Source: Oceaniferula marina
GTDB taxonomy: Bacteria; Verrucomicrobiota; Verrucomicrobiia; Verrucomicrobiales; Akkermansiaceae
Direction of reading: 5' to 3'
Assembly: GCF_013391475.1 (NCBI RefSeq)
Contig: NZ_JACBAZ010000004.1
Coordinates: forward strand, 186,001-250,000
DNA length: 64,000 nt
Shown in pieces: positions 1-64,000 of the stretch. Below the pieces are notes generated by a model that was given only the letters and a program-made list of their open reading frames with translations, searched no databases and was not told where the DNA came from. The position numbers and the translations under genes were made by a program. How positions within the stretch are numbered: position 1 is the stretch's first letter; each line of letters begins with the position of its first letter.

Positions 1-417
1 GCCTACCGTGATGTAAACATAGTTTTTCAAGCCCTGGGCCGCACCGGCAAAACCTTCACCAATCGCAGCCGCATTCACATCCGTATCAAAAGAAATCAGA
101 GCATTCGGAAACGAGTCCTTCAAAAAACCTACAACGTCAGCGCCTTGCCACCCCGGCTTTGGTGTCGGCAAAATTGTCCCGTATTCCGGAGCTTCCGGAG
201 TCACCCCAGCCGGACCAAACGTCCCATAACCAATCGCTCCCAGTTCGCCGAATTGATCCTGCGCTTGTGCAAAGTATTCACGCACCCGCTCCAGAGTGTT
301 TTCCGAATCGGTTGTGGGAAAACGGACTTCGTCCAAAATATCGCCCGGTTCACGCGCCACGGCACAAACCATCTTCGTTCCACCGGCTTCAACGCCGCCT
401 AACAATGCATTGTTCAT
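1..417 (-). CDS. ROK-family fructokinase, 3' part missing
   Basis: The N-terminal 139 residues of a sugar kinase are present; the rest lies beyond the left edge. Translation starts at ATG 415-417 (MNNALLGGVEAGGTK...). The EAGGTK phosphate-binding motif at residues 10-15, followed by VCAVAREPGDIL, matches the Bacillus-type ROK fructokinases. The GTFGPAGV stretch and the later SFDTDVNAAAIGEG segment, which carries the catalytic-base Asp region, fit the same group. It should phosphorylate fructose, possibly other hexoses, in the cytoplasm using ATP. It begins 8 bp after the stop of rnc on the same strand, so the two are probably co-transcribed. Substrate is inferred from motif resemblance only. 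Confidence 0.85.
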   Translation of the reverse strand, partial: MNNALLGGVEAGGTKMVCAVAREPGDILDEVRFPTTDSENTLERVREYFAQAQDQFGELGAIGYGTFGPAGVTPEAPEYGTILPTPKPGWQGADVVGFLKDSFPNALISFDTDVNAAAIGEGFAGAAQGLKNYVYITVG

Positions 418-425
418 AAATTCAA

Positions 426-1118
426 TCAAATGGCGTAGTCTTCCCACCTTCGCTCCTGCAGAGCGAGCCATGCGGCTTTGGTTTCCGCATCTTTTTTACT
501 ATTCCCTTCGCCTTCGGCAAGGAGCATCCCTTTCCAGGAAACCGTGACTTGAAAGTTTTTTTGATGGTCCGGTCCCGATTCCTTGACCACCTCGTACACC
601 GGACTTTCTTTGGCGATCGCCTGAAGAATTTCCTGGAGTTGCCCTTTGGGGTTTTTCTCCTCGGGTGACTCAGCCACACGGGCGACAGCTTCCGAACAAA
701 TCTCGGTGATCACTTTCCGTGCCGATTCAAGTCCACTATCGAGATAAATGGCCCCCGTCAATGCCTCAAAGCCATCGGCTAATGTCGATGTCCGTTCACG
801 CCCACCGGTTGCTTCCTCACCCTTGCCCATCATAACATAAGCACCCAAATTGATACTGCGGGCGAATCGGCAAAGGGCATCGCCAGATACCAGACGGGCC
901 CGAAGTTTGGTCAATTTCCCCTCATTGAAGCCTGGGAACATCGCATAAAGCAACTCCGTAAGCACCAACTGAATCACCGCATCACCCAAAAATTCGAGAC
1001 GCTGGTTATCAAAACGAGGACGCTGGGTCTCATAAGCCAGGCTAGGGTGGGTCAAAGCCTCAGCCATCAGTAGGGAGTTGGTAAATTTATACCCGATTAC
1101 ATCTTCCAGCGATTTCAT
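426..1118 (-). CDS. rnc: Ribonuclease III
   Basis: This is a 230-residue double-strand-specific endoribonuclease used in rRNA processing and mRNA turnover. The RNase III signature RLEFLGDAVIQ lies at residues 40-50 and includes the metal-binding Glu42 and Asp46. A second acidic cluster follows (DGFEALTGAIYLDSG), and the C-terminal ~70 residues form a dsRNA-binding domain (NPKGQLQEILQA ... GNSKKDAETKAAW). Length is normal for the family. The start MKSLEDVIGYKF places the first helix as usual. The downstream ROK kinase follows after 8 bp. Confidence 0.96.
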   Translation of the reverse strand: MKSLEDVIGYKFTNSLLMAEALTHPSLAYETQRPRFDNQRLEFLGDAVIQLVLTELLYAMFPGFNEGKLTKLRARLVSGDALCRFARSINLGAYVMMGKGEEATGGRERTSTLADGFEALTGAIYLDSGLESARKVITEICSEAVARVAESPEEKNPKGQLQEILQAIAKESPVYEVVKESGPDHQKNFQVTVSWKGMLLAEGEGNSKKDAETKAAWLALQERRWEDYAI

Positions 1119-1236
1119 AGCGATCCAGACAAACGGGCGTTTCAGCCTCGCGTTGAAGAAATTATCTCATTTTTCACCAATGGGAAGAACGAAAGATGCC
1201 AAACCGGCCAAAAACCATTACAGCATGAAGGCAAAA

Positions 1237-1312
1237 TGGGGTGACTGACGGGATTCGAACCCGCGACAACCGGAATCACAATCCGGGGCTCTACCCCTGA
1301 GCTACAGTCACC
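1237..1312 (-). tRNA. tRNA-His (GTG anticodon)
   Basis: On the minus strand a complete cloverleaf is visible. The acceptor GTGACTG pairs with CAGTCAC. A D arm GCTC/GAGC, an anticodon stem CCGGA/TCCGG around loop TTGTGAT (anticodon GTG at 1277-1279) and a T arm GCGGG/CCCGT around TTCGAAT follow. The extra 5' G(-1) opposite C73, the histidine identity element, is encoded, and so is the 3' CCA. It sits alone in the 323-bp gap between rnc and the 1442-2041 gene; I see nothing else convincing in that gap. Confidence 0.97.
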
Positions 1313-1441
1313 ATCGTTTTGTTGCCTCTGCGGCCTTGTCGCAGGAGTGCGGCGCGGAAATAAGCCATTAGCAGCCACTTGCAAAGAGAAAAATGCAGCA
1401 AGTTCAAAAAAATTATCCATTTTGCGGAATCTTCACCAGAA

Positions 1442-2041
1442 TCAAGGCCGCTTCATGGCGTCTCTCACCACTTTTTTACTCAGAAAAATTAAGCACAGCA
1501 CCGGATAAACACAGACAAACACAATATTCATCACATTGCCAACCCCCTGGCTGAGCTGATGAATCCCAGCCTGGCTCTCATTCTGAAGCTCCACCATACT
1601 CTCCTGAAAGTGCGCCGTCACAAACATACCCCAAACCATCATCCCGATAGCCAACACAATACGCACAACCGCCCACACTTGGCTAAGTTTCGGAGCCCAG
1701 GCTTTACGCTTCAACAACCCGATCCCCGCAACCAACAACATCACTGCCAAGATCCACTTCACTCCGGCATCCACATAGATGTAGACTTTCATCCCATCAA
1801 AAGCATCCAGCATCGGCTGCAGTTGCTGGAACTCCTCGCCCCCTTTCTCGACCATTGCCCGAATAAAAAAGAGCGAGGCAATCCCCACAAGGGACATGAT
1901 CCCACCCAAAATGGCATAGCAGATATGAATAATCCCAAACACCTTGGGCAGGGAAGTCCCCTGCGCCGGAGGAAGCTCGGGGACAACAACGGGGGACATC
2001 CCGGATTGGGAAACCTGATAAGGCGACGGTTCTTGATCCAT
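1442..2041 (-). CDS. Small four-helix membrane protein, unknown function
   Basis: The protein has 199 residues from MDQEPSPYQVSQS. A longer frame exists upstream, but ATG 2039-2041 gives a sensible soluble N-terminus and keeps the gene clear of tyrS on the other strand. After about 35 polar, proline-rich residues, four hydrophobic helices are visible: IIHICYAILGGIMSLVGI, WILAVMLLVAGIGLL, VVRIVLAIGMMVWGMFV and IVFVCVYPVLCLIFL. The loop between helices 1 and 2 is acidic and glutamine-rich. I do not recognise the family. It is divergently arranged with tyrS, with 88 bp between the start codons. Confidence 0.7.
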   Translation of the reverse strand: MDQEPSPYQVSQSGMSPVVVPELPPAQGTSLPKVFGIIHICYAILGGIMSLVGIASLFFIRAMVEKGGEEFQQLQPMLDAFDGMKVYIYVDAGVKWILAVMLLVAGIGLLKRKAWAPKLSQVWAVVRIVLAIGMMVWGMFVTAHFQESMVELQNESQAGIHQLSQGVGNVMNIVFVCVYPVLCLIFLSKKVVRDAMKRP

Positions 2042-2129
2042 GCCCCGGATCATAACCAGCGCGAGGATCGCGTAAAGAGCCATCTTCCGGCTCGACAGAG
2101 CGGAAAAATCTGTCCAACCTCCGCGCGCC

Positions 2130-3326
2130 ATGAGCCACAATGCCGCCGATATTGATCAAGCACTCGCAACCCTGACCGCAGGGACAGCCAAAGTCCTCAG
2201 TAAAAAAGAACTGAAGGAAAAGCTCGAGCTTGACCGCCCACTGCGAGTCAAACTCGGCGTTGACCCCACCGCTCCGGACATCCACCTCGGGCACACTGTA
2301 GCCATTGAAAAACTTCGCCAATTCCAAGAACTTGGCCATCAGGCGGTGCTCATCATCGGCGATTTTACGGCCACCGTAGGCGACCCCACCGGCCGCTCCG
2401 CCGCCCGTCCACCACTGACTCGGGAAGAGGTTCTCGCCAATGCCGAAACATACACCACCCAGGCATTTAAAATCCTCGACCAGGAAAAAACCGAGGTCGT
2501 TTACAATGGTGACTGGTTCCGCAACATGACCTACGAACAGGTCCTCAGACTCAATGCCCGCGTCACGATGCAGCAAATGCTGCAACGCGAAGACTTCAAA
2601 TCACGGGTCGACAAAGGCCAGGAAGTCCGCCTCCACGAAGTCCAATACCCCATCATGCAAGGGTGGGACTCCGTCGAAATCAAATCCGATGTCGAAATCG
2701 GCGGCACCGACCAGCTGTTCAACATCCTCGTCGGCCGCGATCTCCAAAAAGAAGAAGGACAAGCACAACAAGTCGTGATGCTGATGCCACTACTCGAGGG
2801 CCTTGATGGCGTCAAAAAGATGTCCAAATCCGCTCACAACTACGTGGGGGTCAGCGAGGAACCCACCGAGATGTTCGGCAAACTCATGAGCATCTCTGAT
2901 GACCTCATGGATCGTTACTACACGCTACTCCTCGGCTCCGACCGCGACAACAGCCTGCATCCGATGGAGGCGAAAAAGCAGCTTGCCGCCAGCATCACCG
3001 GCCGCTATCACAACGAGCAGGCAGCCACAGATGCCCGCTCCACCTGGGAAGCGCGCTTCTCCAAACGCGACACGGCTGCTGGAGCCAAGCCAATGTCCTT
3101 CGACCAATTCAAAGACGGATCCAATCTCGCCCAACAAGTTCAATGGGCGTTTCTTCAGGTCTTTGATATTCAAAAATCGCTTGGAGAAGTCAGGAAACAG
3201 CACATTCTCCCAGGAGCAGTCCAACTCAACGGCGAAAAACTCACCGATCCAGCAGCTATCATTACATTCCAAGAAGGCGACACGCTAAGGCTTTCCAAAA
3301 AGCACACCGTGAGTATCACATCCTGA
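2130..3326 (+). CDS. tyrS: Tyrosyl-tRNA synthetase
   Basis: This 398-residue class I synthetase charges tRNA-Tyr. The HIGH-type motif is HLGH at residues 52-55, preceded by LGVDPTAPDI, and the KMSKS loop is at residues 230-234 followed by AHNYVG. The C-terminal ~60 residues (QLNGEKLTDPAAIITF...) form an S4-like RNA-binding domain. The LGVDPTAPDIHLGH form and the length are those of the longer TyrS/TyrZ-type enzymes. The ATG at 2130 has no purine-rich ribosome-binding site, as is common in this window. Confidence 0.96.
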   Translation: MSHNAADIDQALATLTAGTAKVLSKKELKEKLELDRPLRVKLGVDPTAPDIHLGHTVAIEKLRQFQELGHQAVLIIGDFTATVGDPTGRSAARPPLTREEVLANAETYTTQAFKILDQEKTEVVYNGDWFRNMTYEQVLRLNARVTMQQMLQREDFKSRVDKGQEVRLHEVQYPIMQGWDSVEIKSDVEIGGTDQLFNILVGRDLQKEEGQAQQVVMLMPLLEGLDGVKKMSKSAHNYVGVSEEPTEMFGKLMSISDDLMDRYYTLLLGSDRDNSLHPMEAKKQLAASITGRYHNEQAATDARSTWEARFSKRDTAAGAKPMSFDQFKDGSNLAQQVQWAFLQVFDIQKSLGEVRKQHILPGAVQLNGEKLTDPAAIITFQEGDTLRLSKKHTVSITS

Positions 3327-3347
3327 ATGCCCCGCCCGAACCTACCG

Positions 3348-3385
3348 CTTCAAACTTCAAACTGAATACTTCCAACTAGACTACC
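3348..3385 (+). repeat. Degenerate 7-bp-period repeat before a start codon
   Basis: Five consecutive 7-bp units, CTTCAAA, CTTCAAA, CTGAATA, CTTCCAA, CTAGACT, run directly into ACC and the ATG at 3386. The period and the position immediately 5' of a start codon are the same as in the repeats that flank the four-helix-bundle genes near 16.4-18.0 kb and in the BMC-P leader at 63.03 kb. No four-helix-bundle gene lies here, so it may be a solo remnant of the same kind of element. Confidence 0.6.
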
Positions 3386-3886
3386 ATGACTGCTCACGAA
3401 CTCTTCCAAAATGTCAACCCGTCACTCGTTCAAGACATGTTCCAATGGATGCGCGAGACCGACCGCAACCTCTACAAAACGGCTCTCGGCAGCCTGGCAT
3501 CCAACCGCAAGCTCCGCCCTCAGTTTGTGCAGAAAAAATCCATCGCCGACCAAATCACCTGGATGCATAACACCCTGAGACTCAAGTCCAGTGACATGAT
3601 CGCCGAGCACCTGCTTCAGGTCTACTTCATGAAAGGCCAGGAGGAGATGCTCGCCAGCTTCTGCGACGGGCTGGGAATCGAACACGACGGCAAAGGACAA
3701 GTCGAAGGAAACCTCCCCGAAACCCTGGATGCCGAAAAATTAAAAGCCGCTATCGACACCCTACTCGAAAAATTTGATACCGGATTGGTCGCCCTCTACC
3801 TCCACACCTTCAACCTGCAAACTCCGGACGGATGGTCCGCACTTGCCGATGCGCTCGAAAATGACGAACGCCTCAAGCTAGCTTAA
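3386..3886 (+). CDS. Conserved-looking hypothetical protein
   Basis: The protein has 166 residues, is predicted soluble and largely helical, and has no signal peptide or membrane segment. It begins MTAHELFQNVNPSLVQDMF and is rich in leucine, glutamine and acidic residues. The middle section contains the pattern ITWMHNTLRLKSSDMIAEHL. The C-terminal half (DTLLEKFDTGLVALYLHTF) looks like paired helices. It follows tyrS by 59 bp and ends before a strong terminator, so tyrS and this gene probably form one transcript. I recognise no family and assign no function. Confidence 0.75.
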   Translation: MTAHELFQNVNPSLVQDMFQWMRETDRNLYKTALGSLASNRKLRPQFVQKKSIADQITWMHNTLRLKSSDMIAEHLLQVYFMKGQEEMLASFCDGLGIEHDGKGQVEGNLPETLDAEKLKAAIDTLLEKFDTGLVALYLHTFNLQTPDGWSALADALENDERLKLA

Positions 3887-3927
3887 GCTTGCCACTGCCC
3901 TCCGCGGCTTCAGCTCCAACCCTTTTC

Positions 3928-3960
3928 AAAGGTCGGCATCTCACGGTGCCGACCTTTTTC
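3928..3960 (+). terminator. Rho-independent terminator after tyrS operon
   Basis: A stem of about 10 bp, AAGGTCGGCA with TGCCGACCTT around an 8-nt loop, is followed by a run of T. It lies 41 bp after the stop of the 3386-3886 gene. Confidence 0.88.
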
Positions 3961-4121
3961 CTTCTTGGACAGCCCCTCCTTTGATCACAAAGCTTGTGCC
4001 CCCCCCACACTCACGTTCGTTGTTTTCAATGTATTTCGTGGTTTAATGAAATCATCACTCCACCTACTCAGTATGATTGGTTGCGACTGCTGCAAAACTG
4101 TCCCTCTCCCAGTCTTACCAC

Positions 4122-4150
4122 TTGACCTCAAGGGGTTCACACTCAATAGT
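4122..4150 (+). promoter_or_regulatory. Possible sigma70-type promoter upstream of mreB
   Basis: TTGACC at 4122-4127 and AATAGT at 4145-4150 are separated by 17 bp, a 5/6 plus 4/6 match to the consensus. They lie about 170 bp upstream of mreB in an otherwise gene-free stretch (3961-4320). Several short open frames cross this stretch on both strands, but none has a credible product. The promoter call is tentative. Confidence 0.3.
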
Positions 4151-4314
4151 CGCGAACCTGCATGTGCACCTGCTGCACAGGATTTGTTTTTTCTTGCCGC
4201 ATTCGGCCGAGGGGCTGCTGCCACAATACGCTTCACCCGGAATGGAAAAACCTCCGCATGCGACAACCGCTTTCCAATATTTTCCATCACTTTCAGACAT
4301 TTTATCTCTTTTAA

Positions 4315-5352
<1,038 letters not shown>

Positions 5353-5392
5353 GTTGACATCCTCCATTCCGTCCCGATCTTTCTGACAGATC

Positions 5393-6211
5393 ATGAAGGC
5401 GCAGAACCTCATCGCTCTTTTACTGTTCCTCGCGGGGGCCATGTGGGCACTCACGCGCAGTGAATCGACGGTTCGCAGCATCCAGCGCAGCTACTACACT
5501 GCCATCAGTCCTTTTCTCGAAAAAGGATCATCCTTGGAAAGTAAAGCCAGCGAATTACTCCGGGAAACCGAACATTCGGAAATCTGGAAAACCCGCTACC
5601 AACTCGCCAAGGACGAACTCGATAAAAAACGCATGGAAGTCACCCACCTCAGGAAGCTTGAGGCGGAAAATGCCAGACTCAACCAAGCGCTCCAATTTCA
5701 GCAAGAGGCACCCTTCCATGTCCTTGCCGCCAAAATCATCCGCCGCCAGCCGTCCACCTGGTGGCAGACCGTCACCATCAACCGTGGCGAACAAAAAGGT
5801 GTAGGCGTCCAACTCCCGGTCCTGGCCCCCGAAGGTCTGGTCGGAAAAATCGACGCCCCATCAAAGAACACATCCACCGTTATCCTCCTGACCGATGAAA
5901 AATGCCAGGTCTCGGCGAAAGTCGACGGCACACCGGAAGTCGGGATTCTCAGCGGACAACGAGGCCAAACCGGAGACAATCCCGATCTCCGGCTCAGCTT
6001 CCTGTCGAAAGATGCCAAAATCAAACCCGGCAAGTTGGTGTTCACCACCGGCCGGGGTGGCCTCTTCCCGCCAGATATCCTTCTTGGAACCGTCAAGTCG
6101 TTCGAACCAGGACCCTTGTACGGAGAAGCTCTTGTCAAGCCAGCGGTGGACTTCGCGACCCTACATACGGTCTTCGTCAAAATCCCAGCCCCTCCGGAGT
6201 CAGCTCGCTAG
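5393..6211 (+). CDS. mreC: Cell-shape protein MreC
   Basis: The 272-residue bitopic protein has one N-terminal membrane helix (LIALLLFLAGAMWAL). A coiled coil follows at about residues 55-105 (KDELDKKRMEVTHLRKLEAENARL). The periplasmic beta-barrel MreC domain comes next, with the typical NRGEQKGV and LLTDEKCQVSAKV segments. It links MreB filaments to PBP2 across the inner membrane. Length is normal. Its stop is 5 bp before the mreD start, indicating tight coupling. Confidence 0.95.
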   Translation: MKAQNLIALLLFLAGAMWALTRSESTVRSIQRSYYTAISPFLEKGSSLESKASELLRETEHSEIWKTRYQLAKDELDKKRMEVTHLRKLEAENARLNQALQFQQEAPFHVLAAKIIRRQPSTWWQTVTINRGEQKGVGVQLPVLAPEGLVGKIDAPSKNTSTVILLTDEKCQVSAKVDGTPEVGILSGQRGQTGDNPDLRLSFLSKDAKIKPGKLVFTTGRGGLFPPDILLGTVKSFEPGPLYGEALVKPAVDFATLHTVFVKIPAPPESAR

Positions 6212-6216
6212 CCTTT

Positions 6217-6807
6217 GTGATCAAGTATACCATCAGCATTATTCTCCTTACCCTCGCGGCCTGCATTCTCCAGCAGTTCATGCCCGCGATCGGTGCCTTG
6301 TATGGTGCCCGGGTGCTGATTTTCCCTCTGGTTTTTCTCTGTATCGCGGTCACGGTCGAAATCCCCAGCATGCTCGGTCTGGCGTTCCTCTGTGGATTCC
6401 TCTGGGATGCCCAACACACCCTCGGTCCGCTCGGAGGCGACCCCGAAATTTACCCTACCCCGCCCGAGTCGCTGCACTTTGGCTACAGCATCATCCTCTA
6501 CGGGCTGATGGGATTCCTGATGCAGGGAATCCAACCCCTGTTCCGCGATGGCAAATGGCATCTGTCCGCCATTTTATCCGGCATCGCCATCCTTCTCTAC
6601 CTCTTGATCGAATACTTGCTGATCAACTTTGTCCGTGGCAACTTCAGCATTCCCGCCGGAGCGCTGTACCGGATTTACCTGACCAGTGCGCTGACCATGC
6701 TTTTTTCACCTCTGGTGTTCTGGCTACTCGGCCACATTTCCGACTTCTGTAACCATACGATTCAATACCAAGGGCTACAACGCCGCTCCAAGTATCTCGC
6801 CACCTGA
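6217..6807 (+). CDS. mreD: Cell-shape protein MreD
   Basis: The integral membrane protein has 196 residues. The open frame extends far upstream over mreC, but GTG 6217-6219, 5 bp after the mreC stop, gives VIKYTISIILLTLAACIL, the expected first helix. About five membrane helices follow, including VLIFPLVFLCIAVTV, SIILYGLMGFLMQGI, ILSGIAILLYLLIEYLLI and ALTMLFSPLVFWLLGHI. MreD sequence is poorly conserved, so the call relies on position between mreC and mrdA, length and topology. Confidence 0.88.
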   Translation: MIKYTISIILLTLAACILQQFMPAIGALYGARVLIFPLVFLCIAVTVEIPSMLGLAFLCGFLWDAQHTLGPLGGDPEIYPTPPESLHFGYSIILYGLMGFLMQGIQPLFRDGKWHLSAILSGIAILLYLLIEYLLINFVRGNFSIPAGALYRIYLTSALTMLFSPLVFWLLGHISDFCNHTIQYQGLQRRSKYLAT

Positions 6808-6826
6808 TCCCCCGCCTACTCCATCC

Positions 6827-8965
6827 ATGGAACCTCGCTACCGCCTCAGACTTTACCTGCTTACCGCCCTGATTTTAATCGGGTTCGGCACGCTGGTCTC
6901 GCGGCTGTACCAATACCAAATCACAGAAAGGGACCGCTTCCGCAAACAAGTCCCCTCCGACTACACCGTCACCATCCGCGAACCCGGAATCCGGGGCGAC
7001 ATCACCGACCGCAACGGCGTCACCCTCGCCAAAAACCTGCGCAACTACGAGGTCGTGTTCAACCTGGAGGACATCCGGAACGACTACAAACGCTACCTGA
7101 TCGAATCGAAAGGCGAAGAAGCAGTAAAGGACTTTCGGAAAATCAAAACCCACGAAATCGTCAACCTCTGGGTGCGCCCACGCCTCGCCCTGCACGGACT
7201 GGATAAACCCTACCGGGCAAGCGCACTCGACACCCACTACATCACGCACGGCGGCATGGTGCCATTCACCTTCCGCGACGACCTGAACTACAACCACTTT
7301 GCCTACTTCGCCGAGCACAACCTGGAACTCCCCGGGGTTGAAATCCGGGTGCGCCCACGCCGCGAGTACCCGCTTGGATCGCTGGCATCCCACGTCCTCG
7401 GATACGTCAAGCAGTGGGAAAAAGGAGCCATCACACCGGAAGAAAAGAAAAAATACAAACACTACACCGGAGACAGCCATGGGATCGCCGGCGTCGAAGC
7501 CACGATGAACCGCTACCTCACCGGATCGGAAGGCACCCTGACGCTGCTGAAAAATGAAAAAGGCAAGGTCATCCGTGAAGTCGACCGGATCAAACCCGAT
7601 GTCGGAGCCAAAGTGGCCCTGACGATTGATGCCCGCATCCAGTGCCTGGTCGAAAACTCATTGCGACACGTCGGCCGAGCCGCCGCTGTGGTTATGAACC
7701 CGAACACCGGTGAAATCCTCGCCATGGCCTCGGTTCCGGATTTCACCCCCGGAAACTTCGTCCCGAGCATCGACCCGAAAGCTTGGAAAAACTACAATTC
7801 CAATAAAGCCCACCCGCTGGTCAACAAAGCGATCAACAACTTCACCCCGGGGTCCACGTTCAAGCTGCCCACCGCAATCAACCTCTGCCGCCACGGCCAT
7901 AGCCACCAGAGCATGTTCTGCCCAGGCTATGTCCAGTATGGAAACATCAAAATCCGCTGCTGGAAAACCTACGGTCACGGCACCCTCGCCCTGGAAGAAT
8001 CCATCCAACGCTCATGCAATCCGTTTTTCATGAGAATGGCCAACGAAATGGGTAGCCAGAAAATGCTCGAAGGATACGAACTGCTCGGCCTTGGTCACAA
8101 GACAGGGGTTGAGCTACCATCCGAGGCCCCGGGAATTGTTCCGGGCAACCGCTACTGGCGTCAGGTCTTACGCCCCGGAGCCTCCGTCACCCCCTCAATC
8201 ACCGGCATGATGGCGATTGGACAGAGCGACTGCGCCACCACCCCGCTGCAAATGGCCGCCCTTGTTTCCGCCATTGCCAACGGTGGCAAATACTATAAAC
8301 CCAGAATCGTCAAAGAAGTCACCCACCCCCATCAAGGGAAATTGGTCCGAAACACCCCGAAACTCAAAGTCGATCTACTCGAAAAAGGACTCAGCGCCGA
8401 AGACCTCGAACGCATCCGTCACGGAATGTGGCTCGCAGCCAACAAACTCGGAGGAACCGCCCGCCGGGCATCCGTCAAAGACCGTGACGTCTGCGCCAAA
8501 ACCGGAACCGCACAGACGGTGGACATGGGAATCAAAGCCCACGATGCCTGGACCGTCGCCTTCGCCCCCAAAGAACAAGCCCGCTACGTTGTAGTCGTCG
8601 CCGTTCACCGGGGAGAGCACGGCGGCACCGTTGCCGGCCCGCTGGTCCACCTGATCACGCGCGGACTCTTCGCGAAAGAAGATGGAATCAAACTCCCTAT
8701 CGTCAAGATGTCCGAATCCCAGGGCGATTTTGAAGTCAGGGAAGCCGTCGAACTCCCCGAAGAAGACGACTACATCGATATCGCCTACGAACAACTCGCC
8801 AATGCCGAGGATGACACTGGAGAAACAGGAAACGAGATTTCTGAGCTTCCCAACACCCAACCAATTTTAGTAACACCTGCCCCACACATTCCCAAACCGA
8901 CGATCCGTCAACAGGCAGATGCCGCCGGATCCCGAATCCCCAAAGCTATCATCATCGAAGAATAA
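6827..8965 (+). CDS. mrdA: Penicillin-binding protein 2, elongasome transpeptidase
   Basis: The 712-residue class B PBP carries one N-terminal membrane helix (LYLLTALILIGFGTLVSRLY) and the PBP dimer domain (GIRGDITDRNGVTLAKN). The transpeptidase domain follows. Active-site Ser343 lies in STFK; SCN and KTG (about residues 558-560, AKTGTAQT) complete the triad of motifs. It cross-links peptidoglycan during elongation with MreBCD and an SEDS glycosyltransferase; rodA is not in this window. The C-terminal ~90 residues (EEDDYIDIAYEQL ... PKPTIRQQADAAG) are an acidic, proline-rich tail beyond the usual end. Confidence 0.95.
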   Translation: MEPRYRLRLYLLTALILIGFGTLVSRLYQYQITERDRFRKQVPSDYTVTIREPGIRGDITDRNGVTLAKNLRNYEVVFNLEDIRNDYKRYLIESKGEEAVKDFRKIKTHEIVNLWVRPRLALHGLDKPYRASALDTHYITHGGMVPFTFRDDLNYNHFAYFAEHNLELPGVEIRVRPRREYPLGSLASHVLGYVKQWEKGAITPEEKKKYKHYTGDSHGIAGVEATMNRYLTGSEGTLTLLKNEKGKVIREVDRIKPDVGAKVALTIDARIQCLVENSLRHVGRAAAVVMNPNTGEILAMASVPDFTPGNFVPSIDPKAWKNYNSNKAHPLVNKAINNFTPGSTFKLPTAINLCRHGHSHQSMFCPGYVQYGNIKIRCWKTYGHGTLALEESIQRSCNPFFMRMANEMGSQKMLEGYELLGLGHKTGVELPSEAPGIVPGNRYWRQVLRPGASVTPSITGMMAIGQSDCATTPLQMAALVSAIANGGKYYKPRIVKEVTHPHQGKLVRNTPKLKVDLLEKGLSAEDLERIRHGMWLAANKLGGTARRASVKDRDVCAKTGTAQTVDMGIKAHDAWTVAFAPKEQARYVVVVAVHRGEHGGTVAGPLVHLITRGLFAKEDGIKLPIVKMSESQGDFEVREAVELPEEDDYIDIAYEQLANAEDDTGETGNEISELPNTQPILVTPAPHIPKPTIRQQADAAGSRIPKAIIIEE

Positions 8966-9057
8966 TTTCCCATATCATGCCCGTAACGGATCTTCTTTCC
9001 GCTGCGGAGCCCCCAATAATCAACTTTTACAACCAACTCTAAACCACTTCCCATTCT

Positions 9058-10644
9058 ATGATTAAACGAATCAAACGCGTTCTCGGACTGAACGCCCAAA
9101 GCCCACTTGAAGGAACCTCTCTGATCATCAACTCCGAAAAGCTCGAACGCCGTGTCGCCCTCGTCGAAGACGGCTCACTCGAAGAATACAACATCGAACG
9201 CGAGGGTGACCTCAACATCGTCGGTGGCATTTTTAAAGGCACCGTCAAAAACATCGAACCCGGACTCAAGGCCATGTTTGTCGACATCGGCCTGGATAAA
9301 AATGCCTTTCTCCACTTCTGGGATGCCATCCCGGCCGCCCTCGACGGAGGATTGGAGGAAATCCAGCGCGAAGGACGCAAAAAGAAAAAGCAAAAACGCA
9401 TCACCTCCAAAGACATCCCGAGCATCTACCCACAAGGGGCAGAAATCATGATCCAGGTGTCCAAAGGCCCGATTGGCAACAAAGGCCCCAGGGTCACCAC
9501 CAACATCTCAATGGCCGGACGTTACCTCGTCCTGATGCCTTACTCCGACCAATTTGGTATCTCCCGCAAGGTCGATGACCCCAAAGAGCGCCAGAGACTG
9601 CGCCGTATCATGCAAAAGCTCCAGGTCCCCGAAGGCATGGGTATCATCATGCGCACCGTGGCCCAAGGACAACGCGCCCGCCATTTCGTCCGCGACCTCG
9701 CCATGCTCCTCGAGCAATGGTACGCCGTGGAAGACAAACGCGACAACAACCCGGCGCCTCTCTGCGTGTTCCGTGAACCCGACCTCATCGAGCGCAGCGT
9801 GCGTAGTTTCCTGACCGATAACCTTGGCCAGGTGCTCTGCGACAACGAGGACACCACCGAACAAATGCGCGAAATCGCCGGCCGCATCTCACGCCGCGCA
9901 AAGCGACGGATCCAACACTACCCGGCACGACGGTCGATTTTCGAAAAAATCGGCATCCAAAAACAAATCGACGAAGCATTCCAACGTCAGGTCTGGCTGA
10001 AATGTGGAGGCTACCTCGTGATCGATGAAACCGAGGCCATGATCACCGTGGACGTCAATACCGGACGTAACAAAGGCTCAAAAAATGTCGAAAAAATGCT
10101 GCTCGAAACCAACATCGAAGCCGCAGAGGAAGTCGCCCGCCAGCTCCGACTGCGCAACATCGGTGGATTGGTCGTCGTCGACTTCATCGATATGCGCCAC
10201 CGCCGCGACCAACAAGCGGTTTACCGCGCCATGCGCGAACGCCTGAAGCGCGACAAGGCCAAAACCCAAGTGCTCCAGATTTCATCGATCGGACTGATGG
10301 AAATGACCCGCCAGCGGCTCAACGAGTCCCTTCGCGACAGCTTGCTCGAGCCCTGTCCTTATTGCCACGGCCGAGGCCGCGTAAAAACCACCATGACCAT
10401 GAGTGTGGAAATTCAGCGGGCACTCAACACCGTGATCCAGCGAGGAGAAGGGCAAATCGGCGACCTTGTTATCGTGGTCAACACCGAGGTGCTGAACCGC
10501 TTCAAAAAAGAAGATTCCAAGCTCTTCGCCGAGCTTGAACGTAGCCACAGCGGCCGCCTGACCTTCCGCACCGACCCCTCACTGCACCGCGAACACTTCG
10601 CCATCATCGACGCCCAGTCGGAGAAAACCCTCCATCAGGTATAA
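9058..10644 (+). CDS. rng: Ribonuclease G/E family endoribonuclease
   Basis: The 528-residue protein matches RNase G in length and lacks the long C-terminal scaffold of RNase E. An S1-like RNA-binding domain lies at about residues 35-135 (GGIFKGTVKNIEPGLKAMFVD). It has a lysine-rich insertion, GRKKKKQKRITSKD, near residue 105. Catalytic-core acidic segments ITVDVNTG and VVVDFIDM follow, then the Zn-link motif CPYC near residue 437. It processes rRNA 5' ends and starts mRNA decay. The position after mrdA parallels the mreBCD-rng order in Proteobacteria. Confidence 0.94.
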   Translation: MIKRIKRVLGLNAQSPLEGTSLIINSEKLERRVALVEDGSLEEYNIEREGDLNIVGGIFKGTVKNIEPGLKAMFVDIGLDKNAFLHFWDAIPAALDGGLEEIQREGRKKKKQKRITSKDIPSIYPQGAEIMIQVSKGPIGNKGPRVTTNISMAGRYLVLMPYSDQFGISRKVDDPKERQRLRRIMQKLQVPEGMGIIMRTVAQGQRARHFVRDLAMLLEQWYAVEDKRDNNPAPLCVFREPDLIERSVRSFLTDNLGQVLCDNEDTTEQMREIAGRISRRAKRRIQHYPARRSIFEKIGIQKQIDEAFQRQVWLKCGGYLVIDETEAMITVDVNTGRNKGSKNVEKMLLETNIEAAEEVARQLRLRNIGGLVVVDFIDMRHRRDQQAVYRAMRERLKRDKAKTQVLQISSIGLMEMTRQRLNESLRDSLLEPCPYCHGRGRVKTTMTMSVEIQRALNTVIQRGEGQIGDLVIVVNTEVLNRFKKEDSKLFAELERSHSGRLTFRTDPSLHREHFAIIDAQSEKTLHQV

Positions 10645-10665
10645 TCTCCGAACCGGTAGGGCTGA

Positions 10666-11112
10666 TTGGCCTCAGTCAGCCGCCGCCGTCCCTCAACTGA
10701 CACCAAGCGCCCACTCAACGTGCCAGACGACAAAGTCAAAACCATCGAAATCGATGAAGTCCTCCCTGCTGATGGCGGGGAGGGCATGAAGTCGGCTCGA
10801 CACCATACCGGAAAAGGATCCGGCAAAAAACCCCGCTCCGGGGGCACGAATGGCCCCGATTCCGGCCCCTCAGGCATGCCGACCGAAGGGCCGGATGCCC
10901 CCTTCCCCGACCTGCGCTCCAGCCTCGGATGGAAAGCCCGGGTCACCCTGGCACTCACCCAGGGCTTCCTCTTTCTGCGAAGCAAAAGCTGGGGCAAGTG
11001 GGTGATTGCGCCGGCGATCTTCCTTCTTATCCTGATCGCCATTCCTGTGGCCATATTCGGAATGCTCATTCTCATCATCACTTCCATTCTCCGCCCGCAA
11101 CCACGGAGATAG
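10666..11112 (+). CDS. Small membrane-anchored hypothetical protein
   Basis: The frame encodes at most 148 residues. Its start is uncertain: TTG 10666 with a GGTAGGG-like site just upstream, GTG 10720, or ATG 10786. The N-terminal half is polar, rich in Gly, Pro and charged residues, and probably disordered (GKGSGKKPRSGGTNGPDSGP). One long hydrophobic stretch near the C-terminus, WVIAPAIFLLILIAIPVAIF continuing with GMLILIITSIL, could be one or two helices. The C-terminus is basic (RPQPRR). It follows rng by 21 bp. No family recognised. Confidence 0.5.
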   Translation: MASVSRRRPSTDTKRPLNVPDDKVKTIEIDEVLPADGGEGMKSARHHTGKGSGKKPRSGGTNGPDSGPSGMPTEGPDAPFPDLRSSLGWKARVTLALTQGFLFLRSKSWGKWVIAPAIFLLILIAIPVAIFGMLILIITSILRPQPRR

Positions 11113-11202
11113 CAACCTCGATCGAGGATAGATGCTCAACGGTCAAGTTCGGTCTTTCAACATTGACGCATCATCGGGCAACGTGTATTCACCGAATAGG
11201 TA

Positions 11203-11220
11203 TGTTCTTATGATAGAACA
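11203..11220. promoter_or_regulatory. Inverted repeat upstream of PEP-CTERM gene
   Basis: TGTTCT-TATGAT-AGAACA is a perfect 6-bp inverted repeat, 33 bp upstream of the ATG at 11254. Its size and place fit an operator for a dimeric regulator. No regulator can be assigned. Confidence 0.35.
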
Positions 11221-11253
11221 ACAGGCTCGGCCATTTTTGAAAACAGTCGCATT

Positions 11254-12003
11254 ATGAAAAATCAAATTTTTACTCTGCTTCTCTGTAGTTGCAGCTATTC
11301 ACATGCCGCAACAACGACCATTGACAACCTTGATGCTCTGACTGCCACCCACACCATCACATCAAAAGGAACCATAGCCAACAGTGTATTCACCGATACA
11401 AGCGTCAACGATGGAGATGCGAATGTGGATGACAATGCTGACATCACGCTTGCCTGGGAGATGACCCTCTTGAAAACAACCCCGTCACCTACAGGCACCC
11501 GTCGCAGCATCGTCGACCTGGGAGGAGGAACCAATGGGCTGTCAGTAACGTGGTATAATGGAACCATCTTCGCCCAAGTCCAACAAAGCCCGTCACAAGT
11601 AGGAGGATCAGGATTGGGCGACACGGGAGCTCTTTCCTATGCGGTCACCTCTGGAGATCTAAATATAGAACGCTCTTGGGTTATCTCGCTTGATGTCGAT
11701 GGCGCCTCCTCAACCATGAACATGTTCGTTGATGGAACCTTGATTGGTAGCGTATCCGGGGTCCCTGTCACAGACTGGGCCGGTGGTGACAGTGGCGGTT
11801 TTTTTGCCCGGTCAGGCTCCGTTTTGGTTGAGGATTTTAACAGTGGCTCTGGAGCGATCGGCCCTATCGACGCCGAAGCCTCGGCAAACCTAACATCAGG
11901 GTTCCGCCTTTATGAAGACACCTTCGTCACCATACCTGAACCCACTTCAGTGAGCTTACTTACTCTCGGAGTCTTCGCTCTCATCGCCCGTCGCAAAAAA
12001 TAA
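11254..12003 (+). CDS. Exported PEP-CTERM protein with LamG-like fold
   Basis: The 249-residue protein has a signal peptide (MKNQIFTLLLCSCSYSHAA). The ~190-residue beta-rich body shows LamG/concanavalin-like features (SIVDLGGGTNGLSVTWY, SWVISLDVDGAS, FVDGTLIGSV). The tail IPEPTSVSLLTLGVFALIARRKK (PEP motif, hydrophobic helix, basic end) is a canonical PEP-CTERM sorting signal, normally recognised by an exosortase/archaeosortase-like membrane protease. Such proteins are abundant in Verrucomicrobia and tied to exopolysaccharide or surface layers. No exosortase is in this window. The exact role is unknown. Confidence 0.85.
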   Translation: MKNQIFTLLLCSCSYSHAATTTIDNLDALTATHTITSKGTIANSVFTDTSVNDGDANVDDNADITLAWEMTLLKTTPSPTGTRRSIVDLGGGTNGLSVTWYNGTIFAQVQQSPSQVGGSGLGDTGALSYAVTSGDLNIERSWVISLDVDGASSTMNMFVDGTLIGSVSGVPVTDWAGGDSGGFFARSGSVLVEDFNSGSGAIGPIDAEASANLTSGFRLYEDTFVTIPEPTSVSLLTLGVFALIARRKK

Positions 12004-12075
12004 ACGGGAACGTTCGGTGTTTCCATATAGTCAAACACAGGGAAATCAACGGAGCTTCTCTCCTTCATCTTGAGT

Positions 12076-14439
12076 TCAAAACCCCTCCTGCTCGGTCCGG
12101 CGGATGATTTCATCCTGCAACTCTGGAGTGAGGTTGAGAAAATAATCGGAATAGCCGGCGACACGAACAATCAGATCGCGATGCTTTTCCGGGTTTTCAA
12201 GTGCATCCAGCAAGGTCTTACGCGTCACCACATTGAATTGGATATGGTGGGCATCCTTGGAGAAATACCCCCGAACAAGATCGACAAAGTGGTTTAAGCC
12301 GGCATCCGATGCCAACAGTTGAGGTGACAACTTCTGATTGAGCAGCGTGCCTCCGGTTTTGATATGGTCGAATTTCGCTGCTGAGTTCAGTGCAGCCGTT
12401 GGCCCCTTGCGGTCCGCTCCCTGCACCGGGGAGATCCCCTCGCTCACCGTTTCACCGTTCTTTTTGCCGTCAGGCAATGCTCCGGTCACCTTGCCAAAAT
12501 AAACGTGGCAGGTCGTTGGCAACATATCAACACGGTGCTCTCCCCCCCGAGCGTTCGGGCGCCCGTCCACAGCTGACCAAAACGACTCAAAGATCCGCGA
12601 TGTCAGTGCATCCGCACGGTCGTCGTCATTGCCGTATTTCGGGGTCTTCTCCATGACTTGCTCATACAGAGCCTCGTGTCCCGAAAAATCATCCCGCAGG
12701 GCTTCCAACATCTCTTCCCAGGAACAATGCTGGCTTTGATAGATGTTATGCCAGATCGAGCTCAATCCATCCGTTACCGTTCCCAACCCAACTCCCTGGA
12801 TATAGGTTGAATTGTATCGAGCCCCACCATGATGGTAATCCCGCCCGGTCTCAATACAGTCGTCTATCAACAATGACAGGAATGGCACCGGCATGTAGCG
12901 TGAGATAATCGACTCAATCAGGTTATTGCCCCGGATTTTGATATCGACAAAATGACGGACCTGCTGCTCGAAGGCGGCATAAAAATCCTCAAAGGATCCG
13001 AATGCCTGAACCTCACCCGTTTGAGGTCCCAGTTGTTGCCCGGTCCTTGGGTCGACACCGTTGTTTAAGGTAATCTCCAGAACTTTGGGCAAATTAAAAT
13101 AACCACTCAAAAAATAGGCCTCACGGCCAAAGGCTCCGGCCTCGACACACCCAGAGCATCCGCCTCGTCGGGCATCCTCAAGCGATTTCCCCTGGCGTAA
13201 CAACTCTTGCACCACGGCATCCGTGTTGAAGATCGATGGTTGGCCAAATCCGGTTTTAACGATGCGCCCGGTGCGTTTCAGCAATCGGTCAGGGTTCTTT
13301 TTCGAGACCTGCACCATCGAACTCGGTTGTAGCAATCGCATTTCCTCAATCACATCCAAAATGAGGTAGGTCAATTCATTGGTCGCATCCGTGCCGTCTG
13401 GCTTGACCCCACCCAAATTGATTAACGCAAAATCCGTGTAGGTTCCACTCTCCTGAGCGGTCACCCCCACTTTCGGAGGTGCCGGATGATTGTGAAACTT
13501 CACCCAGAATGCCTGCAGCAACTCACGTGCCTGCTCTTCATCCAAGGATCCCTTTTCTATTTCCTCATGGTAAAACGGCCAAAGGTGCTGGTCGAGCCGT
13601 CCGGGGTTAAAGGCATCCCAAGGATTGAGCTCGGTGATAACCCCAATATGCACAAACCAGTAGTACTGAAGGGCCTCGCGGAACGTCTCCGGAGCACTGG
13701 CGGGAACCTTGCGGCAAACCGCAGCCATCGCGGCGAGCTCCTCCGAGCGTTGGGGGTCCCCGGCCTCAGCCGCCATGCGGTCCAACATTTCAGCATACCG
13801 CTGGGCGTAAGAAATCAGAGCATCCGCACACATGTCCATGGCCCGTAGCTCCTCCCGCTTGTCATAAGCCATCGGGTCCGTGGCAAAATCAAGAGCTCCG
13901 ATCGACGCTCTGATCTCGAGCTTCAGATCCAGGAATCCTTTCTCATAAATCACTTCGCCCAGCACCGTGTGCCCCGGAGTCCGTTGCTCTTGGAACTCGG
14001 TGAAGACTCCAGCAGCGTAACAAGCATGCCACTCGTCAGGCAACTCACGCATCATGCGTTCGCGCTGGGACTGGCCATGCCAAAAAGGTTCAATCTTCTG
14101 AAGATGCTCTTCTTTCGCATCCTCACTGACCCGGTAGGGAATCTTTTCCCGACTATCCAAGACCGACAGATCCTCTTCGGTATGCACGCAAATCTCTGGA
14201 TAGGTAGGCACCGCAGCCGGTTTCGGCCCACGTTCCCCGACAATCAACTCTCCGTCACCGACATACAGTGCCTTTTCCTCAAATAGCCCCTTAAACACCA
14301 TCGCCCGCTGCATCGGCACCGAGGCCCTGCGGTATTCCGGAGCCTGAGCCACTTCGGTGACAATCCTTGCTCGTTCCATGTCGATGCTCGGCACCGCAGC
14401 TAAGGTCTCCTCCCGTAATTGTTGAATGCGTGAGTTCAT
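12076..14439 (-). CDS. Glycyl radical enzyme, trans-4-hydroxy-L-proline dehydratase-like
   Basis: The 787-residue glycyl radical enzyme has thiyl Cys431 and Glu433 in GCSGCVEAGAFG and radical Gly762 in RVAGYS. The Cys-Gly spacing is 331. His157 (TPGHTVLG) and Asp275 (ELNPWDAFN) sit exactly three positions before the residues I recall for Clostridioides HypD (His160, Asp278, Cys434, Glu436, Gly765). The GGARYN-like YHHGGARYNSTYIQG segment also fits HypD. If right, it dehydrates 4-hydroxyproline to pyrroline-5-carboxylate under anoxia. PFL is excluded because the Cys-Cys pair is missing. Propanediol, glycerol or choline-lyase activity is less likely but not excluded. The activase gene lies 32 bp upstream. 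Confidence 0.72.
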   Translation of the reverse strand: MNSRIQQLREETLAAVPSIDMERARIVTEVAQAPEYRRASVPMQRAMVFKGLFEEKALYVGDGELIVGERGPKPAAVPTYPEICVHTEEDLSVLDSREKIPYRVSEDAKEEHLQKIEPFWHGQSQRERMMRELPDEWHACYAAGVFTEFQEQRTPGHTVLGEVIYEKGFLDLKLEIRASIGALDFATDPMAYDKREELRAMDMCADALISYAQRYAEMLDRMAAEAGDPQRSEELAAMAAVCRKVPASAPETFREALQYYWFVHIGVITELNPWDAFNPGRLDQHLWPFYHEEIEKGSLDEEQARELLQAFWVKFHNHPAPPKVGVTAQESGTYTDFALINLGGVKPDGTDATNELTYLILDVIEEMRLLQPSSMVQVSKKNPDRLLKRTGRIVKTGFGQPSIFNTDAVVQELLRQGKSLEDARRGGCSGCVEAGAFGREAYFLSGYFNLPKVLEITLNNGVDPRTGQQLGPQTGEVQAFGSFEDFYAAFEQQVRHFVDIKIRGNNLIESIISRYMPVPFLSLLIDDCIETGRDYHHGGARYNSTYIQGVGLGTVTDGLSSIWHNIYQSQHCSWEEMLEALRDDFSGHEALYEQVMEKTPKYGNDDDRADALTSRIFESFWSAVDGRPNARGGEHRVDMLPTTCHVYFGKVTGALPDGKKNGETVSEGISPVQGADRKGPTAALNSAAKFDHIKTGGTLLNQKLSPQLLASDAGLNHFVDLVRGYFSKDAHHIQFNVVTRKTLLDALENPEKHRDLIVRVAGYSDYFLNLTPELQDEIIRRTEQEGF

Positions 14440-14471
14440 CTTTAATCCAATCTATTCCATTTCCATGGGCA

Positions 14472-15299
14472 TCAATGCCCGATATGCGGTTCAAATCCCG
14501 CTTCGGCAATCTGCCGGCGAATACGTTCAAGTTGTTCCGGCGAGTGAGGCTCCACACCTCCCATCCGGTAATCCAATCCCAGATTACGATACTTGCCCTC
14601 ACCTATCCGGTGATAAGGCAAAAGTGAGATTCTACGAAATCGCGTACTCTGCAAAAATGTCAGAGTCGTCTCGAGGGTCACTGGGTCATCATTGACCCCC
14701 GGGATCAAGGGAAGCCGAATCCAAACCTCGACTTCGAGGTCATTCAACCGTTTCAAGTTTTCCAAGATCCGCTTGTTCCCCACCCCGGTCCAAAGCGCGT
14801 GGGACTCATCATCAATCGACTTAATGTCGTAAAGAATCAAATCCGCCCACTGAGCTACCATTTCCACTGCCGTCTGGCTGGCATGGCCACTGGTGTCCAC
14901 CGCCGTATGTAATTCCCGGCGACGGCACTCACGTAAAAAAGCCTCAACAAATCCTGCCTGCATCAAAGGCTCCCCTCCGGAGACGGTGACCCCACCGCCG
15001 GAACGATCATAGTAGGCCACGTCCTTTTCCACTTCTTTGACCATCTCGGCAACCGTCATCTGCTGCAAGACATCCTCATCCTCATCCGATGCGCACGCAT
15101 CCTCCTCCTCGTTCGCCCCACAGAGGGCAAAGGCTTCCGGGTTGTGGCACCAGGCACAACGCAAAGGGCAATGGGTAAAAAAGACCGTCGTCCGAATCCC
15201 GGGCCCATCATGCGTCGAAAAGCGCTTGATATCAAATATCTGCCCCGGGGCGTCATCAGATGATGCGCCTACTTCGCTTGGCAAAGCTGCAATCGGCAT
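14472..15299 (-). CDS. Glycyl-radical enzyme activase (radical SAM)
   Basis: The 275-residue radical SAM protein has the cluster motif CPLRCAWC (CX3CX2C) near residue 50 and the SAM-binding GGVTVSGGEPLMQ. It installs the glycyl radical on the enzyme encoded 32 bp downstream. Most activases of non-PFL glycyl radical enzymes carry a ferredoxin-like insert with two extra 4Fe-4S clusters after the CX3CX2C motif. Here that region is a short acidic insert with one cysteine (GANEEEDACASDEDED), so it resembles the simpler PFL activase. The start at ATG 15297-15299 gives a ~20-residue leader before IFDIKRFSTHDGPG; a later start is possible. Confidence 0.88.
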   Translation of the reverse strand: MPIAALPSEVGASSDDAPGQIFDIKRFSTHDGPGIRTTVFFTHCPLRCAWCHNPEAFALCGANEEEDACASDEDEDVLQQMTVAEMVKEVEKDVAYYDRSGGGVTVSGGEPLMQAGFVEAFLRECRRRELHTAVDTSGHASQTAVEMVAQWADLILYDIKSIDDESHALWTGVGNKRILENLKRLNDLEVEVWIRLPLIPGVNDDPVTLETTLTFLQSTRFRRISLLPYHRIGEGKYRNLGLDYRMGGVEPHSPEQLERIRRQIAEAGFEPHIGH

Positions 15300-15444
15300 G
15301 GCTGCAGCTATTTCGCCACTCCTCCGAAAATTGTCAAGGGCCCCACCGCCCCCAATTGGCAGAATCCCAAGTCATCACTTCGGAATTCCGGACTCTTCGC
15401 TCTTGCCCCTGCCCCGTAGCGCGTTTATGTATCCCGCCCAGCTT

Positions 15445-16422
15445 ATGAATAACTCCTTTTCCGAAATCGCCGAGGCCCTGCACGCCAACGACTCATTCAT
15501 CCTACTCAGCCACGTCCGCCCGGACGGGGACGCCATCGGCTCGCAACTGGCTCTGGGCTACTGCCTCGAAGCTCTGGGGAAAACCGTCCACTACATCAAC
15601 GAAGACGGACTTCCCGACAGCCTCTCCTTTTTACCCGGTAGTGAGAAACTGCTCACCCCTCCCGATGAAGCCCTTGACGTCCAGGTCTGCATCGCTCTCG
15701 ATTGCGCCAACCGCCCTCGACTCGGAGACAAAGCCCTGCACGCGGCATCCAAAGCCTCCCTCTGGATCAACATCGACCACCACATCTCCAATCCGAAATA
15801 TGGTGATCTGAATCACATCGACGACAGCTCACCCGCAACCGGCCAGATCCTCTACAACCTGATCACTTCACAAGATCTCCCCCTCCCGGATGAAACCCGC
15901 GACGCCATCTACGTCGCCGTTTCCACCGATACCGGATCGTTCCAGTATTCCAACACCACCGCAGCAACCTACGAAATGGCTGCCGACCTGGTTCGCCGGG
16001 GAGTCGACGTTGGAAAAATCAATGCCCTAACCTACGACAACCACCCGTATCGCCGCATTGAGCTATTGCGCTCGCTCCTCAACACTCTGGAGCGCAGCCC
16101 CGATGGTCAAGTCGCCGACTGGCAACTGCCAACCAGCGTCAAACGGGAACTGGGACTCAAACCCGAAGACAGTGAAGACCTCATCGACCATATCCGCGGC
16201 ATTCAAGGCGTCATCGTCGCTGCCTTTTTCGAAGAGCTCTACGATGGAACCATCCGCGTCTCCCTGCGCTGCAAAGATGACAGCGTAAACTGCTGTGAAG
16301 TGGCCCAACAGTTCGGAGGTGGCGGACACGCTCGAGCAGCCGGCATCCGGATCGCAGATACCACCATGGCGAACGCCCGCACTGACGTGCTTGAAGCTGT
16401 GCATCAAGCACTTGAGTGTTGA
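15445..16422 (+). CDS. DHH/DHHA1 phosphoesterase, NrnA-like
   Basis: The protein has 325 residues from ATG 15445 (an in-frame ATG at 15427 adds six). DHH-family motifs are visible: HVRPDGDAIGS (residues ~25-35), CIALDCAN and the DHH-type IDHHISN near residue 110. The C-terminal DHHA1 signature is GGGGHARAAG. It probably degrades nanoRNA oligonucleotides and/or pAp. It precedes truB, as nrnA commonly does (rbfA-nrnA-truB order), but a four-helix-bundle gene now separates them. The stop codon TGA 16420-16422 lies within the left 7-bp-period repeat of that insertion, so the native C-terminus may have been altered. Confidence 0.9.
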   Translation: MNNSFSEIAEALHANDSFILLSHVRPDGDAIGSQLALGYCLEALGKTVHYINEDGLPDSLSFLPGSEKLLTPPDEALDVQVCIALDCANRPRLGDKALHAASKASLWINIDHHISNPKYGDLNHIDDSSPATGQILYNLITSQDLPLPDETRDAIYVAVSTDTGSFQYSNTTAATYEMAADLVRRGVDVGKINALTYDNHPYRRIELLRSLLNTLERSPDGQVADWQLPTSVKRELGLKPEDSEDLIDHIRGIQGVIVAAFFEELYDGTIRVSLRCKDDSVNCCEVAQQFGGGGHARAAGIRIADTTMANARTDVLEAVHQALEC

Positions 16423-16904
16423 GTTTTCATTGTTGAATGTTGAATTCTCATCCAACCACCACCTACAAATGCATATCGCGGATAGATCCTTCAATTTTGC
16501 AGCACGTATCATCAAACTCTGCAAAACCCTCGATCAATCTCCAGGAATAAACAGAACACTTGCCAACCAGCTCTTACGGGCAGGAACATCCATTGGAGCC
16601 AATATCGCTGAAGCCCAAGCAGCGCAAAGCAAACGCGATTTCATAGCCAAGATGTCCATAGCCAGCAAGGAAGCACGTGAAACACATTACTGGCTCAGAC
16701 TCCTCGCAGTAACTCAGATCATTCCAGAAACAAAACTCACGGCCATTCAACAGGAATCCAACGAATTAGTCTCCATCATTACCGCCATCGTCAAAACATC
16801 CAGCAGCAAGGAGGCGTAACCTGGACCAACTACCAGAATCTCTACATTCCAACCATTTCCTTCCACATGCACTCAACACTCAATACTCAACACTCAACAC
16901 TCAA
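16412..16904 (+). mobile_element. Four-helix-bundle cassette 1 with heptad terminal inverted repeats
   Basis: A 493-bp unit between nrnA and truB. The left end (16412-16453) is six 7-bp units: TTGAGTG, TTGAGTT, TTCATTG, TTGAATG, TTGAATT, CTCATCC. The right end (16870-16904) is CACTCAA, CACTCAA, TACTCAA, CACTCAA, CACTCAA. The reverse complement of the right end is built of TTGAGTG units, so the ends are inverted copies. The only gene inside is the four-helix-bundle ORF. The left end contains the nrnA stop and the right end supplies the first truB codons. No transposase is encoded, and mobility is inferred from structure and from a second copy. Confidence 0.65.
16469..16819 (+). CDS. Four-helix-bundle protein (S23/IVS-type), copy 1
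   Basis: The 116-residue protein belongs to the family first seen in 23S rRNA intervening sequences. Typical features are an N-terminal FNFAARIIKLC helix, LANQLLRAGTSIGANIAEAQ, KMSIASKEARETHYWLRLL and a final helix LTAIQQESNELVSIITAIVK. The biochemical role is unknown; relatives form pentameric bundles and bind nucleic acid in diversity-generating retroelements (Avd). The open frame is longer upstream, but ATG 16469 gives the canonical start. It sits between nrnA and truB inside heptad-repeat ends. About half of its residues match the 17657-18007 copy by eye. Confidence 0.88.
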   Translation: MHIADRSFNFAARIIKLCKTLDQSPGINRTLANQLLRAGTSIGANIAEAQAAQSKRDFIAKMSIASKEARETHYWLRLLAVTQIIPETKLTAIQQESNELVSIITAIVKTSSSKEA

Positions 16905-17613
16905 TGCTCCTTGCGGCGTTCTTTTGATCGATAAAGAACCGGATATGACCTCGCACGATGCCGTGGCCATCTGCCGGCGCCAGCTGAAGTTTAAAAAAAT
17001 CGGCCACTGTGGCACCCTCGACCCCATGGCCACCGGACTCCTGATGCTCGTGATTGGCAAAGCTACCAAAATCCAAGACCTGCTGATGGCTGAAGACAAG
17101 GAATACATCGGAACCCTCAAACTCGGAGCCACCACCAACTCCCAGGACAAGGACGGTGAAATCGAGGAAGAAAAAGAAGTCCCCGCATTCACAGACGAGC
17201 AAATTGACCTCGCATTCAACGAATACGTCGGTAAGTTTGAGCAAATCCCCCCGATGGTATCCGCCATCAAAAAAGACGGCGTGCCACTCTACAAACTGGC
17301 ACGCAAAGGCAAGGTCGTGAAACGAGACCCCCGCCCCGTCTATGTCACCGACTACTCAATCGATCGGATCGCCCTCCCCGAAGTCGACTTTACAGTCCAA
17401 TGTTCCAAAGGGTTTTACGTCCGCACCTACGCCCACGACATCGGCCAGGATCTCAACTGCGGCGCCCACCTGACAGCGCTACGCCGCACCCGCTCGGGAA
17501 AATTCACCCTCGACCGAGCCATGACTGCAGCCGAACTCAAAACGGCCAGTGCCGAAGAAATCCAGAAAGCCATGATCTCTCTCGCCGAAATCTCCCTCAT
17601 GCGAGGAGCCTGA
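16867..17613 (+). CDS. truB: tRNA pseudouridine-55 synthase
   Basis: TruB converts U55 of the tRNA T loop to pseudouridine. The 248-residue product shows GVLLIDKEPDMTSHDAV, the catalytic Asp in HCGTLDPMATGLL (about residue 48) and GFYVRTYAHDIG. Length is slightly short, without a PUA domain. The first 13 or so residues (MHSTLNTQHSTLN) are translated from the right-hand 7-bp-period repeat of the upstream cassette and are not TruB-like. The only in-frame alternative near the true N-terminus is a TTG inside VLLID. The insertion therefore seems to have supplied the start codon. Confidence 0.93.
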   Translation: MHSTLNTQHSTLNAPCGVLLIDKEPDMTSHDAVAICRRQLKFKKIGHCGTLDPMATGLLMLVIGKATKIQDLLMAEDKEYIGTLKLGATTNSQDKDGEIEEEKEVPAFTDEQIDLAFNEYVGKFEQIPPMVSAIKKDGVPLYKLARKGKVVKRDPRPVYVTDYSIDRIALPEVDFTVQCSKGFYVRTYAHDIGQDLNCGAHLTALRRTRSGKFTLDRAMTAAELKTASAEEIQKAMISLAEISLMRGA

Positions 17614-17614
17614 C

Positions 17615-18043
17615 CCGCCTGCGGCGGAATGATGAATAAAGCATGCCAAATGTAGAATGACCAAGGTTGATATCACCAACAGGACTTTTGAGTTTTCATT
17701 ACGTATCGTGAAACTCTGTCAGATTTTGGTCGCATCCGTTGGCACGAACAGAGCCATTGCACATCAAATCCTACGCTCAGGAACATCCATTGGAACCAAC
17801 GTTGAAGAAGCCCAGGCAGCACAGAGCAAAGCTGATTTCAGCTCAAAAATGTTCATCGCTTGCAAGGAAGCCCGCGAAAGCCTTTATTGGCTTCGCATTC
17901 TCATAGCATCTGAAAGGATACCCGCATCTCAGCTTAAGCCGCTTAAATCAGAAGCGAACGAACTCCTCTCCATCCTCACAACCATTACCAAGAATTCACG
18001 TGCATAGCATTCACTATTCACTATTCTCAATTCACTATTCTCA
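17615..18043 (+). mobile_element. Four-helix-bundle cassette 2 with heptad terminal repeats
   Basis: The unit lies between truB and prfA. A GC palindrome CCGCC-TGC-GGCGG (17615-17627), 1 bp after the truB stop, is followed by degenerate 7-bp units GAATGAT, GAATAAA, GCATGCC, AAATGTA, GAATGAC (17627-17661). The right end (18009-18043) is ATTCACT, ATTCACT, ATTCTCA, ATTCACT, ATTCTCA. Its complement is made of GAATAGT-like units, so the ends are again inverted. The repeat abuts the prfA ATG. The start codon of the four-helix gene lies in the last left unit. Confidence 0.6.
17657..18007 (+). CDS. Four-helix-bundle protein (S23/IVS-type), copy 2
   Basis: The 116-residue paralogue of the 16469-16819 product has the same length and landmarks: FEFSLRIVKLC, IAHQILRSGTSIGTNVEEAQ, KMFIACKEARESLYWLRIL and LKSEANELLSILTTITKN. 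ATG 17657 lies within the left repeat of the cassette. The two copies differ throughout, and so do the repeat units at their ends (TTGAGTG type versus GAATAGT type). They look like separate arrivals or an old duplication rather than a recent one. Function unknown. Confidence 0.88.
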   Translation: MTKVDITNRTFEFSLRIVKLCQILVASVGTNRAIAHQILRSGTSIGTNVEEAQAAQSKADFSSKMFIACKEARESLYWLRILIASERIPASQLKPLKSEANELLSILTTITKNSRA

Positions 18044-19119
18044 TGGACTATTCATCCCTCATCAACAAACGTCGCGAACGCTTCGCCGAAGTCGAAGAAC
18101 TCATCGCCGACCCCAATTTGTTCTCCGACCAGAAAAAGGCCACGGAAATCATGCGCGAGCACCGACGCCTGAAGCAACTGCTCGAAATGTGGGACACCCT
18201 CGAAACAGCCAAACGTAACCTCGAGGAGAATATCGAACTCGCTAAGGAAGAGGATGCTGAAATTGCCGAGATGGCACAGATGGAAATCCCGGAACTGGAA
18301 AGCACCATCGAACAACTTTCCCAAGATGTGCAGTATGCGCTGCTCCCCCGTGATGCAGCCGAGGATCGCGACGCTCTGCTCGAAATCCGTGGTGGCGCTG
18401 GTGGAGACGAGGCCGCCATTTTTGCGGGCCAGGTCATGCGCATGTACCAACGCTACGCCGAACAGCGTGGATGGAAATACGAAGTCATCGAAGCCATGCC
18501 ATCCGAAGCCGGAGGCTTCTCCAAGTCCGTCATGAAAATCACCGGGGAAGAGGTGTTCCGCTTCTTAAAATATGAATCCGGTGTCCATCGCGTGCAGCGC
18601 GTCCCCGCCACCGAAACCCAAGGCCGCATTCACACCTCCACCTGCACCGTCGCCGTGATGCCCGAAGCCGAAGATGTCGATATCCAACTCAAAATGGAAG
18701 AACTCGAAATCAAAGCCACCCGCTCGGGAGGCCCCGGGGGGCAGCACGTCAACACCACCGACTCAGCCGTCCAGATCACCCACCTGCCAACCGGCATCTA
18801 CGTCAAGTGCCAGGATGGACGCTCGCAAACGCAGAACAAAGAAAAGGCACTCGAAATCATCCGGGCCAAACTCTTCGAGGCAAAACAACGCGAACAGGCC
18901 GAGCAATACTCCGCCCAGCGCCGCTCCCTGATCGGCTCCGGAGATCGGTCTGAAAAAATTCGCACCTACAACTTCCCTCAGAGCCGAATCACCGACCACC
19001 GGATCGGCTTCACCACACACAATATGGACGGGGTATTCGATGGCTCGCTTTTCGAACTCACCGATGCGCTACAAAAAGAAGAAATGGCGCAACGCCTCGA
19101 AGATGCAGGCATGGCCTAA
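18043..19119 (+). CDS. prfA: Peptide chain release factor 1
   Basis: RF1 recognises UAA/UAG and triggers peptide release. The 358-residue product has the catalytic GGQ in SGGPGGQHVN (about residues 227-236). The specificity-loop region contains PATETQGRIHTST, the PAT-type codon-recognition motif of RF1. The N-terminal coiled coil is intact. It starts directly at the end of a 7-bp-period repeat, so its leader is formed by the upstream cassette. Confidence 0.96.
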   Translation: MDYSSLINKRRERFAEVEELIADPNLFSDQKKATEIMREHRRLKQLLEMWDTLETAKRNLEENIELAKEEDAEIAEMAQMEIPELESTIEQLSQDVQYALLPRDAAEDRDALLEIRGGAGGDEAAIFAGQVMRMYQRYAEQRGWKYEVIEAMPSEAGGFSKSVMKITGEEVFRFLKYESGVHRVQRVPATETQGRIHTSTCTVAVMPEAEDVDIQLKMEELEIKATRSGGPGGQHVNTTDSAVQITHLPTGIYVKCQDGRSQTQNKEKALEIIRAKLFEAKQREQAEQYSAQRRSLIGSGDRSEKIRTYNFPQSRITDHRIGFTTHNMDGVFDGSLFELTDALQKEEMAQRLEDAGMA

Positions 19120-19168
19120 GCAAAAAATCGACTCAACAGACTGACGTGATCGCCTGAGATCATGTCCG

Positions 19169-19208
19169 GCAAACAAGCCCACCCGACTTCTGACGGGTGG
19201 GCTTGTTT
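19169..19208 (+). terminator. Strong bidirectional-looking terminator after prfA
   Basis: AAACAAGCCCACCCG and CGGGTGGGCTTGTTT form a near-perfect 15-bp stem around a short loop, with A-rich and T-rich ends. The rest of the gap to the next gene (19209-19425) shows no credible coding sequence. Confidence 0.85.
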
Positions 19209-19425
19209 GTGTTGATTCGCAGCCACCAAGCAAGCGGACCAACTCATCCTCAAGGCCATACACCTTCGGCCACGGCGGAGGGCAGCAGGATATGCGCAGT
19301 CTAGAGCGTTACTCGCAGAGTAAAAAAAAGCCATCTTAGATAGTTTGACATCCATGAAATCAAACGCTCGTCCGAAACAACAGGATAGGTATTGATTTTA
19401 CTCAAACTAACACCCAAACCTAACC

Positions 19426-19710
19426 ATGTTACACGAACCAGCTGCAAAAGCAGAAAAGGATAATGCTTCCGAATGGAAAGCGAAATTGGGCATTAAGCTC
19501 TTTTGGTTTTATTGCCTCACCTACTCGGCTTTTGTCGGGACCGCGGTATTTGCGACCGAATCGCTCAACAAGCCCCTGATTGCCGGAACCAACCGAGCCA
19601 TTGTCTTCGGTATCGCCCTCATTCTCTTCGCGGTCATCCTTGGACTTATTTACAATTACCTTTGCACCAAGAAGGAAGATGAAATGAACAAGAAAGGAGG
19701 CGCTGAATAA
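19426..19710 (+). CDS. DUF485-type small membrane protein
   Basis: The 94-residue protein has two membrane helices (LFWFYCLTYSAFVGTAVF and AIVFGIALILFAVILGLIY) and a charged C-terminus (CTKKEDEMNKKGG). This is the layout of DUF485 proteins, usually encoded directly before ActP-type sodium/acetate symporters. The stop overlaps the symporter start by one base (TAATG), indicating translational coupling. It is probably an accessory subunit of the transporter. Confidence 0.8.
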   Translation: MLHEPAAKAEKDNASEWKAKLGIKLFWFYCLTYSAFVGTAVFATESLNKPLIAGTNRAIVFGIALILFAVILGLIYNYLCTKKEDEMNKKGGAE

Positions 19711-21617
19711 TGAACTATATAGCCAATCCTATTGCGATTACTATTTTCCTCGCATTTGTCGGTTTTGTTCTCGGGCTATCCTTTTACTTTGCCCGCAAGG
19801 CGAAATCTGCAGAAGGTTATTTTGCAGCCGGCGGAACCGTTCACTGGTTTGTCAATGGTATCGCCTTCGCTGGTGACTACCTCTCCGCGGCATCATTCCT
19901 CGGCATTTGCGGTCTTATCTCCACAATGGGTTACGATGGATTTTTATATTCCATTGGTTATCTCGCTGGCTGGATTGTAGCCCTGTTTGTCGTGGCTGAG
20001 CCAATGAAGCGGCTCGGCAAGTATACGTTTACCGATGCCCTGGATGTCAAATTCAACTCCAAAGGGATTCAGCTCATGGCGGCCATCAGCACCCTGGCGG
20101 TTTCCGTTTTTTACCTGATTCCACAGATGGTTGGCGCCGGAGTTCTTGTAACGCCGCTACTTGGACTACCTCACTGGGCGGGGGTCATTATGGTCGGGGT
20201 GATCGTCATTGCCATTGTGGCAACAGCCGGTATGACCTCCACCACCTATGTGCAGTTCCTTAAAGGAGGTCTGTTGATTATTTTTTCAACCGTTTTGTCC
20301 GTGATGGTGCTGAACAAAGGACTCTCTACCGATGTCCGTGAAGAAACATTCGTTCCTCAAAACCTGGTTACAGCGGACGCCATTGCTGGCAAAACCGAGG
20401 GATACACATTCCTTGACAAAGTAGAGGATGAAAAATCCAAACTCACCTTTGTCCTATTGGAACAAGACGGAGTTTCCGGGTGGTGGATCCAAAAAGGTGA
20501 CGTCCTCGAAGAAGCCCAATCGAAAACCCAAACCACTGACGGAAAGATCCTCTATAACGGAGCACCTAAAGAAGATAATAAGTTCAAGCCCGTCGGCTAC
20601 GTCTCCAAACTGGTGGACGAAAATGGAAAGGAAATCAAAGAAACCGGCAGTGTCGGAATCTTTTCATATTTCGCAGCCATTGACCGCTCTGAAGTCGTTC
20701 GTTACCCCAAAAGTAAAGTGGCCAAATTTGAGCACAAAGGAAACAAAGTGTCGGTCTATTGTCCGGTCATCACCTCCGGTAAAGATCTCCTGATTCCGGG
20801 GCAGAAGTTTAAAATCAAGAAGCCTGTCGGAAAGCTCAACTTCATCTCTTTGATGTTGGCTCTATTTTGTGGAACGGCGGCATTGCCACACATCCTGATT
20901 CGCTACTACACAGTGCCCTCACAGCGCTGCGCACGCAAATCAACCATCGTGGCCATTGCCTCCATCGGATTCTTCTACATCCTCACATTGTTCATGGGCT
21001 TCGGAGCCATGACCCTTGGAGTCATGGACCTTGAAAGTGGTAACATGTCAGCTCCCCTATTGGCGAAAGCCTTTGGTATCGTTCTGTTCTCCATTATTTC
21101 GGCCATTGCCTTTGCCACCGTGTTGGGAACCGTATCCGGACTGATTGTCGCTGCGTCAGGAGCTGTCGCTCACGACTTGCTTGATCGCTACGCCAACGTC
21201 AAAATGACAGGAGATCAAAAGGTGAGGGCCGGTAAAATCACAGCGGTTGTCGTTGGCATTATCGCCATCGCCCTGGGCATCGCCTTCAAGGGCATGAACG
21301 TCGCGTTCCTCGTTGGATGGGCGTTTGCCGTAGCAGCATCTGCCAACTTGCCGTCCATCATCATGCTTCTCTTCTGGAAGAAAACCACGGCCAAAGGCAT
21401 CGCCTGGTCGATTGCAGTGGGTATGGCATCAGCCTTAGGCATCATTCTCACCTCCGAGAGTATGTTCGTTCAATACGGCATGGAGAAAACAGACGCCCTT
21501 CACACCTTAAACAACCCGGGGATCATTTCCATCCCACTTGGTTTCCTGGTTCTCGTTGTTGTTTCCTTGATGACTCAAAAAGACAACGAAGGTCTCGAGG
21601 ACGTCAACGACATCTAA
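19710..21617 (+). CDS. Sodium:solute symporter, ActP-like
   Basis: The 635-residue SSS-family permease resembles cation/acetate symporters. An N-terminal helix is followed by GYFAAGGTVHWFVNGIAFAGDYLSAASFLG, a typical ActP segment; later helices include ALPHILIRYYTVP and FAFATVLGT-like IAFATVLGTVSGLIVAASGA. Between about residues 215 and 370 a hydrophilic insert of ~150 residues, rich in Lys/Glu, interrupts the bundle; this is larger than in standard ActP. It is coupled to the DUF485 gene. Acetate or another short acid is the likely substrate, by family and neighbours. Confidence 0.85.
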   Translation: MNYIANPIAITIFLAFVGFVLGLSFYFARKAKSAEGYFAAGGTVHWFVNGIAFAGDYLSAASFLGICGLISTMGYDGFLYSIGYLAGWIVALFVVAEPMKRLGKYTFTDALDVKFNSKGIQLMAAISTLAVSVFYLIPQMVGAGVLVTPLLGLPHWAGVIMVGVIVIAIVATAGMTSTTYVQFLKGGLLIIFSTVLSVMVLNKGLSTDVREETFVPQNLVTADAIAGKTEGYTFLDKVEDEKSKLTFVLLEQDGVSGWWIQKGDVLEEAQSKTQTTDGKILYNGAPKEDNKFKPVGYVSKLVDENGKEIKETGSVGIFSYFAAIDRSEVVRYPKSKVAKFEHKGNKVSVYCPVITSGKDLLIPGQKFKIKKPVGKLNFISLMLALFCGTAALPHILIRYYTVPSQRCARKSTIVAIASIGFFYILTLFMGFGAMTLGVMDLESGNMSAPLLAKAFGIVLFSIISAIAFATVLGTVSGLIVAASGAVAHDLLDRYANVKMTGDQKVRAGKITAVVVGIIAIALGIAFKGMNVAFLVGWAFAVAASANLPSIIMLLFWKKTTAKGIAWSIAVGMASALGIILTSESMFVQYGMEKTDALHTLNNPGIISIPLGFLVLVVVSLMTQKDNEGLEDVNDI

Positions 21618-21627
21618 CCCAAAATTC

Positions 21628-21661
21628 AAGCTGACTGAGGGAAACTTCAGTCAGCTTTTTT
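21628..21661 (+). terminator. Terminator after symporter
   Basis: AGCTGACTGA(GG) and TTCAGTCAGCT pair around a GAAA-type loop, followed by six T. Confidence 0.85.
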
Positions 21662-21695
21662 ACAAGCAAACACCTAATCGACAGACAACTGAATT

Positions 21696-22925
21696 ATGAA
21701 TAAGAAAGCAAACATGATGGCCGTCATTGCGATGACATCGACATTGAGCGCACTCGCTGGCGAGGACCAGCAGGCGGAAACTCCCATGGTAGCGGAACCC
21801 ACATCATGGATCGATTCGATCAACAGCAAAGGATACGGCACATTCTCAGGGCGGGTTCAGCTCCTTAGTATGTATCGTGACTATGAAACAACCCACGGTC
21901 ATAACACGACATTGGGTGCGATGCTTGGATATGTTTCACCTACGTGGCAGGGGTTTTCCCTCGGAGCAACCTATAACTATGCAGGCACCTTGTTTGATGG
22001 AGGAAATACCAACCTCTTGGCAAACGACGATATTCATTTGTTAAATGAGGCTTGGATTGGCTATCAGGCAGGAGCACTTGGCCTTGAAGAAACATCCCTG
22101 ATTGTAGGTCGACAGATTGTAAATGGTGAAGTCTTCAGAAAAGATGACTTCCGCCAAAAAGCACGAGGCGTGGAAGCTGCGCAATTGATCGTGAAAGAGG
22201 TGGAAAACCTTACATTCTCAGCAGGTCATGCAATCAGAATGAGTAACTGGATTGCCCTGGATGATCGCTGGGATTACAACGATTTCGGTGATGTCTTTAA
22301 TACAGGTTACGACACAGACGGTATCACATGGGGAGAAGTAAGCTACACAGGGTTAAAAGACTGGAGTATCAGCCTTTATGACGGATATGCTTGGGATGTA
22401 GCCAACTTATTCGGAACACGTATTCAATATGATGTATGTGATGAAGTATCCTTGATTGGCTACTACCGTAACGAAACGAATGTCGGTGATGCCGATTCAC
22501 GTCACAGTGACGCATGGGGTCTTTCCATTCAGCAACAACTCGACAATGTAAAACTTGAGGGTGGTTACTTTGGGGTTCATGGAAATAACATGCTGTTTAA
22601 CGAAGTCACTACCGGTTTCAACCATGCTCTCGGGGCATCCATGATGATCTTCGGAAAACAATACAATGGAGGCGCCGATACAGCTTACCTGAAGGCAACA
22701 ACCAAAATGAATAATACCGTGCTCTACGGTCTTTATAACTATACGTGGCAGGATCATGAGCGGTTCCCATTTAATGCTCAAGAACTGAATGTCGTGGTGA
22801 AGCAAATCATCACCGACGACTTCGCCGTTTGTTTGAAAGCTGGAGTGGCTCACTGTGACGGTAAAAAAGGAACAGACGACCTGACAGCAACAGACACTCG
22901 CTTGTTTGTAACGTACACATTCTAG
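21696..22925 (+). CDS. Outer-membrane porin, OprD-like
   Basis: The 409-residue beta-barrel protein has a signal sequence ending near SALAGED. Repeated amphipathic strands (FSGRVQLLSMYRDYET, WQGFSLGATYNYAG, DWSISLYDGYAWDV) and the C-terminal aromatic TRLFVTYTF are typical of outer-membrane barrels. An NLTFSAGHAIRMSNW segment resembles OprD/Opr-family porins. It follows the acetate-type symporter and its terminator, suggesting uptake of the same small acids across the outer membrane. The substrate is not readable from sequence. Confidence 0.75.
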   Translation: MNKKANMMAVIAMTSTLSALAGEDQQAETPMVAEPTSWIDSINSKGYGTFSGRVQLLSMYRDYETTHGHNTTLGAMLGYVSPTWQGFSLGATYNYAGTLFDGGNTNLLANDDIHLLNEAWIGYQAGALGLEETSLIVGRQIVNGEVFRKDDFRQKARGVEAAQLIVKEVENLTFSAGHAIRMSNWIALDDRWDYNDFGDVFNTGYDTDGITWGEVSYTGLKDWSISLYDGYAWDVANLFGTRIQYDVCDEVSLIGYYRNETNVGDADSRHSDAWGLSIQQQLDNVKLEGGYFGVHGNNMLFNEVTTGFNHALGASMMIFGKQYNGGADTAYLKATTKMNNTVLYGLYNYTWQDHERFPFNAQELNVVVKQIITDDFAVCLKAGVAHCDGKKGTDDLTATDTRLFVTYTF

Positions 22926-22956
22926 ATCATAGCGAATACGCTACTTAAAAACCATC

Positions 22957-22990
22957 AACCTCGGCGGGAAACTCTCGCCGAGGTTTTTTT
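22957..22990. terminator. Bidirectional terminator between convergent genes
   Basis: AACCTCGGCG and CGCCGAGGTT pair around GGAAACTCT. T runs follow on the plus strand, and a T5 run lies a few bases beyond the stem on the minus strand. It separates the porin from the convergent sensor gene and overlaps the latter's stop codon. Confidence 0.85.
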
Positions 22991-25559
22991 ATGGCGCGGC
23001 CACTCCCAGGAAATCATAGCTAAGCTCGGTCTGGAAAACGGATATGCGTGACAGCACGGACTGAAGGTTTTCTTTTTCAATGTCCGTGAGTTTATCGAGA
23101 TCCAACTCATCGCTGTTAACGACCAGCTCGGCATTGGTTTCGATCTGATTATAGAATCGTAATTTCCAAAGGTAATCGAAAACATAGACCATTTCGCGGA
23201 AGTTGTCTTTTTGGATCACTTCCAATTCATACAGTTGGGTCAAGCGGTCAATGGTGCCGGGTTCGACAATGTGATGCTTGACTGCATAAATCCGGGCAAA
23301 TGTTTCCAGCGGGCGAATACATTCTTTTAAGTTAATCGTTTTATGACCACCTCGTTTTGCCGCACGGATTCGACCGAGCAGGTTAAGCGGGGCTTTATAC
23401 CCCAGGCAGTTCTTTGCGTAGTGGAGAAAAAACCCTTGGTTGGCTTGAGTAAGCTCTTTGATGTGCTCACGAAGTTCATGGATAAGCGATTCGTCTCCAT
23501 AGGCACAATGCACATCTAAAAACACATTGATTTCCAATATCGATTCCGGAGATGCGTTACCTATCCAATCCGTAAAATGCTGCTTCCATTCAGACAGAGA
23601 CAAACACCACTTCGGGTTGGCAGCCATGATTCCACCGGGACAGTATGGATACCCGCCTTGTTTGAGTTTTGCACAAATATCATCCGCCAGAGTTAAAAAT
23701 TGGAGCCTTGTTTGGGAAAGGAAGCGATCGGGGACATCGGCAAAAACAAGCGCGTTATCCTGATCCGAAAACATGGTCATTTCATGTCGCGCGTTACTTC
23801 CAAGTGAAAGAAAAGCAAAGGGCTGAGGCTCTCCTCCAAGTTCTTCCAAAGAAAGAACAATGAACCTCTTGATAGCGGCATCATAAGCCTCACCCACTGT
23901 TTGCCTGAGAGTCTTTGGGTGCACGCCCTGGTCACTCATGGATTTCACCACCTTCGGCATGTTTTTTAGCGACTGGAGAACCTGGGCAGAGGATTTGGAA
24001 TCCATGATTTGCTTTTTGATTTCATCCTGGTTTTCCCCTTTGCCGTGGTAAAATGCCATCAGCGTGTCTTGCGCCCCACGTGTGATTCTTCCAAATGAGA
24101 TAATATGACCATTTTTCTCAGGAAAGAAAATCCGTGAGGTTGAAATACTTACATCAACCACCTCTCCTGATTTTGTAAAAATCTGGGCCTCAAATTCCGC
24201 AGACTTGGCCGTATGCTGATAGATTTGTTGCAGGTGATGTTTTACTGGGGCGTTAATTTCGGAATTCGGATCAAGTAAATCCCATAGTGGCATGCGGGCA
24301 AGCTCACCTTCATCATAACCCGTGAGCCGACTGAGCGTGTGGTTTGAGTAAATCGTTTCCCCTTCTACTTCGAGCACATAGCCTTCATTGGAGCCTTCCA
24401 CAAGAGCCCGATAACGATCTTTAGCTTCCCTGAGCCCAATTTCCGCGTGTTTTCGATCCAGCTCTATCCTTCTACTTTGGAAAATAATGTTCCCCATCAA
24501 ACCGAGAAGGATAGCCGCGATCACGCCGTCAGCGATCAAGAGGTTTCTGGATAATTTGCTGATCTCCGCTTCAATATCATGAATATAAACGCCTGTTCCC
24601 ACGACCCAACCCCATTCAGGGACGCCAGTCACGTAAGATAGTTTAGGCTCTGCGCGGGATGCATCATCCATCCACTGCCATTGATACTCCAGATACCCCT
24701 CGTTGTTTTCTTTAACGAGGTCAACAAATTCAACAAACAGCTTTTTTCCACTTTTATCCTCAGTGTCCTTATGATTTGTTAGATCCTTGCCGACAAGTTC
24801 AGGGCGGTATGGATGCATCACCATCTTCGGGTGCATGTCGGTGATCCAAAAGTAGTCTTTTCGGTCCACCCCATAGCGCAGTTCGGCCACCTCCTTGGCA
24901 GCTTGAGTTTGCGCATCTTCTCGCGACATTTCACCCCCTTCCTCTTGCTCAATGTAGAACTCGATCACACTGCTTGCAGTTGAGGTGAGCTCTTTGATCA
25001 TTTGCTTTTTTTGATTCATCATATTGTTTCTGAAAACAGGCACAATGATGGTGAATGCTGAGGACGCAAAAAGAATCCCGGCAATAGCGGTTGGCCAGAC
25101 GATACGCCAGTAGAAACGGGCAGAGAGTTTTCGATTATTCTTAGCTTCGTGACGATAGGCCTTCCCCTTGAAATACTCTGATAACTCAGACTCACTCAAT
25201 ATTTTTTCAGGCTGATCTGGCTCGTTACTCTCGTGATACTTCTCAGTAAACGTTCCGCGCTCAAAATCTTCTTGAAGAGGGATGATGCCATCGTAGTCGT
25301 CTTTTACATGCCGTTCAAAAACCGCTTTGATTTGCTCCCGTGTGTATTTCCCTTCAAATGCCTTGTAAGCATCATCCAGCGCCTCTGCACAATGACGGTA
25401 TTTCCTGTGATTATACGGGTTAAATTTGCTGTCCCCACCCGATTGAAGAAAGAGACCGAAACTTTCGGCATCAAAATATCCATCAATCCATTTATGGATG
25501 TCCAAAGCTCGAATGCCATCAAGCTTTTCCGTCCGATCTGCATGGCTTGAGATTTTCAT
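22989..25559 (-). CDS. Cache-PAS-DUF294 membrane sensor/nucleotidyltransferase
   Basis: The 856-residue protein begins with a ~145-residue cytoplasmic region containing EF-hand-like or unknown helices. A membrane helix (IVWPTAIAGILFASSAFTIIVPVF) leads to an extracytoplasmic single-Cache domain (YGVDRKDYFWITDMHPKMVM ... GWVVGTGVYIHDIE). A second helix (IADGVIAAILLGLMGNII) and a PAS domain (YRALVEGSNEGYVLEVEG) follow. A DUF294 nucleotidyltransferase-like domain carries the GSNARHEMTMFSDQDNALVF motif, then a DUF294 C-terminal helical domain. DUF294 proteins often accompany DUF485-SSS acetate symporters. I infer that it senses a small acid and signals by nucleotidyl transfer; the target is unknown. 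Confidence 0.82.
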   Translation of the reverse strand: MKISSHADRTEKLDGIRALDIHKWIDGYFDAESFGLFLQSGGDSKFNPYNHRKYRHCAEALDDAYKAFEGKYTREQIKAVFERHVKDDYDGIIPLQEDFERGTFTEKYHESNEPDQPEKILSESELSEYFKGKAYRHEAKNNRKLSARFYWRIVWPTAIAGILFASSAFTIIVPVFRNNMMNQKKQMIKELTSTASSVIEFYIEQEEGGEMSREDAQTQAAKEVAELRYGVDRKDYFWITDMHPKMVMHPYRPELVGKDLTNHKDTEDKSGKKLFVEFVDLVKENNEGYLEYQWQWMDDASRAEPKLSYVTGVPEWGWVVGTGVYIHDIEAEISKLSRNLLIADGVIAAILLGLMGNIIFQSRRIELDRKHAEIGLREAKDRYRALVEGSNEGYVLEVEGETIYSNHTLSRLTGYDEGELARMPLWDLLDPNSEINAPVKHHLQQIYQHTAKSAEFEAQIFTKSGEVVDVSISTSRIFFPEKNGHIISFGRITRGAQDTLMAFYHGKGENQDEIKKQIMDSKSSAQVLQSLKNMPKVVKSMSDQGVHPKTLRQTVGEAYDAAIKRFIVLSLEELGGEPQPFAFLSLGSNARHEMTMFSDQDNALVFADVPDRFLSQTRLQFLTLADDICAKLKQGGYPYCPGGIMAANPKWCLSLSEWKQHFTDWIGNASPESILEINVFLDVHCAYGDESLIHELREHIKELTQANQGFFLHYAKNCLGYKAPLNLLGRIRAAKRGGHKTINLKECIRPLETFARIYAVKHHIVEPGTIDRLTQLYELEVIQKDNFREMVYVFDYLWKLRFYNQIETNAELVVNSDELDLDKLTDIEKENLQSVLSRISVFQTELSYDFLGVAAP

Positions 25560-25835
25560 TGGCTTCCATGATATAGCGCAGCTATGCGCGGTTCAATCCC
25601 ATTTCCAAAGATATCGCACCCCATGTTCGGTTCTTTTTTCACAACTCAGGAGTGCCTGATACGGGCTAAAATCAAAATGCGCGCACCATCCAGCATTTCA
25701 TGCATGAAGTCTCCCGTAAAAGTGAGATGAAGGGGTTGACAGTCTGCAGTGCCATACCTAAGCCGCGCTTGCCCCACTCCGTCCAAGCCCTCAAATAAGA
25801 CTAACAAAGTATATCACATCAACCAATCAATCAAT

Positions 25836-26456
25836 ATGTCTACAGAAGCAAGTACCCAAGGTAACCCAGCCGTTGTCGGACTGGCCGGATTCGGAATCAG
25901 CACCCTCGTATTACAATTTCACAACGTCGGCTGGTGTGGCATTGGCCCTGTATTTGCGCTGGCTATCATTTTTGGTGGTCTTGCCCAACTCATTGCCGGC
26001 TTTCAAGAGTTCAAGTGTGGCAATAATTTTGGTTACTGTGCCTTTGTCTCATACGGTGCGTTTTGGTTAACCTTCGGGACCATTTTGATATGCAATAAAC
26101 TCGGCTTTTACCAATCCAGCCACACCGACGTAGGCTGGTTTCTTATTGGCTACACCATTCTTAGCATCATCCTCTGGGTTCCGGCGATGCGCATTCATGG
26201 AATGATGGCAACCACCTTCACCCTCGTTGTCATCGGCTTCATCCTTCTCGACCTTGCTCACTTCGGCTACCCCCAACTCACCAAAGTTGCCGGTTACGAA
26301 CTGATGCTCTGTGCTCTCTGCGCTCTCTACATGATGGCCAGCGCCATTTACAATCAGGTCTTTGGCCGTGAGGTTCTTCCTCTGGGAGCGCCATGGATTA
26401 AGGACAAGCGCAACGCTCCCGACCTCTCGAGCGACAACCTTCCTGAGGCCGCTTAA
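25836..26456 (+). CDS. satP: Acetate/succinate channel, SatP/GPR1/FUN34 family
   Basis: The 206-residue six-helix membrane protein carries the family signature NPAVVGLAGFGISTLVLQ near the N-terminus (the classical NPxPLGL/YaaH box) and later FGGLAQLIAGFQEFKCGNNF. ATG 25836 is chosen because it precedes the signature by nine residues and follows a CAATCAATCAAT leader; the open frame extends further upstream. The family moves acetate and succinate with protons. With the DUF485-SSS pair, porin and sensor it forms an acetate-handling block, divergent from the sensor gene across 276 bp. Confidence 0.9.
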   Translation: MSTEASTQGNPAVVGLAGFGISTLVLQFHNVGWCGIGPVFALAIIFGGLAQLIAGFQEFKCGNNFGYCAFVSYGAFWLTFGTILICNKLGFYQSSHTDVGWFLIGYTILSIILWVPAMRIHGMMATTFTLVVIGFILLDLAHFGYPQLTKVAGYELMLCALCALYMMASAIYNQVFGREVLPLGAPWIKDKRNAPDLSSDNLPEAA

Positions 26457-26485
26457 GCTTCGGCTTCATCACCCTGTTCTGTCAG

Positions 26486-26553
26486 GCTGACCGTCGTTTT
26501 TCTCCGTCTCCATGATCAACTCATGGTAAGAGAAAAAAGGCGGTCAGCTTTTC
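26486..26553 (+). terminator. Long-stem terminator after satP
   Basis: GCTGACCG ... GTTTTTCTC pairs with GAGAAAAAA ... CGGTCAGC across an extended hairpin, followed by TTTTC. It also lies 3' of the convergent GTPase gene. Confidence 0.7.
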
Positions 26554-26617
26554 TTTTTATCATCCCCCCTAGTTACCAAGGTTCGCGGTGGGTCTGCAGC
26601 CACACTGCAGGGGCACT

Positions 26618-28093
26618 TCATTCTCCGCTGGCTGACTCTTGCTCGATCAATTCCAAAAATCCGACCAGAATGCGGAACACCTCCGGCTCCAAGCCCCGGT
26701 CCGGATCACCTTGCCCACAGGATCTCAACCACTTGGCCAAAACCCGCCTCTGATCACCCGGCAACTGCTGAACCCTTCCGCCCCCCAGCTCTTCGTTTTC
26801 AAATAGCTTCGACTTGCTTCGCAAGGCGTGCGCTCTCGTCTGAATCCGGGCATAGGCATCCAACAAGCGATCCAGCAACACCCAGGCAAAGTTCTCATTT
26901 TTCGGTGGGCCAAGCTCCAGCTTTCTCCCCTCACCGGTCTTCAAACGAACGCCGCCGCGGACATCCACCTTCAAGTCAGGTAGGGCATTTCCTTTGAAAA
27001 AAGCAGCCACGCCACCACCCAATGCACCGATGAGCGCTCCTGCCCCATGACTGAGAAATGCCGTGCCAGCATCCACGGCAGCACCCGCAGCAGCACCCGT
27101 GGCAGCACCCGCCATCGTCAACTGGGTGCGGGAAAGCCCCCATTTCGACCACGTTTCCTCAGCTTCCAAATCCAATGCCTCCACTCCCAGGTCCTTCCAG
27201 TCCACTTCGAGTAAATGATGACGATAAATCTCCAACAACCTGTCCATCCCCCGGGTCACGACCCGCCCAAGGTTCCGGTAGTAGACCTCCCCCATATCCC
27301 TCTGAATTTTTTGTCGGCGGTGCTCCACATCAATATCCCGTTCTCCCAAGACCCGGGACTCCCTCAGCATCATCGCCTTTTCCAGCACCCCGACCACAAC
27401 TTCGGCACTTTCCTCCCTGCGAAGTTGCCATTCATCATCCAGGCAACGAATCGTCGTCTCGATCATACCCGCATGAGTCTCGTCAATTTCCAACAACGAG
27501 CGCAGCAGCCTCCGGCGTTGCTCGAAACGAGCCTGGTGAGCATTGAACGTTCGAACCAAATTAAAATAACTCCCAAGCCGGTCCTTCCATGTTTGCAGAT
27601 AGCGGTCCTCATCCGACTTCGCATTCAAAAGTGCCATGCGCCGCCTGCCGGTCCAGCGCAAGATCTCCATTTCTGCGACAAACTCATCCCGCAGAGGTTT
27701 GCTCGGGTCAATGATATACAACAACCCGGCGCCATCGACCAACGGGCGAAGTAGCTGGCATTCATCCTCGAAGGAACCACTTCCCTCAAAGGCATCGAGA
27801 AAAGTTCGAATCGATTCCAACCCCGGCGTTCCATCACCATGGAGGTCCTGAATTTCATGCATGGCGTCGATCGGTCGCTGAAACCCAGGGGTATCGACAA
27901 AACGAATCCGCTCCTCACCATCGAACACCAAAGGTAGCTCCTGACAATGGGTGGTCTCCCCCGGAGTATTACTCACCCGGATCATTCGGTCATCATCCAC
28001 CTCCAGCAAGGTCGCTAGAACCGCAGACTTCCCTGTGTTCACTTTTCCCACCACCGCAAACACCGGCACCTCCTTTGTTTCATCATCAGCCAT
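26618..28093 (-). CDS. Era-like GTPase with DUF3482 domain
   Basis: The 491-residue protein has G1 Walker A VGKVNTGKSAV, G3 FVDTPGFQRP and a G4-like segment LLNAKSD. A long helical DUF3482 region follows, with a Gly/Ala-rich membrane-active hairpin (MAGAATGAAAGAAVDAGTAF, then GALIGALGGGVAAFF). Start ATG 28091-28093 is preferred over an in-frame TTG two codons earlier. DUF3482 GTPases are encoded next to DUF2868 membrane proteins, as here, with the partner 42 bp upstream. The pair probably acts at the inner membrane; function is uncharacterised. Confidence 0.85.
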   Translation of the reverse strand: MADDETKEVPVFAVVGKVNTGKSAVLATLLEVDDDRMIRVSNTPGETTHCQELPLVFDGEERIRFVDTPGFQRPIDAMHEIQDLHGDGTPGLESIRTFLDAFEGSGSFEDECQLLRPLVDGAGLLYIIDPSKPLRDEFVAEMEILRWTGRRRMALLNAKSDEDRYLQTWKDRLGSYFNLVRTFNAHQARFEQRRRLLRSLLEIDETHAGMIETTIRCLDDEWQLRREESAEVVVGVLEKAMMLRESRVLGERDIDVEHRRQKIQRDMGEVYYRNLGRVVTRGMDRLLEIYRHHLLEVDWKDLGVEALDLEAEETWSKWGLSRTQLTMAGAATGAAAGAAVDAGTAFLSHGAGALIGALGGGVAAFFKGNALPDLKVDVRGGVRLKTGEGRKLELGPPKNENFAWVLLDRLLDAYARIQTRAHALRSKSKLFENEELGGGRVQQLPGDQRRVLAKWLRSCGQGDPDRGLEPEVFRILVGFLELIEQESASGE

Positions 28094-28135
28094 ATGCAAT
28101 CTAATCTATCAAATCCATTTCATCCGTAAACATCA

Positions 28136-29608
28136 TCAACACTCGTAGCGAAACACCTCGGACTCACTGTCTCTCAAACCATCCACATAACGGCTCCACA
28201 CCTCCAGCTCATCCTCGCTGCCAACCACCAGATATCGAATCATCGCATCGTCCCCCATGGCATCCCTCAGCTGGCGGTGGTATACCTCCATTTGCTTGGG
28301 GCTCAAATTCCACCCTTCAACAAGGATCACAACACCCATCGCGGCTCCCCTAACGGCATTGATGGCATCACGCTGTAATTGTTCATCCAAGGAACCCAGA
28401 ACATACCGGGATTCCGGATTGACACGCAAGGACTGCAGCAAAAACGGACGCAATTCTTCCGTGGACATCTCGATGCCACCCACATCCATCACCACCACCC
28501 CATCCGCCGGTCCATGCATCACTTCCGTGCGCTCGACTCGCGTCACTTCGCGCCACAACACGCGATGCCCTGCATCCTGAAAATCCATCCGGGCTAAAGA
28601 CCTCGACTCCATAAAACGGCACCCCCACCACATCAGCATGCGGGGGAGTAACCCCCACAAGGCCAAAACCGTAAATAAAAACAAACTCCAGCTAAGATCA
28701 GCCTGCATCCTCGGACTCAGTGACGACAGATCCACTGCCGACTTCGGGTTAAGATCAGGCATATAGCCTAACTGACTAATCGCAATGGTCTCACTGGACA
28801 CGCCTCCTCCACCCAGCGGCAACGACAATCCCCGCGTCACATACTCCAAACTCTCGGCCCCGAACTGTGGCAGCGTGGTCTCCCAAAAAAAACCGACACG
28901 CATAAACCATAAACAGCCAAACAAACCCAGCAACAAACCGAGGTTATAACCAACTCCACCGGCCTGAAGCACCCGGCTTAGTCTCCATGACCACACTTGG
29001 CTAGCTCCGCCACCAACTTGCCCTTGGATCGACTTCCACCTGTCCTCGCCCACCGCGCCCTCACACTTACGAACCAACCATGCCATTGCTTTTTGTAAGC
29101 CGCCCAAACCTCCAGACCATTTCCGAAACAGGACAAAACCCACCAAGCCGGCAAGCAACACCAACCACTGCGCCCCGAGAGAAACCATCAGAAACACCCA
29201 AAGGTTAAACCCTTGGGCCGCCTTTTGATCCAAGCGACCCTCCATCGTGCCCTCGTCAGCCGTCGGTAAGGAAAACTGGTATTCATCATACTGATAATCC
29301 GTAATCAACCCTCTCACCAACATGACGCCCAAGACCAACATCACCAAGGCCACGGCCCACTCCACCACCTTCAGTGATGCCACAGTGCCTTTTCCTTCGG
29401 ATTTCCCCTCTTTATTACGGATCGATTCCAGCATCCACCGCAACCCAGCCCTTCGACGCTCTTTCTCGCTCTGAAAATCTCCTTGTTTTAACTCTCCAAC
29501 CACCCCCTCACGCCAAGCACTGCGCCAAAGCTCATGCCGGTCCTTCAACCATTCCAAATCCAAGACCTCTGCCAAGGTCCAGCGCGTTTGTGTCGATCCT
29601 CGTTTCAC
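28136..29608 (-). CDS. DUF2868 membrane protein, partner of DUF3482 GTPase
   Basis: The 490-residue protein starts with a basic cytoplasmic segment (LAEVLDLEWLKDRHELW...). It has four or five membrane helices: VVEWAVALVMLVLGVMLV, LWVFLMVSLGAQWLVLLAGL, GYNLGLLLGLFGCLWFMRV and SWSLFLFTVLALWGLLPRML. The C-terminal ~150 residues form a soluble alpha/beta domain (GVVVMDVGGIEMS ... GAAMGVVILVEGWNLSP). It is followed by the GTPase gene after 42 bp on the same strand. No catalytic motif is visible. Confidence 0.83.
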   Translation of the reverse strand: MKRGSTQTRWTLAEVLDLEWLKDRHELWRSAWREGVVGELKQGDFQSEKERRRAGLRWMLESIRNKEGKSEGKGTVASLKVVEWAVALVMLVLGVMLVRGLITDYQYDEYQFSLPTADEGTMEGRLDQKAAQGFNLWVFLMVSLGAQWLVLLAGLVGFVLFRKWSGGLGGLQKAMAWLVRKCEGAVGEDRWKSIQGQVGGGASQVWSWRLSRVLQAGGVGYNLGLLLGLFGCLWFMRVGFFWETTLPQFGAESLEYVTRGLSLPLGGGGVSSETIAISQLGYMPDLNPKSAVDLSSLSPRMQADLSWSLFLFTVLALWGLLPRMLMWWGCRFMESRSLARMDFQDAGHRVLWREVTRVERTEVMHGPADGVVVMDVGGIEMSTEELRPFLLQSLRVNPESRYVLGSLDEQLQRDAINAVRGAAMGVVILVEGWNLSPKQMEVYHRQLRDAMGDDAMIRYLVVGSEDELEVWSRYVDGLRDSESEVFRYEC

Positions 29609-29731
29609 TCTCCGTAAACTGAAGTAATTCTAGCGGAAGGACAAACAAATCAACAAATCAAGATATGTAGATTTGTTCTTGATCATTCCGTTTTTCCCCT
29701 TACGTTTCCGCCCGAACCACAAACACCGCTG

Positions 29732-32700
29732 ATGTCCGAACCACACATCTCACCTGAATTACGCCCCATTTCCCACCGGCCCGATGCCACCAAATCGCTC
29801 ACCAGCGCCTTGGAACAACGTATTATGATGCTCGATGGAGCGATGGGAACCACCATCCGTGGCTACGGCCTGAAAGAATCCGATGCCCGGGGAGAACGTT
29901 TCAAAGATACAGAAAAAGACCTTCTCAATAATGGCGATATTCTGTCCCTCACCCGACCGGATGTCATTCTGGATATCCACAAACGCTTTCTGAAAGCAGG
30001 CTCCGACATCATTGAAACCAATTCCTTTTCCGGAACCGCTATCGCCCAGTCGGAGTTTTTTGTCGAAGACCCCCGCGAATCTGGTAATGGGCGCAAGGAC
30101 CCGGACTTTTACCAAAAGGTCATCGATGACCCCTTCCTTCAGAATCTCGCATGGGAAATCAACGTCGAGTCGGCCAAACTGGCTCGCAAGGCCTGCGACG
30201 AAATGGCAGAAGCCACCGGTATCCCACGCTACGCCGCCGGAGCAATCGGCCCGATGACCGTCGGCTTGAACAACTCCGCCGTCGATCCTGACGACCCCGG
30301 GTTCCGGGTGGTGACCTTTGATCAGGTCTATATCGACTACAAACGTCAAATCCGTGCCCTCATTCATGGCGGAGTGGACATCCTTATGGTGGAAACCATT
30401 TTCGACGCCCTGAATTCCAAAGCGGCCCTCGTTGCCTGTCAGGATGTCTTCGAGGAAGAAAACATTCACCTCCCGATCATCATTTCAGCAGCTGTCGGCC
30501 GCGGCGGCGAAACCATGATCTCCGCCCAAAAGGCCGAGGCCCTCTGGAATGCCGTCGCCCACGTCAAGCCGCTCGCCATCGGTTTGAACTGCTCTCTCGG
30601 GCCGGATGAAATGCGCCCCTTCATTGCGGAGCTCAGTCGCGTCGCCGAGTGTTTTGTTTCATGCTACCCGAATGCAGGCATGCCGGATCCGCTTTCACCC
30701 ACGGGGTTCCCCTTCCTGCCGGATGACATGTACGGACACTTACGCGACTTCGCCAAATCCGGCTTTATCAACCTTTCCGGCGGATGCTGCGGCAACACCC
30801 CGGAGCACATCGCCGCCATTGCGCGTGGAGTCAAAGATATTCAACCTCGTAAGCTGCCCGTCATCGAACCCCGGCTCCGCCTCTCCGGAACCGAACCCTA
30901 CAACCACACCCCGGATAAAAATTTCCTGATGATTGGTGAACGCACCAACGTCGCAGGCTCTCCACGCTTCCGCAGGCTCGTCCAGGAAGGCAAACTCGAA
31001 GACGCCCTCGCCGTCGCCCGCCAACAAGTTGACAACGGAGCCCCAGTGATCGACATCTGTTTTGATGACGGTCTGATCGATGGCGTGGAAATGATGACCC
31101 GCTACCTCAATCTGGTGCAATCTGAGCCAGACATCACCAAGGTGCCGATTACCGTCGATTCGTCAAAATGGGAAATTTTGTTAGCAGGCCTCAAGTGCCT
31201 GCAAGGCAAGGGAATCGTCAACTCAATATCACTCAAGGAAGGTGAAGAGCCATTCAAGCAACAAGCGAAGACCATCATGAAATTCGGAGCAGCCGTCGTG
31301 GTGATGGCCTTTGATGAACATGGCCAAGCCGCGACCTATGAGGACAAAGTCCGCATCTGTGAACGAGCCTACCGCATCCTTGTTGATGAAGTTGGCTTCA
31401 ACCCGGAAGACATCATTTTCGACCCCGCCATCCTGACCGTTGGCACCGGCATCGAGGAACATAACAACTACGCTGTCGATTTTTTCAAAGCCACCCGATG
31501 GATCAAAGAAAACCTCCCTGGCGCGAAAGTCTCCGGCGGAGTTTCTAACATTTCCTTTGCCTTCCGAGGAAACAATCCAGTGCGTGAAGCCATGCACTCC
31601 GCCTTCCTCTATCACGCAGGCAAAGCCGGCATGGATATGGGCATCGTCAATGCCGGCATGCTGGAGGTTTACGACGACATCAAACCGGACATGCTCCAAC
31701 ACGTCGAAGACGTCCTGCTCAACCGCGACCCGGATGCCACCGAACGATTGCTCGACTTCGCCGAGCAATTCAAAGGCATCAAAAAATCCACTCAAAAAGA
31801 AGACCTCGCCTGGCGCAAGGAGCCAGTCGAAAAACGCCTGGAACACGCGTTGCTTAAGGGGATCGACACCTTCATCGAAGAAGATACGGAAGAAGCTCGG
31901 CAAAAGTACAAGGTGCCGCTGAAAGTGATCGAAGGCCCACTGATGGACGGCATGGGGGTGGTCGGAGACCTCTTTGGCGCCGGCAAGATGTTCCTTCCCC
32001 AAGTGGTCAAGTCCGCCCGCGTGATGAAAAAGTCCGTTGCCTACCTCGACCCGTTTATGCTCGAGGAAAAGGAAATAAAAATCTCGGAATCAGCAGCTGC
32101 ATTCATGGCCGCCGATGCCGACCTCGACGAGGCAAGTGCACGCGAACAGGCAGAAAAATCCATGACCGCAGGCCGTGTTGTCATGGCGACCGTCAAAGGA
32201 GACGTTCACGACATTGGGAAAAATATCGTTGGCGTGGTTCTCGCCTGCAATGGCTTTGAAGTCATCGACCTCGGCGTCATGGTCCCCTGTGAAAAAATCC
32301 TCGAAATCGCCAAGCAAAGACACGCCGACATTATTGGACTCTCTGGATTGATCACCCCATCGTTAGATGAGATGGTCCATGTTGCCAAGGAGATGGAGAG
32401 ACAAGAAATGAATCTTCCAATTTTGTTAGGAGGTGCCACCACCAGTGCTGCCCACACCGCAGTAAAAATCGACCCCCACTATTCCGGGCCGGTGATCCAC
32501 GTCCTCGATGCCTCCCGCTCCGTCCCCGTGACCACTGCCTTACTCAGTGAGGACCAACGAGATGGCTTCCTTGAGGAAACAAAAGATCGTTACCAAAAGC
32601 TACGGGATGGTTTCAACCGCAAAGACAAGGCGAGCGTCAGTCTGCGGGATGCGCAAACCAAGCGTTTCCAACCTCAAACCAAGTGGGCCGATTACACACC

Positions 32701-33601
32701 ACCTCAACCGTCTTTCACTGGCACGCGCACGATCAACGATCAATCACTGCGCGAGCTCTCCGAATATATCGACTGGACGCCCTTCTTCCACGCATGGGAG
32801 CTCCGCGGCGTATGGGACCGTGAGGCCAAGGTTCTTAAAACCAAAAATGCAGAGGCTGCGGAAGTTGCCGGCAAACTCTACGAGGATGCTCAAGAGCTGC
32901 TCCAAGATATCATCAGCAACAAGCGCTTCAAAGCCAGCGGCATCTACGGTTTTTTTCCAGCCCATGCCGAGGGCGACGACATCATTCTGCCCACCAAGAA
33001 TGCCACCTTCCACACCCTTCGCCAGCAAACAGACAAGTCCAGCAGCAAGCCGAACTACGCACTCAGTGATTTTATCTCACCCGAGGCTCATGGATCCGAC
33101 CACATCGGAGCATTTGTTGTGGGCATCCACGGTGCGGACGAATGGGCGGCCGAACTGCGGGACAAACATGAACTCGACTCTGCCATCATGGTCCAAGCCA
33201 TTGCGGACCGACTCGCCGAAGCCTTTGCCGAGCTGCTGCACCATCGTGCCAGAGTTGATTGGGGATACGAGCGGACTAACGAATTCAATCACAACGAGCT
33301 GATCAAGGAGATCTATCAGGGTATCCGCCCGGCTCCCGGTTATCCGGCACAGCCGGATCACACGGAAAAAGAAACGTTGTTCCGATTGCTCAACGCAGCA
33401 GAAGAAACCGGTGTGGACCTCACCGAATCCTGCGCCATGCATCCCGGATCAGCTGTTTCAGGTCTGCTATTCTCCCACCCGGAAAGTCGCTACTTTGCCA
33501 TTACCGACCTGCAAAAAGATCAGGTGGAAAACTACGCCCAACGCAAAGGATGGGATCTGGAAACCTCTGAAAAATGGCTCGGCCCCTGGCTCGGGTATTG
33601 A
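29732..33601 (+). CDS. metH: Cobalamin-dependent methionine synthase
   Basis: The 1289-residue enzyme transfers the methyl group of methyltetrahydrofolate to homocysteine. Four modules are visible. The homocysteine-binding domain has zinc cysteines in GLNCSLG (~residue 287) and [10 protein letters not shown] (~residue 352). The pterin-binding domain ([16 protein letters not shown] on) follows. The B12 domain has the cobalt-coordinating His in [10 protein letters not shown] (~residues 823-832). The C-terminal AdoMet reactivation domain shows [12 protein letters not shown] and [14 protein letters not shown]. Length is slightly over E. coli MetH. No cobalamin or SAM riboswitch is apparent in the 123-bp upstream gap. 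It implies B12 use or synthesis. Confidence 0.97.
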
Positions 33602-33670
33602 TAAAGATCCAGTCAGTTCATTCAGATAAATAGACTTGCCCCCTCAGCAAAGCCATAATAGAGGTCAACT

Positions 33671-34432
33671 ATGTTGCTAAAAGATCAGGTCATTGTCGTC
33701 ACCGGTGGATCAGAGGGCATTGGCTGGGAGTGCTCCCAGGCTTATGCCAAAGCGGGAGCCAAAGTCGTTATCCTCGCCCGTTCGAATGACAAAATCAAAA
33801 CGGCGGTGGATGCCATAGGACCGGATCACCATGGTATTGCCTGCGACGTATCAAATGAAAATGATGTCTCGGCATCCATGCAGTCGATTATGGCTAAATA
33901 TGGACGAATCAATGCCATCCACAATAACGCAGGGATAGGATCGCCGGCAAAGCCTCTGCACGAAACCTCCCTCGATGAATGGCAGAACCTGATGAACATC
34001 AATCTGAAAAGCATCTACCTAACCACGCGCTATGGTTTTGAATTTCTAAAACAATCCAAAGGCTGCATCCTCAATACCTCATCACTCGTAGGCGTCATGG
34101 GGCAAGCCGATCATGCGGCCTACACTGGCACCAAAGGAGGCGTCAATACCTTGACGAAGTCCATGGCTCTTGACTATGCACCATACGGCATCCGAGTGAA
34201 TGCGGTCTGCCCTGCGGGCACATGGACCCCCATGCTTAGAAAATGGTGCTCGGAACAAGAAAACGCCGCTTCGATTGAACAATACCTGGACGACATCCAC
34301 CCTCTTGGCAATTGCCCAGAAGGTGACGTCATAGCGGACCCTTGCGTATTCCTCCTATCAAAAATGGCCCGCTTCATTACAGGCCACATCCTTCATGTTG
34401 GAGGAGGTGCCGAGATTGGCTATAGAAGGTAA
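33671..34432 (+). CDS. SDR dehydrogenase, possibly L-fucose or KDF dehydrogenase
   Basis: The 253-residue classical short-chain dehydrogenase has cofactor motif TGGSEGIG at residues 12-19, NNAG near 91, catalytic Tyr151 and Lys155 (YTGTK) and ILNTSSLVGVMG before them. Ala/Arg at the end of beta2 (VVILARSND) leaves NAD/NADP choice open. It heads the fucose island and lies two genes before L-fuconate dehydratase. In the non-phosphorylating pathway an SDR could oxidise L-fucose to the lactone or 2-keto-3-deoxy-L-fuconate. Which step cannot be decided from sequence. It is one of the few genes here with a GAGGT-like ribosome-binding site. Confidence 0.82.
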   Translation: MLLKDQVIVVTGGSEGIGWECSQAYAKAGAKVVILARSNDKIKTAVDAIGPDHHGIACDVSNENDVSASMQSIMAKYGRINAIHNNAGIGSPAKPLHETSLDEWQNLMNINLKSIYLTTRYGFEFLKQSKGCILNTSSLVGVMGQADHAAYTGTKGGVNTLTKSMALDYAPYGIRVNAVCPAGTWTPMLRKWCSEQENAASIEQYLDDIHPLGNCPEGDVIADPCVFLLSKMARFITGHILHVGGGAEIGYRR

Positions 34433-34450
34433 TCCTCTTCCCAGTTCCCT

Positions 34451-35569
34451 ATGAAACTGGCACTCGCACTACGCCGCTCCACAGCTCTACGCTTTCCTGT
34501 AGAACTGGGCATTCACGATTATTTAAGGGATCACTCTGAGATCGATGTCGTTAGCGTCAATGGAACCTCCTCCCTATCCTGGAAAGACGCCTTAAGCTGC
34601 GATCCCGATGCCCTGATCGGTTTCTTGCATCAACCGGAGCATGTCCAGCAACTCACAAACATGAATATCCCCTCGGTATGCATCAACAGCATATTCGATC
34701 ATCAACATGTTTCATGCGTCAGATCCGATGCCTATGCAGTGGGAGTGATGGCCGCAAACCATTTTTTAAATCTTCAATGTGAAGATTACACCTTCATCAG
34801 CGACGTCCCTAATCATCACTATTCAGAACGACGTCAGGCAGGCTTTAATGACACCCTCAAAACCCACGGCATTCGAGCGAATTGCATTAGCTCAAATTCG
34901 TTAGACCCTGCCGTATTGTGGCTGAAAAAGAAACTTGCGGACAAAACAAGATCCGCTGTCTTCTGTGTCAATGACCTTACCGCAAGAGCTCTACTCAACC
35001 TCCTGGAACCTCGCCACCCTGATTTGGAAGATCACCTGATCCTCCTTGGTGTCGATAACGATCCTTTCTACTACGACAACGGTGCCGTCATTTTCTCCAG
35101 CATCGATGTAAACCATCGCCAGGTCGGGTATCAAGCCGCCCAACTCGTTCACCAGCAATATCGGGAGAAAACCTCACCACCAAGGTGTATTGAAATTCCG
35201 CCACTCCAATTGGTCAACAGATACCGCCAGGCTCAACGACTTCAGAGTCGCCACCCTGCAGTCTCACAAGCACTGCAAATAATAGCATCAGAGTATGCGT
35301 CCCCTGACCTCACCCCCGAAACACTAGCAGCAAAATGCGCTATCAGCGTCAGATCTCTCAACCGATCTCTAAAAACCCACGATTACCCACCACTCTCCAG
35401 GTGCATTCTAAATGCACGAATGAGAGCCGCAAAAGAACTTATTGAACGATCAAACCTGACACTGGAACAAGTAGCGTTCACCGTAGGTTATAGAGAATAC
35501 ACCACCTTCTTCCGAGCCTTCAAAAAACATGAAGGCCTTGCCCCCTCGAGCTACCATGAGAGCCCTTGA
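34451..35569 (+). CDS. XylR-like AraC-family sugar regulator
   Basis: The 372-residue regulator has an N-terminal LacI/periplasmic-binding-like domain (residues ~1-265, with SDVPNHHYSERRQAGFNDTL and LLGVDNDPFYYDNG). A C-terminal AraC double helix-turn-helix (ETLAAKCAISVRSLNRSLKT ... VGYREYTTFFRAFKKHEG) follows. This is the XylR layout common in Verrucomicrobia. Ligand-free DNA binding plus pentose or deoxysugar sensing is expected. It starts 18 bp after the SDR stop and precedes fuconate dehydratase by 90 bp, so it most likely controls the fucose island. Confidence 0.88.
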   Translation: MKLALALRRSTALRFPVELGIHDYLRDHSEIDVVSVNGTSSLSWKDALSCDPDALIGFLHQPEHVQQLTNMNIPSVCINSIFDHQHVSCVRSDAYAVGVMAANHFLNLQCEDYTFISDVPNHHYSERRQAGFNDTLKTHGIRANCISSNSLDPAVLWLKKKLADKTRSAVFCVNDLTARALLNLLEPRHPDLEDHLILLGVDNDPFYYDNGAVIFSSIDVNHRQVGYQAAQLVHQQYREKTSPPRCIEIPPLQLVNRYRQAQRLQSRHPAVSQALQIIASEYASPDLTPETLAAKCAISVRSLNRSLKTHDYPPLSRCILNARMRAAKELIERSNLTLEQVAFTVGYREYTTFFRAFKKHEGLAPSSYHESP

Positions 35570-35627
35570 AGCTCAAACCACAACCCAAACGTCCCAATTT
35601 GCAATGTTCAGCAGATGACTTCGGTGT

Positions 35628-35642
35628 AATAATAGCATTATT
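35628..35642. promoter_or_regulatory. AT-rich inverted repeat before fuconate dehydratase
   Basis: AATAAT-AGC-ATTATT lies 17 bp upstream of the GTG start at 35660. It could be an operator for the adjacent XylR-like regulator; no -35/-10 pair is clear. Confidence 0.3.
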
Positions 35643-35659
35643 CATTACCCACCGTCCCT

Positions 35660-36883
35660 GTGATTAAGAGCATTCAAACAAACGACACGCGTTTCGACAT
35701 CGGAGATCAAGCGGGATCCGACGCCATCCACAAGAACCCGCAATACTCCTACGCCGTCACCCTGCTCAAGGACAATTCGGGCCACACGGGTTCCGGCTTG
35801 GCCTTCACCTTGGGTGAGGGAAACGACTTGGTCTGCCGCGGTGCTGAATTTTTAGCGAGCTCGCTCCAAGGCCGTGACATCGAAGATTTGATGGCCAACT
35901 TCGGGGAAGTTCAGAGAAAGCTGGCTGACGAACAACAGTTTCGTTGGCTCGGCCCGCATAAAGGAGTGGCCCACCTCGCCCTTTCCTCGGTCACCAACGC
36001 CTGCTGGGATCTCTGGGCAAAAACACGGGGCGTCCCACTTTGGAAACTTCTTCTCGACCTATCCCCCGAAGAACTCGTCAACACCATCGACTTTTCCTAC
36101 CTCGAAGACGAACTCACCAAGGAACAGGCACTCAAGATCATCACAGACCATCAAGCTACCCGCAAACAACGAGAAGGCATCCTGCATCAAGGGTACCCAG
36201 GCTATGACACCTCGATCGGCTGGTTTAATTACAGTGATGAGCAAATCAAAGAAAACGTCAAAAAGTCCGTCGATGCCGGATTCACGGCGATGAAACTTAA
36301 AGTGGGGTCATCAAACATGGATGCCGACCTGAAACGTACGGAAATTGTCCGGTCAGGGGCAGGCCGTCTCGCGACGCTCATGGTCGACGCCAACCAACAA
36401 TGGACCCTATCCCGAGCATTGGAATTTGGTGAACGAGCCAAAGATTATAACTTGTTCTGGATTGAGGAGCCTACCCACCCCGATGACATTCTCGGCCACG
36501 CGACCCTTGCCAAAGCCTACGCACCACACACCAAGGTTGCCGCAGGTGAACACGTCCCGAATCGCATTATTTTCAAAAATTACTTCCAGGCCAAGGCCTT
36601 CGGCTATTGCCAGGCTGATGCTGTCCGGGTCGCCGGAATTAGTGAGTTTTTGGCAATCAGCCTCATGGCACGCCAACGCAATATCCCTGTTGTGCCACAC
36701 GTTGGTGATATGGGGCAAATCCACCAACACCTTGTCCTTTTTAATCATATCGGCTTGGGTCACGAGGCCTTATTACTCGAGCATATCCCTCACCTGAGCG
36801 AACATTTCATTCACCCGTGCCAAGTCTCGGGTGGCGTATATCATACACCTCAAGAACCCGGCATGTCATCCGATTTAAAATAG
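35660..36883 (+). CDS. L-fuconate dehydratase, enolase superfamily
   Basis: The 407-residue enzyme should convert L-fuconate to 2-keto-3-deoxy-L-fuconate. It resembles Xanthomonas FucD along its length: DTRFDIGDQAGSDAIHKNP at the start, FRWLGPHKGVAHLAL, IDFSYLEDELT, and KLKVG with the Lys pair 212/214. VDANQ (Asp243), WIEEPTHPDD and AGEHVPNRIIFK supply the metal ligands. PHVGDMGQIHQHL replaces FucD's PHAGGVGLCE-type loop. It starts with GTG 35660. Being next to an SDR and upstream of a DHDPS-family aldolase, it marks a non-phosphorylating fucose pathway. Confidence 0.93.
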   Translation: MIKSIQTNDTRFDIGDQAGSDAIHKNPQYSYAVTLLKDNSGHTGSGLAFTLGEGNDLVCRGAEFLASSLQGRDIEDLMANFGEVQRKLADEQQFRWLGPHKGVAHLALSSVTNACWDLWAKTRGVPLWKLLLDLSPEELVNTIDFSYLEDELTKEQALKIITDHQATRKQREGILHQGYPGYDTSIGWFNYSDEQIKENVKKSVDAGFTAMKLKVGSSNMDADLKRTEIVRSGAGRLATLMVDANQQWTLSRALEFGERAKDYNLFWIEEPTHPDDILGHATLAKAYAPHTKVAAGEHVPNRIIFKNYFQAKAFGYCQADAVRVAGISEFLAISLMARQRNIPVVPHVGDMGQIHQHLVLFNHIGLGHEALLLEHIPHLSEHFIHPCQVSGGVYHTPQEPGMSSDLK

Positions 36884-36929
36884 CCATAGAACCCATGGCG
36901 AGCTACTAACCATCAAACCACCGATACCG

Positions 36930-39089
36930 ATGCATCGACTAACGAGAATATTTTTCCTCCTCTTTCTCAGCAACCTGACACTCCCAGCCCAAGACAAAAT
37001 CTGGTTCGACAAACCAGCAACGAACTGGGAAACCCACGCCCTACCTATCGGCAATGGATCCCTTGGAGCCATGCTCTACGGTGGGACTCAGGAAATGGTC
37101 ATCCATTTCAACCAAGACTCGCTCTGGGAAGGCAATGCCGACGACACTGGCTGGTATCAATCTTTTGGCCACCTTACATTCAAATTCGACAAGCAAATTC
37201 CCACATACCAGAAATACCAACGAGAGTTGGACATTTCCACCGCCACTCACCACCTCAGCTATACCGCAGGCGGCACGACATACCAGCGCACCGCATTCTC
37301 CTCCACGCCCAAGGGAGCCATCATACTCCAAGCCTCAGCTGACAAGCCTGCTCAATACTCGGGCACCATCTCACTTATTGACGACCACGGGACCCAAGCC
37401 AACGTGATCGGAAACGACACCATCCAATTCCAAGGTTCATTAAAAAACGGCATGCGCTACGCAGCCAAGGTCAAGGTCATCAACCATGGTGGAACTCTTA
37501 CAAACAAAGGAAACCAACTCCACGTCACAAACGCCAACAGCCTGCAATTTATCCTTATTGCAAACACGGACTACATCCCAGATCACACAAAAAAATGGAA
37601 AGGCGAAGATCCGCTCATCAGCATCAATCAGCGAATCAAAACCATAGCCAACGCCGATTTTTTGACCCTTAAAAAACAGCATATCGACGACTACCAACAG
37701 TTTTATAAGCGCGTCGCCATCGATCTCGGAACCAGTGATCAAAGCCTCAATAAACTCAACACCGAAGCCCGTCTGCTTCGTTTCTGGAAAGATCGTAACG
37801 ACCCCGACTTAGAAGAACTCATCTTCAATTACGGCCGCTATCTCCTTATCTCATCCTCGCGCCCGGGCACCCTACCAGCCAACCTACAAGGGATCTGGAA
37901 CCAGTCCAACAAGCCACCATGGAGATGTGACTACCACTCGGACATCAACGTAGATATGAACTACTGGCTGGCTGAGACAACGAACCTCTCCGAGCTTCGT
38001 CAACCGTTCTTCAACTACGTCCTAAGCCAACTCCCGGTCTCCAAGATCAACACCAAAAAGAAATTTGGATTCGACGGCTACGCCATTCAATATGAAAATG
38101 GAATCCATGGTGGAGGATCCTACCGCTGGAATCATTCCGGGGCATCCTGGTTTGCCCAACAATTCTGGGACCACTACAGCTTCACGCTCGATAAAAAATT
38201 CCTCAAAACTCAAGCGCTCCCAGTATTCCGAAGCGTCTGTGAATTCTGGGAACATTGGCTGATTGAAAAAGACGGACAACTCATCGCCCCCAATGGATGG
38301 TCGGCAGAACATGGCCCCACCGAAGATGGGGTGACCTATGATCAACAATTTGCGTGGGACGCCTTCACCAATTACATTGATGCTTGCAAAATCCTCGGCA
38401 ATGAAACGGCACACACACAGAAGATCATTAAGCTCCGGGAAAAACTCATGCCTCTCAAAATTGGCAAATGGGGGCAACTCCAAGAATGGCTATTAGTCGA
38501 CAGGGACAAAAAACAAGAGAAACACCGCCACCTGTCCCACCTCATTGGATTTTACCCGGGAAGACAAATCAACAGCAACACACCTAACCTTCTCGAAGCA
38601 GCCAAGATCTCACTCAATGCCCGTGGTGACAAAGGGGCTGGCTGGGCCCTACCATGGAAAGCTGCGGCGTGGGCACGCTTCGGCGATGGCAACCGTGCAC
38701 ATAAGCTTCTGGTCAATAAACTCAACCCGATCCTCACGACTCCAGGGAGAATCCGTAGTGGCATTGATGGAACATCACCCAATCTGTTTACCATCGTCTG
38801 GGGGGTCATCCAAATTGATGGCTCCCTCGGGTATCCAGCAGCCGTTGCTGAAATGCTTCTTCAGAGCAACGAAGCCGGCAAAGTCCACCTCCTCCCAGCT
38901 CTCCCCGATGCATGGAAAAACGGATCAGTCAAAGGCTTCAAAGCCAGAGGAGGCCACAGCATCGACATCACCTGGAAAGATGGCAAACTGACTCATGCGG
39001 TTATTAAAACAGGCCAGTCCCGCGTTCCCACCGTCCTGGTCCAAGGCAAGCCGATCAAAGCAACAGACCCGCGTATCAACATCCAATAA
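36930..39089 (+). CDS. Secreted GH95 alpha-L-fucosidase
   Basis: The 719-residue protein has a signal peptide (MHRLTRIFFLLFLSNLTLPAQ). It matches the GH95 fold: N-terminal beta-domain (WETHALPIGNGSLGAMLYGG, HFNQDSLWEG) and (alpha/alpha)6 barrel with SSSRPGTLPANLQGIWN, WRCDYHSDINVDMNYWLAE and NGWSAEHGPTEDG. A C-terminal beta-domain (ALPDAWKNGSVKGFKARGG) completes it. GH95 enzymes invert alpha-1,2-linked L-fucose, as on H-type glycans or xyloglucan. It is followed after 31 bp by a sugar symporter, so released fucose is taken up. Confidence 0.94.
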   Translation: MHRLTRIFFLLFLSNLTLPAQDKIWFDKPATNWETHALPIGNGSLGAMLYGGTQEMVIHFNQDSLWEGNADDTGWYQSFGHLTFKFDKQIPTYQKYQRELDISTATHHLSYTAGGTTYQRTAFSSTPKGAIILQASADKPAQYSGTISLIDDHGTQANVIGNDTIQFQGSLKNGMRYAAKVKVINHGGTLTNKGNQLHVTNANSLQFILIANTDYIPDHTKKWKGEDPLISINQRIKTIANADFLTLKKQHIDDYQQFYKRVAIDLGTSDQSLNKLNTEARLLRFWKDRNDPDLEELIFNYGRYLLISSSRPGTLPANLQGIWNQSNKPPWRCDYHSDINVDMNYWLAETTNLSELRQPFFNYVLSQLPVSKINTKKKFGFDGYAIQYENGIHGGGSYRWNHSGASWFAQQFWDHYSFTLDKKFLKTQALPVFRSVCEFWEHWLIEKDGQLIAPNGWSAEHGPTEDGVTYDQQFAWDAFTNYIDACKILGNETAHTQKIIKLREKLMPLKIGKWGQLQEWLLVDRDKKQEKHRHLSHLIGFYPGRQINSNTPNLLEAAKISLNARGDKGAGWALPWKAAAWARFGDGNRAHKLLVNKLNPILTTPGRIRSGIDGTSPNLFTIVWGVIQIDGSLGYPAAVAEMLLQSNEAGKVHLLPALPDAWKNGSVKGFKARGGHSIDITWKDGKLTHAVIKTGQSRVPTVLVQGKPIKATDPRINIQ

Positions 39090-39120
39090 CGCCTCCGGCT
39101 AAACCATACTCGAAGATACC

Positions 39121-41013
39121 GTGACTTCATATCTTTCTCACCTCACTGCAGCAACGTCACCTAGTGGAAGCAAGGTCGCCACTCTGGATGTCGTCATCAT
39201 CATCGTTTACCTCTTAGGAATCGTTGGTATCGGTCTCTATGCAGGCACCGTGATGAAAAAGAAAAAGGCGAAAGCGGGTGCGGGGGAAAGCCGTGACTAC
39301 TTCCTTGCCGGAGGCACTCTGAAGTGGCCCATGATTGGCTTGGCCCTTTTTGCCACCAACATCTCTTGTGTCCATCTCGTATCCCTGGCTCAGTCCGGGT
39401 TCGACACAGGTCTGCTGAATGGCAATTTTGAATGGATGGCAGCCTTTACGCTTATCCTGCTCTCTCTTTTCTTTGCTCCTTTCTATATTAAATCAAAGGT
39501 TGCCACCTTGCCTGACTTTCTTGAAAAGCGATACAACCGATCCTGCCGGGACATGCTCGCCGTTTTTTCGCTGGTTTCTGCCGTCATCGTCCATATTGGC
39601 TTTTCCTTTCTAACGGGAGGCATCGTGCTACACGATATCTTTGGTGTGAATATTTATGTTGCCATCATTGCCATCGCCATCCTCACGGCCATTTATACAA
39701 TCGTCGGTGGGCTGCTCGCCGTCGTTCTCACAGAAACCATCGAAACAATCGTCCTGATTATCGGAGCCACCATCATTTCCTACATCGCCTATCAAAAAAT
39801 GGGAGGATGGAGTGCCATGACGGAAGTATTGAATACACCTAACGCCTTGGGCGAAACTGAAAGCCACCGACTCTCGATGCTGCGCCCTGCTGACGACCCC
39901 GATGGTATGCCGTGGTTTGCCATATTACTCGGCTACCCCGTGCTGGGCATCTGGTATTGGTGTGCGGATCAAACCATCGTCCAGCGTGTTCTCGGGGCCA
40001 AGGATGAAAACCACGCCCGCGTCGGCCCTCTTTTTGCCGGGATTGTGAAGATCATCCCGGTCTTTATCTTTGTGCTTCCCGGACTGCTGGCTTTCACGAT
40101 GTTTAAGACGGGAAAATTGGATATGAGCGATAACATTAAACCTGACGTCGTTGATATCAGGGTCGCCTATGCCAACCAAACATTGACAATAGACGAGGCA
40201 AGCTATGATTCGCTCAAAGCATCCGGCGTGCTCAGTCATGCGCCTCAACGGCACCTCACTATTGATCTCAAAGCGGCAGAAAAACAAAACCTACTCGACC
40301 CTGCAACCATCGCGGCAGCCCGTGAACACGGAGAGCCAGTCTATGAAACCAAAGGCATCTACACCGCGATGATTACCCAGCTTTTACCTGATGGTTTAAA
40401 AGGCGTCATCATTGCCGCGCTGATCGCCGCGCTCATGTCAACCGTATCAGGAGCACTCAACTCGATCTCCACACTCACTGCCTATGATTTGTTTAAACGC
40501 TTCAAACCTGAAACCCCGGATCACCAGCTGGTTACCATTGGGCGGATTGCAGCGGCCGCCGCCCTCGTCATCGCCATCGGGCTTGTTCCATTGTTACTCA
40601 AGGCCCCGAGTATCTTTAATGCCCTCAACTCAATCATTGCTCACATTGCAGCCCCCGTTACCTGTGTCTTCCTTCTGGGTGTTTTTTGGAAAAAAGCCAA
40701 TGCCACTTCAGCCCAATGGACAATGATCATCGGGGCGATTGCAGGCATCACCACCTACTCATGCAATGCGTCATCATACATTACCGGAGGCTTTATGATG
40801 ATGGCATTTTATCTCTTTGTCTTTTGTGTTGTTGTCCAAGTCACCATCACGCTGGTTTCGGGCCAGAGCGTCCCGGAATCGAGTGCCAAACTATGCTGGG
40901 ACTCACCATTTGACCCGGTCCGCCAACCAGGATGGCGTGGCATCGGAAACTATAAGTTTCTCGCGATCCTTCTCCTTGTCATCATGGTCATCCTCTACAT
41001 CGTTTTTCAATAA
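39121..41013 (+). CDS. SSS-family sodium/sugar symporter, probable L-fucose importer
   Basis: The 630-residue SGLT-type permease has GTG start at 39121. Typical segments are SRDYFLAGGTLKWPMIGLAL, FATNISCVHLVSLAQSGF, PVLGIWYWCADQTIVQRVLGA and the late LMSTVSGALNSISTLT. A hydrophilic loop of ~90 residues around 340-425 (KPDVVDIRVAYANQTLTIDE...) is inserted before the helix containing MITQLLPDGLKGVIIAALIA. The loop is typical of some Planctomycetes/Verrucomicrobia symporters. It lies between two fucosidase genes, so L-fucose is the likely cargo. Confidence 0.88.
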   Translation: MTSYLSHLTAATSPSGSKVATLDVVIIIVYLLGIVGIGLYAGTVMKKKKAKAGAGESRDYFLAGGTLKWPMIGLALFATNISCVHLVSLAQSGFDTGLLNGNFEWMAAFTLILLSLFFAPFYIKSKVATLPDFLEKRYNRSCRDMLAVFSLVSAVIVHIGFSFLTGGIVLHDIFGVNIYVAIIAIAILTAIYTIVGGLLAVVLTETIETIVLIIGATIISYIAYQKMGGWSAMTEVLNTPNALGETESHRLSMLRPADDPDGMPWFAILLGYPVLGIWYWCADQTIVQRVLGAKDENHARVGPLFAGIVKIIPVFIFVLPGLLAFTMFKTGKLDMSDNIKPDVVDIRVAYANQTLTIDEASYDSLKASGVLSHAPQRHLTIDLKAAEKQNLLDPATIAAAREHGEPVYETKGIYTAMITQLLPDGLKGVIIAALIAALMSTVSGALNSISTLTAYDLFKRFKPETPDHQLVTIGRIAAAAALVIAIGLVPLLLKAPSIFNALNSIIAHIAAPVTCVFLLGVFWKKANATSAQWTMIIGAIAGITTYSCNASSYITGGFMMMAFYLFVFCVVVQVTITLVSGQSVPESSAKLCWDSPFDPVRQPGWRGIGNYKFLAILLLVIMVILYIVFQ

Positions 41014-41047
41014 ACCTAGCCGATTGCTTTCATTACCAACCGCACTT

Positions 41048-42499
41048 ATGAAGAAGAAACTCCACATCCCCGCGCTTGTTCTATTGTTACCACTTCTCGC
41101 CCATGCTCAGACAGGGCATCTGAAGCCGTCGTCACAACCGAATGCATACCAAAAACAAATGATCAACCGGTCCTATGGTATGTTCATTCACTTTGGTATC
41201 AATACCTACTCAGGCAAAGAGTGGACCGATGGCACGCTGAGCCCGGACATCTATCAACCTGAGAAACTCGACACCGACCAATGGGCAAAAACAGCCAAAG
41301 ATGCCGGCATGACCTACGTCATCCTCGTCACTAAACACCATGAAGGGTTTTGCCTCTGGGATTCGAAACACACGACCTATGATGTGGCTTCAAGCTCGGT
41401 CAAAACGGATGTCGTCAAGTCCATGGCCGCATCCTGTAAGAAATATGGGCTCAACCTTGGACTCTACTACTCCCTGTGGGACAGAAACTGGGGCAATGGC
41501 GTCATGCGAAGTAATAGAGCCACACTAACACCCCAACAAAGTGACGACTACGTTACCTACATGAATAGCCAACTCACGGAACTCCTCACCCGATACGGTG
41601 AAGTCTGCGAACTTTGGTTCGATGGCGGATGGGTGCTACCAAGAGAGCAGTGGCAAACAGACCGTATCTATAAGCATGTCAAAAAACTACAACCTAACTG
41701 CCTTGTTGGAGTAAACTGGAGCATTGGTAAACATTCGAACCCTGACCACCACGCCGTCAGGCCACCGGCTTACCGCTTAGGCCAACCTCAACGCTACGCT
41801 GGCGACTTCCGCTTGGGCGACCCCATGCTTCCTGTGTTTCCGGACCCAAAACTCTATTCCAACGCCAAGGGACAACTTGTTTACATGCCTTTTGAAGCCA
41901 CCATCACCATCAACAAACACTGGTTTTGGCACCCATACGACAAAGGTCTACTCAGTGTGGAAAAGCTCATCCCTCTCTACGAACGCTGCACGGCTCAAGA
42001 CAATGTACTCACCCTCAACTCTCCACCGAATAGAGACGGACTCATGGAGCAACGGAATATTGACCGACTTAAAGAACTTGCCTCAGCACTTGGAGCCAAA
42101 TCAAGCCAAAGAATCCCGCACAACCTAGCAGAAGGCGCACAGGTCTATGCCACCTCTACCTGGACGAAAGATCCTACCGACCATTCAGCCATATGTGCCA
42201 CGGATGGAAACCCCTCAACCCGCTGGGCAGCAGCAGACTCACCATGTAAGTTCTTTCTCCAATGGGGGAATGCCCAGACGATCAACTTCCTGCGCATTCG
42301 TGAATATACAAACCGTGTGGAAAAATTTACGGTCTCCGCCATGATGAACGGTAATTGGAAAACCATCGTAACGGGAACAGAGATCGGCCCGAATAAACTT
42401 ATCCCGTTCCCCGAAACCACGACGACCAACCTCAAAATTTCATTTGACCAATGCAAGGATGCTCCCAGCTTCTACTTTATTGGCGCAGGAAAAAACTAA
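41048..42499 (+). CDS. Secreted GH29 alpha-L-fucosidase, with F5/8-type domain
   Basis: The 483-residue protein starts at ATG 41048 (the open frame runs on upstream into the symporter). A signal peptide (KLHIPALVLLLPLLAHAQ) precedes the GH29 barrel: YGMFIHFGINTYSGKEW, VTKHHEGFCLWDSK, GLYYSLWDRNW and the nucleophile Asp in CELWFDGGW. The C-terminal ~120 residues form a discoidin/F5-8-like carbohydrate-binding domain (ICATDGNPSTRWAAADSP). It is a retaining enzyme cleaving alpha-1,3/1,4- or other L-fucosides. It is 34 bp downstream of the symporter, in the same apparent operon. Confidence 0.93.
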   Translation: MKKKLHIPALVLLLPLLAHAQTGHLKPSSQPNAYQKQMINRSYGMFIHFGINTYSGKEWTDGTLSPDIYQPEKLDTDQWAKTAKDAGMTYVILVTKHHEGFCLWDSKHTTYDVASSSVKTDVVKSMAASCKKYGLNLGLYYSLWDRNWGNGVMRSNRATLTPQQSDDYVTYMNSQLTELLTRYGEVCELWFDGGWVLPREQWQTDRIYKHVKKLQPNCLVGVNWSIGKHSNPDHHAVRPPAYRLGQPQRYAGDFRLGDPMLPVFPDPKLYSNAKGQLVYMPFEATITINKHWFWHPYDKGLLSVEKLIPLYERCTAQDNVLTLNSPPNRDGLMEQRNIDRLKELASALGAKSSQRIPHNLAEGAQVYATSTWTKDPTDHSAICATDGNPSTRWAAADSPCKFFLQWGNAQTINFLRIREYTNRVEKFTVSAMMNGNWKTIVTGTEIGPNKLIPFPETTTTNLKISFDQCKDAPSFYFIGAGKN

Positions 42500-42519
42500 C
42501 TCTTCATCTCACCAGCTTA

Positions 42520-43305
42520 ATGATGCGAACGCTCTTTATCATCGTCTCCCTTCTCACCTCGTTCAAAATTACGGCGAATCCCGGGCAATTTGATATGCCC
42601 ACCCGGCAGGGAGAGTGCTCACGCACTGCTTACTTTGCCTACATCAAAGCCGGTTCTGTTGACGCCCTCAAAAAACACATCACCCCAAAAGCTGACCATA
42701 TCAAGGCACTGGAAAAACACGGCATAAGCAACGTTTCATTTTGGCTCGATCAGATCGGCGAGAAAACCATTGTAATTTGTTATCACCGTATTGCCAATCA
42801 GCACCCGGACAAGGCATGGACCGCTGCCATGGCCGACCCAGATTTACATCCATGGATGAAAGCCTGTAACTCCTATCTGGTAAAGAAAGATGAGCAACCC
42901 GCATGGGAGCGCATGGAAACGCTTTGCCTCATTACCCGCAAAGAGGCGATGCATGATAAGGAAGGAAATCCTCTCCCTCTCGTTTCTCGCCATATGGCGG
43001 CCACCATTTTGAAACCAGAAAAGGAAATGGATTACCGCCTTCTTCACCAGAATATGTGGCAGGGGGTTTCAGAGACCATAGGAGCTTGTAAAATTCCGGT
43101 CTTTGATCTTTTTCTCACAGAAATTGATGGTCAGCTCATCGAGATCTATTATTTTGACTACGTAGGCAGTGATCTCGATGCTTCATTCAAAAAGATGGCG
43201 GCCGACCCGATCACCCGCCGATGGTGGAAGCTGACTGATCCATGTCAATCACCACTGCCGGGAGCACCTGAGGGAAATAACTGGCGCGATTGCAATCCCA
43301 TGTAA
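42520..43305 (+). CDS. Secreted tandem RhaM-like sugar mutarotase
   Basis: The 261-residue protein has a signal peptide (MRTLFIIVSLLTSFKITA). Two L-rhamnose-mutarotase-type (DUF718) domains follow in tandem. Domain 1 (~residues 25-120) has YFAYIKAGSVDALKKH, HGISNVSFWLD and DPDLHPWMKA. Domain 2 (~165-250) has YRLLHQNMW, CKIPVFDLFLTEIDG and DPITRRWWKLTDPCQ. Each keeps the His that aligns with RhaM's catalytic His22. RhaM-type enzymes exchange alpha and beta anomers of L-rhamnose or L-fucose. Export and tandem duplication are unusual. It sits after GH29 and may feed the correct anomer to the symporter; this is inference. Confidence 0.75.
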   Translation: MMRTLFIIVSLLTSFKITANPGQFDMPTRQGECSRTAYFAYIKAGSVDALKKHITPKADHIKALEKHGISNVSFWLDQIGEKTIVICYHRIANQHPDKAWTAAMADPDLHPWMKACNSYLVKKDEQPAWERMETLCLITRKEAMHDKEGNPLPLVSRHMAATILKPEKEMDYRLLHQNMWQGVSETIGACKIPVFDLFLTEIDGQLIEIYYFDYVGSDLDASFKKMAADPITRRWWKLTDPCQSPLPGAPEGNNWRDCNPM

Positions 43306-43337
43306 GTCACGTTTTTTACATACCGAACCTTATCACC

Positions 43338-44396
43338 ATGTCAAACACACCGATCAAAGGAATCTACGTTCCCAACATCACCCCTTACCACCCCGATGGC
43401 ACACTCAACGAGGGAGAGCTTCGGAACATTGTCTCCTGGCTCATTGACAAGGGAGTATCCGGCATTTTCCCGAATGGAAGTCTCGGCGAGTTCATCCGCC
43501 TTAGCTTTGAGGAGCGGAAAAAGGTCATCAGCATTATTGCGGATGAAGTGGATGGCCGCGTTCCGATTCTTGCCGGAGCCGCCGAGCCCAACACTGACTT
43601 AGTCCTGGAGATGTGCCACCACTGTGCCGACCTCGGCTGCCGCGCCGTCTCGATCACGGGCCCTTATTATTTCAAACCCAGTCAGGAAAGTATCGAAGCC
43701 TATTTTCAAGATCTCGCCGAACGCTCCCCCATCGATATCGTCGTTTACAACATCCCCACACTGGCATCTGAGATCAGTGTCCCAGTGCTCACCCGCCTGG
43801 CCCTCAATTACCCACGCATTGTCGGCACCAAAGACAGCAGTGCTGACATGTGCCGCTTCCTCCATGTCATGAACGCCATCAAACCGACACGCCCCGATTT
43901 CAGCGTCATGGTTGGCTGGGAAGAACTGCTTGTTCCCACCATGATGATGGGAGGCGACGGAGGCACGGTCTCCACCGCAGGTGTAGCTCCTGAGGTGATG
44001 ATGAAGATCTACCATGACTGTGTTGCTGGTAACTGGGAACAAGCCAAAGACTACCAATACAAACTTCTGGAACTTTTCCAGACGATGTTAACTGCCAAAA
44101 ACTTCCCCACGGGGTTCCGGCTTGGATACGAAGCCCGCGGGTTTACTCCGGGCGGCGTAAGATTTCCAAACGCCCCCAGTGAGGTCAATGATCTCACGGC
44201 CATCAAAGATAAGATCTCCTGTTTACTTGGGGACTGTGGACTCGGCGATTTACCTCATTCCTGTAGTATCCCCAACTTCGAAGCCCAGGCTACGTACAAC
44301 CCGGTCTCTATGGCCCAATCGACGCAAACCAGTGGAGTGAGCAGAAATGACGTGGAAGACATCGTTCGCAAAGTGATGAGGAACCTCAACATTTAA
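43338..44396 (+). CDS. DHDPS/NAL-family aldolase with C-terminal encapsulation-peptide-like tail
   Basis: The 352-residue class I aldolase contains GSLGEF (GxxGE site), Tyr137 in IVVYNIP and Schiff-base Lys165 in IVGTKDSS. Its core ends near residue 300. A ~30-residue Ser/Thr/Gln-rich linker then leads to residues 335-352, SRNDVEDIVRKVMRNLNI, an amphipathic helix of the type that targets enzymes into BMCs. Family members split 2-keto-3-deoxy acids, so cleavage of 2-keto-3-deoxy-L-fuconate to pyruvate and L-lactaldehyde is the natural guess. The BMC-T gene begins 12 bp later. Start ATG 43338 is chosen by homology to MSNTPIKGIYVPN. Function and targeting are inferred. Confidence 0.85.
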   Translation: MSNTPIKGIYVPNITPYHPDGTLNEGELRNIVSWLIDKGVSGIFPNGSLGEFIRLSFEERKKVISIIADEVDGRVPILAGAAEPNTDLVLEMCHHCADLGCRAVSITGPYYFKPSQESIEAYFQDLAERSPIDIVVYNIPTLASEISVPVLTRLALNYPRIVGTKDSSADMCRFLHVMNAIKPTRPDFSVMVGWEELLVPTMMMGGDGGTVSTAGVAPEVMMKIYHDCVAGNWEQAKDYQYKLLELFQTMLTAKNFPTGFRLGYEARGFTPGGVRFPNAPSEVNDLTAIKDKISCLLGDCGLGDLPHSCSIPNFEAQATYNPVSMAQSTQTSGVSRNDVEDIVRKVMRNLNI

Positions 44397-44408
44397 GATT
44401 TTACGTTC

Positions 44409-45056
44409 ATGCCCACCAAATCTAACCCGTCTCTAGGCTTCATCGAGGTCAGGCACCTGTCGATCGCCGCCATCGTTGCCGACACCGTCACCAAGTCCGC
44501 CAGCGTCAACCTGTTAGGGCTCGAGCCTGCAGGCACAGAACTCACACTGATCCGCATTAGCGCGAAAAGCCCGGCGGAAATCAAAGCCGCGCTTGAGGCC
44601 GCAGAAAACGAAGCGGCCCGACTTGGCAGTGAAGCCACCACCACCATGCTGCCCAAACCCGACAGCAATATCCCCAAACTCAACGAAGGAAAAATGATCA
44701 TCAACGGCCTCTATGGAGGTCGTGAAGAACTTAAACCCAACGACTACCAACCGAATAAATTCGAATCCAACACCACCATGTCAAAAAAACAAAAAGCCAT
44801 AGGCATCCTTGAAACCCAGGGGCTTACCGCCAGCCTCGCAGCCAGTGACGCAATGTTCAAAGCGGCTGATGTCAGCCTTGTCGGCAAAGAAAAAATCGGA
44901 GCCGCTTACGTCACGATTGTGATCGAAGGTGACGTCGCCGCGGTCAATGCAGCAATAGAGACGGGAGCTGAAGCTATCGGGCAACTGGGCACTCTGATCG
45001 CCGCCCACGTCATTGCAAGGCCACACGATGACCTCATTGCCCTACTACCAGGCTAA
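44409..45056 (+). CDS. Tandem-BMC-domain shell protein (BMC-T)
   Basis: The 215-residue product has two BMC domains. Domain 1 (residues ~8-90) is divergent (SLGFIEVRHLSIAAIVADTV, ELTLIRISAKSPAEIKAALE). Domain 2 (~127-215) is canonical: KAIGILETQGLTASLAASDA, KIGAAYVTIVIEGDVAAVNA, AHVIARPHDDL. A ~40-residue polar linker joins them. BMC-T trimers form pseudo-hexagonal shell tiles, some with gated pores. In-frame ATG 44778-44780 (MSKKQKAIGILE) looks like a BMC-H start and could give a 92-residue separate protein. It pairs with the targeted aldolase, 12.8 kb away from the main shell locus. Confidence 0.9.
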   Translation: MPTKSNPSLGFIEVRHLSIAAIVADTVTKSASVNLLGLEPAGTELTLIRISAKSPAEIKAALEAAENEAARLGSEATTTMLPKPDSNIPKLNEGKMIINGLYGGREELKPNDYQPNKFESNTTMSKKQKAIGILETQGLTASLAASDAMFKAADVSLVGKEKIGAAYVTIVIEGDVAAVNAAIETGAEAIGQLGTLIAAHVIARPHDDLIALLPG

Positions 45057-45073
45057 ATCATTCCCTGAATGCC

Positions 45074-45670
45074 CTAGACATAGGGCAGGGCATCCGCCTT
45101 GGCTTCGATTCCCTCACGGTGGTCGAGCAGCTCCTGAATGGGGTCCCAGCGGGCAGAAAGCAATGCCTCTCTAGCGGAATCAGGCATCGTAATATCAAAG
45201 GACTGCTCGCCATATTGAACCTGCATGGCCTCAAGGTCGATATTCACTTCCGTCTTGGGCTCCAATTCAATCGCAGCACTCAAGGATTCGATATTTTCTT
45301 TTGTGGCGCACACACAGGGCATCCCGATTCCAGTGGAGTTACCGAAGAAAATCTCAGCAAAACTCTCGGCAATCACGGCGCGAAATCCACAACGGTAAAT
45401 CGACTGCGGTGCGTGCTCACGAGATGAGCCACAACCAAAGTTTGGCCCGGCAAGCATGATCGTTGCCCCGGCAAAACGAGGGTCGTCGATCGGGTGATTC
45501 AATGAGTTCCCCTCAGCGTCAAAGCGAATGTCATAAAACATGCCTTCTGCCAGGTCGTCAAAGGTAACACACTTCAAAAATCGAGCCGGAATGATACGGT
45601 CGGTATCGATGTCGGCACCTGGAACGAATACCGCCGTGCCGGAAACTTGGGAAATGGATGGAAGTGACAT
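45074..45670 (-). CDS. leuD: 3-Isopropylmalate dehydratase small subunit
   Basis: The 198-residue subunit of the leucine-pathway isomerase works with LeuC. It carries DIDTDRIIPARFLK and the swivelling-domain loop GPNFGCGSSREHAPQS. Length is normal. It is on the minus strand downstream of leuC, but a TraB/GumN-family gene lies between them. Its 3' end converges with the BMC-T gene at a 17-bp gap that contains a small stem (TGCCCTA-GACA-TAGGGCA at 45070-45087) without a T run. Confidence 0.95.
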   Translation of the reverse strand: MSLPSISQVSGTAVFVPGADIDTDRIIPARFLKCVTFDDLAEGMFYDIRFDAEGNSLNHPIDDPRFAGATIMLAGPNFGCGSSREHAPQSIYRCGFRAVIAESFAEIFFGNSTGIGMPCVCATKENIESLSAAIELEPKTEVNIDLEAMQVQYGEQSFDITMPDSAREALLSARWDPIQELLDHREGIEAKADALPYV

Positions 45671-45691
45671 AATGAATAATCGTTGATGGTT

Positions 45692-46645
45692 TTATTGCAC
45701 AGGTTCAATACGATAACCCGCTTGTTTCAAATAGTGTCTGACGTTTTTTTCTCCTAAATAATGAGCCGAGCCAGCGGCAAAAAATTGGACCTTCTCTGGA
45801 TGCTTTTCGAGAGATGCCGCAATCACCTTGGCCATCCCGCGGTTACGCTTGAACAAAAAGGCTTCGTTCACGCGCGCCCGTAAGTCGTCATCGATTTCAT
45901 CCCCCATCAACATGCCCTCTTTCAGCTTTGCCGCGAGCTGCTCGATGTCTCCCACCAGATAAGCATTGAATAATTCCTCGTAGGATCGACGGTTTTCCTT
46001 CCGGGCCTTGGCCACCTCATCAATCGTCACCTTGAGGATCGTTTTTTGTTCCTGAACCGTCAATCCGTCCATCCCTCCGATCTGCTGCTGAGGAGTTTCC
46101 AGGGCAAAGCACCCTTTACCCTTGGCTTTTGCCCGCTCCCAAAGCTGCACATCAAGCGCCTTGCCTCCTTTCAGCTGGTCGCCAAGCTGGGGTAACATCA
46201 CAGCCACGGCCCACACTTTAAAGGCATCAAACGGCTTCACATCGAGAAGCGGGCTGATGGCTTTGATTTCGACTTCTAACCGCCGGTACAGGTCCTCCCC
46301 GAGGATGTCCTTGAGTGAGCGCCCATCACCCCGCATCAACATTTTCACCATGCCTACCATGTTGGCAGGCGACATATCCACCTCGGCATAAAAACGGTCG
46401 GACTTCTGGAACGCCTTTTCCGCCAGAGGATGCAAACTTGTCACGCGGGAATCGGACAAATGAATCGTGCCAAATAAATAGCTCGGCGTCTTCAACCCCT
46501 TGCCTTCGATCTTCCACAGCATCGGCTTCACCGGATGCTTGATCTTCTCGAGGTCCGGTTGTTCGGCAAGCGAAGCCATCACGCCTCCTAGCCACATCAC
46601 CCCAACGGTGAGAATCAACGACAGTTTCTTTCTATGTTTCATCAT
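45692..46645 (-). CDS. Secreted TraB/GumN-family protein
   Basis: The 317-residue protein has a signal peptide (LSLILTVGVMWLGGVMASLA). The TraB/GumN (Tiki-related) core shows LFGTIHLSDSRV near residue 55, ETPQQQIGGMDGLTVQEQ in the middle and the closing AAGSAHYLGEKNVRHYLKQAG. Conserved GTIH and GSAH histidines, the putative metal site of this protease-like fold, are both present. It is wedged between leuC (17 bp) and leuD (21 bp), so it is probably co-transcribed with leucine biosynthesis. Biological role unknown. The start is taken at MMKHRKK. Confidence 0.85.
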   Translation of the reverse strand: MMKHRKKLSLILTVGVMWLGGVMASLAEQPDLEKIKHPVKPMLWKIEGKGLKTPSYLFGTIHLSDSRVTSLHPLAEKAFQKSDRFYAEVDMSPANMVGMVKMLMRGDGRSLKDILGEDLYRRLEVEIKAISPLLDVKPFDAFKVWAVAVMLPQLGDQLKGGKALDVQLWERAKAKGKGCFALETPQQQIGGMDGLTVQEQKTILKVTIDEVAKARKENRRSYEELFNAYLVGDIEQLAAKLKEGMLMGDEIDDDLRARVNEAFLFKRNRGMAKVIAASLEKHPEKVQFFAAGSAHYLGEKNVRHYLKQAGYRIEPVQ

Positions 46646-46661
46646 GGGGTGCTTTTTTGAT

Positions 46662-48080
<1,419 letters not shown>

Positions 48081-48239
48081 AATGAATTGAAAATGATCGT
48101 TCTGCGGCATCGCCGCCTGCGCGGAGACTCATAGCGCAATTTTTAAAAATGGCAAAGCTGGATTCCCTTAATCCTCATACTTCAAGCCTGATTTGAGGAT
48201 CATCCCAAGAAATCTCCCATCAGGAACGTTCCTACCACT

Positions 48240-49067
48240 GTGAAAATTCTGCTGATCCTCGTGGCATTCACCGCCATCTACAGCTGCCGCAAGGCTCCTG
48301 CACCTATCCCCTCACCCGCGCTAGCATCCGTCTATCTCACACTCCCGGAGTTCCCTGTGGCAGCCCATGCTCCAGACATCACAAAACAGCAATCTGAGTT
48401 CATTGAAGCCCAACTGACCACAAAAGGCTGGAGTATTCATGGCAATCCAGCCTCGACAGATGAAATGCTCCTCGAAGATCAAATAAAGAAACAAAAAGAC
48501 CTCATCCACACCCATGGATATCATGCCCACCTGCTGATCGAAGCTCCAAGCGACTCCCCATTTGGTCAAATAAGGAACATCATTCGCTCTGCAGCTAGAG
48601 CAGGCGTATCCACTGTCCTTTTTTGCTGCAAAGCAACAAAACACGCACCCAATCAAATCCGTTCCTCACTCCGTCTGGACTTGCCTTGCGCGTGCCATTT
48701 TTCCAATAGCAACACCAGCGCACCAACCCTCATCAAAATCGACAATAGTGAGCTTATTCAAATAAAAACCACATCCAGAGAGCAGTCCATTCACCAAGAA
48801 ACCCACAGCAGAGATCTCCCTGAACTCCGCCTCATTATGAAACAATACATCAAAGAGAATCATCAAAAGGGAAACCAAGCCAACACCCAAATCCTGGCAA
48901 CAAAACATACGCCATACCAGCGTGTGATCGACGTCCTCGATCTACTCCACCACCTGGATATCCAACATATTGATTTCGTCGATTACTTTGACGAGACTCC
49001 CGAGCCCATTCAAAACGCGCAACCAAAAAGACGCCTCCCCCCACCTCTACCAAGGCCTCCTCAATAG
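48240..49067 (+). CDS. Exported protein with two ExbD/TolR-like segments
   Basis: The 275-residue product has GTG start 48240. The N-terminus MKILLILVAFTAIYSCRKAP is a signal sequence with a marginal lipobox (IYSC). Two regions resemble the periplasmic ExbD/TolR fold. One is HLLIEAPSDSPFGQIRNIIR followed by SAARAGVSTVLFCC. The other is ILATKHTPYQRVIDVLDLLH followed by HLDIQHIDFVDYF. Real ExbD proteins have one such domain and a membrane anchor rather than a lipid anchor. The C-terminus is proline-rich. No exbB/tolQ partner is nearby. The ExbD relation is a visual inference. Confidence 0.6.
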   Translation: MKILLILVAFTAIYSCRKAPAPIPSPALASVYLTLPEFPVAAHAPDITKQQSEFIEAQLTTKGWSIHGNPASTDEMLLEDQIKKQKDLIHTHGYHAHLLIEAPSDSPFGQIRNIIRSAARAGVSTVLFCCKATKHAPNQIRSSLRLDLPCACHFSNSNTSAPTLIKIDNSELIQIKTTSREQSIHQETHSRDLPELRLIMKQYIKENHQKGNQANTQILATKHTPYQRVIDVLDLLHHLDIQHIDFVDYFDETPEPIQNAQPKRRLPPPLPRPPQ

Positions 49068-49117
49068 GCTATCCTATCCTTCCGTGATTTCCGAGTCTTC
49101 CGTGGTCCTCCGACCTC

Positions 49118-50164
49118 TTACTCCAGACTCGTATGATCTGCGGTTTCAAAATGCCCGAGCGGTTTCACCAGATTGGAGGGCAGAGGAAACTGCCGTTCCT
49201 GAATCCCCGGCGCCAGCTCAGGTTGGCTCTCATATCCCATACGCATCATTTCAAACTTGGCATCCAGGTTATCGACATAGTGTAATACCATCGCCTCCGG
49301 CGTTCTGGGCAAGGTGGGAGAGCCCCACTCATGGGTCCCGTGATGACTGGCGATCAAATGCAACAAATGCAGGTGCACATCCTCACTCTTCGGATTCAGT
49401 TCGTCCCACAACTCGGCTTCGTCTTCCTGCATCATTTCACGCCAAATCGCATTCGCTGTTTCAATCCCAAGCGGAATATGCCCTAACATTTCACCGTGAA
49501 GATGATATGGCTGGGTAAAGCCCACCTCAGGGTAAGAGTTTTCCCACATTTTTCCACAATCGTGAAACAAGACCCCCGCCGTTAACAAGTCCCTATTCAA
49601 ATCAGGGTACACAGCACAGAGAGCCTGAGCAGAACGCATCATCTGAGCCACGTGCTCAACCAGCCCCCCTCTCCTCGCGTGATGGTTTTTCCGCGCCGCT
49701 GCGGTGCGCCGAAACCGGTCACCATACCGATCAATAAAATCGGCACATACCCGCTTCAACCGGGGGTCGCCAATCCCCCCACACATATCCAAAATCGATT
49801 GCCAATCCGCGTCCTGCCTCACTTTGGTTTCGGCATCCCCAGCCAAAAAGGCCTGCCCCTCCTCCTCATTGAGCAAGCGCATGTCCCATTTACCTGAATC
49901 GATCCCATACTGGCTCTGAGTCCACTCACCGCTGAGCCGTAACAACACACCATCGTCCAATTCCTGCAAGGCCTTGAATTGCGGCAAATTTTCCCACACC
50001 TTGAGTTTCATCTGCCCGGTTGCATCGACAAGCACCATTTCATAGTATGGCTTCCCAGACCGGGTTTCCCGCTCGGACTTCCGTTCTAACTGGACATCAA
50101 AACTAGCAGACAAAGGCTCGGCAGATGTCTGCTTTTGCAATTGGAAAATCGTCAGGTGAACCAT
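49118..50164 (-). CDS. YhaM-like 3'-5' exoribonuclease, OB plus HD domains
   Basis: The 348-residue protein has an N-terminal OB-fold (residues ~15-105, SASFDVQLERKSERETRSGK; MKLKVWENLPQF). A HD phosphohydrolase domain follows, with HHARRGGLVEHVAQM, LLTAGVLFHDCGKM, HLLHLIASHHGTHEWG and HYVDNLDAKFEMM. This order is that of YhaM/CBF1-type exoribonucleases. The enzyme would degrade RNA or single-stranded DNA from the 3' end with a divalent metal. It is monocistronic and convergent with the ExbD-like gene. The gap to the next gene (50165-50332) contains nothing recognisable. Confidence 0.88.
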   Translation of the reverse strand: MVHLTIFQLQKQTSAEPLSASFDVQLERKSERETRSGKPYYEMVLVDATGQMKLKVWENLPQFKALQELDDGVLLRLSGEWTQSQYGIDSGKWDMRLLNEEEGQAFLAGDAETKVRQDADWQSILDMCGGIGDPRLKRVCADFIDRYGDRFRRTAAARKNHHARRGGLVEHVAQMMRSAQALCAVYPDLNRDLLTAGVLFHDCGKMWENSYPEVGFTQPYHLHGEMLGHIPLGIETANAIWREMMQEDEAELWDELNPKSEDVHLHLLHLIASHHGTHEWGSPTLPRTPEAMVLHYVDNLDAKFEMMRMGYESQPELAPGIQERQFPLPSNLVKPLGHFETADHTSLE

Positions 50165-50332
50165 AGCAGCAGCCTAATTTATTCACGAAACGAAACAAGC
50201 ATCGATTCCTCCTGTTTGCATCTCACAAACATGATGGCCGCAACAGCGCGGCGAACCAAGAAATGGCACACGCAGAACATGCCCTGCTTTTCCATTGTTT
50301 TCGACGATTTTTTGCGCTAAAACTGACAACAA

Positions 50333-51175
50333 ATGAAAAGGCACACATCCATCCGGACACTTATCCTCGCTGGGATTCTTGGAATCCACGCCCCAAGCGC
50401 ACTGGCTGAGCTTCACACCTTCACCAACACCGAAGGCAAAACCATCCAAGCCGAAATCACCGAAGTCTCGTCAGGGAAGGTCAAACTCAAATTGAGTAAT
50501 GGCAAAAACTACACCGTCCCATTCGCCAAACTTTCCGAAGCCGACCAAACTTACATCAAGGAATGGCACGAAAAAAACAAGGGCATGCCAAAACCCAGCC
50601 ACTTTCGACTGGAGATCGACAGAAAAAGCTCCCGAGTAAGGGAAGACAAAGATAAAAGCAAAAATAGCAACACCCGCACCTCCAAACGCAACATCAGCTA
50701 TTCCTTTGAACTTTCCTACAGCAAGACCCCTCCGGTCGAAGACGTCAGCGTCAGTTACCGAATCATCAAACGCAGCACCTACCGCGGTGACGATGCCGGA
50801 GAGCCTGAGTTCAAAGCCATTACCGGAGAGGAACATATCGACACACTCGATTCCAAAACGCCGGCAGAATGGCAAAGCAAGGAAGTCCTCTGCGAAGACT
50901 CATCCACCAAAAGTAAAACCAGCAGCAAAAGTAAAAAAGAAACGGTGCTCGGCATGCTCGCCGTTGTTTCTGTCGGAGATAAGGAACTCTTCAGACAATA
51001 CGAACCACCCAACTTTGAAAAAGAGCTTAAAGAGTTAGAGGAAGAACACCCGGAACTCAAGCCCAAAGCAAAAAAGGAAACCAAAGCTCCCAAGAAAAAA
51101 AAGAAGGCCAAGGGAAACAATAAGGAGAAAGAAGAAAACAATAAAGACGAGAAAAAAGACGACCCCAAGAAATAA
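50333..51175 (+). CDS. Secreted SHD1-like protein with lysine-rich tail
   Basis: The 280-residue protein has a signal peptide (SIRTLILAGILGIHAPSALA). An SLA1-homology-1-like beta unit follows at residues 27-82 (HTFTNTEGKTIQAEITEVSS, LKLSNGKNYTVPFAKLSEAD), a module frequent in secreted verrucomicrobial and planctomycetal proteins. The middle region (SYSFELSYSKTPPVEDVSVS) is beta-rich. The last ~50 residues are almost only Lys, Glu, Asp and Asn and are likely disordered. No enzymatic motif is visible. Confidence 0.7.
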   Translation: MKRHTSIRTLILAGILGIHAPSALAELHTFTNTEGKTIQAEITEVSSGKVKLKLSNGKNYTVPFAKLSEADQTYIKEWHEKNKGMPKPSHFRLEIDRKSSRVREDKDKSKNSNTRTSKRNISYSFELSYSKTPPVEDVSVSYRIIKRSTYRGDDAGEPEFKAITGEEHIDTLDSKTPAEWQSKEVLCEDSSTKSKTSSKSKKETVLGMLAVVSVGDKELFRQYEPPNFEKELKELEEEHPELKPKAKKETKAPKKKKKAKGNNKEKEENNKDEKKDDPKK

Positions 51176-51212
51176 GAAAAAACGCCGACCGGAAACCAAT
51201 CCGGACGACGTT
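51172..51212 (-). terminator. Terminator for the minus-strand GH29 gene
   Basis: AACGTCGTCCGG and CCGGTCGGCGTT (minus strand) form an imperfect 12-bp stem with an 8-nt loop, followed by TTTTTTCTTATTT. It also lies just after the convergent SHD1 gene. Confidence 0.7.
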
Positions 51213-51237
51213 TGAAACATGTAGTCAAGCGTCTTTC

Positions 51238-53427
51238 CTAACGGGTAATCACCCCGATTTCGGCAGCCGAGCTGTGCGGCTTGTTCTCGATGGAATGCAC
51301 CCCGGTAAATCTCAAATAACGCACCCGGGGAAAGACTCTCTTGAAGCGAATCTCCCGCTGCGTCGGATCATTCTCGATATTATCGAAGCGACCATCCGAA
51401 GCGATCAACCACTTCTTCCCATCCCGGCTCAGCTCCACCTTGTATTGGTCAAGCACCCCACCACGTGAGTTTTTCCGAGGTAAATAGGTGAACCCTTTCA
51501 GGTCCAACTCTTCAACAAAATCAATGGTCAGGCTGTGCGGGTGAGGATCTTCTCCACCACTCCATTTGGAATGCCAGAGCGTACTGGGATCACCATCAAT
51601 CGCCTTATCCGCGCCTTCCCCACTTTGAGGGTTCTGACTGGAAACATGATGAATTTTCCATTTGGCCTTGGAAAGGTCATAGCGGGCTGTCACGACCTCA
51701 CTCTTCTCCTCACCCCGGACAGCGAGCACGTTCACGACACCGCCCTCCGGCAAGGCAAAAGGCTTTTTGTATACCGTGGATGAAGCTGTTGGTTGGGATC
51801 CATCCAAGGTGTAATGCAAGGATCCGCTCCCCTTGATCGTGACCATCCCATCCTGACTACGGCTCAGCGATGGAGACTTCAGCGGAGCCAAATCATGGTG
51901 AACTGACACATGGCTGAGCTTTGCCTCCAAGCGTTTCTGCAAAATGCGAACCCGAATCTTGTCCGTCTTCACATCTGAAAAACGCAGGATTTTTTTATAA
52001 CCAATGGTGGTCCCTTTCGCGACTTCCTTCCAGGCGCCGTCAACCCAAGCATCCACCGCATGCTCTTCCACCCGCTGCCCTTGCGTTTTCACGGGCTCCA
52101 TCAACATCACACGGTTGATTACGGTTGATTGATCAAGCTGATAGACGCCTTCTCCCCCGGGCTTCAAGCCTGCGGCTGTTTTTCCATAGGTTGCCCGGAT
52201 TCTTTTCCCAGCTCCGAGCAGAGCCTTCACATCACGCTCCGCAAATCGCCCCTCACGGTTCGGTGGCACATTCAAAAGAAACACACCATTCCCCCCGACC
52301 GTCCGCTCATAGATATCGTAGACATCCTCCGCCGATCGCACGTGCTGTTTTTCATCCCGCCAGAACCATCCGTGACGAATAGAGGTATCCACCTCATTCA
52401 CCCACCAGTGCACAAAGCCGGCACCCTTCAAGTGTTGGCGAGAACCCAGGTCTCCGCCACGCGCATCCGTCCACGCCCAATCTTCATACTTCCCCTTGAT
52501 GGCCACGGGTGACCACTCACTCTGACGAGTCCCACCGTGTTCGTTGCCACACCAACGGACATCGGGTCCTTTGATGGCAATACAAGCATCGGGAGCCAAA
52601 GTGCGAATCAACTCCACCCAGGCTTCCCTAACATACTTCTGCCCCCCTTTTCGCTTCGGATGCGCACCATCAAACCAAACCTCATGAATCTCACCGTATT
52701 CGGTGAGTAGTTCATAGAGCTGGTTCAATACGTAACGGTTGTAATCATCCACTTTATATTGAAACGTAGGTTTTCCTGCTGGAATTTTACGACCTTTCAT
52801 CGGATTGCTCTGAAAACTGGCCGGATCCGTAGGAATTATAGTGTCCTGATACTTACTCAGGTTTCCATATAACCCTTCTTTGCTTTCGATCTGATAGAGA
52901 TCAGCCGGCGAAAGATACACCCCTAACTTCAAGCCATACTTTTTACAGGCATCCGAGAGGAGGCGAAGCACATCGCCCTTACCATCTTCCCAAGGAGAAG
53001 CCTTAACGGAAAACGTATCATTGTAGCGCGTCTGCCAGGTGCAATAGCCATCGTGATGCTTCACCGTGATCATCATCATCTTCATCCCGGCCTCCTTGGC
53101 CACCCGACACCACTGGTCGGCATCCACTTGCTTTGGGTTAAACACCTTGGGATCTTCCTCGCCATTCCCCCATTCAACTCCGGTAAAAGTGTTCGGCCCA
53201 AAGTGAATAAAACAAGTATACTCCAATTCCGTGTAGAGGCTTTGCCTCTTGGTCGGCAAACATTTCGTAGCCTTGGCCACGCGTAGATTCAAACTATCAC
53301 CAGCATCAAACAATATCGTTTGACCTGGCTTGGTCGCTTCCAGTTTTTTAATTTCTTCTGGTGTCAGTTGCTGAGCAAATGCCGGGAATGCCAGCAGCAA
53401 GGTCAGCGGGGTTAATAGACGCTTCAT
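51238..53427 (-). CDS. Secreted multidomain GH29 alpha-L-fucosidase
   Basis: The ~729-residue protein has a signal peptide (KRLLTPLTLLLAFPAFAQQ); an alternative ATG two codons upstream exists. The GH29 barrel shows YTCFIHFGPNTFTGVEWG, ITVKHHDGYCTWQTRY and the nucleophile Asp in IHEVWFDGAHP. Around residues 530-590 lies a chitobiase/hexosaminidase-type beta domain (LHYTLDGSQPTASSTVYKKP). The C-terminal ~140 residues form an F5/8-type carbohydrate-binding domain (DKAIDGDPSTLWHSKWSGG). The architecture fits alpha-1,3/4-fucosidases acting on complex glycans. It lies downstream of fucI on the same strand, after a terminator-like hairpin. Confidence 0.93.
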   Translation of the reverse strand: MKRLLTPLTLLLAFPAFAQQLTPEEIKKLEATKPGQTILFDAGDSLNLRVAKATKCLPTKRQSLYTELEYTCFIHFGPNTFTGVEWGNGEEDPKVFNPKQVDADQWCRVAKEAGMKMMMITVKHHDGYCTWQTRYNDTFSVKASPWEDGKGDVLRLLSDACKKYGLKLGVYLSPADLYQIESKEGLYGNLSKYQDTIIPTDPASFQSNPMKGRKIPAGKPTFQYKVDDYNRYVLNQLYELLTEYGEIHEVWFDGAHPKRKGGQKYVREAWVELIRTLAPDACIAIKGPDVRWCGNEHGGTRQSEWSPVAIKGKYEDWAWTDARGGDLGSRQHLKGAGFVHWWVNEVDTSIRHGWFWRDEKQHVRSAEDVYDIYERTVGGNGVFLLNVPPNREGRFAERDVKALLGAGKRIRATYGKTAAGLKPGGEGVYQLDQSTVINRVMLMEPVKTQGQRVEEHAVDAWVDGAWKEVAKGTTIGYKKILRFSDVKTDKIRVRILQKRLEAKLSHVSVHHDLAPLKSPSLSRSQDGMVTIKGSGSLHYTLDGSQPTASSTVYKKPFALPEGGVVNVLAVRGEEKSEVVTARYDLSKAKWKIHHVSSQNPQSGEGADKAIDGDPSTLWHSKWSGGEDPHPHSLTIDFVEELDLKGFTYLPRKNSRGGVLDQYKVELSRDGKKWLIASDGRFDNIENDPTQREIRFKRVFPRVRYLRFTGVHSIENKPHSSAAEIGVITR

Positions 53428-53511
53428 ATACATGTTTTGTTGTGTGTGTTCTTGTGTGTGTTGTTTTTACCATCCGATGATCACGCTATACGCGTTCATC
53501 TGGTCGAAAAA

Positions 53512-53549
53512 TACAACAAAGGGCATGTCACCTCAAGACACACCCTTTG
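53512..53549 (-). terminator. Terminator downstream of fucI
   Basis: CAAAGGGTGTGTC pairs with GACATGCCCTTTG (minus strand) with two mismatches and a 7-nt loop, followed by TTGTATTTTT. The following GH29 gene may be reached by read-through or have its own promoter. Confidence 0.65.
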
Positions 53550-53596
53550 CTGAAATAGGATTATACAAAACCTAACGAATTAACATCGTGTTGGTT

Positions 53597-55381
53597 TTAA
53601 TCATAGAGCGGCCCGTAATTCGAGCAGGCACGGAAATCCGAGCTCTCCAAATCATCGGTGCCGTGGGCAGCCCACGATGAGGGTCGGAAGACACGATCTT
53701 CGCTGACGTTGTGCATATAAACCGGAATACGGAGCATCGATGCCATGGTAATGAGATCGGCGCCAATCAGGCCGTAACTCATCACACAGTGGTTCGCGCC
53801 CCAATTGTTCATCACCGAATAGGTGTCACGGAATGCGCCCTTACCAGTCAGATTTGGGCAGAACCATGTGGTTGGCCAGGTCGGATTTGTACGTTCATCC
53901 AAGGTATCGTGAACTTCCTCGGGAAGTTCAACGGTGACGCCCTCGGCAATTTGAAGCGCTGGGCCGAGTCCCTTGACCAGGTTCAAGCGAGCGATCGTCG
54001 CCGGCATGCCGCCCTTTGTGGCATAACGGGTGCTCCAACCACCGCCGGGGAAGTATTCGGTCACTGACGGGTGCCAGGTCGTTGCATCCAAACAGGCCTG
54101 CACTTCGTCATCTGTGATTTCCCAGAATGGCTTCATCGCAGGTTTTCCGTCCTTACTCATCTGGCCAGTCCCATCCAGAGCGGCCGGGCCGGAGTTGATC
54201 AAGTGAAGCAAGCCGTTGGCTGCCGCACCGGAAAGATCGTAACCGGAGACGCGCTTTACCGCATCAGGAGACCAGTAAGTGCGCAAGTCGGCAAAGATCT
54301 GCGCTGTATTGGTCAGCAAATGACCAAACAACATGGTCACGGCATTCAGGGCATCATTCTCTGTAGCAAACTGATAAGGAGGACGTTTACCGTTCCAATC
54401 GAAGGAGGTCGTAAGAATGGCTTCCATAAAATCACCATTCGGGTAGTGGTCGGTCCACTGCCGCTGTCCTTGGAATCCTCCGCAAATAGCATTGCGGCCC
54501 ATAGCCTCCTCGCCGTAGCCCAACTCAGCAAGCTTTTCATTACCCACCATCATATCGCGGGCAATGATGGCCATCTTGATCGAGGTTTCCCACTCGGAAT
54601 CAAGCTGCTCACGGGAACGGGTGGTTTCGGGAGTATTGTAATCCTTGCCTTCAGGGCAGTTTTCCTTCACCCAGGCAAAGGCCTTGTCATATTCCTCCTG
54701 ATCATAAATCCCCCGCTCAAAACGCCGGGCCAACTCAGTCATATCGACAGCTTCAACACGGATACCCAGGTAATCTTGGAAGAACTCGGGATCGACAACC
54801 GATCCGGCAATCCCCATGGAAGTTCCACCAAGGGAAAGATAGGATTTGCCGCGCATCAAAGCCACGGAGATACCAGCACGGCAAAACGACAGAATCTTGT
54901 GAGCCACATCGTCGGGAATACTGGTATCGCCGGCATCTTGAACATCACGTCCATAGATACCGAAGGCCGGCAAGCCTTTCTGAGTGTGTCCTGCAAGCAC
55001 GGCAGCGAGATAAACGGCCCCCGGGCGCTCGGTCCCATTAAATCCCCACACGGCCTTCGGCGTGTGCGGGTCCATATCCATGGTTTCGGATCCATAACAC
55101 CAGCAAGGTGTCACCGTCAGGGAAACCCCAACATTTTCACGCTTAAATTTATCCGCACAGGCTGAGGCTTCAGCCACTCCCCCGATGCAGGTATCGGCAA
55201 TCACACACTCAACCGGTGAACCGTCCGGGTAGCACAGGTTTGCCGAAATAAAAGCGGCAGCTGCTTTGGCCTGGTTCATCGTTTGATCTTCCAGGGACTC
55301 ACGCACACCACGGCGGCGACCATCGATGGTTGGGCGAATGCCAATCTTTGGCATGTTCTCTTTATTGAATACAGTTTTCAT
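53597..55381 (-). CDS. fucI: L-fucose isomerase
   Basis: The 594-residue enzyme interconverts L-fucose and L-fuculose and needs Mn2+. It is the same size as E. coli FucI (591). Recognisable segments are [20 protein letters not shown] at the start, [29 protein letters not shown] and [20 protein letters not shown]. The metal-binding region [18 protein letters not shown] and a late [20 protein letters not shown] also fit. Close relatives act on D-arabinose too. It is third in the DeoR-kinase-isomerase operon. Confidence 0.95.
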
Positions 55382-55437
55382 AGGTTGATAGTTTATTGGT
55401 TAGATTGAAAACGACTTTTTCATGCCGTTGAGATTGT

Positions 55438-56913
55438 TTAGGTTTTTGATGTTAGTTGGCAAAACCGCAGATAAGCATGCGCCCACTCATCTGATGGTTG
55501 CGGGGTGAAGGTTTTTGTGTCCATGGAATCGGCGACCAACTGACGCCCAGCCGCCACATTGGGCAAGGCACCGGTGGCCACCATCTGCATCATAATATTC
55601 CCGCAGGATGTCGCTTCCACAGGTCCGGCAACCACGGGAACCCCCAAGGCATCCGCGGCGGACTGCATCAACATGAGGTTCTTCGTTCCTCCCCCACCGG
55701 CGTTCAGACAGTCAAATTGCTTGCCTGTCACTTGTTGCAAGGACTCCGCAACCTGACGGTATTTCAACGCCAGACTTTCATTGATCACGCGTAAAATGGT
55801 TCCCTTGTCCTCTGGCACCTCTTGACCGGTCTTCCGGCAATACTCACGGATTCTCTCAGGCATATCCCCGGGAGAAGCAAATTCAGGGGCATTCGGATCA
55901 ATAAATGCCGAAAAGGCCTCGGCTTCATCAGCCAAACGATCCAATACCTCGAAGCGTGTATCCTCACCCTGTTCCTTCCAGTGACGGATACTCTCCTGAG
56001 CCATCCACATCCCAGCGACGTTGTGCAGCAAACGCGTTGTCCCCTCAACACCTCCCTCATTGGACAAGCCAGCTTCGAAGGCCTCGGCGCTCGTCACCGG
56101 ACACTCTGACTCCACCCCGATAATCGACCACGTTCCAGAAGAAAGCCACAAGCCACTTTGCGTCATCGGTAATCCGGCAACAGCACAGGCCGTATCGTGC
56201 CCGGCCGAAGCGACCACCTGCATGCCGGAGTGAACCCCGGTCCGTTCAACCACACTCGGATGAACCGGCCCCAGCACCGTCCCCGAAGGAACAATCCTAC
56301 CAAACATCTGGCGAGGCAATTCCAAAGCATCAATCACATCCCAGGCCCAATCCTCCTCACTAGGGTTATACAACTGGCTCGTGCTGGTGATTGTACGCTC
56401 ATTCGCTTGCTCACCACTGAGCCAGTAGGCCAATAAATCCGGAGTAAACAAAAGGCGATCCGCAATATCCAGCCCCGGATTGCCTCGCATCCGCTCCGCC
56501 AATAAATGTAAACTGGAATTGTAAAAGGCAGCTTGCACCCCGGTCTTGGCATACACCTCCCGCAGCGGCATCCGCTTCTCCAATTCTGCCTGCATCCCCT
56601 CAGTTCGAGGGTCCCGGTACTGTCGATGCCCACCCAGCATGTTGCCATTTCGATCGAGCATCGCATGATCGCAGCCCCAGCTGTCCGCAGCGATGGAAAC
56701 GATCGCATCACCAAACAGATCCACAGCTTTTCGTATCCCCTCCTGAATCGAGCTAAAAAGCTGCAAGGTATTCCAATGACAGGCGCCATTCAACTCCACA
56801 CCATCGTTGGAAAAACGATGCACTTCTTCCAGCTCCAGCTTGGAGCCATCATACTTTCCAGCCACCAGCCGACCAGAACCAGCTCCCAGATCTATTGCGA
56901 GATACACTTGCAT
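55438..56913 (-). CDS. FGGY kinase, RhaB-like; probable L-fuculokinase
   Basis: The 491-residue FGGY-family kinase has nucleotide/sugar motifs LAIDLGAGSGRLVAG (residues 5-19), SIAADSWGCDHAML, SAGHDTACAVAG (catalytic Asp region), LSSGTWSIIGVE and CLNAGGGGTKNLMLMQSAAD. The DLGAGSGR form is that of rhamnulokinases rather than E. coli FucK. Located between DeoR and L-fucose isomerase genes, it most likely phosphorylates L-fuculose, and perhaps L-rhamnulose, at C1, supplying the class II aldolase at the end of the window. Confidence 0.9.
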   Translation of the reverse strand: MQVYLAIDLGAGSGRLVAGKYDGSKLELEEVHRFSNDGVELNGACHWNTLQLFSSIQEGIRKAVDLFGDAIVSIAADSWGCDHAMLDRNGNMLGGHRQYRDPRTEGMQAELEKRMPLREVYAKTGVQAAFYNSSLHLLAERMRGNPGLDIADRLLFTPDLLAYWLSGEQANERTITSTSQLYNPSEEDWAWDVIDALELPRQMFGRIVPSGTVLGPVHPSVVERTGVHSGMQVVASAGHDTACAVAGLPMTQSGLWLSSGTWSIIGVESECPVTSAEAFEAGLSNEGGVEGTTRLLHNVAGMWMAQESIRHWKEQGEDTRFEVLDRLADEAEAFSAFIDPNAPEFASPGDMPERIREYCRKTGQEVPEDKGTILRVINESLALKYRQVAESLQQVTGKQFDCLNAGGGGTKNLMLMQSAADALGVPVVAGPVEATSCGNIMMQMVATGALPNVAAGRQLVADSMDTKTFTPQPSDEWAHAYLRFCQLTSKT

Positions 56914-56930
56914 ACCTTTACTATGTTGGA

Positions 56931-56949
56931 TTTATTTGGGTTTATTTGG
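56931..56949. promoter_or_regulatory. Direct repeat between deoR and kinase
   Basis: Two copies of TTTATTTGG (56931-56939 and 56941-56949) are spaced 10 bp apart. A related GTTTATTGG is at 55391-55399, just before fucI. They may be regulator sites or simply A/C-rich leaders as seen from the minus strand. Confidence 0.3.
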
Positions 56950-56958
56950 TTTTCCAAG

Positions 56959-57717
56959 TCAAGCAGAGATCACATCGACTCCCACATTTTTTACAGCCTC
57001 CAACACAAGCGGGTCAGCGCCCTTGCTCGTGATCAGAGTGGAAAGCTGGGAACAATCGGCGAAAAAGAAAGCTGAACACTGTCCAATTTTTGTTGCATCT
57101 GCGAGAAAACAAACATCTTCCGCACATTCGATGACATGCTCTTTAAATGCAGCCTGCCGCGAATTCCCCTCACTGACACCGCGCTGTAAGTCCAGACCGT
57201 TTCCAGAAAAAAACATCCGGTGAATATTGTACCGGAGTAGCGTTTTTTCTGCAGCAGCCCCGATAAACGAACGCGACCGTGCCTCATACAGCCCGCCGGT
57301 GCTCACCAGATCCACCTGCTCCATCCCCCCGACAGCAGACACCACATCATGGGCATTGGTCACCACCGTGATCGGAAAATCCGGCAGATACTGCGTGATC
57401 GACAACGCGGTGGAACTGGCATCGATAAAAATCGTCTCCTTCGGCTGAATCCTCTGGGCTGCCGCCTTGGCAATCTCGTTTTTCGCCTCCCGGTTCATCA
57501 GTTGGCGCTCAGTCAGCGACAACTCGCGAAGCGCCCGCTTCGGCGGAATCGCGCCACCATGAGTCCGCACTAAAAACCCCTGATTCTCCAAGACTTCAAA
57601 ATCCTTCCGAATGGTCTCGTCCGTCACGCTGAGCAACGAAGCAATCTCTTTGGTTCGAACTGAACCTTGTTCAGACAAGGTTTTCAGTATTTGATGGTGA
57701 CGTTCTGCAGCTAGCAT
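56959..57717 (-). CDS. DeoR-family repressor of the BMC locus
   Basis: The 252-residue regulator starts MLAAERHHQILKTLSEQGSV and has the DeoR helix-turn-helix TKEIASLLSVTDETIRKDFE (residues 22-41). LVRTHGGAIPP follows. A sugar-phosphate-sensing DeoRC domain (IFIDASSTALSITQYLPD, NAHDVVSAVGG, VSTGGLYEARSRSFIGAAAE) completes it. It is encoded divergently from pduL and leads the kinase-isomerase operon. It should respond to a phosphorylated intermediate such as L-fuculose-1-phosphate and control both sides. DeoR regulators are usual in PVM-type BMC loci. Confidence 0.92.
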   Translation of the reverse strand: MLAAERHHQILKTLSEQGSVRTKEIASLLSVTDETIRKDFEVLENQGFLVRTHGGAIPPKRALRELSLTERQLMNREAKNEIAKAAAQRIQPKETIFIDASSTALSITQYLPDFPITVVTNAHDVVSAVGGMEQVDLVSTGGLYEARSRSFIGAAAEKTLLRYNIHRMFFSGNGLDLQRGVSEGNSRQAAFKEHVIECAEDVCFLADATKIGQCSAFFFADCSQLSTLITSKGADPLVLEAVKNVGVDVISA

Positions 57718-57815
57718 AATTCTTTGAATAGTTGGACTTTTTAGGGAAATTCTTTGTTTTTCGTTGACTTGTCAATAAAAAGCTGGGAAATGTGCGTTGT
57801 CAGCCAACAATTTTC
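57718..57815. promoter_or_regulatory. Divergent control region between deoR and pduL
   Basis: The 98-bp gap has a 9-bp direct repeat AATTCTTTG at 57718-57726 and 57748-57756, start to start exactly 30 bp (about three helical turns). It also has a palindrome TTGACTTGTCAA at 57764-57775, whose left half could serve as a -35 box for pduL; a matching -10 is poor. These are good candidates for DeoR operators. Confidence 0.5.
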
Positions 57816-58496
57816 ATGTCAGCTCCACAACAAAATAACACACCACGCGGCGTAATCGAGCATATGGTCCGCGAGCAGGTCTACAAGGAAATGGGCCTTC
57901 CTCTCCCTCCCCAGGCCAAAGCGCCAAACGGGTTGGTCGTCAACATCAGTGCCCGCCATTGCCACCTCACCCAAGAGGCCGTCGAAGCCCTCTTTGGCCC
58001 GGGCCACCAACTCACCCCGATGAAGTGGCTCTATCAGGAGGGTGCCTATGCCGCCAAAGAATCAGTCACCCTGATCGGCCCCCGTAGCCGCGTCATCTCC
58101 AATCTACGCATCCTCGGCCCCTGCCGCGACCTCAACCAGGTAGAACTGGCCTTCACCGACGCCATTGCACTCGGATTCGACGTCCCCATCCGAATGTCCG
58201 GAGACGTTGCCAACACCCCGGGCTGCATGCTGATGGGACCAAACGGCTATTTTAAAATGGATGAAGGCGTCATTCGGGCTCAACCCCACGTTCACATGCA
58301 CCCCGACGACGCCACTTTCTACGGAGTCCAACACCTCGACAACATGAAGCTCAAGGTTCACGGCCCCTGCGCCACAACCTTCGACAACATTGTGGTCCGC
58401 GTCGACAAAAGCTTTAACCTCGAAGCCCATATCGATACCGACGAAGGAAACGCCTGTGGACTCAAACCCGACACCTTCTGCGAACTCATCAAATAA
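57816..58496 (+). CDS. pduL: BMC phosphotransacylase PduL with N-terminal targeting helix
   Basis: The 226-residue PduL-type phosphotransacylase interconverts acyl-CoA and acyl-phosphate and recycles CoA in the lumen. Residues ~11-27 (RGVIEHMVREQVYKEMG) form an encapsulation-peptide-like amphipathic helix. Zinc ligands are in SARHCHLT (His48, His50) and HVHMHPDD (His158-162 region), and GPRSRVISNLRILGP is typical. ATG 57816 is preferred to an in-frame start 24 bp upstream. It is the first gene of the BMC operon. The presumed substrate here is lactyl-CoA made from L-lactaldehyde. Confidence 0.95.
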   Translation: MSAPQQNNTPRGVIEHMVREQVYKEMGLPLPPQAKAPNGLVVNISARHCHLTQEAVEALFGPGHQLTPMKWLYQEGAYAAKESVTLIGPRSRVISNLRILGPCRDLNQVELAFTDAIALGFDVPIRMSGDVANTPGCMLMGPNGYFKMDEGVIRAQPHVHMHPDDATFYGVQHLDNMKLKVHGPCATTFDNIVVRVDKSFNLEAHIDTDEGNACGLKPDTFCELIK

Positions 58497-58551
58497 GTCC
58501 GCAAACACGCATCAACAAACAAACAATCAACTACAAACCAACTAACATACC

Positions 58552-58821
58552 ATGAACAAAGCCCTAGGAATGATCGAAACAAAAGGCTACGTCGGCAGCG
58601 TCGAAGCAGCTGACGCCATGTCCAAAGCCGCTGATGTCGACATCGTCAAGCAAGTCCAAATCGGTGCAGGATACCTCACCATTCTCATCCAAGGAGACGT
58701 CGGCAGCGTGAAAGCAGCCGTCGATTCCGGAGCAGAAGCCGCCGGACGCGTCGGCGAACTCGTCAGCGCCCACGTCATCGCTCGCCCAGCACCCGAACTC
58801 CTCAAACAGTTCGATATCTAA
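58552..58821 (+). CDS. BMC-H shell protein 1
   Basis: The 89-residue single-domain shell protein forms hexameric facet tiles. It shows ALGMIETKGYVGSVEAADAM, pore-loop region VQIGAGYL, ILIQGDVGSVKAAVDSGAE and SAHVIARPAPELL. The pore loop is QIGAG rather than the usual KIGSG. It is 55 bp after pduL and 36 bp before the next BMC-H, with A/C-rich leaders (CAACTAACATACC) and no Shine-Dalgarno sequence. Confidence 0.96.
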   Translation: MNKALGMIETKGYVGSVEAADAMSKAADVDIVKQVQIGAGYLTILIQGDVGSVKAAVDSGAEAAGRVGELVSAHVIARPAPELLKQFDI

Positions 58822-58857
58822 GCCCACCCCAACTGTAACCACCAACCAATTCATATT

Positions 58858-59136
58858 ATGGCCAAACAAGCACTCGGAATGATCGAAACCGTCGGTCTGA
58901 CCTCACTCGTCGAAGCAGCTGATGCTGCCATTAAAGCCGCCGATGTCACCATGACCGGCTGGGACAAAATCGGTTCCGGACTCGTCTGTGGATTTTTCGT
59001 CGGTGACGTTGCCGCCGTGAAAGCGGGCATCGAAGCCGCCGCCGAAGCCGCCTCACAAGTCGGCGAAGTCAACTCCACCCTCGTCATCCCCCGCCCTCAC
59101 GAAGAACTCGGACAAATGGGCCCCTGGATTTCCTAG
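58858..59136 (+). CDS. BMC-H shell protein 2
   Basis: This 92-residue BMC-H protein has ALGMIETVGLTSLVEAADAA, canonical pore loop KIGSG and FFVGDVAAVKAGIEAAAEAA. The divergent C-terminal half reads NSTLVIPRPHEELGQMGPWI. The unusual CGFFVGD strand and VIPRPH ending distinguish it from the other two BMC-H proteins, so mixed facets are likely. It is followed by a 98-bp gap with a perfect hairpin before ackA. Confidence 0.96.
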   Translation: MAKQALGMIETVGLTSLVEAADAAIKAADVTMTGWDKIGSGLVCGFFVGDVAAVKAGIEAAAEAASQVGEVNSTLVIPRPHEELGQMGPWIS

Positions 59137-59141
59137 GGTAG

Positions 59142-59160
59142 GACAGGTTTTCAACCTGTC
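59142..59160 (+). other. Intercistronic hairpin between BMC-H and ackA
   Basis: GACAGGTT-TTC-AACCTGTC is a perfect 8-bp stem with a 3-nt loop, without a T tail, 5 bp after the BMC-H stop. The remaining 74 bp to ackA contain short CCCAAGG repeats and nothing coding. Confidence 0.6.
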
Positions 59161-59234
59161 GCCATCCCAAGGGTCCCCAGGAGTCCCAAGGAACTCAACA
59201 GCCACACTCCTATCCACCCGCAACGGCAACCACC

Positions 59235-60410
59235 ATGCACATCCTCATCGCCAACCTCGGCTCCACCTCATTCAAGTACCGGCTCTATCAGATGAACGGT
59301 CAGGATGAGTGCGTCCTTGCCTCGGGTGGCTTTGAACGGGTGACCGACTACGCTGAGGTTATCCAGCAGGCGCTCGCCGAACTGGTTGACCAAGGCCATC
59401 TCAAAAGCATCGAAGACATTGATGCCGTGGGATTCAAAACGGTGCTTGGAAAAAACCTGAGTGGATGCGTGGATGCCGATGAGAAGGTGATTGCAGCGCT
59501 TGACGGCTTCCGTGAGGTCGCTCCGGCGCACAACCCACCCTATGCAGCAGGAATCAAACTCTTCCAAGAGCTGCTCCCACAGTCCCGCTTGGTCGCACTG
59601 TTCGAAACGGCATTCTATCAATGGATTCCCGAATCGGCATCGCGATACGCCGTACCTCAATCGTGGTATGACGCTGGCATCCGACGCTATGGTTTCCATG
59701 GGGCCAGCCATAAGTTTGTGGCGGAGCGCTCGGCAGAGCTCATGGGCCGTGAGGACGTTGCCGAGGTCGTTCGCAATCTGTATCAGGACGGACCTCGCAC
59801 CCTGAGCGGTAAACCGCTCCGTGTGATCTCCTTCCATCTGGGAGGCAGCAGCTCCGTCACAGGGATCCGCAATGGCGTCGCCGTTGGAACCAGCATGGGG
59901 TTCTCACCTCAAAGTGGCCTCCCCCAAAACAACCGGGTGGGTGATCTCGATTCAGGAGCCATCCCTTTTGCCATCAAAACCTTGGGCATCAGCATGGAGG
60001 AAGCCGAGCAGACATTGACCAAAAAATCAGGACTACTCGGCGTCTCAGGAGTCAGCAATGACCTGCGAGATATCCGTCAAGCCGCCGCAGGGGGCAACCC
60101 GGATGCGCAACTGGCACTGGACCAACTGATCCACTCAGCCAGACAATGGGCGGCCAGCTACCTGTTCGACCTTGGCGGGCTTGATGCCCTGGTCTTCACT
60201 GCGGGAATCGGAGAAAACAACGCCTGGTTACGTGAAGCCATCTGTGCGGATCTGGAAGACTTCGGCGTTGAAATCGATGTCGATAAAAACAACGCCTGCC
60301 AAGCTCAGGAAGCCATCATCAGCAGCGACCAATCCAAAGTAAAAATCATCGTCATCCCGGCTAACGAAGAACTCGTCCTTGCCCGGGAAGTGACTCGAAA
60401 AATTTCATAA
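59235..60410 (+). CDS. ackA: Acetate/propionate-type acyl kinase of the BMC pathway
   Basis: The 391-residue ASKHA kinase turns acyl-phosphate plus ADP into acid plus ATP. Visible are a variant N-terminal motif ILIANLGSTSFKYRLYQ, RRYGFHGASHKFVAERSAEL, ISFHLGGSSSVTGIRNG, GFSPQSGLPQNNRVGDLDSG and FTAGIGENNAWLREAIC. It lies inside the shell operon and is expected to yield ATP from the acyl-phosphate produced by PduL (lactyl- or propionyl-type). It has no targeting peptide, so it may act in the cytosol or be captured otherwise. Confidence 0.94.
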   Translation: MHILIANLGSTSFKYRLYQMNGQDECVLASGGFERVTDYAEVIQQALAELVDQGHLKSIEDIDAVGFKTVLGKNLSGCVDADEKVIAALDGFREVAPAHNPPYAAGIKLFQELLPQSRLVALFETAFYQWIPESASRYAVPQSWYDAGIRRYGFHGASHKFVAERSAELMGREDVAEVVRNLYQDGPRTLSGKPLRVISFHLGGSSSVTGIRNGVAVGTSMGFSPQSGLPQNNRVGDLDSGAIPFAIKTLGISMEEAEQTLTKKSGLLGVSGVSNDLRDIRQAAAGGNPDAQLALDQLIHSARQWAASYLFDLGGLDALVFTAGIGENNAWLREAICADLEDFGVEIDVDKNNACQAQEAIISSDQSKVKIIVIPANEELVLAREVTRKIS

Positions 60411-60435
60411 CAAACCATTCTAACCAAACAACATT

Positions 60436-60741
60436 ATGACCAAACAAGCAATCGGAATCCTCGAAACCAAAGGCCTCACCTGCCTCGTCAACGGCACAGA
60501 TGCCATGCTCAAATCCGCCAACGTCACGCTGGCCGGACCCATGCGCCAAATTGGCAGCGCCATGTGCAACATCGTCATCCAAGGTGATGTCGCAGCCGTC
60601 AAGGCCGCCATTGATGCTGGAGCCGCAGCAGCCAGTCAAACCGGAACCGTCCTCAGCGCCCATGTGATTGCACGCCCTGACGCAGCCATCGAAGACATCC
60701 TTCCCAAGGTTGCCAAAGCTGCCGGACGCGCCAAGAAGTAA
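60436..60741 (+). CDS. BMC-H shell protein 3, extended C-terminus
   Basis: The 101-residue BMC-H protein has AIGILETKGLTCLVNGTDAM, pore loop RQIGSAMC, IVIQGDVAAVKAAIDAGAAA and SAHVIARPDAAIEDI. It carries an extra basic tail (LPKVAKAAGRAKK). The pore differs from the other two copies. ATG follows an AACCAAACAACATT leader. It is closest to domain 2 of the BMC-T protein at 44.4 kb by eye. Confidence 0.95.
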   Translation: MTKQAIGILETKGLTCLVNGTDAMLKSANVTLAGPMRQIGSAMCNIVIQGDVAAVKAAIDAGAAAASQTGTVLSAHVIARPDAAIEDILPKVAKAAGRAKK

Positions 60742-60762
60742 ACATTCATTCCTTTTGGTCAA

Positions 60763-60796
60763 CGGACGCGGATTCCCAATGGGCTCTCCGCGTCCG
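60763..60796 (+). other. Intercistronic hairpin between BMC-H and BMC-P
   Basis: CGGACGCGGA and TCCGCGTCCG form a perfect 10-bp stem. The 14-nt loop contains the shorter pair CCCA/TGGG. There is no T run, so it is unlikely to be a simple terminator. Confidence 0.6.
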
Positions 60797-60827
60797 GAAT
60801 GACCGAACAACAGCCAAGCTCACATCC

Positions 60828-61136
60828 ATGTTCCTCGCAGAAGTCATCGGCCACATTGTGGCGACAAAAAAAGACGACAGCATGCAGGGTAAGAAGCTCT
60901 TGCTTCTGCGCCCGCAACTGGTCGATGAAAACAACCCGACCCAGTTCCGCAACGGAGCCAACACCATCGTTGCCGTGGATAATGTGGGTGCGGGAGAAGG
61001 TGAACTTGTGATGTTTTGCCAGGGCAGCTCAGCCCGCCAGGCCGAAGGACTCAAACCCCTCCCCGTTGATGCCGCCGTGATCGCCATTGTCGATACCGTC
61101 AACGTGCTCGGCAAAAAAATCTACAACTGCCACTAA
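60828..61136 (+). CDS. BMC-P pentameric vertex protein 1 (EutN/CcmL family)
   Basis: The 102-residue EutN/CcmL-type vertex protein has MFLAEVIGHIVATKKDDSMQ, GKKLLLLRPQLVD, VDNVGAGEGELVMFCQGSSA and AAVIAIVDTVNV. Such pentamers cap the icosahedral vertices. It is the first of three BMC-P genes and keeps the full GAGEGE loop. The aldehyde dehydrogenase gene starts 18 bp downstream. Confidence 0.95.
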   Translation: MFLAEVIGHIVATKKDDSMQGKKLLLLRPQLVDENNPTQFRNGANTIVAVDNVGAGEGELVMFCQGSSARQAEGLKPLPVDAAVIAIVDTVNVLGKKIYNCH

Positions 61137-61154
61137 TCAGCCTTTTTTTCCCAG

Positions 61155-62672
61155 ATGAAAACCATCGATCAAGAAGCCCTTCGCAACGTCGTGGAAAATG
61201 TAATCCAGCGATTGCACACCCAACCAACGACAGCCCAAGCGGCTCCCCCCGCAAGTTCAGCAAGCGTGCCCACGCAAGTCCCCCAACCGGCAGCGACCAA
61301 AGATGAGTCCTGCGGATGCAACAAGGCACCTGAAACCGGCGGCAAACACGGTGTGTTTTCCCGGGTTTGCTACGCAGCCGAAGCCGCTCATGGAGCCTTC
61401 CTCGAACTCAAGGAACTCGGAGTCGAAGGCCGCTCCCGCGTGATCGAAATCGTCAAAGAACTCTGCGTCTCCAATGCTGAAGCCTGGGGGAAATTTGAAC
61501 TGGAAGAAACCAAGATCGGACGACTCGACCACAAAATTGAGAAACTTCAAATCGTCGAACACGTTCCTGGCGTAGAGTGGCTGCGGCCCGATGCCATGAG
61601 TGGAGACTATGGCATCACTCTGGAAGAATACGCCCCTTTCGGTGTGGTGGGAGCCATCCTCCCCGTCACCCATTCCGTGCCCACCCTCACCGGCAACATC
61701 ATCAACATGGTGGCCGCCGGCAATGCCGTTGTTTTCAACCCTCACCCCGGGGGAGCGAAAAGCGCCGCGCTGGCAGTCCGCGCCTACAATGAAGCCATCG
61801 AACGCGAACTCGGCATCGACAACCTGATTTGCACCATCGAAAAACCATCGATCGAAACCTTCGAAAGTATCTGTAAAAATGACAAAATCTCACTGCTTGC
61901 CATCACCGGTGGCCCGGCAGTGGTCGAAGCCGCCATGAAATCAGGCAAGCGCTCCATTTGTGCTGGCCCCGGCAACCCGGTCGTTGTGGTCGATGAATCA
62001 GCGGACCTCAACAAGGCCGCTACCAACATCATTGCTGGAGCCGCCTACGACAACAACCTGCTTTGCATTGGAGAAAAAGCGGTCTTCGTTGTCGCCTCCG
62101 TTTTTGCCAAATTCGTCCAAGCGATGAAAGACGCCGGAGCCGTCCAGCTCAGCAAACCACAACTGGAAAAACTCACAGCCGTCGCATTCAATATCGAGCA
62201 AGGTGCAGGAGGGTGCTCCCAAGCCGTGCTCAACCGCGACCTGATTGGAGCAGACGCTTCCGTCCTCGCCAGCCATGCCGGCGTAAGCGCCCCGGACAGC
62301 ACCCAGCTCCTCTTTGCTGAAACGGAGGCCGACCACCCCTACGTGCAAAAAGAACAGATGATGCCCATGGTCCCCATCGTCCGGGTCCCCGACTTCAAAA
62401 CAGCAGTGGCCTTGGCCAAGGAGGCCGAACACGGCTACCGTCACTCCGCCATCATCCACTCGACCAATGTCGACCACATGACCTATATGGCCAAAGCCAT
62501 GGACACCACCATCTTCATCAAAAACGGATCCTGCGTTGCAGGGCTCGGACTTGGTGGCGAGGGCTACCTCAGCTACTCCATCGCGACCACTACGGGAGAA
62601 GGCATTACCACCCCCAAAACCTTCACCCGGATCCGCCGCTGCGTCATGGTCGAAAACCTGCGGATTGTTTAA
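61155..62672 (+). CDS. CoA-acylating aldehyde dehydrogenase, BMC-targeted
   Basis: The 505-residue PduP/EutE-family enzyme oxidises an aldehyde to acyl-CoA with NAD+. An N-terminal encapsulation peptide (residues ~4-20, IDQEALRNVVENVIQRL) is followed by a ~45-residue Pro/Ala/Thr linker containing a CGC motif, then the catalytic domain. Catalytic Cys304 lies in NNLLCIGEKAVFV, with ITGGPAVVEAAMKSGK and CAGPGNPVVVVDES before it. In PVM BMCs the substrate is L-lactaldehyde, giving lactyl-CoA for PduL. The CGC cysteine pair in the linker is unusual. Confidence 0.94.
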   Translation: MKTIDQEALRNVVENVIQRLHTQPTTAQAAPPASSASVPTQVPQPAATKDESCGCNKAPETGGKHGVFSRVCYAAEAAHGAFLELKELGVEGRSRVIEIVKELCVSNAEAWGKFELEETKIGRLDHKIEKLQIVEHVPGVEWLRPDAMSGDYGITLEEYAPFGVVGAILPVTHSVPTLTGNIINMVAAGNAVVFNPHPGGAKSAALAVRAYNEAIERELGIDNLICTIEKPSIETFESICKNDKISLLAITGGPAVVEAAMKSGKRSICAGPGNPVVVVDESADLNKAATNIIAGAAYDNNLLCIGEKAVFVVASVFAKFVQAMKDAGAVQLSKPQLEKLTAVAFNIEQGAGGCSQAVLNRDLIGADASVLASHAGVSAPDSTQLLFAETEADHPYVQKEQMMPMVPIVRVPDFKTAVALAKEAEHGYRHSAIIHSTNVDHMTYMAKAMDTTIFIKNGSCVAGLGLGGEGYLSYSIATTTGEGITTPKTFTRIRRCVMVENLRIV

Positions 62673-62681
62673 CAGGCATAC

Positions 62682-62742
62682 CTGCCGCCCCAGCGGCAGC
62701 AAAAAACTTACTACCTGATAAATTAACTATTAACTGTCCACC
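62682..62742 (+). repeat. GC hairpin plus heptad repeat before BMC-P 2
   Basis: CTGCCGC-CCCA-GCGGCAG (62682-62699) is followed, after an A-rich stretch, by 7-bp units ATTAACT, ATTAACT, GTCCACC (62722-62742), ending 2 bp before the ATG. The same order, palindrome then heptads then start codon, recurs at 63007-63067. Confidence 0.55.
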
Positions 62743-62744
62743 CT

Positions 62745-63002
62745 ATGATCCACGCCCAAGTAGTTGGAAAGGCCGTTGCCACAGCGAAACACCCTTCGCT
62801 GAATGGCTTCAAAATGCTGCTTTGCCAACAACTGGATGCGGAAGAAAAGGCATCCGGCACACCGTTTGTAGCCATCGACCTCTTCGGCGCGGGCATGCAC
62901 CAAAAAGTCTTTGTCAGCACCGACGGCATCGAGGCCCGTGGCATTGTGCACGACGACCACTCACCCGCCCGAATGTTCATCCAAGGCGTCATCGACTCCT
63001 AA
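62745..63002 (+). CDS. BMC-P pentameric vertex protein 2
   Basis: The 85-residue EutN/CcmL-type protein, shorter than the other two, has MIHAQVVGKAVATAKHPSLN, GFKMLLCQQLDAE and VAIDLFGAGMHQKVFVSTDG. The vertex loop reads GAGMHQ instead of GAGEGE, and the C-terminus is truncated (SPARMFIQGVIDS). Multiple BMC-P types are a known feature of PVM loci. Confidence 0.93.
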   Translation: MIHAQVVGKAVATAKHPSLNGFKMLLCQQLDAEEKASGTPFVAIDLFGAGMHQKVFVSTDGIEARGIVHDDHSPARMFIQGVIDS

Positions 63003-63006
63003 AATC

Positions 63007-63067
63007 CGCCGCCCCGGCGGCGCAATCATCCCCTATTTCCTAATAACTATTTCCCAATAACTATCCA
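63007..63067 (+). repeat. GC hairpin plus heptad repeat before BMC-P 3
   Basis: CGCCGCC-CC-GGCGGCG (63007-63022) precedes 7-bp units CTATTTC, CTAATAA, CTATTTC, CCAATAA, CTATCCA (63033-63067) that abut the ATG at 63068. Units alternate with an exact 14-bp period. Confidence 0.6.
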
Positions 63068-63373
63068 ATGCGTATCGGCCAAGTCATCGGAAAAGTCACC
63101 ATGCACACCCAGGAGGATTCCCTCACGGGTGCCCGCTGGCTACTGGTGAACCCGGTGGACACCGCTCAACTCAATTCCTGCATCAGCCGTCAACCCGGGC
63201 TAACAAGCCAGCCATCACTCGTCGTCTACGACAACCTGGGAGCCGGAGAAGGTGATATCATCGGCTTCGTCGAAGGAGCCGAAGCCACCGCCCCCTTCGA
63301 GCAGCCAACACCGATCGATGCCATCAGCCTCGCCATTTTCGACACCCTTCACTACGAGGCCCCCACTCACTAA
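63068..63373 (+). CDS. BMC-P pentameric vertex protein 3
   Basis: The 101-residue EutN/CcmL-family protein has MRIGQVIGKVTMHTQEDSLT, GARWLLVNPVDT, VYDNLGAGEGDIIGFVEGAE and AISLAIFDTLHY. The GAGEGD vertex loop is intact. It precedes the class II aldolase by 26 bp. Its leader is a heptad repeat. Confidence 0.94.
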   Translation: MRIGQVIGKVTMHTQEDSLTGARWLLVNPVDTAQLNSCISRQPGLTSQPSLVVYDNLGAGEGDIIGFVEGAEATAPFEQPTPIDAISLAIFDTLHYEAPTH

Positions 63374-63399
63374 TTTTTACCCAAGCTACCTTTTCAACC

Positions 63400-64000
63400 A
63401 TGAAGAAAGTCTACACAGCCAAAGACATCGAAGCCATGCTTAAGCAAGGCACATGCCTGAAGACCATCCCTGCAGGATCCATTCTCACGCCCTCGGCCAA
63501 GGATGCCATCCGCGATGCAGGAAAAACCATGCCGAACCTCCGCAGCGGGCCTTCAAGCCCCGCTGTTCGTTCTGCTGCCGGATCAGTCAACAACGACCGC
63601 TTTCCGCCACTGCCAGCAGGCATTCCAGCTGTGCCACCCGAGCCCATCGTGCCCAGCATGGAATACCACTGGGTTCCCGGAGGTGACCCTAACACCCCGG
63701 AGGAAATCCAACGTTTTTTCCACTCCCCCGAAATCTTGAAACTCAAGGACGACATGGTCCGCACCGCTCACAAAATGTGGGCCCGCAACATGGTCGACGG
63801 CAATGGCGGAAACATCACCGTGCGCGTCGGAGACAACCTGGTGCTCTGCACCCCCACCCTGCGATCCAAAGGTGAACTCAAGGCGGACGAAATCGCTTTA
63901 ATCGATTTAGACGGCAACCAAAAAGCCGGCTGGCGCAAGCGGACGTCCGAGGCCAACACCCACCTTGCCATCATGAAGGTGCAGCCCAAGGCAAAAAGTG
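63400..64000 (+). CDS. Class II aldolase/adducin-family aldolase, cut by window end
   Basis: The first 200 residues are present. The N-terminus MKKVYTAKDIEAMLKQGTC continues with IPAGSILTPSAKDAIRDAG, a short helix plus the ITPSAKD-type box found at the start of several BMC cargo proteins, so it is probably a targeting region. A ~50-residue Pro/Ser-rich linker follows. The aldolase domain starts near residue 108, with ARNMVDGNGGNITVRVGDN and LVLCTPTLRSKGELKADEI matching FucA/RhaD-type zinc aldolases. Expected reaction: L-fuculose-1-phosphate (or L-rhamnulose-1-phosphate) to DHAP and L-lactaldehyde. The zinc His cluster lies beyond the edge. Confidence 0.88.
   Translation, partial: MKKVYTAKDIEAMLKQGTCLKTIPAGSILTPSAKDAIRDAGKTMPNLRSGPSSPAVRSAAGSVNNDRFPPLPAGIPAVPPEPIVPSMEYHWVPGGDPNTPEEIQRFFHSPEILKLKDDMVRTAHKMWARNMVDGNGGNITVRVGDNLVLCTPTLRSKGELKADEIALIDLDGNQKAGWRKRTSEANTHLAIMKVQPKAKS

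Follow-up and report, generated by a model that had tools for sequence, protein, structure and literature searches.

A DHDPS-family aldolase with a putative encapsulation tail and an adjoining BMC-T gene near a PVM microcompartment locus of Oceaniferula marina

PVM microcompartments are described, in the accessible portions of the relevant studies, with class II or AraD-like aldolases, and a cargo enzyme of the DHDPS type goes unmentioned in those portions (Axen et al. 2014; Sutter 2021; Orellana 2021). A FucA/RhaD-type aldolase within a BMC locus is reported in the excerpted text of a 2026 Verrucomicrobiota paper (PMC13274419). The excerpts of Sutter 2021 also contain satellite 'EUT modules', each composed of an enzyme and a BMC-T, which are presented as possible functional extensions. 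Encapsulation peptides are defined, in the portion of the literature covered here, as terminal amphipathic helices of 15-20 residues attached through a flexible linker. Such helices have been proposed to bind the groove between tessellated tiles, which is lined by small residues (PMC11157265, in part). As to fucose itself, route 1 of its degradation leads through a mutarotase, a dehydrogenase, a lactonase and a fuconate dehydratase to L-2-keto-3-deoxyfuconate (KDF), which an aldolase splits into pyruvate and L-lactaldehyde (PMC11199699, in part), and the fucose-induced genes of C. jejuni include a 'dapA', a UxaA-type dehydratase and an amidohydrolase (PMC12566272, in part).

The window analysed here, a stretch of 64,000 nucleotides, comes from a genome of 5.07 Mb (97% complete) and contains nine closely spaced genes on the plus strand (33671-45056), the spacing of which suggests a single operon. 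Together with the main PVM locus, these are as follows:

33671-34432, plus strand: SDR dehydrogenase, candidate L-fucose dehydrogenase (adh_short families; 165 bits to the NCBIfam L-fucose dehydrogenase, below its cut-off of 300)
34451-35569, plus strand: AraC-type regulator with a periplasmic-binding-protein-like sensor domain (domain matches)
35660-36883, plus strand: enolase-superfamily L-fuconate dehydratase (phmmer to solved structures)
36930-39089, plus strand: GH95 family glycoside hydrolase (domain match)
39121-41013, plus strand: sodium:solute symporter, SSF (domain match)
41048-42499, plus strand: alpha-L-fucosidase (PF01120)
42451-43305, plus strand: RhaM-type mutarotase-like protein (PF05336, 73.8 bits; the ATG at 42520 is an alternative start)
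43338-44396, plus strand: DHDPS-family class I (Schiff-base) pyruvate aldolase of 352 aa, putative FucH-like L-2-keto-3-deoxyfuconate aldolase (PF00701)
44409-45056, plus strand: BMC-T, a standard non-permuted tandem BMC-domain shell protein of 215 aa (PF00936 twice)
53597-64000: main PVM locus within the window (domain and family matches)

The aldolase and BMC-T genes, 12 bp apart, thus lie where a preliminary description of this DNA had placed them. Among the preceding genes, the dehydratase gives the strong matches, being similar over nearly its full length to the L-fuconate dehydratase 2hne (phmmer, 343 bits) and to the mitochondrial enolase superfamily member 1, 4a35 (357 bits); GH95 is a family that we take to be one of alpha-L-fucosidases. 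A lactonase gene was not found within the nine-gene run of the window. Two distant Amidohydro_2 lactonase candidates are encoded elsewhere in the genome, 25-31% identical to those located beside the aldolases of relatives. One Amidohydro_2 gene of lactonase type (L133, contig C5 near 80 kb) is flanked by LutB-type and LutA-like genes of L-lactate oxidation, and is a candidate both for the missing fuconolactonase and for a function in lactate use. Elsewhere in the window we observed a glycyl-radical trans-4-hydroxy-L-proline dehydratase (12076-14439; 1206 bits, cut-off 1100) with, by eye, an activase-like gene beside it (14472-15299).

The main PVM locus begins on the minus strand with FucI (L-fucose isomerase), an FGGY kinase and DeoR. 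These are followed by PduL, two BMC-H (domain at 58561 and gene at 58858) and acetate kinase, then by another BMC-H, a BMC-P, an acylating AldDH, two more BMC-P domains and the start of a class II aldolase, the rest of which lies beyond the window together with an LDH/MDH-family gene (L011). The components by which PVM loci are recognised, namely class II aldolase, BMC-H, BMC-P, AldDH, acetate kinase and DeoR, are therefore all present in one locus, with three BMC-H and three BMC-P domains in total. The end of the BMC-T gene (45056) and PduL (57792), with which the main shell operon begins, are separated by 12.7 kb, rather than the 12.8 kb given previously, and by about ten genes according to our own count. 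In the accessible text of Axen et al. (2014), shell genes within 20 kb of each other form one prospective locus, and in Sutter 2021 (also seen as an excerpt) satellite loci are distal to the main one, genes being gathered over 12 ORFs. Since 12.7 kb falls within the former limit and about ten genes within the latter, the earlier designation of the pair as a 'satellite' is debatable and cannot be retained on these rules.

Several further features of the PVM region deserve mention. The kinase beside L-fucose isomerase (55438-56913) is more similar to rhamnulokinase (401 bits) than to L-fuculokinase (137 bits), both scores being under the respective cut-offs. The LDH/MDH-family gene (L011, 1660-2583) encodes an Arg aligned with a Gln of Bacillus stearothermophilus LDH (1ldn), presumably the specificity position Gln102 of the LDH specificity loop, which suggests a malate-type substrate. 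Because of this residue we dropped the proposal that lumenal redox balance is maintained by reduction of aldolase-derived pyruvate. After the PVM locus, among transporter genes of the fucose cluster, there is a divergent glycyl-radical enzyme of 776 aa with its activase (L011, 4997-8310); it scores about 202 bits to B12-independent glycerol dehydratase and stays under all NCBIfam cut-offs shown.

Residues 7-293 of the run's aldolase match the DHDPS family (192 bits). The nearest solved structure by sequence is E. coli YagE, named as a probable 2-keto-3-deoxy-galactonate aldolase, and the fold of the predicted model is likewise found among DHDPS and related enzymes. Y137 and K165, which we take to be the catalytic Schiff-base positions of this family, are invariant in all 12 aligned sequences; sequence and model together assign the protein to the class I DHDPS-type fold, with Lys and Tyr at the expected positions. 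The view that this is an enzyme of pyruvate-aldolase type, encoded in a fucose gene run beside the PVM locus, is upheld. An identity as DapA was rejected, as the score of 161 bits is below the dapA cut-off of 206 and a separate DHDPS gene in the genome reaches 300 bits. An L-KDF aldolase, FucH, reportedly described by Watanabe in 2020, acts in the non-phosphorylating fucose pathway (route 1) and is presumably a DHDPS-family member. Given that an L-fuconate dehydratase match, fucosidase-family genes, a mutarotase-like gene and a transporter share the run, we infer that L-KDF is the substrate of the aldolase encoded here.

Downstream of its catalytic domain the aldolase possesses a tail made of two parts:

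44256-44345, plus strand: Ser/Thr/Gln-rich linker, about residues 307-336, of low confidence (pLDDT) and probably disordered
44346-44390, plus strand: C-terminal amphipathic helix, residues 337-351, a putative encapsulation peptide (AlphaFold2 helix, moment, motif)

In the AlphaFold2 model, which was based on a 12-sequence alignment, residues 310-334 have pLDDT values below 50 and are followed by an isolated helix at residues 337-351 (mean pLDDT 69 over 341-350), close to the residues 335-352 at which a linker-borne amphipathic helix had been anticipated. By prediction, then, the tail fits the definition of an encapsulation peptide. Among 69 termini (both ends of 34 chosen window genes and the C-end of the main-locus aldolase), the helical hydrophobic moment is greatest for the C-terminal 15-mer of this protein, and the spacing pattern of the helix is common to this tail and the N-terminus of the main-locus AldDH. 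A motif defined post hoc, from tails already viewed, occurs at 10 of 301 ORF C-termini sampled from the same genome, the aldolase included, and at 8 of the 301 N-termini, the main-locus AldDH included; by eye, most of the other termini that bear it look like membrane segments. Considering the linker and helix, and the motif on the AldDH N-terminus, we infer that the tail localises the aldolase in the shell. The possibility that tails are general in this family was rejected, for of the genome's four paralogues, three (open frames of 308, 312 and 324 aa) lack a linker and helix by eye, one of these three ending in a charged helix-like stretch.

A class-wide sample of 384 genomes yielded aldolase matches (E<=1e-50) in 23. 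BMC-domain matches are present in 22 of these, compared with 132 of the 384 overall (Fisher 3e-10, a value that ignores relatedness). The latter count refers to genomes matched by the BMC-T query at E<=1e-15, and since most of the matches listed cover domain 2 only, they are probably largely BMC-H. The tail motif is found at the C-end in 22 of 28 rows in its relaxed form and in 21 in its strict form, the window included, the rows being 27 class-sample matches (E<=1e-50) and the locus L024, and this despite linkers that differ in length and sequence. The motif is missing from two pieces of G262 (the gene on contig C63 ends at the contig edge ahead of the tail), from G211 (an in-frame stop precedes the tail), and from G138, G169 and G127. 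The last of these, G127, is the sole aldolase genome devoid of BMC matches, and its tail is absent; G169, G138 and G211 do have BMC matches and no canonical tail. The near-constant presence of BMC matches in aldolase genomes and the absence of the tail in the BMC-less one argue that the enzyme is a cargo of the PVM compartment. A phylum-wide search found the aldolase in 12 of 387 genomes, nine within the class and three outside, the latter with open frames of 284-306 aa, two of which contain an in-frame stop. A separate search of genome contigs for the aldolase returned 2 relatives only, and a plasmid collection gave 4 records at 33-35% identity.

One could also suppose that the aldolase is cytosolic, that its helix serves oligomerisation or solubility, and that the BMC-T is nearby through operon hitch-hiking. 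Five of the 13 genomes with this BMC-T do not have the two genes on one contig, and the canonical tail is missing from some relatives in BMC genomes, as would then be expected. We consider a cytosolic enzyme improbable, however, as the motif persists in 22 of 28 rows regardless of the linker, is absent from G127 and recurs on the main-locus AldDH.

The BMC-T contains two non-permuted PF00936 domains on a single chain (122.6 bits), the standard BMC-T arrangement. Its model aligns with 6ner, a tandem fusion of BMC-H, over 179 residues (Z 21.8, rmsd 2.1), and its scores against the CcmO and PduT models are 109.9 bits (cut-off 270) and 48 bits, respectively. The two halves are not equivalent: the KAAD and ARPH motifs, which are BMC-H-like, are kept in the sequence of domain 2 and not in that of domain 1, and mean identity within the family amounts to 23% in the junction linker, 41% in domain 1 and 74% in domain 2. 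The family was found in 13 genomes, all of which carry the aldolase, and in no other genome among the matches listed; three of them (G025, G052, G045) gave domain-2-only matches and were counted after full-length alignment in stretches of aldolase genomes. This count leaves out G320, G024, G290 and G236, which have a second BMC-T type (34-38% identity) and of which only G236 carries the aldolase; with these included, the figure becomes 14 of 17. Phylum-wide, a BMC-T search at E<=1e-30 retrieved 4 of 387 genomes, the one under study included, all within the class. Members of the second type (L065, L067, L070, L072) are located behind an SDR-like gene and a conserved gene of ~280 aa, with BMC-H genes following, by eye, in L065, L067 and L070 and none visible in L072.

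A survey for the same gene pair, proposed in the preliminary description, bore out its recurrence in relatives: the two genes adjoin in 8 of the 13 genomes and occupy different contigs of draft assemblies in the other five, the gap sizes in L107 and L108 being start-choice artefacts. All eight adjacent pairs include the tail motif, and a search among them for a tail-less homologue beside BMC-T, the proposed counter-example, found none. The BMC-T is nevertheless no obligatory partner. Two loci, L023 and L024, encode tailed aldolases at 78-79% identity, and the stretches available for them (17.0 and 10.3 kb) contain no BMC-T, so that the tail, not the BMC-T, is the more constant feature; in G344, taken as the genome of L023, the best of 3 BMC matches spans residues 110-214 only. 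Among the matches listed, 10 of the 23 aldolase genomes are without this BMC-T family (G236, included here, carries the second type), and we therefore regard its likely role as accessory at most and not essential. DeoR and PduL are neighbours of the tailed aldolase in two genomes, G018 and G045; in the former the shell genes come next, placing it within the main shell cluster, and in the latter the contig stops after PduL. The aldolase is for this reason better called an extra PVM cargo than part of a free module.

On contig C4, near 537-539 kb (L012, 11097-13098), the genome also encodes a PduT-like BMC-T of 184 aa beside a PduS/RnfC-like flavin/Fe-S protein, at a distance of some 290 kb from the PVM locus. 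This couple is possibly an electron-transfer satellite for the PVM shell. The existence of such a gene, and the position of the run's BMC-T apart from the main cluster, might indicate that the latter is part of a second compartment, distinct from the PVM shell. This is very improbable: the only other shell-domain matches are those of the PVM cluster and the PduT-like gene, and the genome has 7 BMC and 3 BMC-P domain matches in total, which leaves no second set of pentamers.

The junction between the two BMC domains has a peculiarity of its own:

44778-45056, plus strand: candidate internal start, an in-frame ATG that would give a free 92-aa BMC-H consisting of domain 2 (conserved ATG, start context)

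An ATG just ahead of domain 2 is found in 17 of 17 genes of both BMC-T types, 4-7 codons before the domain in 13 of 13 members of the family and 9 codons before it in all 4 genes of the second type. When columns are aligned, the Met falls into one column for 9 of the 13, the others being displaced by short gaps, and a junction Met is absent from the sequence of the genome's PduT-like BMC-T. Shine-Dalgarno-like motifs precede only 4% of 77 starts of the genome. In a start-context model (AUC 0.88), derived from these 77 starts of one genome, cross-validated for starts only and favouring G-poor sequence, the internal ATG of the window ranks at the 98th percentile among 765 internal ATGs and at the 51st among true starts. 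When the model is applied to other genomes, the mean percentile over the 17 genes peaks at the Met (0.88) above a plateau of 0.64-0.84 extending from 4 codons before to 10 after it, and values for single genes among the 13 lie between 0.61 and 1.00. An internal start is known from PduB, where it yields PduB'; our literature search on internal starts in microcompartment genes returned nothing clearly relevant by title. We tentatively raise the possibility, on balance a doubtful one, that the internal ATG yields a free BMC-H beside the BMC-T, one gene thereby specifying two tile types. The Met is also compatible with a structurally kept relic of a gene fusion. In the former case the cell, while producing the KDF aldolase as cargo, could tune the shell's ratio of trimers to hexamers, and the aldolase/BMC-T cassette would resemble a plug-in by which a phosphorylating fucose compartment is converted to the acceptance of non-phosphorylated sugar acids. 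The junction Met offers a directly testable instance of a shell gene that may specify two tile types.

The gene neighbourhoods of relatives bear on the substrate. In the window, in L023 and in G323 (L091) the aldolase shares its stretch with the same SDR and L-fuconate dehydratase (67-82% identity), and the tailed aldolase of L023 is accompanied by the same fucose genes as that of the window. The run of G145 comprises a UxaA-type dehydratase, an amidohydrolase, the aldolase and BMC-T. Of ten chosen neighbours typed in five loci, four are Amidohydro_2 of lactonase type, the others being, one each, a UxaA-type dehydratase, an SMP-30 lactonase-type protein, a RhaT transporter, a Gfo/Idh-type oxidoreductase, a solute-binding protein and a CoA-transferase. 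The aldolase may thus be encapsulated and have as its natural substrate another 2-keto-3-deoxy acid, either derived from L-rhamnonate or one of a broad range, with fucose being incidental. The variation among these runs (RhaT-type transporter, UxaA-type dehydratase, SMP-30 lactonase, distant enolase-superfamily relatives) is in keeping with this, as is the failure of the aldolase to reach any NCBIfam equivalog cut-off. Nonetheless, the shared SDR and L-fuconate dehydratase of the three loci make such a substrate unlikely.

We therefore favour, as the probable explanation, that through this pair the fucose PVM compartment gains a non-phosphorylating entry, with a FucH-like L-KDF aldolase inside the shell and BMC-T as an accessory. 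In the cytosol, the SDR, a lactonase encoded elsewhere and L-fuconate dehydratase would oxidise and dehydrate L-fucose to KDF. The C-terminal helix would dock the DHDPS-type aldolase in the lumen, where its Schiff-base chemistry would convert KDF to pyruvate and L-lactaldehyde. Lactaldehyde would then pass to AldDH and PduL (with acetate kinase), the enzymes that also serve the main-locus class II aldolase, so that the toxic aldehyde would be made inside the shell by two routes, one phosphorylating (class II aldolase) and one non-phosphorylating. The adjacent BMC-T may be an accessory tile fitting the shell to the KDF branch, for example by passage of anionic KDF or pyruvate; that it provides a pore for either compound is a guess. 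Against this mechanism we count the SDR's score below the L-fucose dehydrogenase cut-off, which leaves room for another step, as well as the run's missing lactonase, the BMC-T family's absence from those 10 aldolase genomes among the matches listed, the lack of a canonical tail in G169, G138 and G211 and the five genomes with genes on separate contigs.

If the SDR were instead a KDF 4-dehydrogenase, KDF would be oxidised, hydrolysis would then give pyruvate and lactate (route 3), and the aldolase would do something else. L-KDF 4-dehydrogenase is likewise an SDR according to the available part of PMC11199699, and the genome does have one FAA-hydrolase gene. That gene, though, is on another contig, where the genes around it, over the 3.6 kb covered, gave no match to any reference fucose or BMC protein, and the SDR heads the very run that encodes the aldolase and a shell protein. 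Route 3 consequently seems improbable.

The earlier interpretation of this locus was right in outline and too strong with respect to the 'module' and the BMC-T. Its claim of novelty also has to be divided: the L-KDF aldolase reaction (FucH, route 1) is already published (PMC11199699, in part), and what appears new is encapsulation and the paired BMC-T. In the microcompartment literature covered, much of it in excerpt, we found no encapsulated DHDPS-type aldolase; one may be in print, and priority is unproven. Should the proposed mechanism hold, a catabolic organelle may recruit a chemically unrelated aldolase with the same aldehyde product by means of a short tail and a new tile. This bears on why fucose breakdown is enclosed at all, as lactaldehyde, not a sugar phosphate, would be the common denominator, and on how metabolosomes are rewired by polysaccharide degraders and which tiles serve which metabolites.

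Compared with known systems, the main locus is PVM-like in its BMC-H, BMC-P, AldDH, PduL, acetate kinase, class II aldolase, DeoR and LDH/MDH-family genes and in its fucose substrate, and differs from PVM as described in the excerpts through a further aldolase, of the Schiff-base pyruvate type and bearing a tail of its own, and through a BMC-T. The enzyme resembles FucH of route 1 in the proposed reaction and in a run with mutarotase-like, dehydrogenase-like and dehydratase genes, and differs in its C-terminal encapsulation-type helix, the adjoining shell gene and a run devoid of a lactonase. The fucose genes of C. jejuni are similar to the run of G145, to which a BMC-T has been added. The BMC-T shares two non-permuted BMC domains with 6ner (a synthetic-shell BMC-H fusion), PduT and CcmO, from which it is distinguished by a diverged domain 1, a BMC-H-like domain 2 and a Met conserved at the junction. 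The closest conceptual precedent, as far as the excerpted description goes, is the EUT module, which also unites a signature enzyme with a trimeric tile and may extend a resident compartment to another substrate; here, in contrast, the enzyme and its chemistry are different, the BMC-T is standard rather than permuted, and the main locus is only 12.7 kb away.
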